Shown piece by piece: positions 1 to 64,000 of a DNA stretch of 64,000 bases; within the stretch, counting starts at the first letter, position 1; every line of letters begins with the position of its first letter. The position numbers and the translations under genes were made by a program. The notes beneath the pieces were generated by a model. The model saw nothing but the letters and a program-made list of their open reading frames with translations. It was not told where the DNA came from and did not search any database. Source of the DNA: Asterias amurensis (taxonomy: Eukaryota; Echinodermata; Asteroidea; Forcipulatida; Asteriidae); contig NC_092656.1 of the NCBI RefSeq assembly GCF_032118995.1, forward strand, positions 18,106,694 to 18,170,693. Direction: 5' to 3'.

Positions 1-727
1 AAAAAGGAAATATGCACCTGCTGCTATCGATTGCCGAAAATAATAAGAAACTGTAAATTGTTTTGACAACACGCAGCGGTAAACCGGGTAACGCCCCCCT
101 CGAGCCCCCATCCCAAACAACATTGCCGCGTCCGAATGAATAGCGCCCTCGTTTGACATTAAATTAATTTTAGGCCTGCCACACACAAAACACAGCGGAC
201 AAAAAACAACAACTGCATCTAAATCCGCTGGACCTTCCGTACGACGGCTACGTCTGGCGTAAGTAAGACTAAGAAACTTCAGTCTGCGACCATTTGGGTA
301 GTATAACTTTTAATACGAACATGAACAAAACGTTGCTTTTTTAGAGGCGAGTTTAGCAGCGGCTGAATGACACTGATGTGTACAAACGCTAGGTAGCGGA
401 TGGCCTTGATCGAGGGCGTCAGCACTACAACACTGGTCCTTGCTCTATCTATGAACACACAGGCTCATGGGCTACACACCCTATTCTGGTACATTTATTC
501 CTCCATGCTACTACCCAATTAAGGGTGCTACTTACTATAACTATAGAGTAGTGGGGATCGAAACCCAATAGCTAACAATACCTGCTGCTACCTCCAGTCT
601 ACATTAGTTAGGCTCTAACTGTACTTGATTGAATGGTTACTTCGTCCATGGTTGTGCTATTTATTTATATGGGCCCACATTAACAATAACAATTATTTAT
701 CAATACCCTGCAGCTGTAATAGGATAA

Positions 728-849
728 CTTTCCGTATGGCGCCACCACTTTTTCACTCATTTTTACAAAAAGTGATATCTCATTGAGGTAAATAAGATAC
801 TATATTATTTCATATCGAATGAAAAAGTGGTGGCGCCATACGGAATATT
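728..849. mobile_element. Short palindromic MITE-like element
   Basis: Inverted ends of about 27 bp (TTCCGTATGGCGCCACCAC and its complement, continuing into an A/T stretch) face each other across a roughly 65-bp AT-rich centre. It has no coding capacity. The layout is that of a miniature inverted-repeat DNA transposon; the superfamily cannot be assigned from one copy. Confidence 0.7.
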
Positions 850-914
850 TTCCCTGTAATACAGTAGTCATAGGTGATGTGGGATGTGGTCTGACTCTGG
901 TACCATGGGTGAAC

Positions 915-1265
915 TTGCACGAGTAGGACCAAAAACACAATGTCCACAGATTAACACTAAACTTACACAGTTTGAAGATAATGATAGAAGAAAGCTTCCC
1001 TGAAAATATTACGTGCTGAGGTGCTGTAGTTTTTGGGAAATGAGTAAAACAATGTCATGAAAATAATTTTCGTCTCATGAGACGAAAATTATTTTAATCA
1101 ATTACAAACGTATTTTTATGACATTGTTTTACTCATTTCTCAAAAACTACAGCACCTCATCAGTAAGTAATATTTGAAGGGAAGCTTTCCACTATCATTA
1201 TCTTCAAACCCTGTAAGTTTAATGTAAATCTATGGACATTTTGAAAAAGTACCCTAATCCTTTAA
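915..1265. mobile_element. MITE family C, copy 1
   Basis: The whole element is a long imperfect inverted repeat centred near 1075, with arms that include GAAAGCTTCCCTGAA and CTACAGCACCTCA. The right end reads ACCCTAATCC then TTTAA. The second copy at 55148-55497 shares both arms and has TTAA at each end, which suggests TTAA target duplication. The left boundary here is approximate because its TTAA is not clear. Confidence 0.75.
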
Positions 1266-1585
1266 GTGTGACCATGTGACTATACTTTTATTGTGAATTA
1301 TCCAGATGGACAGAGTAAGGACTTGCTCTATTGGCCCATGGTGGAGGTAGAAATAGTTACTAACTTATTCAAATTGGCTTCATAAATATTATAGATACAA
1401 AACACGATCCTTCAGCTAGCCACTATGTGATAGTTGAAGTCTTCCCTATTGCATGAACTCTTTTTGTTTAAGCTGATTTTAATAATATTAATGTTCTGCA
1501 AACAAGAATCAGAATATTTTTTTCTCTTCATGACTAAAACAAAAAAAAAACACTACAGGTTGTCCTTGGACTTTTTTTATATGTT

Positions 1586-1616
<31 letters not shown>

Positions 1617-1858
1617 GGAGGGTAAAAAAAACTGTTTTAGATTGATGAGGGTGTTTTAGTCACAGTTTGTTACATTTTCTTGGAAGACAGTAGGCAATCA
1701 TTATAAAAAATCAGTTGTCGTCTTTCTAACGTTTAAAAATGCTTCCTATTCCATAACCTTTTGTACAATATTTTTCTATTCATGCAGATATTGCAGTACA
1801 CCATTGACATCATTAAGCACTGTAGCCAAGTGATAAGCTACAGACAGAGAGGTGCACA

Positions 1859-4203
1859 ATGAGTAGTATACTGTACGGACGATGCGCACAGTACCTGTTA
1901 AGATCCCATCCAGTATACCAATCTGGTTGTTCTAAACTCCGTCATGTTGCACCATTCTCTACTGGATACATTACCCGTTCAAGGTAACATAAACAATACT
2001 GTGCAAAAGCATTTATTGTGAACACCCTGTTGCCATGTACAATAAAATCCAAAGCTCTTGTCAGAGAAAAAGCCCTCTAGCTGATGGAAATTAATGTAAT
2101 AATTTTCCAAGATTATCATGAGTGACATCCCTAGATACATTTGTGCATTCAGAGTTCTATGGAGAAAGGAACCAACTAATTCTCATCACAGTGGTGAACA
2201 TACACCAATAATATAAAAATATGTCTAATAATGGTGATATTAAAATCATTGAAGCACTAAAAACTCTTTGATTATTTTGTAGTGGTGGCCAGGATGCTAC
2301 AGCAGGAAAGTTGAATAAGAGGCTAAAGGAGACGGCTGAAGTTCTTATTATTGGTGGAGGATGCGTAGGAACCAGCATTGCTTATCATCTTGCCAAGGCA
2401 GGAATGAAAGATGTTGTACTTCTAGAGAAGTCAGAGCTCACTGCGGGAAGCACATGGCATGCTGTAAGTCACACAATAAAAGCCCCTTAATTGTCATTTT
2501 TAGATATTGTAAAAAACCTAAATATAAACACTGTCAATATCTAGCATTGTACACACCTGTAACTTTCTAATTTTTGTGTAATCTTGATGAAAGGATAAGA
2601 TGCAACCCTCAAATTTTAGCACCAAAGCTGGTGTCAGAAAACAAGTTTATAAATCAATTTAATTGTGTATTTAGAGGAGATTTTTTTTAATTGTGTTTTC
2701 CCAAATCCTCATAATATTCCTAAATTCACACTCCAATTGAAATCAACTTGTGTACGTACATGTAGTTAGGATTGTAGTCAACTTCTACTCGCACCCACAG
2801 AACATTAATCTCTGAACAGGAAACCACTAATGAGAGAAATTACAAGAGAGATCTAGCGCCAAACATTTCTTTAGATTAGAGGATTTCTAATTTATATTGT
2901 TCATTAATACAACATAAATGATATACTGGATAGATTTGACATGTTTTCTTTGCTGCTTATTTCTACCTATAGGCTGGACTAACAACATACTTTCATCCTG
3001 GAATCAATCTAAAGAAAATTCATTACTACAGCTGTAAACTCTTTGATCAACTAGAAGAGGAAACTGGTCAGGTAAATACTTCATCCATGGTCCTTGAGTA
3101 GTTCTAGTCTAAACTCTTTGGCAGTGTCATGGCCGAGCGGTTATGAACACCGGATTCAAGCACTGGTGTTTGATCAGCAGAGTGTGGGTTCGGATCCCGG
3201 TCTACATTTGTATGGACTGTGAAAGGGGTAACCCTGTTTCAGCCCTAGGAGTAGGTGGCAACGGAAAATATAATTGTAGCCCACACCTTGAAGTGGCCTT
3301 CAGGCCTTGTGTGTCAGGCGACTTGCATAAAAAATACAAATAAAATAAAAAAAAATTGAATGAGAAATGGTGTGACCATAGAGCTATATAGCTTTATGGG
3401 TGTCACACATGAATGGAACGAATACTATCAATCCTGTTCATTTTAAGAGCTATAATTTCTAAGACAGTGCAGTTCCCTGTAAAAACATCACAGATTATGG
3501 TTTGGACTAGCACCAAACCTTCTGGGATGACATACTTTGGAACTTTCTGAGTTAAAGATAACATCTGCATGTAGCTCATAAAACCAGATACTTAAAGGCA
3601 GTGGACACTATTGGTAATTGTCAACGAATAGTCTTCTCACTTGGTGTATCTCAACATATGCATAAAATAACAAACCTGTGAAAATTTGAGCTCAATCGGT
3701 CATCGAAGTTGCGAGATAATAATGAAAGAAAAATAACCCTTGTCACACGAAGTTGTGTGCGTTTAGATGGTTGATTTTGAGACCTCAAGTTCTAAACTTG
3801 AGGTCTTTAAAAAATCAAGTTCGTGGAAAATTACTTCTTTCTCGAAAACTATGGCACTTCAGATGGAGCCGTTTCTCACATCGTTTTATACCATCAACCT
3901 CTCCCCATTACTCGTCACCAAGAAAGGTTTTATGCCAATAATTATTTTGAGTAATTACCAATAGTGTAAGTGTCCACTGCCTTTAAGGGCTATAATTTCT
4001 AAGACAGTGCAGTTCCCTGTAAAAACATCCCAGATTATGGTTTGGACTAGCACCAAACCTTCTGGGATGACATACTATGGAACTTTCTGAGTTTAATATA
4101 ACATCTGCAGGTAGCTCATAAAACCAGATACTTTACTTGAGTTACTGTGTGGATGGTAGATTGTGTTTTCTCTATACCATTTTGGACTAGCGCAACAGCA
4201 AAC

Positions 4204-4285
<82 letters not shown>

Positions 4286-7200
4286 TAATAATAATATAAA
4301 TTTATAATGCGTGTTTTTCCAGAAAACCGATCGAGGCGCCTACACAAAATGAAAACATTATACAATAGAAAATGAACAATAAACAAAACATAATGAAACC
4401 CAATGAAAGTCTAAGTGAACAAGTGTGTTTTAAGTTCCCTCTTAAAGTTGTTGAGAGATGTTGTTTGGCGAAGAGAGACAGGGAGCTTATTCCATATGGC
4501 AGGAGCAGCTTTAGCGAAAGCACGGTCTCCGTAACGAATTGTACTAGACCTTGTTAGTAATTTCATCTATTGTTACTGATAGCATATTTTAAAATCTTGA
4601 CTTCTATATTATACAGCAAGTTGGATTTCATAAGCCAGGTAGTTTACGTCTACTCACAACACCAGACCGAATGGACGAAGCTAAGTATCAAATGTCACGT
4701 GCTGGCTGGAACCAAGCAGTTCAAGAATTGATTAGCCCGGAGAAAGTGGCTGAAATACATCCACTACTTAATATGGATGGTGTAAGTGAATGTGTAACAC
4801 TATAAATAATGGCTACTCGTGGTAAAGTTACTATTTGAAAACATAAAGTCATAAGTGACAAAAAGTTCAAAGTAAAAGTGTAATGTCAAACAAAATTGGA
4901 TAAAGAGTTAAAAGTGCAAAGTAAAAATGTTATATTCATTTTGGGTTTACCCATAACCGATGTGTGTTAGCACTGTTGGTCAGTACTTTCCCGATTTGTG
5001 TGAAAAAAAATCACAGGCATATTACTCAGGTGGGATTCGAACCCATGACCTTTGCAAATCTAGAGCAGTGTCATACCAACTAGACCATTAGAGGCAGTTA
5101 GAATCCTATTTAAAAAAAAAAAATAGTGTCAACGAAAATTGCATAAAGAGTTTTCACGATTCTGAGTCTTTGCAGATACTTTGTGGTATTTATAAGACAC
5201 TTTGTTTATTCTGCTTAGATTCTTGGTTGTATTTATAAGACACTGTGTTTATTTAGCTTAGATACTTGGTGGTATTTATAAGACACTTTGTTTATTTTGC
5301 TTAGATACTTGGTGGTATACTCAATCCAGATGATGGTCATATTGATCCTTACTCTCTGACCCAAGCATATGCAATCGGAGCTCGCAAGTATGGTGCTGAT
5401 CTGTATATGCCAGCGAGTACCCAAAGCCTAAAACCTCGTGAAGACGGAGGATGGGACGTCGAGACTGAGCATGGTACCATACATGCTAAAGTGGTTGTCA
5501 ATGCTGCAGGTACTGTATATCTAGTTATAAGAAGGTTGGGAACCACCCTAGTGTATTGCGTTTTTAAATTAGTTATGTTTATTTGTTTTTGCATCTATAC
5601 CATACATCCTTTTGGTTGGTAAACAGTTTACAACAGGTTTTATCTAGCTTGTTTAAACCATTGTCTTATTTATACCTTTGGTAATAAATATACTCGTGGT
5701 TTGAAAACGACCAAGACCTCAACTGAAATGCTTGTGAAACAATTTTACCATTCTGAAATGGTATTGAATCAGTACAAACCAACAGTTTAAACTATTGATT
5801 CTTTGAAAATCAAGCAGTTGAAGTGGAATATTTGAAACTGAACTTTTTAATGAATTCTCCAACCGCACAAACTGAAACAATAATTTGATTTACTTCAGGT
5901 TTCTGGGCTACTGATGTTGGACGTATGGTTGGCTTAGAGTTGCCTATGGTAGCTATCCAACATCAGTATGTGATTACATCATCTATACCTGAGGTTGAAG
6001 CATTGGAACGTGAACCACCAGTTATCCGTGATCTTGAGAATTCTTACTACTTAAGACAAGAGCGATCTGGTCTACTCTTCGGTCCTTATGAGAAGTCTCA
6101 TATGATGAAGCAACAAGATAATTGGGTTCGTGATGGAGTACCACAAGGTGACATGATATTCATTTATAATTTGTCTTAATATCAGGCTTGACCTCAAGAC
6201 CAAAACATCTTTTAAAGCCATTATACACTTTCGGTACAGAAAAAAAAAAAAGTTCACAGATTTAAAAAATAATTTACAGGGTTTACAGAAGGTAATGGTG
6301 AAAGTCTTCTCTTGAAATATTGTTCCATGAAATTGTTTACTTTTTGATAAAACAATATCAATTCTCGATAGCGAGAATTGCAGATTTATTATACACACAT
6401 GTCATGACATGGCGAAACGCGCGAAAACAGGAGTGGGTTTTCCCGTTATTTTCTCCCGACTCCGATGACCGATTGAGCCTAAATTTTCACAGGTTTGTTA
6501 TTTTATATATAAGTTGTGATACACGAAGTGTGGTACTTGGACAATACTGTTTACCGAAAGTGTAAAATGGCTTTAAAAAGCCTTACTGGAGGTAAAACGC
6601 TTCTTGTCTCCTATTAAGTTTCCATGAAAAGCCACATTATAAAATACAAAACCATTTATGTTAACTGAGTATGTACAAGACACCCAAACCCAACATCCAA
6701 TGCTAAATACCCAGAGTCTTGGTAGTTGCTGTGTCATGCTTGATGATTGCCCTTCAGGATGATGTACTTTCATTTAAAAAAAGGGAGGGTCCATGGATTT
6801 GGTGAAGGTCACTGGTTGTGCGAAGGTACCCAGTTGGAAAGAATATACAAAACCAATGGGTACTGTTGCCCCAACAAGTTGAATAGGAGATTGTAAGTGT
6901 TTACACATTGTTTTGTGTGTGTAACTATGGCATGAGAAAACAAAAGAGACCTGAGAACAAAAGAGGTATACACAATGTAGGGACTTGAAACACTACATGT
7001 ATGTGGACTTGCACAAGTCCACACATTGATTTTACCATGTTGAAGAATCTGTTTTCTTGAGTGCACAGAGCAAAGTAATGTCCACAGAGTGTATGATAAT
7101 GTAACACAGAGCTGTGAACCTTCTGGTTTGTTTACTATAACTAGGTTTTGGCAAGGAGTTATTTGAGAGTGACATAGATCGCATCATGGAGCACGTTGAG

Positions 7201-10200
7201 GGCGCTATGAAACGAGTACCTGTCCTACAGAAAGCTGATATTCAGAGCGTTGTATGTGGACCTATCACCTACAGCCCTGATGTACTGGGTATGGTTGGAC
7301 CTTTCCAAGGACTTAGAAACTTCTGGCTTGCTTGTGGTACTGGGTAAGATATTATCAATAGGAAATTTACATCTAAACAGCCAATAGAAAATGTGTATGA
7401 CATTATAATAGCAGTTATCATTGTATCGTCACAGCCAAGTTGTACTTCTTTTTTAAAGTGGAACACATGCATGGTTAATATTTAGAAAGACAAACTGAAG
7501 TCTGCTTCCCTGACTTGATCATCTTTGACTAATATGCGCTTTTTCCTGCTCTTAGGTATGGAATCATCCACTCTGGAGGTATGGGGAAATATCTCAGTGA
7601 TTGGATAATTGAAGGAGAACCACCCTATGATCTGACTGAATTAGACGCCAATCGCTATGGCAACTGGATTACTAAGTAAGTTATTTAAATAACTTATTTT
7701 ACTCAATGTTAATGACGAATATTATGTTTTTAATCTTTTGATCATACATTTCATACAATTCATACATTTTGAAAGACTTTCAACATGTAGGAAGAACTTA
7801 AACATCTTGGGACAAAGTAGGGAACTTTTGTACATGAAGATTTTGCCATCCTTCAATTTTGTTGGTTTGTTTGATTTTAACAGAGAGTACACTAGTATGA
7901 AAACACGAGAATCCTATGGTATGAACAATGCCATAGGCTGGGCTAGAGAAGAGAGATGGGCTGGTAGACCAACAAAACGAGTATCTGGAATCTATGATAA
8001 ACTGAAAGCAAGGGGAGCTGAGTTTGGTTTCCATGCAGGTATGATGTCAGTCAGTATACAACCAATTACATTGTGAATTCAATAACATAACGGGTCTTTT
8101 TCTCATGCTGGTCCTTTACTTTGGAATAATCTGCCTCTTAATATCCGTAACATGTCCTCTATTCATGAGTTCAAAGAGGCCCTCAAAACCCACTTTTTGA
8201 CAGCTGCTTTTCATTAATTTTGTGTTTCTTCCTTGCGCCATGAGCATCACTTGTAGTGGATACCGGCGCACTATAAGTGTTCATATTATTATTAAAGTGG
8301 TAATCAAGGAATACAATGATACAACTACATTGTATCTGTAAGAAAGAAAAAAGATGGGGATAACATTTGGTTGTACCAAATGTGAATCCTGAATCAAGTG
8401 TGTTATGGTGATATACTATAATATACTTTTAAAGACAGTGGACACTATTGGTAATTGTCAAAGACCAGTTTTCCCACTTGGTGCATCTAAACATATGCAT
8501 AAAATAACAAACCTGTGAAAATTTGACCTCAATTGGTCGTTGAAGCTGCGAGATATGAATGAAATATAAAACACCCTTGTCACATGAAGTTGTGTGCTTT
8601 CAGATGCTTGATTTCGAGACCTCAAATTCTAAACTTGAGGTCTCGAAATCAAACTCGTGGAAAAATAATTCTTTCTCGAAAACTACGTCACTTCAGAGGG
8701 GGCCGTTTCTCACAATGTTTTTATACTATCAACCTCTCCCCATTACTTATTACCAAGTAAGGTTTTATGCTAATAATTATTGTGAGTAATTACCATTAGT
8801 GTCCACTGCCTTAAATCCATCAATGGCAACTAAATGGGACACTTGCAATACACCCACTGACTTTAAAAACATGTTTGTTCTCATAGGACCATTGGTTCTT
8901 GATAATAAAACCAGTGTACTGTCCCATGTTTTGTCAACTGATTAAAACAAAGCCAATGTGTAGGAGGCCCCTAATATCTGATGGAAGATTATCTAAACAA
9001 TAAACACCGTACTTAAATAAGAGGCTACCCCATAATATCAGCTGTTTATGAACCATCCATTGTTATGAGGCCACTATCTTTGTTATGTTGTTGATAAATC
9101 GATCAACTTTATTGATTACTCAGTAATCAATTTATCTAAGTTACTTTACTTTACTTCTTGTTGGCAGGAAAAATTAAGTTGAACGCGAACCTGAATCATT
9201 CTGTATGTAATTCAGCCTTGAGGCTGCTGCTGGACTGTTAATAAACCAACAAGATCAGCCATTCACTTCTAAATACAAACTGAATATGGCTACTGACCAG
9301 TTCTGAAGTGGCACTAAAATAACAATAACAATTTTGCCTTGTGTTAAAGGCAGTGGACACTATTGGTAATTACTCAAAATAATTGTTAGCATAAAACCTT
9401 TCTTGGTGACGAGTAATGGGGAGAGGTCGATGGTATAAAACATTGTGAGAAACGGCTCCCTCTGAAGTGACATAGTTTTCGAGAAAGAAGTATTTTTCCA
9501 CGAATTCGATTTCGAGACCTCAAGTTTAGAATTTGAGGTCTCAAAATCAACCATCTAAAAACACACAACTTTGTGTGACAAGGGTGTTTTTTCTTTCATT
9601 ATTATCTCGCAACTTCGACGACCGATTGAGCTCAAAATTTCACAGGTTTGTTATTTTATGTATATGTTGAGATACACCAAGTGAGAAGACTGGTCTTTGA
9701 CAATTACCAATAGTGTCCACTGTCTTTAAATTAAACATTTCCAATATGTAGTTTTGTAGTGATTACTCTGTCTCATTCTTGTATTAGGTTGGGAGCAACC
9801 TCATTGGTTTGCCTTAGATGGAGATGAGGCTGGGTATCGACAAAGTTTCCATCGTTCCAATTGGTTCAATCCAGTAGGGAGGGAATATGAAATGGTGATG
9901 AACCGAGGAGGAATTATTGATATATCTCCCTTTGCCAAGTTTGAAGTAACAGGAAAAGACGTACATCAATACCTTGATAATCTTGTTGCTAACAAGATTC
10001 CTGCAGTAAGTTTAGTTTACTTGTAAGTCATTAGGGCAAAATCTGTTAGCTGCATCCATTTAACCATTTAGAGCAAGGTCAATGCTAAGGTAACTCTTAG
10101 CCACAAAACAAACACATATCTGTAAGTAACTAAGATTTAACTACCTTGCTTCATTTATGGCCTCCTGATCTACCTACTGCACGATAATGAATGACAATAA

Positions 10201-13200
10201 TATTAAATGTTACAGTGCAATTCCAGAGACTTTTCATTGCGCTTCTAACATTACCACCCCTGGTCTTTGGGCCATCTTTTTCATTCCTTTAACCATCATA
10301 GCTCCCTGGGGAGTATGCAGTATGTATATATGAGCTAAGCTAAATCAATCACAAGAACCATCTGTGCCCTCACAGGTACCAATTTACCACAGAGGGCTGA
10401 GAACATAGAGTTATATATAAGAACTAGAGGGCGCACGAGTGATGCTTCGTGCACAAACGCCACGGGAGCGCAAGATGACAAGCGCGTCATTCTGCACGCG
10501 CGTTGAATATGAAATACATGTTTGAATTTTTTTTTATTGAACGCTCACGCGATGCTGTTTGTTCAACTTACAAAATGGCCGCACAAACACACGCTGTGAG
10601 ATGCCAGTTTTGTCAACATAGAAAATGGCCGCCTGCGCGCATGCCGGAAGCGCGTATTTAGGCCAGTGCACCCTCTAGTTTTATATATAACTCTATGGCT
10701 GAAAAGCAGTTATAGTCTAGTGTCTTGTTCAAGGACACAAGTGCCATGACCGGGATTCGAACCTACACCCTGATGACTCGGCAACAAGAGCTCGAGTCTG
10801 ATGCGCTAAACTGCTTGGCCATGTCACGTTACCTGATACTACTTTATTTGTTAGTGCATGGAGGTTCCTTCCTCGTTGGTTAGTGTTCTAACAGATACTA
10901 CTTTATTTGTTAGTGCATGGAGGTTCCTTCCTCGTTGGTTAGTGTTCTAATAGATGCTACTTTATTTGTTAGTGCATGGAGGTTCCTTCCTCGTTGGTTA
11001 GTGTTCTAACAGATACTACTTTATTTGTTTGTGCATGGAGGTTCCTTCCTCGTTGGTTCGTTTAATAACAGAGTACTATTATGTTGCCCTTCAGGTTGGC
11101 CGTTGCAGTGTCTGTCACATTCTGTCACCCAAAGGTAAAGTGTATGCTGAAGTAACTATCAGTCATCTTGAAGAGGACAAATTCCTGGTCATAACTGGTT
11201 CTGGGGTGGAGCTTCATGATCTCAGGTTCGTATTCTATTTACATCTCACTGTATCCTGAAAACCATTGGATACAGGTTAAGAGTAGATGGTTTAAAAGTC
11301 TTATTAAGATGAACTAATTAGTAACTCTCTCAGAAATATATGAGTCCATACCAAGATGAAGAAACTTTGCATAGTCAACAATGGCTACAAAGTTACTGTC
11401 ACCAGAAATATTTCAATTAGGAAACAGAAAATAACTCTGCTCTTTTGACATTTGTAGGTGGATGGAGGACTTTGCCTGGAAGGGAAACTACGATGTTAAG
11501 CTTAACAACGTATCTGATAATGTGGCGTGCTTGAGTCTTGCTGGTCCATTATCTAGAGATGTACTCTCAACAATCACAGATGCAGACATTAGTCATGAAG
11601 CATTCTCATTTATGGATGTCAAACATATCAACATTGGAGGAGTACCTGTAGATGCCATCAGAATCTCCTATACTGGTATGACATTTATTATCACATGAGG
11701 TTGTTCTGGGGTTTGGGGTGAGGTGCTGATAGATGATATCAGAATTTCCTATACTGGTATGACATTTGTTATTACATGAGGTTGTTCTTGGGTTTGGTGT
11801 GAGGGGCTGTAGATGCAATCAGATCTCCTATAGGCTACTGGTATGAAATTCCTTATCAGGTTATTATGGGGCAACCAGATTGGTGGTGGGCCATTATCAT
11901 TTGTCCCTACCCATGGTGTCCGTTCATTGTCCTTGGTGTCCGCACTTTTTTCCCGGCCCATAACTCTACTTACAATTGTCGCCTGGACTTGCAGCTTGGG
12001 TGGGGGTTGCCTTTGAGAAAGAAAAGTTGAGATCATTGATCTTGGGTGAAAGGGTCAACGGTTAAGGTCATGGTGATTGGTTATAGCTAAATGGTTTCTG
12101 AAGCGTTACTCCAGTTAAATATAATACTTCGTAATTGCAATTTGGGTGGGGGTTGCTCTTTGGGACTGAAAAGTCAAGGGATTGGTTTGAAGTAAAAGTG
12201 TTAAATGCCAAGGTCATATTTATTAGGTATTGGAACATGGTTAACTGATGTTTTCGATTTGTAACTATTTACAAGGTCCTGAGGAGTATTTTGAATATGT
12301 ACAAAAATTTACTTTATAATTAGTATCATTATTTTATCCCTGAAGGTGAACTGGGCTGGGAATTCTACCACAGCAGTGAAGACACTGCTAAGCTCTATGA
12401 TGCACTACTTGAAGCTGGCACACCGTTTGGTGTTAGTGACTTTGGAACCTATGCACTGAATACAATGCGCATTGAGAAAGGCTTCCGTATGTGGGGACAA
12501 GAGGTAAAATGATCTCCAGTTTGGATTAAATGGTTTCAAAAAATGTTAAAGCCATTATACACTTTCGGTACAGAAAAAAAAAAAAAAGTTCACAGATTTA
12601 CAAATAATTTACAGGGTTTACAGAAGGTAATGGTGAAAGACTTCTCTTGAAATATTGTTCCATGAAATGCTTTACTTTTTGAGAAAACATTAAAACAATA
12701 TAAATTCTCGTTAGCGAGAATTACAGATTTATTTTAAACACATGTCATGACACAGCGGAAACAAGAGTGGGTTTTCCCATTATTTTCTCCCGACTCCGAT
12801 GACCGATTGAGCCTAAATTTTCACAGGTTTATTTTATATATAAGTTGTGATACACAGGTGTGGGACTTGGACAATACTGTTATCTGAAAGTGTAAAATGG
12901 CTTTAAAGGCAAAATGCAAGGAAACTGAACTTAGGAGTTTCAGTCAACATCATTTCTTTTTAACTGGAATTTAAAATACACTCAAGTGATGGAAAAGATG
13001 AGGTTTTTTTCTCTTTTCATACAACAGTCATGTGGGAAGTATCTACAATGTTTGGGTACCATAATAACTTCAGATTAAAATAAAAAAGGTTTGGCCGTTA
13101 TCAACATCGTATGATCCCCAACTGTAAACAAACAAAAACAAGTATTGCTCTTGTCCGCTTGAGCTCTATCATAATGTGTTATGTAATTCAAAACAAATGA

Positions 13201-15256
13201 TTTAGCATCTAAATAATATTTGTACTTTGGATCTATGGGATTTATCTTTGACTACCTATTGTGAATATGAATGCAAATATTGATGAAGAATCTTTTAAAT
13301 CCTACTTTAAATATATTCTTATTGACATTAATTCTTTTACCGGTTTAATCCAGTTAGTTTGTTTTACTGTTCTACATTGTAGTTTTTTTGCTTGTACTTA
13401 TTCAACCCAAGGCCAGTTTGAATTTCCCCATTGTGGGATAATCCAGTTTTTTGTTTTTATCTTATCTTATCTCATTTATAACCAAGTACGGTTGGATTAT
13501 TTATTTTGTTTACTCCAACAGATGTTAATGGACAATGGTCCTCTAGAAGCTGGACTTGGACCATTCATCAAACTCAAAAAGGTGAGGCAGGTCACACAAA
13601 TAGTTTATATGTGGAAAGGCATCAAGAAGCCTGTTTAAGAAGACTGAATTAAATTGACCTTTACCTGTAAAAAAAATAATACATTAAAGTTGGCCCTCTA
13701 TTGAACATGGAGCAGGTTATAACAAGTTGGTCATGTTATACTCCTTAAAGGCTGTGGACACTATTGGTAATTGTCAAAGACCAGTCTACTCACTTGGTGT
13801 ATCTCAACATATGCATAAAATAACAAACCTGTCTAAAATTTGAGCTCGATTGGTCGTCGAAGTTGCGAGATAATAACGAAAGAAAAACAACCCTTGTTAC
13901 ACAAAGTTTTACATCTGAGGTCTCAAAATCAAATTCATGGAAAATTATTTCTTTCTCGAAAAATATGGCACTTCAGAGGGAGCCGTTTCTCACAATGTTT
14001 TGTACTATCAACCTCTCCCCGTTACTAGTCACCAAGAAAGGTTTATGCCAATAATTGTTTTATGTAATTACCAATAGTGTCCACTGCCTTTAAACATTGC
14101 AACAGTTTATGCTCCAACACTTTCCTGAAACAATTGTTTTTAATTAATTTTAAAGGTAGGAGACAAAGGTGGTGTTGTTTCAAAGCACATTAATCTAATG
14201 AGCCCCAACTTAATCAAAATACAGAATATTATGTACATATACACATGTACTGAACTGAACATAAGAGTGCAACCAGCAAAAATTGAAGAACTTTGCCATG
14301 GGAAAACAAGGAAATAAATTTCATGAAATGTGTATTTGAAACTAATATACTTCTACATGTGCTGTTTTTCCCTTAACTCATTAGAAAGCAGACTTTGTTG
14401 GGAAAGCAGCTATACAGAAAGTGAAAGATGAAGGTATTAAGAAGAAGTTAGTTCTACTAACGATGCCAGACACAGACAATGTTGACCCTGAAGGCAATGA
14501 GACAATCTGGATCAATGACAAGGTAAGAAGTATCTCTAAATACCAGCTCATGTTAACTTGTGTCTAAAGAAACAATCACAGCTTTTTGGTTGCTGGTTTT
14601 GGTTTGAAGAAAGTAACTTTCAGTAGTTTGCGAGTACTTCATGGCCAGTTGTAGAAAATGCATTTAAATATATACAGTTAAGAAAGTAAAAAATAGTTAA
14701 TGGCCCGACGATTTGACCCTAGCAGAGTCTTTCTCGAAGGCTAAATACCAACACAAGGTACATGTACAATGTACATATGTCAAAGCGAAATAAAAACAGT
14801 GAAGTGGAAATAGATGAATAGAGAGGGAGACGGAGAGAGTCGGAGAGCACACAGCAAAGATAAAGTAATCTAAATATCCTGGGTTTTGTTGTCAATCAAA
14901 GTAGAATGCGTATTTAGAACTGAATAGTGCAGCTTTAAATTCAATAAGACGCCCCATGATGGGGTAAACTTCATAATGTGGCTTCATTTAGTTGAATAGA
15001 TGCTTTGTACAGCCAGCTGATGGTAACTATAAATCCCATTTAATAATTGCAATTACAGGTTGTTGGTAACACTACATCAGGTTGCTTCAGCTACCATCTT
15101 GGCCGTAGTATCTGCTATGCCTATCTACCATTAGACCTAGCCACAGAAGGGACACAGGTTGATGTAGAACTGCTTGGTAAGCGCTACACTTCAACAGTGG
15201 TCAAAGAACCACTTGTCCAAACAGAACCCGCTAGGACCAGACAACAAAATAAATAA
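1859..15256 (+). CDS. DMGDH: Dimethylglycine dehydrogenase, mitochondrial (16 coding exons)
   Basis: Converts N,N-dimethylglycine to sarcosine in the mitochondrial matrix, passing electrons to ETF and the one-carbon unit to tetrahydrofolate. Exons: 1859-1983, 2283-2463, 2973-3071, 4617-4781, 5305-5509, 5899-6147, 7145-7343, 7556-7675, 7884-8038, 9788-10005, 11095-11225, 11458-11675, 12346-12503, 13522-13581, 14385-14522, 15059-15256. All phases join, giving 872 aa; the human protein is 866. Residues 1-41 are rich in Arg, Ser and Tyr with no acidic residue, a likely transit peptide. The FAD fold has GGGCVG at 66-71. His101 in TWHA aligns with the histidine that carries covalent FAD in this family. 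A FAD oxidoreductase half (about 60-430) is followed by aminomethyltransferase-like folate domains (about 485-860). The match to human DMGDH is strong throughout ([39 protein letters not shown]). Sarcosine dehydrogenase is the nearest alternative but fits less well. Introns carry many MITEs. Confidence 0.96.
3124..3345 (+). mobile_element. tRNA-derived SINE (family S1), internally deleted copy
   Basis: The head has tRNA-like A and B boxes (TGGCCGAGCGGTTATG and GGTTCGGATCCCGG), followed by a body and an A-rich tail of the type (AAAT)n. A fuller copy lies reversed at 49559-49834. Against it, this copy lacks about 75 bp just after the B box. It sits in DMGDH intron 3. Confidence 0.8.
3443..4131. 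repeat. 149-bp tandem duplication split by a MITE
   Basis: Two near-identical blocks (3443-3591 and 3983-4131, both starting TTAAG then GCTATAATTTCTAAG) flank MITE copy A1. Removing the MITE and one TTAA leaves a clean tandem duplication with a TTAA at the junction, so the MITE apparently inserted at that junction. Confidence 0.8.
3592..3986 (+). mobile_element. MITE family A, copy A1
   Basis: About 390 bp, bounded by TTAA on both sides, with ends AGGCAGTGGACACTATTGG and its complement. Near the middle is a hairpin (GAGACCTCAAG facing CTTGAGGTCT). No coding capacity. Ten copies lie in this window. TTAA target sites with AGG ends suggest a Kolobok- or piggyBac-mobilised element, but no transposase relative is visible here. 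Confidence 0.85.
4200..4557 (-). mobile_element. LINE 3' end (CR1/L2-like) with (TAA)n tail
   Basis: On the minus strand 4557-4408 encodes a typical end of a CR1/L2-type reverse transcriptase [20 protein letters not shown], then [15 protein letters not shown] and a stop. A short 3' UTR and a pure trinucleotide run (about 4203-4296) follow as the tail. It is 5'-truncated, as LINEs usually are, and lies in DMGDH intron 3. The tyrosine-rich open frame over the run is an artefact of the repeat. Confidence 0.8.
4945..5096 (-). mobile_element. tRNA-derived SINE (family S2)
   Basis: Read on the minus strand, it has a tRNA-like head with TGGTCTAGTTGGTATGACAC and GGGTTCGAATCCCACC, followed by a body ending near the GGGTAAACCCA motif. 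It is the same family as the plus-strand copy at 22403-22619. It lies in DMGDH intron 4. Confidence 0.75.
5176..5318 (+). repeat. 43-bp tandem repeat duplicating a splice acceptor
   Basis: Unit starts at 5176, 5219, 5262 and 5305 are exactly 43 bp apart. Each begins with ATACTTGGTGGTAT or a near variant right after an AG. The last start is the true beginning of DMGDH exon 5, so the array repeats the first bases of the exon with their polypyrimidine tract and AG three more times upstream. Only the last acceptor keeps frame, because 43 is not a multiple of three. Confidence 0.9.
6212..6576 (+). mobile_element. MITE family B, copy B1
   Basis: TTAA-bounded, with ends AGCCATTATACACTTTCGG and CGAAAGTGTAAAATGGCT. 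Its internal segment GACCGATTGAGCCTAAAT then TTTCACAGGTTTGTTATTTT closely resembles a segment of family A. Other copies are at 12546-12906 and 63238-63578. It lies in DMGDH intron 6. Confidence 0.85.
8089..8300 (+). mobile_element. LINE 3' end fragment (CR1-like)
   Basis: 8089-8217 encodes a reverse-transcriptase C-terminal tail ([15 protein letters not shown], then [14 protein letters not shown] and a stop). About 80 bp of 3' UTR follows, ending in a TATTATTATT stretch. It is 5'-truncated and lies in DMGDH intron 9. Confidence 0.75.
8429..8814 (+). mobile_element. MITE family A, copy A2
   Basis: Full length and bounded by TTAA, in DMGDH intron 9. It keeps the central hairpin around 8615-8650. 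The left end reads AGACAGTGGACACTATTGG, one base different from the family form. Confidence 0.85.
9344..9729 (-). mobile_element. MITE family A, copy A3 (reversed)
   Basis: Full length with TTAA at both ends, in the orientation opposite to A2 and about 530 bp away in the same DMGDH intron. A2 and A3 could pair in the transcript as a long double strand. Confidence 0.85.
10373..10830 (-). mobile_element. tRNA-derived SINE (family S3) interrupted by a MITE
   Basis: On the minus strand from about 10830: a tRNA-like head (ATGGCCAAGCAGTTTAGCGC and GGTTCGAATCCCGGTCATGG), then a conserved-looking body with CTTGAACAAGACACTAG, then a tail toward 10373. A separate MITE at 10404-10697 splits the body. 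It lies in DMGDH intron 10. Confidence 0.75.
10404..10697. mobile_element. MITE nested in a SINE, hAT-like target duplication
   Basis: Ends CATAGAGTTATATATAA and TTATATATAACTCTATG are inverted repeats about 30 bp long that continue into CTAGAGGG/CCCTCTAG. The flanks are GCTGAGAA (10396-10403) and GCTGAAAA (10698-10705), an 8-bp duplication with one mismatch, as hAT elements make. The interior is CpG-rich and non-coding. Confidence 0.75.
10837..11070 (+). repeat. 59-bp minisatellite upstream of DMGDH exon 11
   Basis: Four copies with starts 59 bp apart (ACTTTATTTG at 10841, 10900, 10959 and 11018). Each unit contains TTCCTTCCTCGTTGG, then a branch-point-like and acceptor-like TAGTGTTCTAACAG. 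The last copy diverges before the real acceptor at 11094. Confidence 0.88.
11648..11850 (+). repeat. 81-bp tandem repeat duplicating the exon 12 donor
   Basis: The end of DMGDH exon 12 and its donor (CCTATACTGGTATGACATTT) recur at about +81 and +165 bp inside the intron, the third copy more diverged. Only the first donor (GT at 11676) is needed for the conserved protein. Reading past it meets a stop within a few codons. Confidence 0.85.
12546..12906 (+). mobile_element. MITE family B, copy B2
   Basis: TTAA-bounded copy in DMGDH intron 13, full length, about 90% similar by eye to B1. Confidence 0.85.
13745..14093 (+). mobile_element. MITE family A, copy A4
   Basis: TTAA-bounded copy in DMGDH intron 14. 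It is shorter than the others because most of one arm of the central hairpin is missing (about 13905-13920). Confidence 0.82.
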
Positions 15257-16056
15257 GCAGTCAAGTGAGTATACTGAAACAATGACAATGCATTCCACAA
15301 CTCCTAAAGTTGTCTAGGAAATTGGCCACCCATAGAGGGGGTGCTTCCTTTCAACCAACAGTGGCCTTTGAATTGACTGTTTTATAGTGTGTAAACTTAT
15401 CTGGTGGCTGGGTGCCTTTATCTAAAGTCTTTATCAACAAAATCTGGTGGACTAAAAAACAAGCTCGGTTATAATTCGAGGATAAAACAAAACATTAGGT
15501 CACACTATTGGCTAAAACCAAACATCGAAGTCACCACTGGTACAAAAATGTATATGACACAAAAAGACAAGTGTCAGTTATTAATGGATGAAACCAAATC
15601 TTACAGTATTAATTCTGAGATAACATTGTGTGTTAAGTTGCAAGTGTTTAACATAAACACCTGGAGTATTGTATGTTAGCCACTATTCAACAATAGCTGA
15701 AAGCGTCACAACAGTAGCCAATGCGTTCAATGCAACAATGACAGATACATTGCTTATCATGTCATTGGGAAAATATTTGATAAAATCATTGCAATAAATT
15801 AGCTTAATCAATTTCAAAGAATTTTATAGTTTACATTTCCTTTGTGGCGATAATATAAAAAAAAAAAAAGTGAAACGCTGTCGCCTTAAGTTTCTTTTGA
15901 AGTGATCTTAAGTAAAATGTGTAAACAGTGAAAGAGTAATAGTTTTGATATTAATCTGAAATCCTACCTTGATTGAGTGAGAGTGTGTAAAAAGGTACAA
16001 AAGAAATATTTTTTGAAAAGTGGTACAAATATTTTACTAAAATGTAAACATTAATG

Positions 16057-16205
16057 GCTGCGTTCGTTTAGCTTCCCTGGGTCGTCCCCGGTGTGTGGCG
16101 ATTTTTTTTTCCAGGACGATCGTGGGTAATTATTAACCCACGTTCGTCCTTAAAAAAAAACGCCACACACTGGGGTCGACCCAGGGAAGCTAAACGAACG
16201 CACCC
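16057..16205. mobile_element. Near-perfect palindromic MITE
   Basis: Arms of about 70 bp, starting GCTGCGTTCGTTTAGCTTCC and ending with its complement, meet near 16130 at TAATTATTA. Foldback-type element, non-coding. Confidence 0.75.
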
Positions 16206-16921
16206 TATAATTGTACTTCTTCTTCTCTGTGATTACGTAATGCATTCCACAAGTTCAGTTCTCATTCACTTAACTTGGAACTCCAATATTATATGAACAC
16301 CTTTACTGTTTCTCGTATCACAGCCAATCTTATTGACTCCTTGAACAACACACAACATTTAGCATTTCCACCATTTTGGAAGTCAATTTCTTAGAGTAAA
16401 TTTTGCCTCCCAAAATGGCGAGTAAGTGCATTGCACACAAGGGTTAGACATGATGAGGGGAGATGATAAGAGACGATGTACAGTACCCTAAAAAAGTAAC
16501 AAAGACTTACTTAAGCAATCATGTATTCAGCATTCTGGTAATCTAGTTGTGTATTTCATCACGTTACTCAAATATTGCAATTCTTAAAGTAAGTATTCAT
16601 GAACACCATGTAATCTGTTAATCACAAAAGTTTTTTATTTTTTAACTCCTAAGAGACCATTAATTACTGTATCATCAACATATGCTAGGATGTGATTAAA
16701 AACACATTCTATTCATTTCATGTTTTGCCTGGATAGAATAAAAGATAATCCAAGTGTTTTTTTGAAATGTACATACCATGTTAACATTGGATTCAGTAGA
16801 AACTTTCAATTCAGAGTTTTAAGTTGACCTTTTATGTTGACTAGTAGTTGGTCTAATCTTGTGGCTGTTTATTTGCCAGTGGGGTGTACATGGGATTGTT
16901 GGCACTTGAACCCAAAGTGGT

Positions 16922-17332
16922 CTAGCCTTTAGTCAAGGCGCACGCGGCACACCGGATAGCACGCACAACCCCAAAAATGTAACGCACGAAAAAAGACTAT
17001 CACCGCAAGCGTCTTTATGTTTTTCATTACATTTGCCAACGATTTTGGTGGGAGAAAATGTAACTAATTCACATCGAACGTTCTTGTGACGTCATGCAAG
17101 TAATTGTGGCTTCTTATTGGCCAGCAACTCACCACGCTGCGATGCATTATGCATTCCATTTTCTCCCCCATAAAATCGTTGGCAAATGTAAAGAAAAACA
17201 TAAGGCCCCAAAACGAGTTGGTAAAGGCGCTTCGCCGCTTCGCCTCTCGCGGTGATAGTCTTTTTTCGTGCGTTACATTTTTGGGGTTGTGCATGCCATC
17301 CGGTCTGCCGCGTGCGCCTTGACTAAAGGCTA
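16922..17332. mobile_element. Inverted-repeat element of about 410 bp
   Basis: The ends CTAGCCTTTAGTCAAGGCGC and GCGCCTTGACTAAAGGCTA are complementary, and the pairing continues for over 100 bp into the element (AAAAGACTATCACCGC facing GCGGTGATAGTCTTTT). It has GC-rich arms and no coding capacity. Confidence 0.75.
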
Positions 17333-17853
17333 ACAGTGGTCTTGTAAGGATTTGTTATTCTCTGAAGTGCTATTTTAGGATATTTTAATTAGACTGTTTA
17401 TATCAGTTGCACTAGTAAACTACTAAAATATCTTGGATAGAATATTAGTGATAATAACAACTTTCTCATCAGAAAGGGTACTATTTTATCATGGCAACAA
17501 CAGTAAATTTACAAATTTGTCAAGTTTCATTTGAGTATGGAATTGTAATTAAAACTTCATAATTTCTTTTAACAAATAAATTATGTCTGGTGGAATAGTG
17601 ATTTGTGTACCCAACAGTCTCATCTACTAAAGGTTTGTGTTAAGTACAAAATCTATAAAAAGAGTGTACAAATAGAAAAGGCAAGGAAAAGGGGTAAGTA
17701 AATGACCCTATAACAGGCAACATGTCCAGGGATTTGTTGAACTCTTGGTTAAACATTCTAAGATAAGCTTAAATAAGAAAACACCTAATGTAGTAAACTG
17801 GTCTAGGTTATAACTGATCGAATGAAATAAAGTAATGGTACAAGTATGATGGT

Positions 17854-20800
17854 TTAATAGCCTGCTGCCCTGCCGTGTTTACGTTTATCACTATATGCAT
17901 CCCATCCGTTACCAGACCTTCGGATAGATTGGACGATAGATAGTAGTGGCTTCTCTTTCAGTATGTGACCCATGCTCTCCAAACTATTTAAGATGTCCTT
18001 TGGGAGAATAAAGACAAAGAAAATACAAAGATTAACAAATTATGTACAAGTGTTTTGCCCTCTTTATGCAAGATTCCTATTCTCTAACAATGTTGCCCTT
18101 TGTCCTGTGCACTGTCCAATGGATTCGACCACTTTTCAGAACTTGAATTTGTACCAACAAATAACTATAACGTTGTTGCTGTATTCCATAGAGTTACACA
18201 GTGTCAAATTAAACATCATCCACGGGTTAAACTTGGATGACATAGAATGCAGTCTCATATGTCTTAACGAGTTGGGCATTGAAAATCTACTTTATTACTG
18301 GAAAATGTCAACATTTCATTTGTTTGATTATGGCTCACATTGCAGAATGAGCGTTGTTGAAAGGGGTTTTATACATTGACTTGGAGTAGCATTGATAGGA
18401 GTTGACCCATGATTTAATAGTCTATTTACCTGATCTAATCCTGATTCATACATAACGACATTCTCAGGTTGTAGTTGGTTATGAACTCTGGAGTAACAAT
18501 GGTAGGAGTTTGTCATGAATCTCCCTCATTGACCCATGATTTAAGTCTATTTACCTGATCTAATCCTGATTCATACATGACGACATTCTCAGGTTGCAGT
18601 TGGTTATGAACTCTCTTCTCGTCAGTAATGTCTTCAAGTGTGGTTTCCGTAAACACTGACATCAATGTTATCTAACAAGAATATATTAATATAAACCACA
18701 AGGGAAACTGACTGGGTAAATTTACCCAGTCAGTTTCCCTTGTGGTTTATATTGATATCTGAAACAAAAAGTCGCATCCCCTTAAGGTGATCCCCTAGCT
18801 GCTGCTTCCCAGGTTGTATCGTAATTTGGGTGTGATCCCTGGCTACACGGCAGTTAACGGTTGTATGGCTTCTGACTGGCACCCCCGAACAAAGATATTG
18901 ACAAAATAGGGACACCGCCAATATAGGGCTAGATAGCTCAGTTGGTAGAGCGCCGGCACGTTAATCCGGAGGTCGTTGGTTCGAAATCCCACTCTAGTCA
19001 ATTCTTTGTTCAACCAAAAATCAAGAATATATTAACATTAACATTTGAATATCAGAAAGTGTATAAACTAGTTTCTAGTTGTTGATGTGAACAAACATAT
19101 TTTCATTTTAATCATTGTAAGTTAATGGCAAAGAGTGGCCTCATATACATATGAACCAACTTTTACAAATATAATATAAGCAATTTTTTCCATGATTGCA
19201 AAATTAAATTGTACAAATTGGTGGAGCTACATGCTCTATGAGCAGTCTCCCAATGTAAGAGCAGCTTAGTAAACTTACCCATGCATTAGTAGTAATAATA
19301 GCTCTGCTGCCAGCACTTCCTGTAACAAGCTCAACGTCACCACTCTTCTCATTCACTACTATCACTGGACTCATTGCTGAGAGTGGCATTTTACCAGGTT
19401 TAATATAATTGACTGAAGAAGCTGGCTGACTGACGGGTGTATCAAAATCTGCCATTTCATTGTTCCATAATATACCAGTGGAGTTAGAAATCATTAGACT
19501 CCCAAAGCTACAAACAGATTCAGAGTTAGACACGTGAAAACAGATTGAAAAAAAACAACATGAATTTGAAGACACAAAAGACTACCCTTTCAAATGTTCT
19601 TATGAGCAAATGACCCTTTTTTCACATACTTTGTCAATGAACCTCTGTATCACATTAAATCACAAACATATATTCGCATTCAATTGTATCAAAGGGCAAG
19701 ACTGTTGTCTTGATTTGGTTGATTCTAATGAGAGAAAGTATGGCAAAACCATTTGGTTATCGGCCAAATCTATCTGGATGTATTGTGGTAACACTTACTG
19801 GTAATTAACAGAAGTAGTTGCCGATACTGCATTTCCATCTTCATCTACTACACTAATATGACAAGTGCCTCCATGGTGTGATGCTGTACTATAAAGTGGG
19901 TCATACTCTGATGCATCTGTGTAAGTTACTTGGTTGTCTTCAATTTGGGAGAACACTGTCTTTGCTAAAATGTCTGACTTCATCTTATTCAGAACCTGTC
20001 AGGGAACAATTCAAGAAAAATGGTTAGCTCTGCCATGTAATAGACCCTTCCCATGAAATATGTAAATTGCACATAGCGCGTGCGCACTAACGTTTTGGTT
20101 GGCAAAATGAGGGAACATCGCGCTGTTTTGTACAGCTAATGAGTGCGTGACGCAAACGTGATTGCGCGTCTGCTTAGTGCACAACTCTATGGCGTTTGCC
20201 AACCAACAGGGTCTGTACGCATGCGTGAATGTGATTAGCATATTTCATGGGAAGGGTCCATTGGAGTTATGTGCAAGATCAAATTGATTAATTGGTTTTC
20301 TTTTTCCTTTTATGTGTATCTGAACAGAAGAAAATGACATCCCAGCTCTGTATTCCATCTTGTCGTTGTGTCTTATTTCATAGGTTAAATGAGAAAGACT
20401 CTACTGCTAGGGTCGACATGTTGGGCCATTAACTATTCATCACAGGTTTTAATGAGTAAGAACACTATTTGAACCATGAAATGTAACAAGATTGGCTTAT
20501 CTTGGGTTAAAGGCAGTGGACACTATTGGTAATTGTCAAAGACTAGCCTTCACAGTTGGTGTATCTCAACATAAACATAAAATAACAAACCTGTGAAAAT
20601 TTGAGCTCAATCTGTCATCGAACTTGCGAGATAATAATGAAAAAAAAAAAAAACACCCTTGTCACACGAAGTTGTGTGTGTTTAGATGGTTGATTTCGAG
20701 ACCTCAAGTTCTAAATCTGAGGTCTCAAAATCAAATTTGTGGAAAATTACGTCTTTCTCTAAAACTACGTCGCTTCAGAGGGAGCCGTTTCTCACAATGT

Positions 20801-23800
20801 TTTATACAATCAACCTCTCCCCATTACTCGTCACCAAGTAAGGTTTTAAGCCAATAATTATTTTGAGTAATTACCAATAGTGTCCACTGCCTTTAAGGGT
20901 TTATAGAAACATGCAAGATCAACACTTACTTCTTGAACCTCTGCTGTATCAACATCACCAACGTAACTTCTTAGTGCAAAGGCAAACTTTGATGCTTCAA
21001 TAAACTTATGGTATATTTGTGTCCTGTCATCAGATGACTTCAGTAGAGTGTCCGATAAATTAATATCTGAGGGAAATACATCAAGAACAAATATTGATCA
21101 GGCACTTAAATTGACAGAGTTTGTGGCCAGTCACAAGTATAACAAGGATTGTAAAGTTTTCATCACAAAGACATCAGTTGAATTGCATTTGTCAACTATT
21201 TTACAAAATGTACTTTGAAATAGAAATAGGTGGCTCATATATGTAAATTTCACACCATACACTTATTTCTTCATAAACAAATACAAATTGTCTTAAAAGT
21301 TGACATGACTTTTTTGTATACTGTAAGATTTGTCTATGATAAAAGGTAGCCGCATTGTCTTACTTGATAAGATGTTGATGATAAATTGTACAAAAGGACC
21401 TCCAGAAGGTGTTGGTGATGTTAAAAGTGTCTTATCTTGTCCTAAGGAGAAGGTAGAGGCAGCCATCCATTCTGCAGTGTAGTCTTCCATATCAGCTGTT
21501 GTTAATATTCCACCTGTAAGTAATAATAAACAATGAAGTACATGATGGAGATATGATTCATGATACGTGCAAATTGTATACTGAAGTGAACAGATTATTT
21601 ATTTTAACCCAATCCTTCAGCCCATACATACCATATGTATTCATTTCTTGTATGAGTCGTTGTCCTGATTGTCCAGTAGATAGCTCTGTAGGTCCATTTA
21701 TTGAAATAGCTTTCAGTGTCTTTGCTAGTATCGGGCATGAAACACTATCACCAGCAGTCTTCCATCTGCCATCATCAGTCTGGTACCGGGCACTTCAATT
21801 GAAACAAACAAAACAAAGAGTCAATATTTTGGTACTGCTAATACTGGTATTGTTTCCCAACCAATTTTTAAATCAATTTCTAACTCAGTATGCTTGTACA
21901 AGAATAAATAGAAAAATATTTTTTAAGGTAAGAGTTATGGTTTGTAATCGACGAAATGATAATCAAAGCTTACAAAAACATAACTTACACAAGCCTAGCA
22001 TACTCAGGAAGACTTGTTATATTCTGGACCTTTGACAACTTTTTAAGTGCCCTTTCTTGGTGAGCAGTCATTGGAAATCCATTCTCTGCTAACTCAATAA
22101 CTGATGTGAACAATTCTTGCCATGGTAGCTTTCCATACACCTTATGTGCCTCCCACATGCCTTGTAGTTCACCAGGGACAGCTACAGATCTGTAACCTGT
22201 CATCAAACAACATGCAAATAGAACTGTCATTCAAATCCTTCAAAACTTTACCCATAATATGTTTCCACGGTCAATTTAACTGCAATTATTATTACTAGTA
22301 TTACTGTCTATTTGTCATAACAAGAACAACACAAAATACAGAAATAACGAAACAAAGCAGAATTAATATTCTTTATCCCCGATGCAAATTTAACATCTAT
22401 TAAATCGTTTGCAGTACCCCCTGCTAAAACATAGGATTCGAACTGCCTCTAGCTACCCGGCAATCTTGGTGGTCTAGTTGGTATGACACTGCTCTAGAAT
22501 TGCAAAGGTTGTGGGTTCGAATCCCTCCCGAGTAAAATGCCTGTGATTTTTTTCACAGGACTCGGGAAAGTACTGAGTATACAGTGCCACACACATCGGT
22601 GTATATGGGTAAAAACCAAAAATTAATATTCTTTATCCCCGATGCAAATTTAACATCTATTAAAACAGTAAGGGCAAAAAGCCAATGGCACATGCCTGAA
22701 TTAAAAAAGTTAACCAAATAACTGTGACTTGGAAGCCTTTGAGGGCTATCTGTTATGGATTTTCACATGTTATAGTGTATCATTTGTTATGGATGACTTA
22801 CCTCTGAGCTGCTCAGTCGCATCATTTTGATACATGTTAACAGTAGCTGCTGCAGGAGCCTTTTCTCGTGCCATTAATGTCTCTGCTTTTTTAGATTTCT
22901 TATCATATACTAGCATGAACATACCTCCACCTAAACCTGAGCTTTGAGGGTTTACTACACCTACACATAGCAGACTAGATATAGCTGCATCCACTGCGGA
23001 ACCACCTTGCTTCAAAATGGCACTAAATAGGGAAAAATTACCGTTTTTTAGATGAACAACAATGATTTGACATAGGACAGGAATAAAACCAAACTTGCCA
23101 AACTACATTCATTTCAAAACATAACATATTAAGTAAATGTAGTTTATAATCCATAACAGTTGCTTGGAAATAGTCAAAGGACAAACAACTTCTTTGTTTT
23201 TTTGTATATATTATTCTATGTATAAACAAAAGTAACTCAAGTGTTTAGGGTGCAAACAATACCATTTTCATTTCTGTATTGTAGCATCGGCTACTACATA
23301 CACACCACAACAACTCTGTTCAAGAATATCAAAGAGTTGTGCAACTCATTTTTTTAAATATAGGTAGGAACAGAACATTCAGATATTACATTACAGTCAA
23401 TCTCAACCTGTTTAGATAATTGAATACCAAACAGCAGGTACAACATTCTAATTTCACCCATGAACCCCTTATAAAATTAGAAGTCAAAAGAGTCCTTGAA
23501 ATATAATTAACTTCTTAACCTGATGCCTATGTGTTTGTGTGTGTGGGGGGTGGGGGGGGGGGTGTACAGCGACTGTATTGCTCAACTGCTCTCCGTCATT
23601 ACAAACATATCTGACCCTGACATTTTTAAGTCAACCTCTTCATACAAACTAGGCGTCAGCATAGAGAACTCTAGAGTAGAAGTTCCAGGTACATAATCCA
23701 TTGTTTAGGCTATGCATCCAACACAAACCACATGATAGACAAATAACTTATTGGGGGGCTACAGGCCTTGCACTAGTCAAATGAATGAAGTTACATTCTG

Positions 23801-24671
23801 TCACACTCAAAAAGTAAATTAACACATTTCCGGGCATGTTGAGAAGTGGTTTTCACTGATAGCCTGTTAGCAGTTTTTACAAGCCATCGTATGCTGAGCT
23901 AGTGTAGTATAATGTGACACATCAAAACAAGAAGACAATAATTATACACAAGGTTAGAGTGTTTGTCTTACCTCCCAATATCTGAACACAACCCAACGTC
24001 AGTCGAAACTGCAGCTCTGCTGAACATACTTTGATCAGGAGAAGATGTAGACTCAGATGATGAATCTTTTCCCATTGTTACACCAACAACTACCATGAAT
24101 AAAACTGCCAATCCCATACCCAGCAGGATGATTAGGAAACAAGTCCTTAGTGTAAATGGAGTCCTACAGAAAATACAAGTAAAAATATATATTTCAGAAA
24201 GTAAAATTAGCTGTTGCAAACTCCTCACCAAACAAAAAGGACCATTGGTATAAAAGCCAAACCCTCTAGCAATGGAACAGAAAACCACAAAAGTAAGTTC
24301 TGAGAGTTCTCAAATGCTGAATGACAACACAACACACATAAAATGAAACAAGGACCTTGCACTTTAAGTGGTAGCACATACAAGTTAATAGTCATGCAGC
24401 TTTTTACTCTGTTCACTGATGATTGTGGACAAGAAACATAGCAATGAGACACAACTAACCCTTCAACATGTTTGTTGGTCACTAATTTGACATGCTTGAC
24501 TTGTTTCCCGTTGACTGTCATTGGCTCAATCTCCAAGATACTTTCATCTTGAACATCTTGAACGTCTTGGACGTCGTCATCGTGATTGTCTTGAACGTCT
24601 TCCATGCTACCATCTGTATCCTCCATCTGTGCAATGTAACTTATTGATGGCTCAACCTCCATAGTTATCAA
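17854..24671 (-). CDS. Gamma-glutamyltransferase, GGT-a (11 coding exons)
   Basis: Cell-surface enzyme that removes or transfers the gamma-glutamyl group of glutathione. Exons, 5' to 3': 24671-24460, 24163-23972, 23022-22802, 22196-21989, 21792-21632, 21513-21364, 21066-20930, 19995-19799, 19507-19279, 18671-18555, 17997-17854. All phases join, giving 655 aa against 569 in human GGT1. The extra length is mostly an N-terminal cytoplasmic tail rich in Asp, Glu and Gln with a DVQ repeat. A type II anchor lies near residues 79-101. Positions equivalent to the human active site are present: Arg187 (MAREKAP), nucleophile Thr471 (HHGGTCHISV), Asn in SVNYHFG, Glu510 and Asp513 (NNEMADF). It ends GRAAGY, the family signature. 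The human GG of the oxyanion loop is GS here. An alternative start is Met4. Whether it corresponds to GGT1 or GGT5 needs a tree. MITE A5 and a SINE lie in introns. Confidence 0.95.
18365..18620 (-). repeat. 125-bp tandem duplication carrying part of GGT-a exon 10
   Basis: The last 57 bases of exon 10 plus its donor (GATCAG then GTAAAT, exon end 18555) recur 125 bp downstream, with exon-like end 18430. The copy is preceded by CTCCAG, so 18487-18430 looks like a 58-bp exon with both splice signals. Its length is not a multiple of three, so inclusion would shift the frame. It is probably a decoy. Confidence 0.85.
18683..18758. repeat. 76-bp palindrome next to the GGT-a exon 10 acceptor
   Basis: Two 38-bp arms with no spacer (centre TAAATTTA at 18720/18721) and one mismatch. 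The acceptor AG of exon 10 is at 18672-18673, so the palindrome starts about 10 bp upstream of the splice site on the minus strand and must contain or displace the branch point. Confidence 0.92.
18893..19014 (+). mobile_element. tRNA-like sequence inside a short inverted-repeat element
   Basis: 18927-19000 folds as a tRNA: acceptor GGCTAGA with TCTAGTC, D-arm GCTC/GAGC, T-loop TTCGAAA, and anticodon position GTT (Asn). The anticodon stem has a mismatch and position 33 is C rather than T, so it is unlikely to be a working tRNA. It is flanked by GAACAAAG and its complement CTTTGTTC, giving a small mobile cassette. It lies in GGT-a intron 9. Confidence 0.6.
20043..20258. mobile_element. MITE with ends GACCCTTCCCATGAAATATG
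   Basis: About 216 bp in GGT-a intron 7, with perfect 20-bp inverted ends and a CpG-rich non-coding interior. The superfamily is not assigned. Confidence 0.8.
20507..20896 (+). mobile_element. MITE family A, copy A5
   Basis: Full-length TTAA-bounded copy in GGT-a intron 7, ending 34 bp before the exon 7 donor region on the opposite strand. Confidence 0.85.
22361..22662 (+). mobile_element. SINE (family S2) with 43-bp flanking direct repeats
   Basis: The SINE core (about 22403-22619) has TGGTCTAGTTGGTATGACAC and GGGTTCGAATCCCTCC, then a body matching the reversed copy at 4945-5096. Both sides carry the same roughly 43 bp, starting TTAATATTCTTTATCCCCG and ending TTAACATCTATTAAA. As a target-site duplication this is long for LINE-mediated insertion. 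It lies in GGT-a intron 3. Confidence 0.78.
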
Positions 24672-26029
24672 GGATCAGTTCTGAAATACTAAATGTATTT
24701 TATAAATTTTTAAGAACTCTTGTTACCAGCCAGAACGAACCACGCCCTAGGATTGAGCTTACTAATTTGGGTCACATCATAAATGCAACAACTAGACTTA
24801 TCTTTGATGAATTGAACAAATCAGTAATGCATGAGGTTTTGTATGTTCTTGAAGAACATTCCTCCATGAAAAAAGTATAAGGTCACACCATAGAGCATCC
24901 GGCAGTGCCTATATTCCATCGTACACTCACCTATCAAGACTGTGTGGCACCGAGAGTGCAGTTCAGTTCGTAGAAACCATTCACAGAAGAAAAAAACTTA
25001 ATTATTAACAACAGGTGGTGCCACTTTGTACAAGTACACTGCGTGTCCAGTTCTATGAGTGTGCGATCTCTAGTAACGTCAAAGTGTGACCCCGGTAGGA
25101 ATGGTTGCCGCCCACGTACTTGTCTGTAACCAGTGTGTCAGTCACCCGAGTGATACCATAGAGCTAGACAGTCGAGTCGGACTGGCCCGTTGCAGGTCCT
25201 TGCTCTAATGGTTGACCTTGGGTTTTTATAGTTTTCGCTTCACATTACACCCATTCCCATAATGAAAACAACGTTTCGTTCGACACATTGCTCAATGCAC
25301 GTACACAGTACGTCAGTCTTTTCCTTGTTTACATTTCTTTATAACTTGGTTCCAAAGTGTAAACCACAGAACACTCTTTTTGTTTCCCTGGTTCCATTAT
25401 TATGTGCTTGAGGTATACATCGGCAAAACCACGTGCTCCAGTCCCCGCCATATTTAAATTGGAGCATGATTGCTCTATAATCAGATATGCTCGTTATACG
25501 TTTGCGCAAAAACTAGACAGCAGAAGCTGCAATGAATCATAGAGAAACAATCATAGAGAAACAATCATTTGAACAACTGATGTTCAAAGATGAGGGTACA
25601 ATAATTAATGAGTGAAGTAGACTGACGTCCCGTAGCTATATGGCTACAGCCCCGCACCGCTACCCCCCCCCCCCCAAAAAAAAAGAAGCAAAAACTAAAA
25701 ATTTTGGATTATGTAGAATTTGTTTTAATATGTATACAAGTACTTTGACTTTATTGACTATGACTGCTCGCCCTGCTTTTTAGCAAGAATGTCCATTATT
25801 TAAAGAATGTATTGCCAGCAAAACTAAATAAAAAACATTCAACGTTTTGTGTTGACATTTCCTCATATGCAATGTGTTGTAAGTTTTTCCACTCATTCCA
25901 TAAGAGCCCACATTATCATGACCTGAACCTTCCAAGACATCTCTATATTATAGATGTAACATGAATGATGCACACTGTCCTAGCCTGCATGACTTACCTC
26001 TTTGCGCTCTGACAATGACACCTATACAA

Positions 26030-26710
26030 CATCTCGTCCACGTATAACATCACGTATAACATCACTTAAAGCCTTCCTTTGTTTCCAACAGAGAAACTAA
26101 AGCCTTCACTTGAATTGGAATTGAATTAGATCCACCTCTATTATTCCATAGTGTCATACAAACATGTATAAACCAACAAACCCACACATTCATTGAATCA
26201 ACTCAGTGCACATAACACACATTCATTTAACACACGGTATACACAAGTACCAGGAAATCATTTCCTAAGGATTGCTAAAGCTTCGTCTTGTCTCCACAAA
26301 ATATTCTTCTGAAAATACTCTACATTCCATCTCCACAAAAAGTGCTCTGCTGGAAAACTCTGCATTTGTTTTAAATAATATTTGCCCTCTGAAATTGTAC
26401 TGAGACATCAACACACATCATCTCTTCCATGTATAACATTACGTAAAGCCTTCCTTTGTTTCCAACAGAGAAACTAAAGCCTTCACATGAATTGTAATTG
26501 AATTAGATCCACCTCAATTATTCCATAGTGTCATACAAACATGTATAAACCAACAAACCCACACATGCATTGAATCAACTCAGTGCACATAACACGCATT
26601 CCTTGAACTCACGTCACGATACCTGGAAATCTTGGTAAAGCTTCCATAAAATACTCTTCTGAAAGTACTCTACATTATATCTCTAGATAATTAATGCTCT
26701 TCCGGGGAAA
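26030..26710. repeat. Tandem duplication, period 377 bp
   Basis: Two diverged blocks share TCCAACAGAGAAACTAAAGC (at 26084 and 26461), then CCATAGTGTCATACAAACAT and CACATTCATTGAATCAAC or a close variant. No coding signal; no known family recognised. Confidence 0.8.
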
Positions 26711-27040
26711 AACTCTTGCATTTTTTACATTTTTGTTGTATACGATGTATAGTTGCAATGGTAAAACTGATTAATGTTGGTTTTTAAACAGTTTTCATTT
26801 GCATAGGCCATAGAGCATAGGCCTACTGTGAATTCAACCACGTTAGCACAAAACGAACTGCAAATTAGCGTTAAAACAATTATTTTACACAACAAAAAAA
26901 TTGTCTCAAATATAGCTCAGTGAAAGTGAAAGAACTGATGTATAGTGTGAATGGGATCCCCACCGTAGAGAAAGGGGGGTTCTGTTGAATCCTATTACAG
27001 AGTTGGTCCTTATAGAGAAAAAGTACTATTAAATAAAACC

Positions 27041-27181
27041 TTAAAGGCCGTAGACACTATTGGTAATTATCAAAGACTAGCCTTCACAGTTGGTGTATCT
27101 CAACATACGCATAAAATAATAAACCTGTGAAAATTTGAGCTCAATCGGTCATCGAACATGCGAGATAATAATGAAAGAAAA
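27041..27181 (+). mobile_element. MITE family A, copy A6 (truncated)
   Basis: Begins with TTAA and the family end, runs about 140 bp to GAAAGAAAAAAACG and then stops matching. Only the left third of the element remains. Confidence 0.8.
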
Positions 27182-27865
27182 AAACGCTGTCGTGTCAAGA
27201 AATAACACTTGCAATTAAATGCAAGGTTATAATGACAAGAGGAATTGAGGAAAGCTAAGTGATTACACTAGAGTGTCTGTATTTTGATTTACATATTTTA
27301 CAAAGCTTATGTTTCTTTCTGTCTTTATTTTTGTAACTTTTAGTATCTTTAACATCTCAATACAGCTTTTAGTGATGTTAGCTTTTATCCTCTTTCCCTT
27401 TATGAGCTTGTTGAATATCCACACGAAGTCTTAAATCAGGAGACTTGATGTGTCAGTTCAATAGTGTTATGTACATGTAGACTAAACAGGAAAATGACCT
27501 AAAGTAAGGAACAATCCTTGTCTGCTTATACTGAAATTTGATTTTTCCAAGTCATTAATTTATCAAACAAAATCGTTTCTATGTTAGATCGATTTATTAA
27601 TGACTGTTTTTTATCATTGATGTACAAGGGTTACAAGTACATGGGAAAGTGAAATACCACAATGTGCCTTCCTCAAGCTTTCAATTGAGCAATCATTTGA
27701 CCCATGAGTGTAAATAGGAAACTACTAAGAACTCCTACACACCACTCCCCTAAACCAAAACATTTGCTATATTGTAGTAAAGATTGTTTGTTTCAAGTAC
27801 AATGTAAGTGTATGTGAGTGACATTTCAGATTATAGCCTGGATGAAAGGACACAAGGCGATTTGC

Positions 27866-28255
27866 TTAAAGGCCGTGGACACTATTGGTATAATTGTCAA
27901 AGTCTAGCCTTCACAGTTGGTGTATCTCAACATATGCATAACATAAGAAACCTGTGAAAATTTGAGCTCAATTGGTCGTCAAACTTGCGAGATAATAATG
28001 AAAGGAAAAAAACACCCATGTCACACGAATTTGTGTGCGTTTAGATGGTTGATTTCGAGACCTCAAGTTCTAAATCTGAGGTCTTGAAATCAAATTCGTT
28101 GAAAATTACTTCTTTCTCGAAAACTATGGCACTTCAGAGGGAGCCGTTTCTCACAATGTTTTATACCATCAACCTCTCCCCATTACTCGTCACCGAGAAA
28201 GGTTTTATGCTAATAATTATTTTGAGTAATTACCATCAGTGCCCACTGCGTTTAA
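27866..28255 (+). mobile_element. MITE family A, copy A7
   Basis: Full-length TTAA-bounded copy with the central hairpin intact. Confidence 0.85.
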
Positions 28256-28634
28256 AATAGGCGAGTTTTCCCATTCACCACAGTCAAATTTGTGTTAAAG
28301 ATTTGCCTTAAAGTAATGGTAGAGCCAAATTGTCTTGAAGAAACTGCATGTATGGTAGTAACGATGATTCTGGTGGCAGCTACATCACTTAGCTTGGTGA
28401 AGGTCGCTGAGGGGAACGGGGTTAATCCTACACATAGCCCCCAAGCTGAAAATAAACAGCCGACATGCTGAGGGACATCGTTGTACACATTGTATGCAAA
28501 CTTAGCTTTGGATAGGAAATAAGGCAATTTCTTCCAAATCCACATGGGCTATACCGTACCAATTGGGATGCAATGTATCTCGATGGGCAAGCAAAACTGA
28601 AATACTGAATTGAGTAGCCCATGTTGCCATACCA

Positions 28635-28874
28635 GGGCCCAATTTCATAGAGCTGCTTAAGCACAATTGCTTAAGCAAAAAATTCATTGCGTAGTTAAAT
28701 CAGAATACCGGCCAAGCCTCCACTCAATTGTTATGCTAAGTAAACAACAGCTAAATACTATTCATAAGCAATGTATATGGCATGAAATTTTGGCCAGTAA
28801 CATGTGTAAAATAAGCGAGCTATTTTCGTGCTTAAGCAAATTTTTTGCTTAAGCAGCTCTATGAAATTGGCCCC
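28635..28874. mobile_element. Palindromic MITE with ends GGGCCCAATTTCATAGAGC
   Basis: About 240 bp, with complementary ends of about 40 bp rich in GCTTAAGCA motifs. It ends just before the first unit of the repeat cluster, and may mark the truncation point of that unit. Confidence 0.8.
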
Positions 28875-30399
28875 AGTCCTGTCTGAATATGAATGTGTGC
28901 TTGGCATGCTGGTGTTACAACAGACCTAACTGCACTTATGCAGTTCATTTTTACTCATCTAAAACTAAGTCAGGCAGGGAGCCTCTCCTTGAGTTTGCGT
29001 CCGATCCCTGGTCCGATCATATCAATGGATCACTGTATGCAAGGGACCGATGTGTTCCCCTGCAGCACCATGTAACTTGTTTTAAATGCTAACCTTGTAA
29101 CGTTGATTGTAAATGCCTATAGGGGGCATAGGGTTATCTTGAAAAACACACCAAGATAAACCACGCTCAAAAGTCGTATACCCAAAATAATACTTCATGG
29201 TGTGCTTTTGCTGTGACCGCCATTGTAGCCACTCTCTGGTGCTACTATCAAAGACAGATATTGTCATCATAAAGCTACATAGAGTACTACCGTCACGTAC
29301 AGGTAGGCCTGTACTTCACTATGGACATAACCTCAAAAAAGTAAGTGTACTTTTCATTCATAACGAACAGATTCAAAATTCAAACAAACAAATCTTACAG
29401 TTAGTTATCAACTGCAGTCAGGGGTCGTACACAGACACTTGGCGCAGACTAGACATCGCTTGCCCATCATCATGCGTGGGGTCATGCTGTCAGGTATGTC
29501 AACCCTCCCCAACCCCAGCCAACTGTGGCTTGAATCGTATAGTATTCATCTTTATTAACTGTTGAGGGATAACCTCGCATTTGTTTGGATTTGGTGCATA
29601 AAACAGGGGTCCGGGTAACCCGGTTACAGTAGGCCCATGTATAAAATATCATCTGGTCGGTAACCCAATATAAAATGTTAAAACATAGAGCAAGGTTTGA
29701 ACCACGGAGGAACGAGCACGACGGTCATGTTGTCAACTACGCTATGCGGGGGCTATGCGACGATTTCGGCAAAAACAAAATATACAGTAGTCGACACAGG
29801 CAAAGTGTGGAGGTCGAACAGTTGATATCTACTTTTCAGCTTTCCGATCTGTCTCATCATTAAAAATTAAAAAAAGATTCAACGTTGTTTTTTTATGCGA
29901 TTTTCTGTTTTTCTTCGTTTTAAAAAATAAGATTGAACATTTTCGTAGCATCCATTTTTCTACTGTTTAATATACTTTTCTTCAGTTTCATCAGCTTTTA
30001 CGTTTTCCCCAATACATTATCAGTCGAAAAGTTGACATTTGACCTTTGTATTCGTTTCCTTTAGAAGCAAAAGCAAACGGTTTAGATGAATTATTTTTTC
30101 TACTTTTTTTGCCTATGTAGGCCTAGTCGATCAAACGTCAAAACAATTTTTTTCTGCATACATGCATCTTGAAAAGCGAATCGAATGGTTTCTAGAAAGT
30201 CGCCCTTTTCACACCACTAACCTTTGATAATTGGTGACCCGTGTAAATACAATTTTTATTTATTTATAAACAACTGATCAGGGAATTCTATTCACGCAGA
30301 ATGCAATATCATTTCCATATCTAAAGATATGAAACAGCGGCACAACAATGTTCAAACTAGCTGCACAATACACACAACATTATTATTTTTTTTTAAGGG

Positions 30400-30850
30400 G
30401 TGGGGATTGTTCAGGATTCGGGGAAAGGTACAATTTGTTGTAGATACTGAGCGGTTGGTTGCTAAAGCAATGCCCCTTTAGTTCAGTTCTCTATCTTGCA
30501 TACCTCCTTGTTAGGTGACCCGTCCATCTCCACTTCTGTGATTGACTTTTTGTGAATAATATCCTGCACTCTTGATTGTTTTCTTAGGTCCTCATTCATC
30601 ACACTATCCTTTGTTACTCCTACCATTATTATGATGTTTTCTCAAGTCGTTTGATGGTATAGTCCATGTCTTGGCACCATCAGGACAGGTGTGACGCACT
30701 GATCAAATACTTGCCTTTTCAGCAGGAAGGGTGTGGTCTCGTAAGGTGGGTCTGAGTTTTTTCCAAAGTTCACCCGACCTACCTGGATCCTCTCTTTAGA
30801 TGGTTATCAAATTTGAGGGTTATCATTTTGAGACACGCAAACGGGTTTGT
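30400..30850 (-). mobile_element. LINE reverse-transcriptase fragment inside unit 1
   Basis: The minus strand holds a diverged C-terminal piece of a non-LTR reverse transcriptase, best seen as LLKRQVFDQCVTPVLM in the inverted copy, followed by a region like those ending in a short basic tail. The same insert is in unit 2 (about 36760-37210) and in the inverted copy, but is absent from unit 3, where the flanks meet near 42224-42245. Confidence 0.6.
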
Positions 30851-31090
30851 AATGTTAGTAGTATAGTCTAAGGCACTCACACAGGAGTTTTTGCTCGGAT
30901 TTTTTGCTGTTGTTTGCAAATTGGTCGGATTTTTTTTTTTATGGGTTAAGGTTGGGTCAAAGGCGAGCCACGGAGTGGTGAGTCGTTCGGCTCACGCTAG
31001 TGTTTGGGAGGCCCGAAGGGACGACATGCGAGCCACGGAGTGGTGAGTCGTTCGGCCCACGGCAGTGTGACGTGTGAGGGCCGACGTGTG

Positions 31091-31336
31091 AACATGATGA
31101 TGCAAGGCATCATGTTGGGTGGTTCTAGGGAATGGAGAAGTTGTCTCACGACAGTGTAACTGAGGGCAAACCGTTATTGTTTTTCCGCAGTTGTGAGGTG
31201 CGGGAGTGATTTTTAAAATCACGGAGCGCCGAAGTCATTACATACCACGCAGCACAAACGAGACGGATACGTCTCGTTTGTATTTTCACGAAGTGAAAAC
31301 AAAGGGATCGATTCCTCTACGTCTGACAAGACGTAG
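31091..31336. repeat. Run of five small hairpins, unit 1
   Basis: Within 250 bp there are five inverted repeats: AACATGATG..CATCATGTT (31091), GTGATTTTTAAAATCAC (31206), CAAACGAGAC..GTCTCGTTTG (31255), TTTTCACGAAGTGAAAA (31283) and CTACGTC..GACGTAG (31317). The run recurs at 37444-37690 and, reversed, at about 43908-44153. Function unknown. Confidence 0.8.
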
Positions 31337-33194
31337 CGGTAGAGATAAAATTGTGGTTGTCCCTTGTCTTTAGTCCAGCTCTGTCGTTGTTTGTTTGTTC
31401 GAATATGTCTGCACCACCTCGTTATGGAATACGTTTCCCATACGACCGTTTGTCGCCTTGTAGTTATTTGTACATGTTTATTTCTTTGTCTCATTTGATG
31501 GGCAAACTTTGGGTCGAGTATTTTCTTTTTTTATCTTTTTTTTAGCCCTCGGTCTGTACCGTGTGATTTTGCAGCGTCACCTTACGTCAAGGTAGGTCGG
31601 AGACGCGCATGGGTGGTTTTCTTTGTTGAGTTTTACCGTGTGACATTTGCATCGTAACCCTTGCCTGGGTTTGGTACGATTTAAACTTTTGACGACAACG
31701 CCAGTTATCTACACTAGTTTTAATCAATAAGAGCCCCAAAGTGTGGGTACAACCGAGTTAGCCATCGAGAACAGGTTTAAATGCTTAGTTTGTTTTACAT
31801 TTAGACGCCCCCCCCTTTTTTTTGGGGGGGGGGGGGGGGTATGCCTAAGCAGTTAAACACAACACAACAGATAATTTTCTATGCGTACGTTTCTGTACTG
31901 ACTAATAAACTTACGGTGCATATCCTATGTTACTGCAAATGGTCATAAAAATTATTTCCATCGTTTTCTACAAAGATTAAACGTTAAATAGAGTTATGGT
32001 GTCATAATATAATAATAACTATCCTAATCTGTAATTGCCAGTGGCCTTCACTTCGTGTACAAACAAAAAAGACCGGTGCATGGTTTACGTGAAAACCTCA
32101 TTGACCTTCTCTGGTAGTTAATAGATGACGTCACAACTACTTGGTCTTCCAGCCAAACGTGCCAGTTCTTGTTTCCCATACAGTGGAGCTATCTTTGTTT
32201 TCTATAACTCCAAGCCCACATCATGTACCACAATCACTCGGACACGGTATTATGTTTGTGTTTACCTTTGCAAAAAGGGGCTGCAGAGAAAACGAGTATA
32301 CACGGAAAAAACAAGATATACGTTACAAAAAAACTTTATTCGGTATATAACAATACATTAACATAAACATCTACTTTAATCCCCACCCCCCCCCCCTTTA
32401 TGACAAGAACTTTGAAATCATTTGACTGAACTGCGTTCGCATGGAGGTGATTGATTGGACCCCACCGACCCGTGCCTGCCTATTAAGGAGATAAGGTGGA
32501 TGGGTTGAGATTATTTAATTATAGATACTAATTAATTAATTATGTATTTACTCATCTTATTATTATTACTTTAATATTTTTATGTGGGGCGAGTTCACTT
32601 ATTAAAGCCCTCATAGTGTTTACAGTTGATAGATTATTATGCTTTAAAAAATTTCCGTTGATAATACTGTTTTGTATTATTACCAAATCAAACAATACAA
32701 TCTTGGGGGTGTAGGATTGAAAAACTTTTCATCATTTAAACTTAATTTTAGCATTCTTTATCGAAAAATTCAGTATTTTTGTTGGACGTTTCCAGCTCTC
32801 CTCTTCATTTTCATAAGCACTTTCGTCTGTAGATAGATCACTATCGTCTTCTTGAAATTCCTCCTCCTCATCATCCTCCTCTTCATCTTCAAAATCGTCA
32901 TCATCAGTTGATTAATCACTATCGTCTTCACAGAATCCCTCCTCCTCCTCCACTTCTTCGCTTTCATAAATCTTATCATGTATTGATTCATCACTATCGT
33001 CTCAAAGGAACTCCTCCTCCTCCTCCTCATCTCCTTCATTTTCATGGCCATCATCATCTGTTAGTCCATCACTATCATCATCTTCACGGTAGTCCCCTTC
33101 CTCCATCACGTCTTCATTTTCAAAATCATCACCATCTGTTGATTCATCACTATCGTCTCCATGAAGCTCCTCCCCGTCCACTTCCTCCCCTCCT

Positions 33195-34440
33195 CCTCCT
33201 CCCCATCTGCTCCACCCCATTGGGTTGTGCAGTGTGGAGCAGGCTCCTTTGCTCCATCCCCCTGCTTTGTACACGGTGGAGTCGATCCATCTGCTCCACT
33301 CCATTGGGCTGTGCAGTGTGGAGCAGGCTCCTTTGCTCCACCCCATTGCTTTGTACACGGTGAAGTCGATCCATCTGCTCCACTCCATTGGGCTGTGCAG
33401 TGTGGAGCAGGCTCCTATGCTCCACCCCATTGCTTTGTACACGGCAGAGCATCGCACGGAGCTCACTGCCATTGTACTGTACAGGGTGGAGTCGATCCAT
33501 CTGCTCCACCCCATTGGGTTGTGCAGTGTGGAGCAGGCTCCTTTGCTCCACCCCATTGCTTTGTACACGGTGGAGTCGATCCATCTGCTCCACCCCATTG
33601 GGTTGTGCAGTGTGGAGCAGGCTCCTTTGCTCCACCCCATTCTGCTCCACCCTATTGGGTTGTGCAGTGTGGAGCAGGCTCCCTTGCTCCACCCATTGCT
33701 TTGTACACGGTGGAGTCGATCCATCTGCTCCACCCCATTGGGTTGTGCAGTGTGGAGCAGGCTCCTTTGCTCCATCCTATTGCTTTGTACAGTGCGGAGC
33801 TCCACTCCATAGGGTTGTGCAGGGTGGAGTCGATCCATCTGCTCCACTCCATAGGGTTGTGCAGTGCGGAGCAGGTTCCCTTGCTCCATCCTATTGCTTT
33901 GTACAGTGCAGAGCTCCACTCCATAGGGTTGTGCAGCGTGGAGTCGATCCATCTGCTCCACTCAATAGGGTTGTACAGTGCGGAGCAGGCTCCTTCGCTC
34001 CACCCCATTGCTCTGTACACTGTGGAGCTCCGCACGGAGCTCACCGCCATTGTGTTGTGCAGGGTGGAGTAGATCCATCTGCTCCACTCCATAGGGTTGT
34101 ACAGTGCGGAGCAGGCTCCTTTGCTCCACCCCATTGTGTTGTACAGGGTGGAGTCGATCCATCTGCTCCACTCCATTGGGTTGGGCAGTGTGGAGCAGGT
34201 TCATGTGCTCCGCCCAATTGCTTTGTACAGTGCGGAGCTCCACTCCATAGGGTTGTGCAGTGCTGAGTCGATCCATCTGCTCCACTCCATAGGGTGGTGC
34301 AGTGCGGAGCAGGCTCCCTTGCTCCACCCCATTGCTTTGTACACTGCGGAGCTCCGCACAGAGCTCACCGCCATTGTGTTGTGCAGGTAGGAGTCGATCC
34401 ATCTGCTCCACTCCATAGGGTTGTACAGTGCGGAGCAGCC
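33195..34440. repeat. 84-bp minisatellite, unit 1 (about 14-15 copies)
   Basis: Period 84 bp, for example GTCGATCCATCTGCTCCA at 33281 and 33365. Each unit holds GGAGCAGGCTCC and CCCCATTGGGTTGTGCAG. The period is a multiple of three and the unit has few stops, so long open frames appear in several frames on both strands (up to 319 codons). In one minus-strand frame the 28-residue repeat runs straight into the acidic frame at 33002-33190. I do not regard the other frames as genes. Confidence 0.92.
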
Positions 34441-34975
34441 CAGCTGGAACATGGTCGCGTTGGATAACCTGGACAACTGGCTCAACCATGGCATCCTCAG
34501 GATCATTGATGCTTTGGAGGAGAGTCAGGAAGTTGCGGAGACGGCCGGAACAGCTCCGTGTGGAGCCGCCCCAACCCTTCCACCCTTTTGTCCGTAGGCT
34601 GCGGAGACAGCCGGAACAGCTCCGTGTGGTGCTGCCCCAACTCTTCTGCCCTCGTACGGCGTCACCCCAACCTTTCCGAACCCAAATGACCCGAAGCAGA
34701 CGCACCAGTTCTGCCCCCTAGAATCCCTGGCTGACCCCTATGGTTATTATAATTTCTGTCCTTGCTAGCATTGGCCTTCTGTAGCCCTAAAAATAGTTCT
34801 TTTTCTACTGTTATAAAAAAGCATGTCTCACTCAGTAATTTAGTCTGGTCCGGCTTGACCTTGGCGTATGGCGAGTCCGACGCCATGCTGTCCCAACCAC
34901 GAGGATTTCACAACAGAAAAACTAACTGTTTTACCTGATTTCTTTTGCTCTTGTTGTCCCGCCGCCGCCACCAAT

Positions 34976-35212
34976 GTAACACCAAAATCCTGTGTCAATA
35001 ACCACAACAATACGGAGCAATGAAACACACTAAAAACCAGTATTTCTGCTTGAATTCCTGACCGTTTTATTGCAGACGTCCAATCTTTATAAATTCACAG
35101 ATCTAGACATAGGAAAACATCTCCACGCCAGCGGGTTTCCCAATCTTCCAGCAGGGCTCCACCGCGGAGCCGTGCTGGCGCCCTCTACTGGCTGATTGGC
35201 ACGAATGTTACA
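34976..35212 (-). mobile_element. LTR-like repeat between units 1 and 2
   Basis: About 237 bp, bounded by TGTAACA and TGTTACA (TG..CA ends). On the minus strand it shows a TATA-like TTTATAAAG and an AATAAA in LTR-like order. It is almost identical to 40483-40720. Its place between head-to-tail internal units is what LTR-LTR recombination leaves. Boundaries are good to a base or two. Confidence 0.65.
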
Positions 35213-36759
35213 ATATGAATGTGTGCTTGGCATGCTGGTGTTACAACAGACCTAACTGCACTTTATATGCAGTTCATTTTTACTCATCAAAAACTAAGTC
35301 AGGCAGGGAGCCTCTCCTTGAGTTTGCGTCCGATCATGGCCATGGTCCGATGGTCCGATCAACGGACCATGACTGTATGCAAGGGACCGATGTTTTTCCC
35401 CTGCAGCCCTGCAGAACCATGTAATTTGTTTTAAATGCTAACCTTGTAACGTTGATTGTAAATGCCTATGGGGGCATGGGGTAATCTTGATAGACACACC
35501 AAGATAAAACCGGAAGTGCGCAGATCGACGCTAAACTCGTCGTTTAGGGATTCCTCTATACCCCAAATAATACTTCATGGTGTACTTTTGCTGTGACCGC
35601 CATTGTAGCCACTCTCTGGTGCTACTATCAAAGACAGATCTTGCCATAAAGCTACATAGAGTTCTACCGTCACGTACAGGTAGGCCTGTACTTCACCATG
35701 GACATAACCTCAAAAGAGTAAGTGCACTTTTCATTCATAACCAACAGATTCAAAATTCAAACAAACAAATCATACAGTTAGTTATCAACTGCAGTCAGGG
35801 GTCGTACACAGACACTGGGCGCGGACTTTCCCATCATCATGCGTGGGGTCATGCTGTCAGGTATGTCAACCCTCCCCAACCCCAGCCAACTGTGGCTTGA
35901 ATCGTATATCCATCTTTATTAACTGTTGAGGGATAACCTCGCTTTTGTTTGGATTTGGTGCATACAACAGGGGTCTGGGTAACCCGGTTACAGTATAGGC
36001 CCATGTATAAAATATCATCTGGTCGGTAACCCAATATAAAATGTTAAAACATAGAGCAAGGTTTGAACCACGGAGGAACGAGCACGACGGTCCTGTTGTC
36101 AATTACGCTATGCGACGATTTCGGCAAAAACCAGTAGTCGACACAGGCAAAGTGTGGAGGTCGAACAGTTGATATGTACTTTTCAGCTTTCCGATCTGTC
36201 TCATCGTTAAAAATTAAAAAAAGATTCAACGTTGTTTTTTTATGCGATTGTCTGCTTTTCTTCGTTTTAAAAAATAAGATTGAACATTTTCGTAGCATCC
36301 ATTTTTCTACTGTTTAATATACTTTTCTTCAGTTTCATCAGCTTTTACGTTTTCCCCAATACATTATCAGTCGAAAAGTTGACATTTGACCTTTGTATTC
36401 GTTTCCTTTAGAAGCAAAAGCAAACGGTTTAGATGAATTATTTTTTCTACTTTTTTTGCCTATGTAGGCCTAGTCGATCAAACGTCAAAACAATTTGTTT
36501 TTCTGCATACATGCGTCTTGAAAAGCGGATCGAATGGTTTCTAGAAAGTCGCCCTTTTCACACCACTAACCTTTGATAATTGGTGACCCGTGTAAATACA
36601 ATTTTTATTTATTTATAAACAACTGATCAGGGAATTCTATTCACGCAGAATGCAATATCATTTCCATATCTAAAGATATGAAACAGCGGCACAACAATGT
36701 TCAAACTAGCTGCACAATACACACAACATTTTTTTTTTTTTTAAGGGGTGGGGATTGTT

Positions 36760-37210
36760 CAGGATTCAGGGAAAGGTACAATTTGTTGTAGATACTGAGC
36801 GGTTGGTTGCTAAAGCAATGCCCCTTTAGTTCAGTTCTCTATCTTGCATACCTCCTTGTTAGGTGACCCGTCCATCTCCACTTCTGTGATTGACTTTTTG
36901 TGAATAATATCCTGCACTCTTGATTGTTTTCTTAGGTCCTCATTCATCACACTATCCTTTGTTACTCCTACCATTATTATGATGTTTTCTCAAGTCGTTT
37001 GATGGTATAGTCCATGTCTTGGCACCATCAGGACAGGTGTGACGCACTGATCAAATACTTGCCTTTTCAGCAGGAAGGGTGTGGTCTCGTAAGGTGGGTC
37101 TGAGTTTTTTCTAAAGTTCACCCGACCTACCTGGATCCTCTCTTTAGATGGTTATCAAATTTGAGGGTTATCATTTTGAGACACGCAAACGGGTTTGTAA
37201 TGTTAGTAAT
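36760..37210 (-). mobile_element. LINE reverse-transcriptase fragment inside unit 2
   Basis: Nearly identical to the fragment in unit 1 at the same relative position, so it was copied with the unit rather than inserted twice. Confidence 0.6.
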
Positions 37211-37443
37211 ATAGTCTAAGGCACTCACACAGGAGCACTGTTGCTCGCAAATTTTGTTGCTGTTGTTTGCAAATTGGTCGGATTTTTTTTTTTAGGGGTG
37301 AGGGTTGGGTCAAAGGCGAGCCACGGAGTGGTGAGTCGTTCGGCTCACGCTAGTGTTTGGGAGGCCCGAAGGGACGACATGGGAGCCACGGAGTGGTGAG
37401 TCGTTCGGCCCACGGCAGTGTGACGTGTGAGGGCCGACGTGTG

Positions 37444-37690
37444 AACATGATGATGCAAGGCATCATGTTGGGTGGTTCTAGGGAATGGAGAAGTTGTCTC
37501 ACGACAGTGTAACTGAGGGCAAACCGTTATTGTTTTTCCGCAGTTGTGAGGTGCGGGAGTGATTTTTAAAATCACGGAGCGCCGAAGTCATTACATACCA
37601 CGCAGCACAAACGAGACGGATACGTCTCGTTTGTATTTTCACGAAGTGAAAACAAAGAGATCGATTCCTCTACGTCTGACAAGACGAAGC
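37444..37690. repeat. Run of five small hairpins, unit 2
   Basis: Same hairpins as in unit 1; the last stem has one changed base. A 91-codon open frame overlaps it on the minus strand in all copies, but I see no family resemblance. Confidence 0.75.
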
Positions 37691-39545
37691 GGTAGAGATA
37701 AAATTGTGGTTGTCCCTTGTCTTTACTCCAGCTCTGTCGTTGTTTGTTTATTCGAATATGTCTGCACCACCTCGTTATGGAGTACGTTTCCCAAACGACC
37801 GTTTGTCGCCTTGTAGTTATTTGTACATGTTTATTTCCTTGTCTCATTTGATGGGCAAACTTTGGGTCGAGTATTTTCTTTTTTTATCTTTTTTTTTAGC
37901 CCTCGGTCTGTACCGCGTGATTTTGCAACGTCACCTTACGTCAAGGTAGGTCGGAGACGCGCATGGGTGGTTTTCTTTGTTGAGTTTTACCGTGTGACAT
38001 TTGCATCGTGTAACCCTTGACTGGGTTTGGTACGATTTAAACTTTTGACGACAACACCAGTTATCTACACTAGTTTTAATCAATAAGAGCCCCAAAGTGT
38101 GGGTACAACCGAGTTAGCCATCAAGAACAGGATTAAATGCTTAGTTTGTTTTACATTTAGACGCCCCCCTTTTTTTTTGGGGGGGGGTATGCCTAAGCAG
38201 TTATGCACAACACAACAGATAATTTTCTATGTGTACGTTTCTGTACTGACTAATAAACTTACGGTGCATATCCTATGTTACTGCAAATGGTCATAAAAAT
38301 TATTTCCATCGTTTTCTACAAAGATTAAACGTTAAATAGAGTTATGGTGTCATAATATAATAATAACTATCCTAATCTGTAATTGCCAGTGGCCTTCACT
38401 TCGTGTACAAACAAAAAAGACCGGTGCATGGTTTACGTGAAAACCTCATTGACCTTCTCTGGTAGTTAATAGATGACGTCACAACTACTTGGTCTTCCAG
38501 CCAAACGTGCCAGTTCTTGTTTCCCATACAGTGGAGCTATCTTTGTTTTCTATAACTCCAAGCCCACATCATGTACCACAATCACTCGGACACGGTATTA
38601 TGTTTGTGTTTACCTTTGCAAAAAGGGGCTGCAGAGAAAACGAGTATACACGGAAAAAACAAGATAAACGTTACAAAAAAACTTTATTCGGTATATAACA
38701 ATCCATTAACATAAACATCTACCTTAATCCCCACCCCCCCCCCCTTTATGACAAGAACTTTGAAATCATTTGACTGAACTGCGTTCGCATGGAGGTGATT
38801 GATTGGACCCCACCGACCCGTGCCTGCCTATTAAGGAGATAAGGTGGATGGGTTGAGATTATTTAATTATAGATACTAATTAATTAATTATGTATTTACT
38901 CATCTTATTATTATTACTTTTATATTTTTATGTGGGGCGAGTTCACTTATTAAAGCCCTCATAGTGTTTACAGTTGATAGATTATTATGCTTTAAAAAAT
39001 TCCCGTTGATAATACTGTTTTGTATTATTACCAAATCAAACAATACAATCTTGGGGGTGTAGGATTGAAAAACTTTTCATCATTTAAACTTAATTTTAGC
39101 ATTCTTTATCGAAAAATTCAGTATTTTTGTTGGACGTTTCCAGCTCTCCTCTTCATTTTCATAAGCACTTTCGTCTGTAGATAGATCACTATCGTCTTCT
39201 TGAAATTCCTCCTCCTCATCATCCTCCTCTTCATCTTCAAAATCGTCATCATCAGTTGATTAATCACTATCGTCTTCACAGAATCCCTCCTCCTCCTCCT
39301 CCACTTCTTCGCTTTCATAAATCTTATCATGTATTGATTCATCACTATCGTCTCCAAGGAACTCCTCCTCCTCCTCCTCATCTCCTTCATTTTCATGGCC
39401 ATCATCATCTGTTAGTCCATCACTATCATCATCTTCACGGTAGTCCCCTTCCTCCATCACGTCTTCATTTTCAAAATCATCACCATCTGTTGATTCATCA
39501 CTATCGTCTCCATGAAGCTCCTCCCCGTCCACTTCCTCCCCTCCT

Positions 39546-40080
39546 CCTCCTCCCCATCTGCTCCACCCCATTGGGTTGTGCAGTGTGGAGCAGGCTCCTT
39601 TGCTCCATCCCCCTGCTTTGTACACGGTGGAGTCGATCCATCTGCTCACCTCCATTGGGCTGTGCAGTGTGGAGCAGGCTCCTTTGCTCCACCCCATTGC
39701 TTTGTACACGGTGGAGTCGATCCATCTGCTCCACTCCATTGGGCTGTGCAGTGTGGAGCAGGCTCCTTTGCTCCACCCCATTGCTTTGTACACGGTGAAG
39801 TCGATCCATCTGCTCCACTCCATTGGGCTGTGCAGTGTGGAGCAGGCTCCTATGCTCCACCCCATTGCTTTGTACACGGCAGAGCATCGCACGGAGCTCA
39901 CTGCCATTGTACTGTACAGGGTGGAGTCGATCCATCTGCTCCACCCCATTGGGTTGTGCAGTGTGGAGCAGGCTCCTTTGCTCCACCCCATTGCTTTGTA
40001 CACGGTGGAGTCGATCCATCTGCTCCACCCCATTGGGTTGTGCAGTGTGGAGCAGGCTCCTTTGCTCTATCCTATTGCTT
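39546..40080. repeat. 84-bp minisatellite, unit 2 (about 6 copies)
   Basis: Same repeat as in unit 1 but with fewer copies, which explains most of the length difference between units. The copies nearest the acidic frame match unit 1 closely; the distal end differs. Confidence 0.9.
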
Positions 40081-40482
40081 CAACCCTTCCACCCTTGTGT
40101 CCGTAGGCTCGGAGACAGCCGAAACAGCTCCGTGTGGTGCTGCCCCAACTCTTCTGCCCTCGTACGGTGTCACCCCAACCTTTCCGAACCCACATGACCC
40201 GAAGCAGACGCACCAGTTCTGCCCCCTAGAATCCCTGGCTGACCCCTATGGTTATTATAATTTCTGTCCTTGCTAGCATTGGCCTTCTGTAGCCCTAAAA
40301 ATAGTTCTTTTTCTACTGTTATAAAAAAGCATGTCTCACTCAGTAATTTAGTCTGGTCCGGCTTGACCTTGGCGTATGGCGAGTCCGACGCCATGCTGTC
40401 CCAACCACGAGGATTTCACAACAGAAAAACTAACTGTTTTACCTGATTTCTTTTGCTCTTGTTGTCCCGCCGCCGCCACCAA

Positions 40483-40720
40483 TGTAACACAAAAATCCTG
40501 TGTCAATAACCACAACAATACGGAGCAATGAAACACACTAAAAACCAGTATTTCTGCTTGAATTCCTGACCGTTTTATTGCAGACGTCCAATCTTTATAA
40601 ATTCACAGATCTAGACATAGGAAAACATCTCCACGCCAGCGGGTTTCCCAATCTTCCAGCAGGGCTCCACCGCGGAGCCGTGCTGGCGCCCTCTACTGGC
40701 TGATTGGCACGAATGTTACA
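40483..40720 (-). mobile_element. LTR-like repeat between units 2 and 3
   Basis: Second copy of the 237-bp repeat, differing from the first by about two positions. Followed on the minus strand by TTGGTGGCGG and the 74-aa leader frame (40394-40170). Confidence 0.65.
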
Positions 40721-42404
40721 ATATGAATGTGTGCTTGGCATGCTGGTGTTACAACAGACCTAACTGCACTTATGCAGTTCATTTTTACTCATCAAAAACT
40801 AAGTCAGGCAGGGAGCCTCTCCTTGAGTTTGCGTCCGATCATGGCCATGGTCCGATGGTCTGATCAACGGACCATGACTGTATGCAAGGGACCGATGTTT
40901 TTCCCCTGCAGCCCTGCAGAACCATGTAACTTGTTTTAAATGCTAACCTTGTAACGTTGATTGTAAATGCCTATGGGGGCATGGGGTAATCTTGATAGAC
41001 ACACCAAGATAAAACCGGAAGTGCGCAGATCGACGCTAAACTCGTCGTTTCGGGATTCCTCTGTACTCCAAATAATACTTCATGGTGTGATTTTGCTGTG
41101 ACCGCCATTGTAGCCACTCTATGGTGCTACTATCAAAGACAGATCTTGCCATAAAGCTACGTAGAGTTCTACCGTCACGTACAGGTAGGCCTGTACTTCA
41201 CCATGGACATAACCTCAAAAGAGTAAGTGCACTTTTCATTCATAACCAACAGATTCAAAATTCAAACAAACAAATCATACAGTTAGTTATCAACTGCAGT
41301 CGGGGGTCGTACACAGACACTTGGCGCAGACTTGCCCATCATCATGCGTGGGGTCATGCTGTCAGGTATGTCAACCCTCCCCAACCCCAGCCAACTGTGG
41401 CTTGAATCGTATAGTATTCATCTTTATTAACTGTTTGGATTTGGTGCATAAAACAGGGGTCCGGGTAACCCGGTTACAGTAGGCCCATGTATAAAATATC
41501 ATCTGGTCGGTAACCCAATATAAAATGTTAAAACATACAGCAAGGTTTAAACCACGGAGGAACGAGCACGACGGTCCTGTTGTCAATTACGTTATGCAAC
41601 GATTTCGGCAAAAACCAGTAGTCGACACAGGCAAAGTGTGGAGGTCGAACAGTTGATATCTTTTTTTCAGTCTTCCGATCTGTCTCATTATTAAATATTT
41701 AAGAAAAACCAGATTCAACGTTGTTTTTTAATGCGATTTTCTGCTTTTCTTCGTTTTAAAAAATAAGATTGAACATTTTCGTAACATCCATTTTTCTACT
41801 GTTTAATATACCTTTCTTCAGTTTCATCAGCTTTAACGTTTTCCCCAATACATTTACAGTCGAAAAGTTGACATTTGACTTTTGTATTCGTTTCCTTAGA
41901 AGCAAAAGCAAACGGTTTAGATGAATTATTTTTTCAACTTTTTTTGCCTATGTAGGCCTAGTCGATCAAACGTCAAAACAATTGTTTTTTTCTGCATACA
42001 TGCATCTTGAAAATCGGATCGAATGGTTTCTAGAAAGTCGCCCTTTTCACACCACTAACCTTTGATAATTGGTGACCCGTGTAAATACAATTTTTATTTA
42101 TTTATAAACAACTGATCAGGGAATTCTATTCACACAGAATGCAATATCATTTCCATATCTAAAGATATGAAACAGCGGCACAACAATGTTCAAACTAGCT
42201 GCACAATACACACAACATTATACGTAAACAGAAAAAACATTAGTAGTATAGTCTAATGCACTCACACAGGAGTTTTTGCGAGCAACACTGTTGCTCGCAA
42301 ATTTGTCGGATTTTTTTTTTTTTTTTTTTGGGGGGGGGGTTGGGTCAAAGGCGAGCCACGGAGTGGTGAGTCGTTCGGCTCACGCTTGTGTTTGGGAGGC
42401 CCGA

Positions 42405-42926
42405 TACTTATCATCATGTATTGATTTATAACTATCGTCTCCAAGGAACTCCTCCTCCTCCTCCTCATCTCCTTCATTTTCATGGCCATCATCATCTGTT
42501 AGTCCATCACTATCATCATCTTCACGGTAGTCCCCTTCCTCCATCACGTCTTCATTTTCAAAATCATCACCATCTGTTGATTCATCACTATCGTCTCCAT
42601 GAAGCTCCTCCCAGTCCACTTCCTCTCCTCCTCCTCCTCCTCCCCTCCCCCTCCTCCTCCTCCCCCTCCTCCTCCCCCTCTTCCTCCTCCTCCTCCTCCT
42701 TCCCCTCCTCCTTATGATTTTGAAGATGTTTCTTCAAATTGTTTGAAGTGAAAAACACCTTATCACAAATAGGACAAGCTTTCGATTAGCTCCCGATACT
42801 GGGGTTCTTGTGTGTCTGTCGGTGTCGTTTCATATTGTCGCTACGCGAAAAGCTCTTCCCACAAATTGGACACGAGACCTTTTCCTGTACGGGTCTAAGA
42901 GAAGTGTTTAAACGCTTCGACTCCAT
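42405..42926 (-). pseudogene. C2H2 zinc-finger / acidic protein frame in unit 3 (broken)
   Basis: From an ATG at 42926 the minus strand encodes MESKRLNTSLRPVQEK, then two C2H2 fingers (CPICGKSF..HRQTH and CPICDKVF..HLQNH, 12-residue loops with RSDNMKRH). A Glu/Arg low-complexity stretch and an Asp/Glu-rich tail (GDDSDESTDGDDFENEDV) follow. The frame is interrupted at least once and the 3' part is fused to unrelated unit sequence, so it looks broken. In units 1 and 2 the 84-bp minisatellite stands where the fingers are here. The combination recalls proteins of large eukaryotic mobile elements, but I cannot name the family. Confidence 0.6.
42616..42716. repeat. Pyrimidine-rich (CTC)n tract
   Basis: About 100 bp of CCT/CTC repeats on the plus strand, encoding the Glu/Arg stretch of the zinc-finger frame on the minus strand. 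It occupies the place of the minisatellite in units 1 and 2. Confidence 0.85.
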
Positions 42927-43134
42927 TTTTTTTTTATATCAGTGAGACGATCCAAGACGAATGCTATAGGCTTCAAAGTGTACACCGACCACCAGAAAAC
43001 TTTAAATAAGTCGAACCTGTAAGGGTCTTTCAAACCTAGATTAAAAAAGAACATGGGGTGAGGTCGTTGTCAAGCTGATTCACTGTACCAGATGCCCAGA
43101 ATTGAAACAATCGTCAAACGAGGCTTAGTGATCA
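42927..43134. other. Spacer between unit 3 and the inverted copy
   Basis: About 200 bp with no counterpart elsewhere in the window. On the minus strand it is the upstream region of the zinc-finger ATG, with an A/T-rich TGATATAAAA directly before it. Nothing else recognised. Confidence 0.4.
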
Positions 43135-43907
43135 AGGGTCATTGAGGTTTTCACGTAAACCATGCACCAGTCTTTTTTGTTTGTACACGAAGTGAAGGCC
43201 ACTGGCAATTACAGATTAGGATAGTAATTATTCTATTATGACACCATAACTCTATTTAACGTTTAATCTTTGTAGAAAACGATGGAAATAATTTTTATGA
43301 CCATTTGCAGTAACATAGGATATGCACCGTAAATTTATTAGTCAGTACAGAAACGTACGCATAGAAAATTATCTGTTGTGTTGCCAACTGCTTAGGCATA
43401 CCCCCCCCCCCAAAAAAAAAGGGGGGAAGGGGCGTCTAAATGTAAAACAAACTAAGCATTTAATCCTGTTCTTGATGGCTAACTCGGTTGTACCCACACT
43501 TTGGGCTCTTATTGATTAAAACTAGTGTAGATAACTGGTGTTGTCGTCAAAAGTTTAAATCGTACCAAACCCAGTCAAGGGTTACGATGCAAATGTCACA
43601 CGGTACAACTCAACAAAGAAAACCACCCATGCGCGTCTCCGACCTACCTTGACGTAAGGTGACGTTGCAAAATCACACGGTACAGACCGAGGGCTAAAAA
43701 AAGATACAAACAAAAAAATACTCGACCCAAAGTTTGAACATCAAATGAGACAAAGAAATAAACATGTACAAATAACTACAAGGCGACAAACGGTCGTATG
43801 GGAAACGTATTCCATAACGAGGTGGTGCAGACATATTCGAATAAACAAACAACGACAGAGCTGGAGTAAAGACAAGGGACAACCACAATTTTATCTCTAC
43901 CGCTACG

Positions 43908-44153
43908 TCTTGTCAGACGTAGAGGAATCGATCCCTTTGTTTTCACTTCGTGAAAATACAAACGAGACGTATCCGTCTCGTTTGTGCTGCGTGGTAATGA
44001 CTTCGGCGCTCCGTGATTTTAAAAATCACTCCCGCACCTCACAACTGCGGAAAAACAATAACGGTTTGCCCTCAGTTACACTGTCGTGAGACAACTTCTC
44101 CATTCCCTAGAACCACCCAACATGATGCCTTGCATCATCATGTTCACACGTCG
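43908..44153. repeat. Run of five small hairpins, inverted copy
   Basis: Reverse orientation of the same hairpins, with stems retained (for example CAAACGAGAC facing GTCTCGTTTG near 43960-43986). Confidence 0.75.
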
Positions 44154-44399
44154 GCCCTCACACGTCACACTGCCGTGGGCCGAACGACTCACCACTCCGT
44201 GGCTCGCATGTTGTCCCTTCGGGCCTCCCAAACACAAGCGTGAGCCGAACGACTCACCACTCCGTGGCTCGCCTTTGACCCAACCCCCACCCCTAAAAAA
44301 AAATATTTAAAAAATCCGAGCAATTTGCGAGCAACAACAAAAAAATCCGAGCAATTTGCGAGCAACAGTGTTGCTCGCAAAAACTCCTGTGTGAGTGCC

Positions 44400-44871
44400 T
44401 TAGACTATACTACTAACATTACAAACCCGTTTGCGTGTCTCAAAATGATAACCCTCAAATTTGATAACCATCTAAAGAGAAGAATCCAGGTAGGTCGGGT
44501 GAACTTTGGAAGAAACTCAGACACACCTTACGAGACCACACCCTTCCTGCTGAAAAGGCAAGTATTTGATCAGTGCGTCACACCTGTCCTGATGGTGCCA
44601 AGACATGGACTATACCATCAAACGACTTGAGAAAACATCATAATAATGGTAGGAGTAACAAAGGATAGTGTGATGAATGAGGACCTAAGAAAACAATCAA
44701 GAGTGCAGGATATTATTCACAAAAAGTCAATCACAGAAGTGGAGATGGACGGGTCACCTAACAAGGAGGTGGGCATGCAAGATAGAGAAATTAACTAAAG
44801 GGGCATTGCTTTAGCAACCAACCGCTCAGTATCTACAACAAATTGTACCTTTCCCTGAATCCTGAACAGGA
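44400..44871 (+). mobile_element. LINE reverse-transcriptase fragment in the inverted copy
   Basis: The plus strand from about 44444 reads ITLKFDNHLKRRIQVGRVNF then LLKRQVFDQCVTPVLM before an in-frame stop. This is the pattern of the tail of RTE/Craig-like LINE polymerases (KRKVFNQCVLPVMTYG type). It is a degenerate fragment. Confidence 0.6.
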
Positions 44872-45038
44872 AAAGACAATAGTTTTTGGTGACGCAGCCA
44901 AATTAGTCAATTCAGATGATCATTTCCATATACTCCGAGGTCCGTCCCTAGGTTTGAAACACCTTAAGTTATTATCGCCATCATACACATCAAAAACATG
45001 ACACAATTTGTACTTTTTCCTTCTGTAAATCTTTCCAG
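44872..45038. other. Region just upstream of the first visible GGT-b exon
   Basis: Unique sequence ending in a strong polypyrimidine tract and acceptor (TTTTTCCTTCTG..TTTCCAG at 45038). No exon was recognised here, so the GGT-b exon 1 must lie farther upstream if it exists. The alternative is translation from the ATG at 44998 reading through the acceptor. Confidence 0.5.
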
Positions 45039-48000
45039 AAAACGCCGTTTTGTGCTTATCATTATTCTCGGAGTCAGTGTGTGTGTTTTGGTTTGTGTTG
45101 GTGTGACTGTTGGTTTATACTTCGGTCTGTCAAAAGAGGAAAGCAATGACAGTCCATCAGTTGAACTACCTTATGGTGTATATCAACACGCTGCAGTAGC
45201 AACAGACAATGCTCAATGCTCACAAATGGCAAGGTAACAATTTCACACTTTGTTAATACAATTTTGTTTAATGTTTATTTTTCATTTTTGTGTCATTTAA
45301 CGGTAAATGTACAAATGGAATGAACGTCAATAACATTCCTTCACATTTATAATGACTCCAAAAAAGGGTTGGTTATTGCTTATTACTCGACGTTACAAAT
45401 AATGTCAAATGTGTATAACCAAAGTTGACTTTTAGTTAACATTACCATTAATAAAGTTTGACTGACTGGATTTCAATATACAGGGATATTCTGTTGGATG
45501 GAGGGTCTGCAGTGGATGCAGCAATTACTGCAGCACTGTGTCTTGGAGTAACGAATCCACAAAGTTCTGGACTTGGTGGTGGGTTATTCATGGTAATCTA
45601 CAAACGTAATGAGAAGAATGTTACAGCAATGATCGCAAATGAAATCGCACCGGCGGCTTCTTATTTCGATATGTTTGTAAATGATACAGACGAGGCCAAA
45701 TACGGTAAGATTGATCCCAAAACACATGATAGGTTGTTATAACCAATTTTTATTTGCCCGGACAGTCGCTGTATTGTTGTAGGGGGCCTATAGTTACTGC
45801 GGTGGATTTCACAAAGGTAGTCCTAACTTAGGACTAGTCCTAGGCAATGCTAAAAGATAGGACCAGTCCTAAGTTAGGATGAGTTACTGGTCCTAACTTG
45901 GGACCAGTCCTATCTCTAAGCATTGCTTAGGACTAGTCCTAAGTTAGGACTACCTTTGTGAAATCGACCCCTGATCATTTGTAATCGAGGGGCCCTTTCA
46001 AAACACATCGGCCTATTTTCAAAAGCATTAATAACATTTCATTTCTACTATATTTGGATCAAGTGCCAAATAACGCGGAAACACACCAGGGAAGCTCACT
46101 TCGGACACTGATCAATATTGTTTTTCTGACTTTCTACATAAATCTGTGTATTTAGGAGTGAGATCTGTGTCAGTACCGGGTGAGTTAGCTGGTTTGTGGG
46201 CAGCTCATCAGAAATATGGAATCTTATCATGGGAACGCCTTCTCAGACCCATCATCTACATAGCAGAGAATGGATTTCCCCTGACATGGCACACTGTGTA
46301 CACTCTGCAAATACTGGAGAAGAATTTTGATAAATATCCTGCTCTTAGGTAAAATTATCTCTCGTAAACAACTTATAACTAACTTATAGCATCGTGTAGC
46401 ATAACATCGTATAGCTGTATTTGAGATTGTAATCTTTGGGTTTTATTCAGAGTAGATTTGAAGGCTGGATACGTTTGTTTGAGCTGCACGTGTTCATACC
46501 ATCTTATTTGAATGTTTGAATGCAGGGAGCTTTATACAAAACCCGACGGCTCTTTGATGAAGGTGGGTGATATCATCAGAGCACCTGTTGGTCTGATTAA
46601 CACATTACGAGAGATCGCCGCAAAAGGAGCTTCAGTCTTCTATCAGGGAGATGTGGGTCAAAAGTTAGTTCAGGACATCCAATCAGGAGGTAATAAGTGA
46701 AGCTTTGCATGATGTAAATCCTAAGAATGCTATAGTAGTAATCTTGAAGGTGTTGAACGAACCTGAGCAGAGTATGTTTGAAATGTGTATGCGGTTGTAT
46801 ATGCAAGCTGACAATAGTTTGTCATTGGTTGGTTATAGTTGTATTTGAACTTGGTAATTACTCAAAATAATTATCATCATAAAACCTTTCTTGATTTCGA
46901 GTAATGGGTGGAGGTTGATAGTATAAAACATTATGAGAAACAACTCCCTCTGAAATAACATATAGTTTTCAAGAAAGAGGTAATTTTCCACAACTTCGTG
47001 TGACAAGGGTGTTTTTTCTTTCATAGTTATCTCGCAACTCCGACGACCAATCCAGCTCAATTTTTCACAGGTTTGTTATTTTATGCAAATGTTGAGATAC
47101 CAAGTGAGAAGATTGGTCTTTGACAATTACCAATAGTGTCCACTGTCTTTAAGCTAATAGCGAATATAGTGTAAAATGAGGCGATTTGGTATGCTTATAA
47201 AAGCAGCAATCTATGTACTGTGGTTTTATAACTCTATAGTTTTGCTCAATGTACTGAAAACTTCCCGACACTGCTTTTACTTTATGTGCATGTGGTATGA
47301 ACTTGATTTGCAAGAGATTGGCAATCTAAAATAACTTCTCTACTTGAGTTGCAGGTGGAATAATTACAATGGAAGATTTAACCAACTACGTCATTTCGTG
47401 GGAGCAACCATCCGTGCTGAATCTTGCTCAATACAAAATCATGTCAACCTCGATCCCATCCAGTGGGGACCTTCAACAGTTTACTGTCAGTATACTTCAA
47501 AGTGAGTTTCTAATCGTAGATGTACAGGGACGAGGTTAAATCCATATTGCACAAAAAGAATAAATGACACCGACTTGCTCAGTATAAGATAGCAAAATTC
47601 CCTCCCCATCCCCTCCCCTCTTTAATGTGTGGGATGTTCCATTATAGGATATCGAGGACTTTGAACCCCCCTTCATACGTTGGGTAAACTATTAATTAGT
47701 AATTTATGTGATAGGGTTTAATGACTATTCAGCTCTGTTACGGGTTTTAAAGCATACTTTATTAATGAACGGCACATTGTGACCAATCATTTACTTGTTA
47801 TCAATTGTGGTCATGGAAATGTTGGATAATTCTCCATTTCTTATGATCCACAGAATGTAATCTGGGAACGGTTGACTTCAACACATTCGAAGGAAAGCTG
47901 AAACTGTACCACTATTTTATTGAAGCCAGCACCTTCGCTATCGGGTTCAGACTTCATATCGGTGAAGCAGATACACAGGAGGTTCACAGGGTAACAAATT

Positions 48001-50611
48001 ACTGATAACAATGATATCAATGATATTACTGATGAACAAAAGTCCCCATTCCCTAAGAATGTTACTTGTGAAACTTGTCAAAAGGGTAACAACGAGTATG
48101 AGATGTTAACATATTGTTAGGCCAATCCACGTATTGAAGTGCATTTTCACCACTACCTTATAAAATCATAAAACATACAGGCCTTATAAAACAAAGTAAG
48201 TTAATACCGATATCCAACAAAAATGTTTTGTTTGACAATTATCTCTAAAACAACCCTTTAATATTTCAGACACTTGCAGCTTTATCCTCCAGTGATTATG
48301 CTCAGCAGATCTGTTCATTGATCAATGCTACCCACGTAACATTCACATCAATAAGTGATTATGACACTTATGATGATTTACCATCATCTAAAAGAGCTGT
48401 TCGTCACCAATACCCCGAAGCCCCGAGTGGGGAACCCGAAACACCGAATGAAGATCCCGAAGCACCGAATGAAGATCCCGAAGCACCGAATGAAGATCCC
48501 GAAGAACCGACTGAGGATCCCGACGCCATGCTTGGGGATACTAGTCACTTGAGCGTCCTGGCAGAAAATGGTGATGCTGTATCTTTGACAACCACAGTAG
48601 GAAAGTAGTGAGTCCACAATGTCAGGTTTTGTGTCCATTTTGGTTCATGTAAACGGGTATTTTGACATTCTGTACTTTTCATTACAAAACGGAACACATA
48701 ATGTCATAAGAAGCAGTATTTACCAAACCTCAGATAATCTCATTTTCATTTACCATGAAATAACCGATACAATATCACAAGTAAAATCTGGCACATTGTG
48801 ATATCAAGTGAGATTTGAAGTAGCATGAATGTGTAAAACACCTTGGCTAAAAATAATTATTTCTCCCACAAGTAAAGTTTCAAAACCTATACTCATTGTG
48901 AAAGTGCATCTTCAGACATGGGGATTCATGGTTTGTACACTTAGAAAGGCCAAACATTAAATTTTGATATTTTCTATCAATGAATTGTAACAAGACGGTA
49001 ACATGATAATAATAATCATTAATAATTCGTCTTCTATTGCAGCTTTGGAGGTAGATTTTTCTCAAACCAGACGGGTTTATTTCTCAACGATCACATGGCC
49101 AACTTTTATTACAATGGCCGTACCCCACCATGGGAAGCTAACAAACTAGAGCCTGGTCGACGCTCAATGTCAACGGTATGCCCCACGGTCATTACAGAGG
49201 AGGATGGGTCGGTGAAGGAAATTGTTGGGACATCTGGTGGATTACGTATTATATCAACAACTGCTTGGGTGAGCAATAACTTTATATCTAACTAGGCTAA
49301 CCTCTGCAGCTGAAATCAGGGCGGTCATGAGAGAGTGTGACGCGTACTAGTTTGGCGTTCCGATGAGAGTTGAATTGATGACACCTTCATATTTAATTAT
49401 ATATAAATAAAAACAAACTTCCAGAGGTCAGTCCTACCAGAACATAAACAAATAGACTGGCATAACAAGATTCGCATTTCACATTTTCTTCTTAAAAACA
49501 GGTCATTTTAAAATCAAACTTCTTTCAAAATATTGTATAAGCCCTAAAAGAAAAACAAGGCCTAAAGGCCACTTCAAGGTGTGGGCTACAATTATATTTT
49601 CCAGAGGCCGTTACCACCTACTCCTAGGGCTGAAACAGGGTTACCCCTTTCACAGTCCATACGAATGTAGGCTTGGGTATCATCAATTCGAAGCCTGGCC
49701 AGTAGAGCAGAAAGCACTACCTCCCCAATTTTATGTAGCTAGTGTCGGGACCGGGATCTGAACCCACACCCTGCTGATCAAACACCAGTGCTTGAATCCG
49801 GTGCTCTTAACCGCTCGGCCATGACACTGCCACAATGCAAAAAGACATTCATAAAGATTTCCTGACTAATACTGATGTCTGAATTGTTACTAGGTAATGT
49901 TCCGCAGTCTTTGGAGTCAACATGAGAATGATCTAGATGTTGTGATTGAAGAGCCGAGATTGTATCCGTATAGCACTAGTCATAAAATATACTACGAGAA
50001 CGACTTCCCACAGGTAAGGTCATATACCAACTATAACCCACTATAACCAACTATATAACCAACTATATAACCCACCATAACCCACTATAACCAACTATAT
50101 AACCCACCATAACCAACTATAACCCACTATAACCAACTATATAACCCACCATAACCAACTATAACCCACTATCACCAACCACAAAAACTGGATAAACACA
50201 CAGTGTTCCTGTATTAAATTGACCCTTCTTTCAGATTGCTGTAGATTGGTGTATAATCGGCTTTCTTTGGCATTGTTTTTGTGTTTACTGAAAAAGACAA
50301 GTAATTCCTTAATTATCCCTGGATTTATGGTTTTTCCCACATAAAGGCTACAAATGAAAATTGCCTGCCTGCATAAATAATCTTTCAGTGAGTGATTGTG
50401 CTTTGAATAATGGTTTGTTGCAGTCCTATTAATTATAGTTTCACTGTTATTTTCTTGTTGTATGCAGGATCTTTTGGACGGGCTGAGGTCTATGGGTCAT
50501 AACATGGTATCTACTACATCATTTAGTGTATCTCAGGCAATCATAAGAGATGATGATTTGATACATGCTCATTCAGATTCACGTAAGAAAGGGGATACGG
50601 CTGGTTATTAG
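45039..50611 (+). CDS. Gamma-glutamyltransferase-like, GGT-b (10 exons seen; first exon not found)
   Basis: Paralogue of GGT-a in opposite orientation. Exons: 45039-45233, 45484-45704, 46156-46348, 46526-46689, 47355-47501, 47854-47990, 48270-48604, 49043-49268, 49894-50013, 50468-50611. Exon phases and most lengths match GGT-a. A signal-anchor follows RKRRF. Retained: GGSAVDAA, the nucleophile Thr codon (48540-48542, GDTSHLSV) and the DTAGY end. Changed relative to human GGT1: Arg107 is Asn (45638-45640, IANEIAP), Asn401 is Gly (TTVGNFG), Glu420 is His and Asp423 is Asn (LNDHMANF, 49092-49103). These residues hold the glutamyl alpha-amino and carboxyl groups, so activity is probably lost or altered. 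A 7-residue repeat (DPEAPNE) lies before the Thr. AATAAA at 50666-50671 may be its poly(A) signal. The start is unresolved: an upstream exon, or Met at 44998. Confidence 0.9.
45801..45970. mobile_element. Palindromic MITE family P, copy 1
   Basis: About 170 bp in a GGT-b intron. It is a near-complete inverted repeat built of GGACTAGTCCTA and AACTTAGGAC motifs with ends GATTTCACAAAG. A second copy lies at 52211-52340. Confidence 0.82.
46850..47152 (-). mobile_element. MITE family A, copy A8 (reversed, one end missing)
   Basis: Matches the family from TTGGTAATTACTCAAAATAA to the TTAA end at 47149-47152. The first about 20 bp of the left end and most of the central hairpin are gone. It lies in a GGT-b intron. 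Confidence 0.8.
48409..48530 (+). repeat. 21-bp coding repeat in GGT-b exon 7
   Basis: Five 21-bp units encode variants of EPETPNE/DPEAPNE. They form an acidic, proline-rich linker of about 40 residues directly N-terminal to the autoprocessing Thr. GGT-a has no counterpart, and the linker accounts for most of the extra length of this exon (335 against 197 bp). Confidence 0.92.
49559..49834 (-). mobile_element. tRNA-derived SINE (family S1), fuller copy
   Basis: On the minus strand from 49834: GGCAGTGTCATGGCCGAGCG, a B box (GGGTTCAGATCCCGG), a body, and a 3' end near GGCCTTTAGGCC. It is the reverse-oriented relative of 3124-3345 and lies in a GGT-b intron. Confidence 0.8.
50025..50180 (+). 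repeat. Minisatellite after a GGT-b donor
   Basis: Alternating ACCAACTATATA, ACCCACCATA and ACCCACTATA blocks fill about 155 bp, starting about 12 bp after the donor of exon 49894-50013. Higher-order period about 40-60 bp. Confidence 0.85.
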
Positions 50612-51326
50612 GCAAATAGTTATTGATCATCTTAACATTACTATCGGTGTATGGGTAAAACCACAATAAATATTACTTGCATCATTAAATTTGTATCAGT
50701 TAAACCATGTATGAACTTATTTCAGAATATTTTCTTGTAATCGAAAGACCAGTCTACAATGTATTTTTATACCAGACTTATCGACTGTTTAAAGCCGTGC
50801 TTGGCGGGTCACTGAATACACTCTGTGATGTTTCCTCTCTTCTGCGATTTAATCCTTGTTTACTCAAGTTCAATGTAAACTTGAATTGTCTATTTCTTGA
50901 ATGTTGTAGTTCAGTTACATTTGTACATTTTTTTTAAAAGTTTGTATTTCGTAACCAGTGCATGTACAATTGTGTTCATTGTCGTTAGGAATGCTTGCTT
51001 TATTATGGTGCTCTAATGTTGTTATAGTTGTCGTACTAATCCCCACGGCACATCGCTCAGGTATGTACAGCAATTTACCGGCTACGCATCGTAATTATCT
51101 CCTTTCTAATGTACAAGGCGGTGGAAATGACCGCCAGTGAGACGAACAATATACATCACTCGTGTTCCCTTGAGCCTAGTCTTTGTTCTAGGCGTTCCAG
51201 TTGTAGTCAACAAAATGTGTTTTGTGACAACACATCTTGAGTATCTTGCAACCAAGACTGTCTCATGTAGGCATCTTGTGCAGCACAGCACTTACTTGGT
51301 TTTATTACTGTGGTATAAACAATGTC

Positions 51327-51710
51327 TTAAAGGCAGTGGACACTATTGGTAATTGTCAAAGACTAGCCTTCACAGTTGGTGTATCTCAACATATCCATAA
51401 AATAACAAACCTGTGAAAATTTGAGCTCAATCGGTCATCGAACTTGCGAGATAATATTGAAAGAAAAAAACCTTGTCACACGAAGTTGTGTGTGTTTAGA
51501 TGGTTGGTTTCGAGACCTCAAGTTCTAAACCTGAGGTCTCGAAATCAAATTCGTGGAAAATTACTTCTTACTCGAAAACTATGGCACTTCAGAGGGAGCC
51601 GTTTCTCACAATGTTTTATACCATCAACCTCTCCCCATTACTCGTCACCAAGAAAGGTTTTATGCTAATAAATGTTTTGAGTAATTACCAATAGTGTCCA
51701 CTGCCTTTAA
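51327..51710 (+). mobile_element. MITE family A, copy A9
   Basis: Full-length and TTAA-bounded, with an unusually well-paired central hairpin (TTTCGAGACCTCAAG facing CTGAGGTCTCGAAA). Confidence 0.85.
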
Positions 51711-52210
51711 GTCCAACCTCAATAACTTGAATCTCAAAAGAGTTTATTTCTTATTAACCGTAACTTGTTTACTACACAGGAACTATAGAAATATTTGTAT
51801 TTACAATAAATACATTAAATCATAAAAGGACGGAGGTTAAAGGTTTCCTTATTGCTTTCATACAGTATGTAGAAGAAAATAATATCTGTAGTAGTTATGA
51901 CTTGTTTTGATGAGTAATCTGTTATAAATTTAAAGGAATCTTCTCAGCAGTTAAAGAAAGTGTTGTTTGTTTTTTTAAGTTACTGGTTATAAACAGACAA
52001 CCTGCCTAACTGGTAACTCTTTGTTTACCATGTATCATTCTTTGAGAGTTTCAACAGAAACAATCTGGGATATCTTATTGCACAAAGTGTCCTGTTTATT
52101 AAATCAAGGGTCATTCTTGAAGAGTGTCAACATAAACAAACCAAGTAGTTCTGGAGGTCAAATAATTTCACTACAACTAGGCACATTTGGTCCTAGTAGT
52201 AACAAGGCCA

Positions 52211-52340
52211 GGGGTCGATTTCACAAAGAGTTAGGACTAGTCCTAACTTGGGACTAGTCCTTGGAGATATGAAAAACACATGGCTAGTCCTAATTTCTCG
52301 AGATAAGACTAGTCCTAACTCTTTGTGAAATCCACTGCAG
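52211..52340. mobile_element. Palindromic MITE family P, copy 2
   Basis: About 130 bp, with ends TCGATTTCACAAAGAGTTAG and CTAACTCTTTGTGAAATC and inner GGACTAGTCC motifs as in copy 1. Confidence 0.82.
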
Positions 52341-52626
52341 GGGTACAAGGACTGACCCACATGTAGACATGGTAGGCCTACAGGCTTTTATTGACGTTTC
52401 AGGCTTATTTAACACCAATTCATCAATGGCCAAAAGAAATCATAAATCAGACTCATATAGGAAGACTACCAAGCCTGTACAAGAAAGGAGACTGTATAAT
52501 AGGTTCCAATGATTCCCTGGAACTGTGACATAGCGAATACAATTAGGGCTAGTTTGGGTTAAGACATGAATTAGTAAACAAATATGTCTGCCTCCAGTTT
52601 AGTCTGGTCCACTTACGGCCTTTTGA

Positions 52627-55600
52627 TCACCTCAATCGTCCTCCACTCAGTTGGGAACCAGATCGGTTGTTTGAACTCCCAGACATTGGCCTACAGAGAA
52701 ATAGACAAGGCAAACTTTAAAACGACTGCAAATTATGTACAATTAGATAAATGAAATTAGCACAAACCAGTTCAAGTTACTAACAAATATAAGTTTCCCT
52801 AATAAGTACTTTTTAATATTCACTGTACCGACTAAGCAGACAAGAAATGATTTGGGACTTACTTGCTTGTTACTCCAGATTTCTTTTTGCCTTGGTAAGA
52901 TTTTGACCTGCAAAAATTTAATTTACAAATTATTATTTACTTCATGGTCCTATTCTTAAAAGTGACCATTGAAATAAGGTTGATTAAAATAAAAAAGAAA
53001 TAAATAAAACATTTTGTAAGTTGATTAATTATTTACTTTTTGTCAGTTTTTCCTTTGAATACACGACCAGTATCCAGCTTATTAACTTCTGATGAGCTAC
53101 TTTTGGGAGTTCTTTTCGCGAAGTTTCCACAATCCTCATTGCTTGGATTCTCTTCACACTCTAATCCAATCCGAAGAGGTGAGTAGATATTAAACCATTG
53201 CTGTTAAAACAGATGAGAAAATTATATCAATAAATATTCAATGAAATGTGAGAAAAGTGATTTGATAAAGAGTTCCATTACGTGTCATTACTTTGATACA
53301 AGTTAAGTTGCTGATTTTTAGCCTAAACCTTTTGTCTTAACTAGCAACTCCAGGTAACTTCACATTGGTCAAACTTTTCCCCAACACCATTACTTTTAAA
53401 GGCAGTGGACACTATTGGTAATTACTCAAAAAAATTATTAGCATAAAACCTTTCTTTGTGACAAGTAATGGGAAAGAGGTTGATGGTATAAAACATTGTG
53501 AGAAACCACTCCCTCTGAAGTGACGTAGTTTTCGAGAAAGAAGTAATTTTCTTCGAATTTGATTTAGAGACCTCAGATTTAGAACTTGAGGTGTCAAAAT
53601 CAACCATCTAAACGCACACAACTTTGTATGACAAGAGTGTTTTTTTCTTTCATTATTATCTGAAAACTTCAATGACCAATCGAGCTCAAATTTTCACAGG
53701 TTTGTTATTTTATGGATATGTTGAGATACACCAACTGTGAAGGCTAGTCTCTGACAATTACCAATAGTGTCTACTGCCTTTAATAATAGCAATAATAATA
53801 ATAATGAAAACTTATAAAGCGCCATCTATCTAAGACTAAACTTATTCCAAGGAACATAAACAAAAACAGAGAGAGAGTAACAAAACAAGAACACAAATTA
53901 CGTAGCTTAGAATGAAATAAGAGTACGTTGAATTACATAATGTGTTGGCAAAAATAAATGGTAAAAAAAACCAGAAAGTCGGAAAGTCTTGATTCCAACA
54001 ACACACACAACAACCACATCACTAGCATCTCTTACCTTTGCTTGTGGTGTGAGTCCAATATCAGTGTAGGCATACTGCCATTGTGGCAGACCAAGATGCA
54101 TTAACATCATACGGAAATACTGACTGAAGGTACTCGCCAAATAGTGCCATCTTAAAGCCCTGTCTAGCAACCAGATCTTTGGATGCTGAGCAGGACTTCC
54201 TAAGAAAAACACAAGACAAAGGAAAATTATTTGTGAGAAAAATATGACAAAGTGAGTTGGAATATAAAAATACAAACAAACTGTCACTGTCAGCACTTAA
54301 CATGTACATGTATCTTACCTGGTTTGGTGTCTGTGTAAACAAGGCAGACCTTAGCTATGCCTTGACAAGAATCTAGCTCAAAGATTCGGCTACGTCTGTC
54401 AAAATGAGGACTGGAAAATTCATCTCCTGAAACACAGTTGACCAAGAACAAAATACTGGTTATTATCTTAAAGGTTGACAATTCCATGCACCCTCTTATC
54501 GCCCAAATTTGAGTTAAAGGAACACGTTGCCTTGGATCGGTTGAGTTGGTCTTTGAAAAGCGTTTTGTGACCGTTTGTTATAAAATGCATATGGTTAGAA
54601 AGATGATGTAAAAGTAGAATACAATGATCTACACAAATATGCCTTGAAATTGCGTGGTTTTCTTTTCACCTCGTCCAATAACACGGTCGGCCATTTATGG
54701 GAGTCAAAAATTTGACTCCCACAAATGGCCGACCAGGATAGTTTGCGACATAAAAAGAAAACCGTGCAATTTTGAGTGATACTTGTGTGGATCATTATAT
54801 TCTACTTTTAAAACATCTTTCTAACCATATATATTTCATAACAAACGGTTTCAAACGCTTTTTAGTGACGAACTCGTCCGATCCGAGGCAACGTGTTCCT
54901 TTAATGTGTTAGTATTGCTCAGGTCCATCTGATTTCACTAAGTAAGCAAAATAGAATCGTGTGAACCTACCTCCCTGTTCTTCATCACTGACATCATCTA
55001 TATCAGCTAAAGATGGCGTGTTGGAACTCGTTGCTTTATTACCAGCTAACTTACTTAGATTATTCACTTGATTAATCTCCATCAATCCAACTTGTTGTAA
55101 CTGATCTGAGATTTGAAAGAAAACAAATACAGACAGTTAGAACTAGCTTAAAGGATTTGGGTACTTTTTCAAAATGTCCATAGATTTACATTAAACTAAC
55201 AGGGTTTGAAGATAATGACGGTGGAAAGCTTCCCTTCAAATCTTACTTACTGAGGTGCTTAAGTTTTTGAGAAAATGTCATGAAAACACGTTTGTAAATG
55301 ATTTTTTTTAAAATCTTCTCATGAGATGAAAATTATTTTCATGACATTGTTTTACTCATTTCCTCAAAACTACAGCACCTCAGCACGTAGTATTTTCAGG
55401 GAAGCTTTCTACTATCATTATCTTCAAACTGTGTAAGTTTAGTGTACATCTGTGGCAATGTGTTTTTTGTCCTACAAAAGTTACATAGACCCTTTAATTC
55501 AATTCATTTAATTTTGAAATCACATGAAATTTGTTATCCATTTTACAGCATAAAACAAACATACAAACATTCAAAAAGATAAGACAATTAATTTACTTAA

Positions 55601-56481
55601 ATAACTCTATAAAATAAATGACAGAAGTAAATAAAAAGTTATCTGATAAAACTAATAAAGTTTAATTAAAACTTGACCATCAGCCTTGTTGGATAGTGGG
55701 TGAAAAAGCGGTAATTTGTAATCCACTTGCGCTTGTGTGATAACTTATAATGGAATAAAACATTCATGTTAAGTATGATTGTACAATTTAAAAACACATT
55801 AAATTTACTTTCCTCGTGACTGTGACCATGGATCTGGAGGAACCTTGTCAATTTGAGTAACTTATCATACTAATTATTTCTTCCATACCATTTTGGTCAC
55901 AATATCACAAACAAAAATCTACCATTCAAAATGTGCACATAGGAATGTTAAATTTACCATCCAATTTAACGCTCCATTTGAGAAGGAGTCCATCTGATGT
56001 GAGATAGAATCTTTTAAGATCATCAGGTAACATACAGGAATTACGCTGTTCCCATGATACCACTTGGTGGCGCTCTGCAGGTTTAGAGTCAACCAACTTC
56101 ACATCACAAATTCCTGCTCTCTTTTCTGAAATAAAGATAATATTTACATTTTCAAAATTATATGCTTCCTTTATTGACATCTTACCTAACATCAAAATGT
56201 TAACCATGATATTCTTGTCTAAATGCAACCGATGATCGTGGAGTTGCTTTGACAATGGATCAGACGAGAAAGATTTCAGAGAGTAATTATGGTTATAAAC
56301 AGTTAAAAAAAAGTTAAACAAAATTAAAAACAAAACCGATGCAAATAATCGGTCCCAAATAATGATTGAAATAGCAACACATTTGAGTTATTATCGATAA
56401 TGGTGCTGACATACCAAGAGACTTTACAACACCAAGTGTCAACTGACTAAAAAGTTCTGTTGTCAGTGGAAACTCATCCAT
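52627..56481 (-). CDS. TPGS2: Tubulin polyglutamylase complex subunit 2 (8 coding exons)
   Basis: Subunit of the complex that adds glutamate chains to tubulin, acting on microtubules of cilia, neurites and centrioles. Exons, 5' to 3': 56481-56415, 56125-55958, 55105-54971, 54426-54319, 54199-54036, 53200-53037, 52907-52863, 52690-52627. Phases join, giving 304 aa; human TPGS2 is 300. Recognised by collinear similarity: KPAERHQVVSWEQRNSC, RFYLTSDGLLLKWSVKLD, FELDSCQGIAKVCLVY, HLGLPQWQYAYTDIGLTPQ and QWFNIYSPL. The C-terminal tail is rich in Lys and Ser, like the human tail. The start is the first ATG, MDEFPLTTELF. It is divergent from the YqaJ gene, 220 bp between start codons. Introns hold MITEs of families A, C and D. 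Confidence 0.95.
53396..53783 (-). mobile_element. MITE family A, copy A10 (reversed)
   Basis: Full-length and TTAA-bounded, in TPGS2 intron 5. A short LINE-like 3' tail follows at about 53784-53890 (AATAATAATAATAA then AAAGCGCCATCTATCTAAG). Confidence 0.83.
54514..54904. mobile_element. MITE family D
   Basis: TTAA-bounded element of about 390 bp in TPGS2 intron 3, with ends AGGAACACGTTGCCTTGG and its near complement. The centre is a strong hairpin (GTCGGCCATTTATGGGAGTC facing GACTCCCACAAATGGCCGAC). From memory this family is common in sea stars. Single copy here. Confidence 0.85.
55148..55497. mobile_element. MITE family C, copy 2
   Basis: TTAA at both ends, with long inverted arms matching 915-1265 but part of the centre different. 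It lies in TPGS2 intron 2. Confidence 0.8.
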
Positions 56482-56701
56482 GTTAATCTGCCTGGTTTGG
56501 GGAAAACCTCTGGGAGGAAACTTTAATTCACACTAACAAAAACAATGTTATGTGCGCCGCCATAGACCTTATTGCAGATAGCGATTTTGAACAACTGCGC
56601 ATGTGCGCGCAAAGGACTGTGGGAACAATTTGGCACTTTGCTCAAAAAAGTAAACAACGTTCGTACAAGATCGATCGGTGTGACGAACAGCTGTTTGCAA
56701 A
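56482..56701. promoter_or_regulatory. Bidirectional promoter of TPGS2 and the YqaJ gene
   Basis: Only 220 bp separate the two start codons. The interval is richer in CpG than its surroundings and has an NRF-1-like CTGCGCATGTGCGC (about 56595-56608) and a GCCGCCAT YY1-like motif. There is no clear TATA box, as is usual for bidirectional housekeeping promoters. Assignment is by position and motif; start sites are not known. Confidence 0.6.
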
Positions 56702-59700
56702 ATGAATGGAGTGACCGAGAAAGAGCTGCTGGAGAAAATAAATAGTTTTAGAATAGACGAGTTAAGGTCATTTTTAGCCAAAGTGAATGTGCCAAGACAC
56801 GGCGTAGTTAAGGAGCAACTACAAAGGCGACTATTTTTCGCGTTGAAATTAGGTTTGCCCGTCTGTCCAACCGTCGACCGGGAGGAAGCAAACAGACAAC
56901 TGACAAGAGCGACAAAGCTGCAGTACGGATCGGTGACGCTCCCGCACCCATTAACCCTCGAGGGATGGGAAACAACCAATGACAACTTCCCATCGGTGAC
57001 TCGGGTTTTTGCTGAGAGTTACTTCGACAAAAGTAAGATATGTTTTTATGTTACAAAACACAGAGAGAAACATGACAATCATGTCTTGATGGTCGAGGAT
57101 TGTGTTACAAAATGTACTATATATAAACCGATGATGATGATGTCGTATGCTACTAGTACTATGTAGATCTCGTTTTGAAGTCCATAATCCAGTTTACGGC
57201 TGGGTCCTCAGCCAGGTGAAGGGCTTTGATGCCACCATCAAGGTGAGAGAGTGGGCAGTATAAACCGATAAAAAGCGATAAAAACCTAATATCAGTCACT
57301 ACCAATCATGCGTCTTGTGTGTTCTACCTCAAGATAAATACGCTAGGGGTGTTATAATATAAGTTATCACACAAGCGCGAGTGGAATACGGAAAAATATA
57401 GCGCTTCTGCGTCCCATATCCAACGAGGCCGCAGGCCGAGTTGGATATGGGACGCAGACGCGCTATATTTTCCGTATTTCCCGAGCGCGCTTGTGATAAC
57501 GTATTTATCTTCAAGCAAACTTGCCGCGTGACATAGAACACACAAGACGCATGGTAGTGATATTAGCCGTGCAATATAGGTTTTTATCACCACTCCATTC
57601 TGCCAATCTGATTGGAGGATTAGCGCGTACTTGAAGATAAAGGTTTTAATCACCACTCCATTCTGCGAATCTTATATAAAGCATCAAACTGTGATGTTCA
57701 ATAAGCTGTATTGTTTGGCCCTAGGTACTGTAATATAGTATGTTTAAATTAGTTTGTCTTTAATTTTAATATTGTACCTCGAGTTTTTGTAGGTTTATAA
57801 TTTGTAAAGAGAGGACGTGGTCACGGTGAGCGAAGCCCTTCTTCAGGTAGGAATTTGATAAAAGAATATCAAAATGTGTGTTTCAAATAAGTAAAGTTAT
57901 TGATTCAATGAAATTACTGGGAAATTTAAAAGATTACTGCATTTGGGCATCCTTGGTTTTACTTGGAATTTTTTAAATCAATTTTTATTACACTTTATTA
58001 TTTTGGGGGCAACTACACGTAGATCCCAATTAATACATTTTTTGTTATTATAGACTTATACAGTATATCTGCTTTTATATTCTTCATATTCTTCACAAAT
58101 AATATATTTTGTAAATCTTTTAAACCTGATTCTAAATTTGTATCTATTGATACGTCTCATTTTGCAGTTTAAGTGGGTGATGGGTGCCATGCCACCATTT
58201 TGTTGAAAGTCATCAGAGAAGAAGTACTGTGAGCACTTAAAATAATGAGATTCTCTGCAAAATCTGCATCTTCAAAATCTGCATCTTCAAAATCTGGATT
58301 AAAATTAACAAGTAAGTAGACTGGCACTGTGGTCAGGTGGTTCAGGGCCCACTAATAATGGGTTCAGTACTGCCAGAGGCAACTTGTATGTAAGCTGTCT
58401 CATGACTTCACAAAGCCAACATTACAACAATAGATCTTTATCTAGCTGCAGCCAACTTTATCAGACATGTCATGCATGTCAGAGTCCTTGTTCACACAAA
58501 GACTCTGACAGATTAAACTTCAAGTTACAATGAGGGGTCAGACTATTCTGCAGCACTCATTTTGGTTGGAATGGAATCTAAAGATGACTGCACCATGATA
58601 AAAGTCTATCAAATTGCAACTGATGTACAATGTAGGCCCATCTGTGACAAATTCTAGTTTGTGAATGCTTTACCATGCATTGCTGTAAACTTAACTCCAA
58701 TTGTTCAATTGGTCACGTCTAACAGCATCTGTAATTATTTGACCCATTTTTTGGTGAGAGTTTAAAGGTTTCATTGATCACTATGGGTACACATAATTTA
58801 ACTCCAGCTGTAAATAAATCCAAACCTGTGACACAATTTTTTTTTTTTTTTACAAAATTATTTATTTACAGTTTCCTTTCTTCAAAAAATACTCTTTTTT
58901 ACAAATATTTAAATTGGTAATAAAAAGACATTCAAAACTAATTCAGAGGTAAAATTCCAAATGTATTTAATGGAAAAATATACTGAAAGTTTGCACATAA
59001 CTCACTTTATCTTCAAGCAGGCTTGAATCCTTGATTCTGATGGATCAATCTTTAGCAACAAGGAGTTAGCTTTAAACGTACATTTCAAGGCTACATCACA
59101 CCCTTCGTATTGTGTGTTTTTACTCCATGTATTACACTTCTACAGATGGATTGCAATAAACGTCATTGACTACATCTTTGATATAATATCAAGGGGGAAA
59201 AGTGCACATTTGTATGCGCTGCGCATCAAAGATCCCGGTTGATGATGATGACACCCATTGCAATCCATCTACATGTATTAAATGCTGAATCATCACATAC
59301 ATGCTTGAAGTTTGCTTGAAGATAAAATTGTTATCACCCGCCGCACTTATGGAAATCAGAAAAATATAGTCCATCTGCGTCCCCCACCAAACTAAGCCTT
59401 TGGCACCATTAAATAATATGGTTTGCAGAAGTGCTAAATTTGTCTGTATTTAACTTGTGTAATATCTTTTAACGTGCTGAACCTTTAAAACACCAAAAAC
59501 ATACACATTGTCCTGTACGATTAAATCACAGCCTGGTTAGCTCAGCTGGTAGAGCATGGGATTGTTAGTCCTTGGTCGTGGGTTCGAGTCCCACACCAGG
59601 CATCTTGTACAGAACATCATTCATTCAATTTTATAACATGTCCAGTTGCATTTGATCTCCAAAGGTCGTGATACCTTATTTCCTTTTTATAAGTGTGCAA

Positions 59701-62700
59701 AGGCAGACAAACATAAACAACCAAATGTGAACAACCAAATTGGTTTGGGTAAATAAAGTTCATTTATATCCCACTAGATTCCTTGTAACTCTCCAGCCAA
59801 CATACCAAAGTATAACATTTTATATTCAATGACCACAATACTTTTATTTCCACCCAGTCTATAAACTACAGATTACTTTTGCTGAATGATGTACACATGA
59901 TGAATACACCGTTGACATGAGTGGTATTGACGATGATGCCTGTGCAAGAATGTGTGTCCCTCATCCCCCAACCCCATCCCAGTTGATCAATGCATCATTT
60001 AATTCAGAGAGTTGGGTAGCTACTGCAGAAGATTACCATCAATTATAAGTCAAGATCTTCAAAACTATGTCAACAGGCATCGGGACTAAGCTCACATAAA
60101 TCTAGTGGTGCACAAAGTTTTGTACATTGTATTGAGAGCATTGTGACTACCAGTATTACACTATTTCATTAGATCGTGCGCTGTTCATATAATTCGAACT
60201 TTGTTTCTATTTAAATAATTGGATCAGTTTAAATGCCTAATACACCAAAGCGAACCAAAATAACCTTTTCATGAAGTTCCTATTTCAACAAAAGAACGGG
60301 GTCACCTATGTAAGATCACACTTAATTTTTATACTAAATGTCACTTTTTATTGAAATGCTAATCAATGTACATGTACCTTCAATTTTTGTTGTACAAAAA
60401 TTTCCAAATGGCATCATTGGTAATAAATAATAAGTGTATACACTGTACATGACTTGCGTCTTAGACTTAATATATTATATTTACAGTTTAAGAATATAGT
60501 AAACTTCATAGACAGTTCTCTCCTGGTACCTAACCTAACCACATTTCCTTTTCTAAAACACATTGCCTTTTCTTTACCTAATTACCTGATGCCATTATCC
60601 ACTAGGAAACCAAGATGTGGGCATATATACAGGTGGGCAGAAGGCACTACGGGAAGGTAGAAGTATGGCACTTTCCAGAGGGCGTGTACATGGTGTGGAG
60701 TACCATCCGATAAGTGACATTGTAGGTGAGTACATACATGCCACCTGTACCCGTACATCAGTCATTTTGACTTCTTAACATGAATAAATTCATTTTAAAA
60801 CATGAAGGTATGATAGCATTTCTCTAACTGGCATAAAAGGACACTTGCTGTATTCTGAGCAGAGCCCACATTTATGATTATACATAATTGAGTCTGCCAG
60901 TGACTCTTTTAATTAATGATCTGTTGTTCAGCGCCTTCATTGGGGTCAAAGGAGGCAAATGATTGGACGATAGCTGTTCTTTGTGCATTCAAACGCACGC
61001 AGGAGCTCAGCGTAAGTTTATACGCACGCACCTGTTACACACGCGCACTCAAAATTGATACTTTTTCAGCGCGCGTACGTCGAGTGCGCGAAGTTCCAAT
61101 GAAACTAACATGGATATAAATAAGCATGCGATACAGTGCAACGCGCAAGGTTTACACAATGTATGCTGATTTAGGGGCCACTTATTCGTTTTTTTCCAAA
61201 GCCGGTCTTTATACCACTGTTAACACTCGCACATGTGACGGGGTTTTGACCAATCAGAGACTTGAAACCGTCCAAGGTATTTATTAATGAAAAATATCAA
61301 TCTATCTCTCTCCATCTACAGGACTCTGCTATATCCGTGCACTTGTGGTACCACAAACGCGAGTTAACGATCATCCATACATGGTATGGGTACTTGTATT
61401 CAAAGCTACTGGTGTCATACATCAAGCAGATTGTCATTGCATAGCAGGGTGTGTTAAGTAATCTATGATTAAGTTGAATAGTATTGATCTTTGGAAAAGT
61501 TCACTTATCTTCCAGCAAACTGGAATCATGTGTTCTGAATGATTCATCCATAGCAACAAGAGTGCGATACATTATCCAAATAACTATCTTGAACCAAGTC
61601 CTTCAGTTTTTAGACAAATTTGGAGGAAAATTCCACATGACTGCACGACTTGAATAAACACAAAGAGAAGATTTATCTTGCTGTTTTATGAGCAATATTC
61701 AGCAGGATTGAAATATTTTTCCAGTCTCAAAGTTTACCCTTGAACAAAATTCTTGAAAAGATGTTGAATTGAAAACAAAAAACAACACCACATTTCTTGG
61801 CTGGTGGTCCAGTGTAAGTTTCCAGCCCTGAGACGAGTAGTGAACACTCTTTTGTGTTTTTATTAAGAGAATACATTAAAAGTTTTGTAGCTAACACTTT
61901 ATACTTTCATCAACTAGACTCAGCGGAATGTGTAAACATGTAGCAGCACTGCTGTCACATGTTGCTCAACATGTTCAGCATGGTTGTAATATGGCACGCA
62001 CCAGCAAACTGCAGAAGTGGCACAAACCGAGTAAGTCATCAAGCCATGGTGTTAAAACATCAGCCTTACTTAAGGACATCCAAACACCAAAGGCATCTTC
62101 CTCGATGACCTGTGAACTAACAAAGGTTCACAGGGACGAAGTTGACCTTCGATCTGCTCTACACAAAAGAACAAAGACAATAGGTGACTATAATTTGGAT
62201 GTTCTGGCAGAAATCACCAATGGAAAGGCAGCTGGCTTGTTACATTTATCGCATAAAAGGAAATGTCCCTCATCACCAGACATTAACAATATTCACTCAA
62301 CAATTAACATAACTTCATCATCACCGATCTATGTGTCATCGGTCAAAGATGCCCTCATGAGAGTAAAGACACACACACAGCCTTTAGTCAACTCAGAAGA
62401 AATGGTTAATGAGCTCTCCTGCAGCAAAAGAAGTAGGATGTGGTTGGTCGAGTCCACAAAACAACAGTTCAGATCACATCTTTGGAGTGCACACAGAACT
62501 GGAAGAATAACCGCTTCTAATATGAGTGCTGTCATGAAGCATGTTGATGCACATGGTAACATAACTGGAGCCACACACAGTATCATTGCTACAGCCATGT
62601 CTTACTACAAGCATTTCACAACACCAGCCACATCATATGGGATAAACCAAGAACCAACAGCCCGAAAGCAGTACTCGCTAACAATGCAAAAGAAACACAA

Positions 62701-63184
62701 ACATTTCACTACCCAGGAGACAGGCCTCTGGATATCCAGTACACATCCTTTCATTGCTGCGACCCCTGATGGATGCGTCACATGCAAGTGTTGCGGGGAT
62801 GGCATCATTGAGATAAAGTGTCCATTCAGAAACAATAATGTCAGCATTAAAGAATATGGTTCACTGAAGAATACATGCTTGGAAAGCAAAGAGGGCCAAG
62901 TTACTTTGAAAACTTCTCACAGTTATTATATTCAGGTTCAATGTCAGTTGTTTTGTACAGAATGCAGTTACTGTGACTTTGTATTAATGACTAATGCAAA
63001 ACAAGATAACATGCTAATCCAGCGCATTTGTAGGAATGAAAAAATAATTGATGAAATGAAACAAAAAGCATCAATTTTCTGGTCAGACAAGGTGTTGACT
63101 GAGCTGACAACATGTGAAGTAGAGAAGAAAATGGCATTTAAATACATTAAAGATCTGCTTGTAGAAGCACTCTCTAAGTTGTAG
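56702..63184 (+). CDS. SAP / SWIM zinc finger / YqaJ nuclease protein (4 exons)
   Basis: Exons 56702-57032, 60606-60725, 61322-61448 and 61924-63184 join in phase to 612 aa with no internal stop. Residues about 6-50 look like a SAP DNA-binding motif (LRSFLAKVNVPRHG). A SWIM zinc finger follows, with Cys188, Cys190, Cys196 and His198 (ADCHCIAGGMCKH). The C-terminal half is a YqaJ-type (lambda-exonuclease-like) nuclease: RTGRITASN near 384-392, Glu436 in GINQEP, Asp475 in ATPDG, Glu489 and Lys491 in EIKCP, Gln530 in YYIQVQ. The acidic and lysine catalytic positions are therefore present. Such proteins are numerous in cnidarians, echinoderms and fish, and a YqaJ protein is reported as the partner of ISL2EU-type transposases. 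Here it is intact, spliced, shares a promoter with TPGS2, and faces a transposase end. It may be a domesticated nuclease or part of a transposon. Neither the human set nor a gene symbol applies. Confidence 0.88.
57307..57553. mobile_element. Palindromic MITE in the YqaJ gene intron 1
   Basis: Arms of over 100 bp (ends CATGCGTCTTGTGTGTTCTA and complement) meet near 57430 in GCCGCAGGC. It is GC-rich at the centre and non-coding. Confidence 0.8.
57554..60605. other. Rest of YqaJ gene intron 1
   Basis: AT-rich intron of about 3 kb with the tRNA-like sequence at 59531-59602 and a T-run near 58836. I saw no further exon with a family match. Confidence 0.4.
59531..59602 (+). tRNA. tRNA-like sequence, anticodon GTT on a Lys-like body (probable pseudogene)
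   Basis: 72 nt. Acceptor GCCTGGT pairs with ACCAGGC, D-arm GCTC/GAGC, T-arm GTGGG TTCGAGT CCCAC all pair. The anticodon loop TTGTTAG reads GTT (Asn), but the anticodon stem has one mismatch and one G-T pair. The body resembles animal tRNA-Lys rather than tRNA-Asn. It lies in intron 1 of the YqaJ gene. It could be a tRNA pseudogene or a SINE head; no SINE body is obvious. Confidence 0.5.
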
Positions 63185-63694
63185 AGAAAAACAAGTTGAA
63201 ACTACAAGTACCTGCCAAATGAATAGGTTAAAGCCATTGGACCCTTTCGGTACAGAAAAAAAATAAAAGTTCACAGATTTACAAATAATTTACAGGGTTT
63301 ATAGAAGGTAATGGTGAAAGACTTCTCTTGAAATATTAATCCATGAAATGCTTTACTATTTGAGAAAACAGTAAAACAATATAAATTCTCGTTAGCGAGA
63401 AATACAGCGGAAACACGCGGAAACAAGAGTGGGTTTTCCCGTTATTTTCTCCCGACTCCGATGACCGATTGAGCCTAAATTTTCACAGGTTTGTTGTTTT
63501 ATATACATGTATAAATTGTGATACACGAAGTGTGGGACTTGGACAATACTGTTCACCGAAAGTGTATAATGGCTTTAATATACATTTGACAGCAAGAGAA
63601 AATGTGTTGACATGCTGAATATATGCACGGTCTTCACTATTCCCTCCCTATTCAGACGACAGATTGACCCCTTGTAATTTTAACTATCCTACAT
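63185..63694. other. Interval between the YqaJ gene and the transposase end
   Basis: Contains MITE B3. An AATAAA at 63262-63267 inside the MITE is the first candidate poly(A) signal after the YqaJ stop. No other feature seen. Confidence 0.5.
63238..63578 (+). mobile_element. MITE family B, copy B3
   Basis: TTAA-bounded copy between the convergent YqaJ and transposase frames. Slightly shorter in the centre than B1 and B2. The A-run near its left end has become AAATAAAA. Confidence 0.85.
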
Positions 63695-64000
63695 TTAACC
63701 TTTAATAACAGAGGGTTTGAGATTGGTAAGAGCACAGCACACAGTTGCTGCAGGTCCAATTAAATCGAGCTGATTTACAGGCACTGGACCTGCTAGATAT
63801 TTATACTCCCGTACTCTACCAATCACACGCTCAACATGAATTCGAGCATGTGTGATTTCCTTGTTGAGGACATTCTTCTCCTCAGTAAACGGTTGCCCTT
63901 TATGAACAAATGGTAGAATAATGAGCTCGACACCATGCTCTACCAATTCACCCTTTATCTTAAATCCTTTGTCAACCATACACTTGTCACCAGGAGAGAA
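63695..64000 (-). CDS. C-terminal end of a DDE_Tnp_4 transposase (Harbinger/ISL2EU-like), continues beyond the window
   Basis: The open frame enters from the window edge and ends at the stop at 63695-63697; about 100 codons are visible. It shows the end of a DDE-type transposase catalytic domain: DKCMVDKGFKIKGELVEHG contains the second Asp region (GD..MVDKGF), and THARIHVERVIGRVREYK contains the Glu helix (RIHVERVIGR), followed by CCALTNLKP. This is the pattern of the DDE_Tnp_4 family. No stop interrupts the visible part. It faces the YqaJ gene tail to tail, 510 bp apart. Whether an N-terminal THAP or other binding domain is present cannot be seen here. Confidence 0.88.
   Translation of the reverse strand, partial: FSPGDKCMVDKGFKIKGELVEHGVELIILPFVHKGQPFTEEKNVLNKEITHARIHVERVIGRVREYKYLAGPVPVNQLDLIGPAATVCCALTNLKPSVIKG

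Follow-up and report, generated by a model that had tools for sequence, protein, structure and literature searches.

The ISL2EU transposons, members of the PHIS superfamily found only in animals, pair a DDE transposase with a YqaJ protein (PMC4482050), and the same DDE/YqaJ pair is likewise described in PMC9179366. According to the passages of PMC4482050 that deal with these elements, their hallmarks are an AT target duplication within AATT and terminal repeats that usually start with GG, their transposase carries DDE, HTH and THAP, and their mean length is about 4.8 kb. ISL2EU is a eukaryotic cut-and-paste transposon with an exonuclease of its own, and what this second protein does is stated to be unknown by Han et al. 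(2015) in the same passages (PMC4482050); an earlier remark on the present locus, that the role of an exonuclease in eukaryotic transposition is little studied, holds to that extent. PIF/Harbinger and Nuwa elements resemble the gene pair described below in their related DDE transposase and their two-gene design, but encode a second protein with a Myb/SANT domain (PMC4482050, in the part concerned with these elements) where that of our pair is of the YqaJ type. For Harbinger, transposition in vitro needs both genes, as the corresponding part of PMC9179366 reports. In an extract of a scallop paper, YqaJ genes are counted with the gene families of transposon type. The open-access literature searched held no paper on point for YqaJ combined with SWIM, SAP, domestication or echinoderms, and in the available text of the two transposon papers (PMC4482050 and PMC9179366) the word 'domesticated' occurs only in the reference lists.

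The gene pair beside TPGS2

The window, by which we mean the whole 64,000-nucleotide stretch of Asterias amurensis DNA analysed here, contains the following features towards its end.

55926–56481, minus strand: putative first two exons of TPGS2, head to head with the nuclease gene; open frames, with the exon 1 ATG at 56481
56482–56701, no strand: 220-bp interval separating the start codons of TPGS2 and the nuclease; predicted NRF1-like and YY1-like sites
56702–57032, plus strand: nuclease exon 1, SAP-like domain; donor GTAAGA
57033–60605, plus strand: nuclease intron 1, 3573 bp, containing diverged foldback-type repeats and a tRNA-Asn-like sequence
60606–60725, plus strand: nuclease exon 2, open; acceptor CTAG, donor GTGAGT
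61322–61448, plus strand: nuclease exon 3, open (acceptor CTACAG, donor GTGTGT); contributes CHCIAG, the first half of the SWIM motif
61918–63184, plus strand: nuclease exon 4; contributes CKH, which completes the SWIM motif, and carries the YqaJ domain (E = 5.6e-21) and the stop codon
63228–63578, no strand: 351-bp TTAA-flanked MITE between nuclease and transposase; 24-bp end repeats, 88% complementary
63695–64000, minus strand: final 101 codons of a transposase of the DDE_Tnp_4 type (E = 1.6e-17), open and running past the end of the window

We conclude that the region very probably comprises the two convergent genes of an ISL2EU-type DNA transposon of the PHIS superfamily, inserted next to the TPGS2 start. 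The basis for this lies in the domains, the motifs, a spliceable open frame, the convergent order of the genes and the occurrence of the same pairing on an unrelated contig (L001, see below). The association of YqaJ-type proteins with ISL2EU transposases, put forward in the first-pass annotation, is confirmed in print in the relevant parts of PMC4482050 and PMC9179366; the pairing itself is therefore already published, and the window adds a member. That member combines a transposase of the DDE_Tnp_4 type, represented by its C-terminal part only, with a YqaJ second ORF. The right end of the element lies beyond the window and, on the left, no ATGG (the AT duplication followed by the GG start) is present in 56482–56701.

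The nuclease gene extends over positions 56702–63184 of the plus strand in four exons separated by GT–AG introns, which join to one open frame of 614 codons and a stop. A four-exon open gene had been proposed from the first reading of the sequence, and this stands, the length of 612 residues given there reflecting a neighbouring splice choice. Within the ranges of splice sites scanned, 60 combinations leave the frame open, and the model adopted was selected from these for its consensus donors and its uninterrupted SWIM motif. Because of intron 1, the nuclease gene alone measures 6.5 kb, as against the mean of about 4.8 kb given for whole ISL2EU elements in the excerpted text of PMC4482050. The foldback-type repeats in this intron lie at 57296–57560 and 59308–59450, and the tRNA-Asn-like sequence at 59531–59602 may be either a gene or the head of a SINE. 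Searches with tblastn across the window found no second copy of either the nuclease or the transposase gene; all remaining matches have E values of at least 0.26.

The YqaJ domain is recognised by Pfam with an E value of 5.6e-21 and a score of 75.8 bits, far above the cut-off of 22. The protein also matches the PHROG family of RecE-like exonucleases (E = 1.1e-21) and, under that family's cut-off, the NCBIfam lambda-exonuclease-type proteins. Its nearest relatives by sequence among solved structures are the exonuclease 3syy (E = 2.1e-8) and protein R354 (E = 1e-4), the latter presumably a mimivirus protein. The alignment with 3syy covers the acidic and lysine motifs EP.AR..Y, PDG and IEIKCP, which we take to hold the catalytic residues, so that the nuclease residues are in place, as had been claimed. 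Prediction of the structure of the YqaJ part from a two-row alignment gave a mean pLDDT of 33.

The additional domains are less sharply defined. The SWIM motif CHCIAGLSGMCKH, of the form CxCx(n)CxH, is exact and spans the join of exons 3 and 4, while the SWIM HMM scores 13.4 bits (E = 0.058), under its cut-off of 19.6. The SAP profile matches exon 1 with an E value of 5.6e-4 and 19.9 bits, under a cut-off of 23.9. Of the SAP–SWIM–YqaJ architecture first proposed, the YqaJ component is thus secure, the SWIM component is present as a motif but falls short as a profile match, and the SAP component is a weak match. The nuclease core shares its conserved acidic and lysine motifs with the lambda exonuclease/RecE/YqaJ and alkaline exonuclease families but differs from them in lying behind SAP-like and SWIM motifs and in being encoded by a gene with introns. 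SAP and SWIM are, in addition, absent from the descriptions of ISL2EU in the passages of PMC4482050 and PMC9179366 devoted to it.

The transposase tail covers positions 73–158 of the 158 in the DDE_Tnp_4 profile, corresponding to the C-terminal part that falls within the window, so that any THAP or HTH part would lie beyond 64000; it has no match in the PDB. Its orientation tail to tail with the nuclease gene, with the DDE_Tnp_4 frame uninterrupted, is as first described, and 510 bp separate the two stop codons. Most of this gap is filled by the MITE, which has TTAA at both ends, and once it is subtracted the two genes end only 159 bp apart.

These arrangements are compatible with a scheme in which the minus-strand DDE transposase would cut at the terminal repeats of the element, and the plus-strand SAP–SWIM–YqaJ protein would be its usual second protein. 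SAP and SWIM may recruit the nuclease either to the transposase or to DNA itself; the YqaJ domain, as an exonuclease of the lambda/RecE type, might then trim or resect the ends made by the transposase, either at the excision gap or at the flanks of the integration site. The YqaJ protein would in this way fill the place of partner that is held in Harbinger by the Myb-like protein. With its open nuclease frame, the pair lends itself to a transposition assay in which the nuclease is included or left out.

The MITE, a putative TPGS2 promoter and possible domestication

We consider it unlikely that the nuclease, although of ISL2EU origin, is now a domesticated host gene that uses the TPGS2 promoter and is under purifying selection, with the transposase either a remnant or also retained. 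The arrangement of the start codons is in its favour. The gene upstream, which we take to be TPGS2, has as its only Pfam match SMI1_KNR4 (E = 0.026, under the cut-off) and no match in the PDB for the piece within the window; its start codon and that of the nuclease are head to head, 220 bp apart, and the interval lacks a GG element end. It contains a near-palindrome at 56596–56607 (with one mismatch allowed, three matches at two places against 0.16 expected) and the octamer ATGGCGGC at 56556–56563 on the minus strand, which is the sole match in the window, with 0.43 expected by chance and one found in 31 of 100 shuffles. We take these motifs to be NRF1-like and YY1-like, respectively. NRF1 and YY1 sites are typical of housekeeping promoters, and the nuclease may be driven by a promoter on the TPGS2 side, but the two sites may equally serve TPGS2 alone.

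The MITE offers a rough clock for the same question. Full-length copies elsewhere in the window, at 12545–12906 (86%) and 6212–6576 (82%), allow private changes to be counted: in 324 ungapped columns there are 13 in the copy between the genes and 4 and 10 in the others. At 4% neutral change, the chance that the 614-codon nuclease frame would have survived is about 6e-4, and at 2% and 5% it is about 0.02 and 8e-5, respectively; these estimates use an assumed indel rate and presume that the MITE was inserted after the element had settled. On this rough clock, with 4% private change, it is unlikely that the open nuclease frame has been neutral. The open transposase tail is too short to be informative, its survival by the same estimate being about 0.34. 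The private changes may, however, be attributable in part to the source copy and, because a mobile element could have carried the MITE along, the clock fits transposition and domestication alike: a MITE moving inside the element would explain the open frame equally well, since selection during transposition also keeps a frame open. That the host has taken over an ISL2EU nuclease of the lambda-exonuclease type as a gene of its own, with expression from a promoter shared with TPGS2 and an intact frame maintained by selection, is unlikely in our judgement. Such a gene, if real, would amount to a transposon exonuclease with SAP and SWIM parts that has been domesticated, perhaps for repairing DNA or for defending against mobile DNA.

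Relatives on two contigs of an Aquifex MAG

The reading of the locus as an ISL2EU-type pair gains from relatives found outside the starfish. A search pattern was built on the CCG–IEIKCP core of the window nuclease, guided by known relatives, and was checked against the window first. It matched no viral contig and a single contig of the genome collection, L001, which is 3925 bp in length and is titled as part of an Aquifex MAG. The plus strand of L001 encodes a YqaJ protein 35% identical to the window nuclease (E = 6e-25), its reading interrupted near base 600, and the minus strand carries an open transposase of 335 residues with DDE_Tnp_4 and HTH_Tnp_4, convergent with the YqaJ gene as in the window. 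Over 103 columns, the transposase tail of the window is 36% identical to this protein. Because of its long non-coding stretches and its gene content, L001 is likely to be animal DNA that contaminates a publicly deposited bacterial genome. SAP and SWIM were not found on L001, which begins just before the YqaJ part.

A second contig of the same MAG, C157, encodes a transposase 74% identical to that of L001 and convergent to a SAP exon. The SAP match has an E value of 1.8e-4 and is the best of four in the 1.7-Mb MAG (E up to 1), the next having an E value of 0.137; it is under the Pfam cut-off. Of 14 control genomes, 13 also give weak SAP matches, none of them above the cut-off, so that it is the E value and the position of the C157 match that set it apart. 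No YqaJ match was found on C157. In both of the related contigs, then, the transposase has a convergent neighbour, YqaJ on L001 and the SAP exon on C157, each contig showing part of the design and neither the whole of SAP–SWIM–YqaJ. The N-terminal 244 residues of the window nuclease have no match in the MAG, and the SWIM profile has one, on contig C15, the same profile matching in all 14 control genomes. Because the strongest SAP hit in the MAG is convergent to the sister transposase on C157, the SAP part looks ordinary for elements of the ISL2EU type, and the 'unusually protein-rich partner' of the first-pass annotation is, as regards SAP, not upheld. The convergent order and the SAP exon next to the sister transposase in a distant relative point to conservation of the design.

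Local alignment revealed no terminal repeats on either contig, with best scores of 24 for C157 and 22 for L001, below the maxima of 32 and 29 obtained with shuffled sequences. GGGGCCC flanks the gene pair of C157 at 371 and 3180, an arrangement with no like in 2000 simulations, for a motif picked post hoc by eye. To the eye, the start of C157 (L010:1–260) resembles a MITE whose inverted ends are long, which is unusual for an Aquifex genome.

The same contigs bear on whether exon 1 belongs to the nuclease at all. It could instead be a small gene in its own right, or a falsely predicted exon, 3.6 kb upstream: the join across the 3573-bp intron is a predicted one, chosen among the 60 open splice combinations, the SAP match is under the cut-off, and the SAP exons of the window and C157 give no pairwise alignment (E = 0.99). 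The position of the SAP exon of C157, adjoining the sister transposase in the same relative orientation, argues against this, and we regard a separate exon 1 as quite improbable. It is highly improbable that the pair are chance neighbours, the nuclease deriving from an animal virus that had integrated, or from elsewhere, and the Harbinger-type transposase being unrelated to it, since the match of the nuclease to the Viral_alk_exo profile (E = 7.7e-7), its relative of solved structure R354 and the description of YqaJ families as endogenous viral elements in an extract of one clam paper are set against the convergent pairing on L001, the published ISL2EU pair (PMC4482050, in the part seen here) and the lack of any relative in the viral collection, as far as scans that detect close relatives or exact patterns can show.

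The viral contigs were also searched at the protein level, with no relative confirmed among 5, 9 and 94 stretches. Five viral contigs matched a RIHVER pattern and were rejected, their ORF lists, inspected by eye, showing phage or bacterial genes and no transposase like DDE_Tnp_4. A single contig matching the SWIM pattern (L011) was set aside as no relative, the surrounding ORFs being bacterial-looking by eye.

Other features of the window

A segmental duplication occupies 28886–44868, with copies beginning at 28886, 35212 and about 40720 with pairwise identities of 87–96%, and a further piece in inverted orientation at 43137–44868 (about 95%). It holds GC-richer tandem arrays of 42/84-bp units at 32802–34438 and 39150–40080. 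Two further tRNA-like sequences, at 18927 and 22463, may be either genes or SINE heads. A repeat of about 390 bp at 27865–28255 has copies at 3591, 8429, 9344, 20507, 51326 and 53394 (86–92%), together with a weaker one at 13744 (79%).
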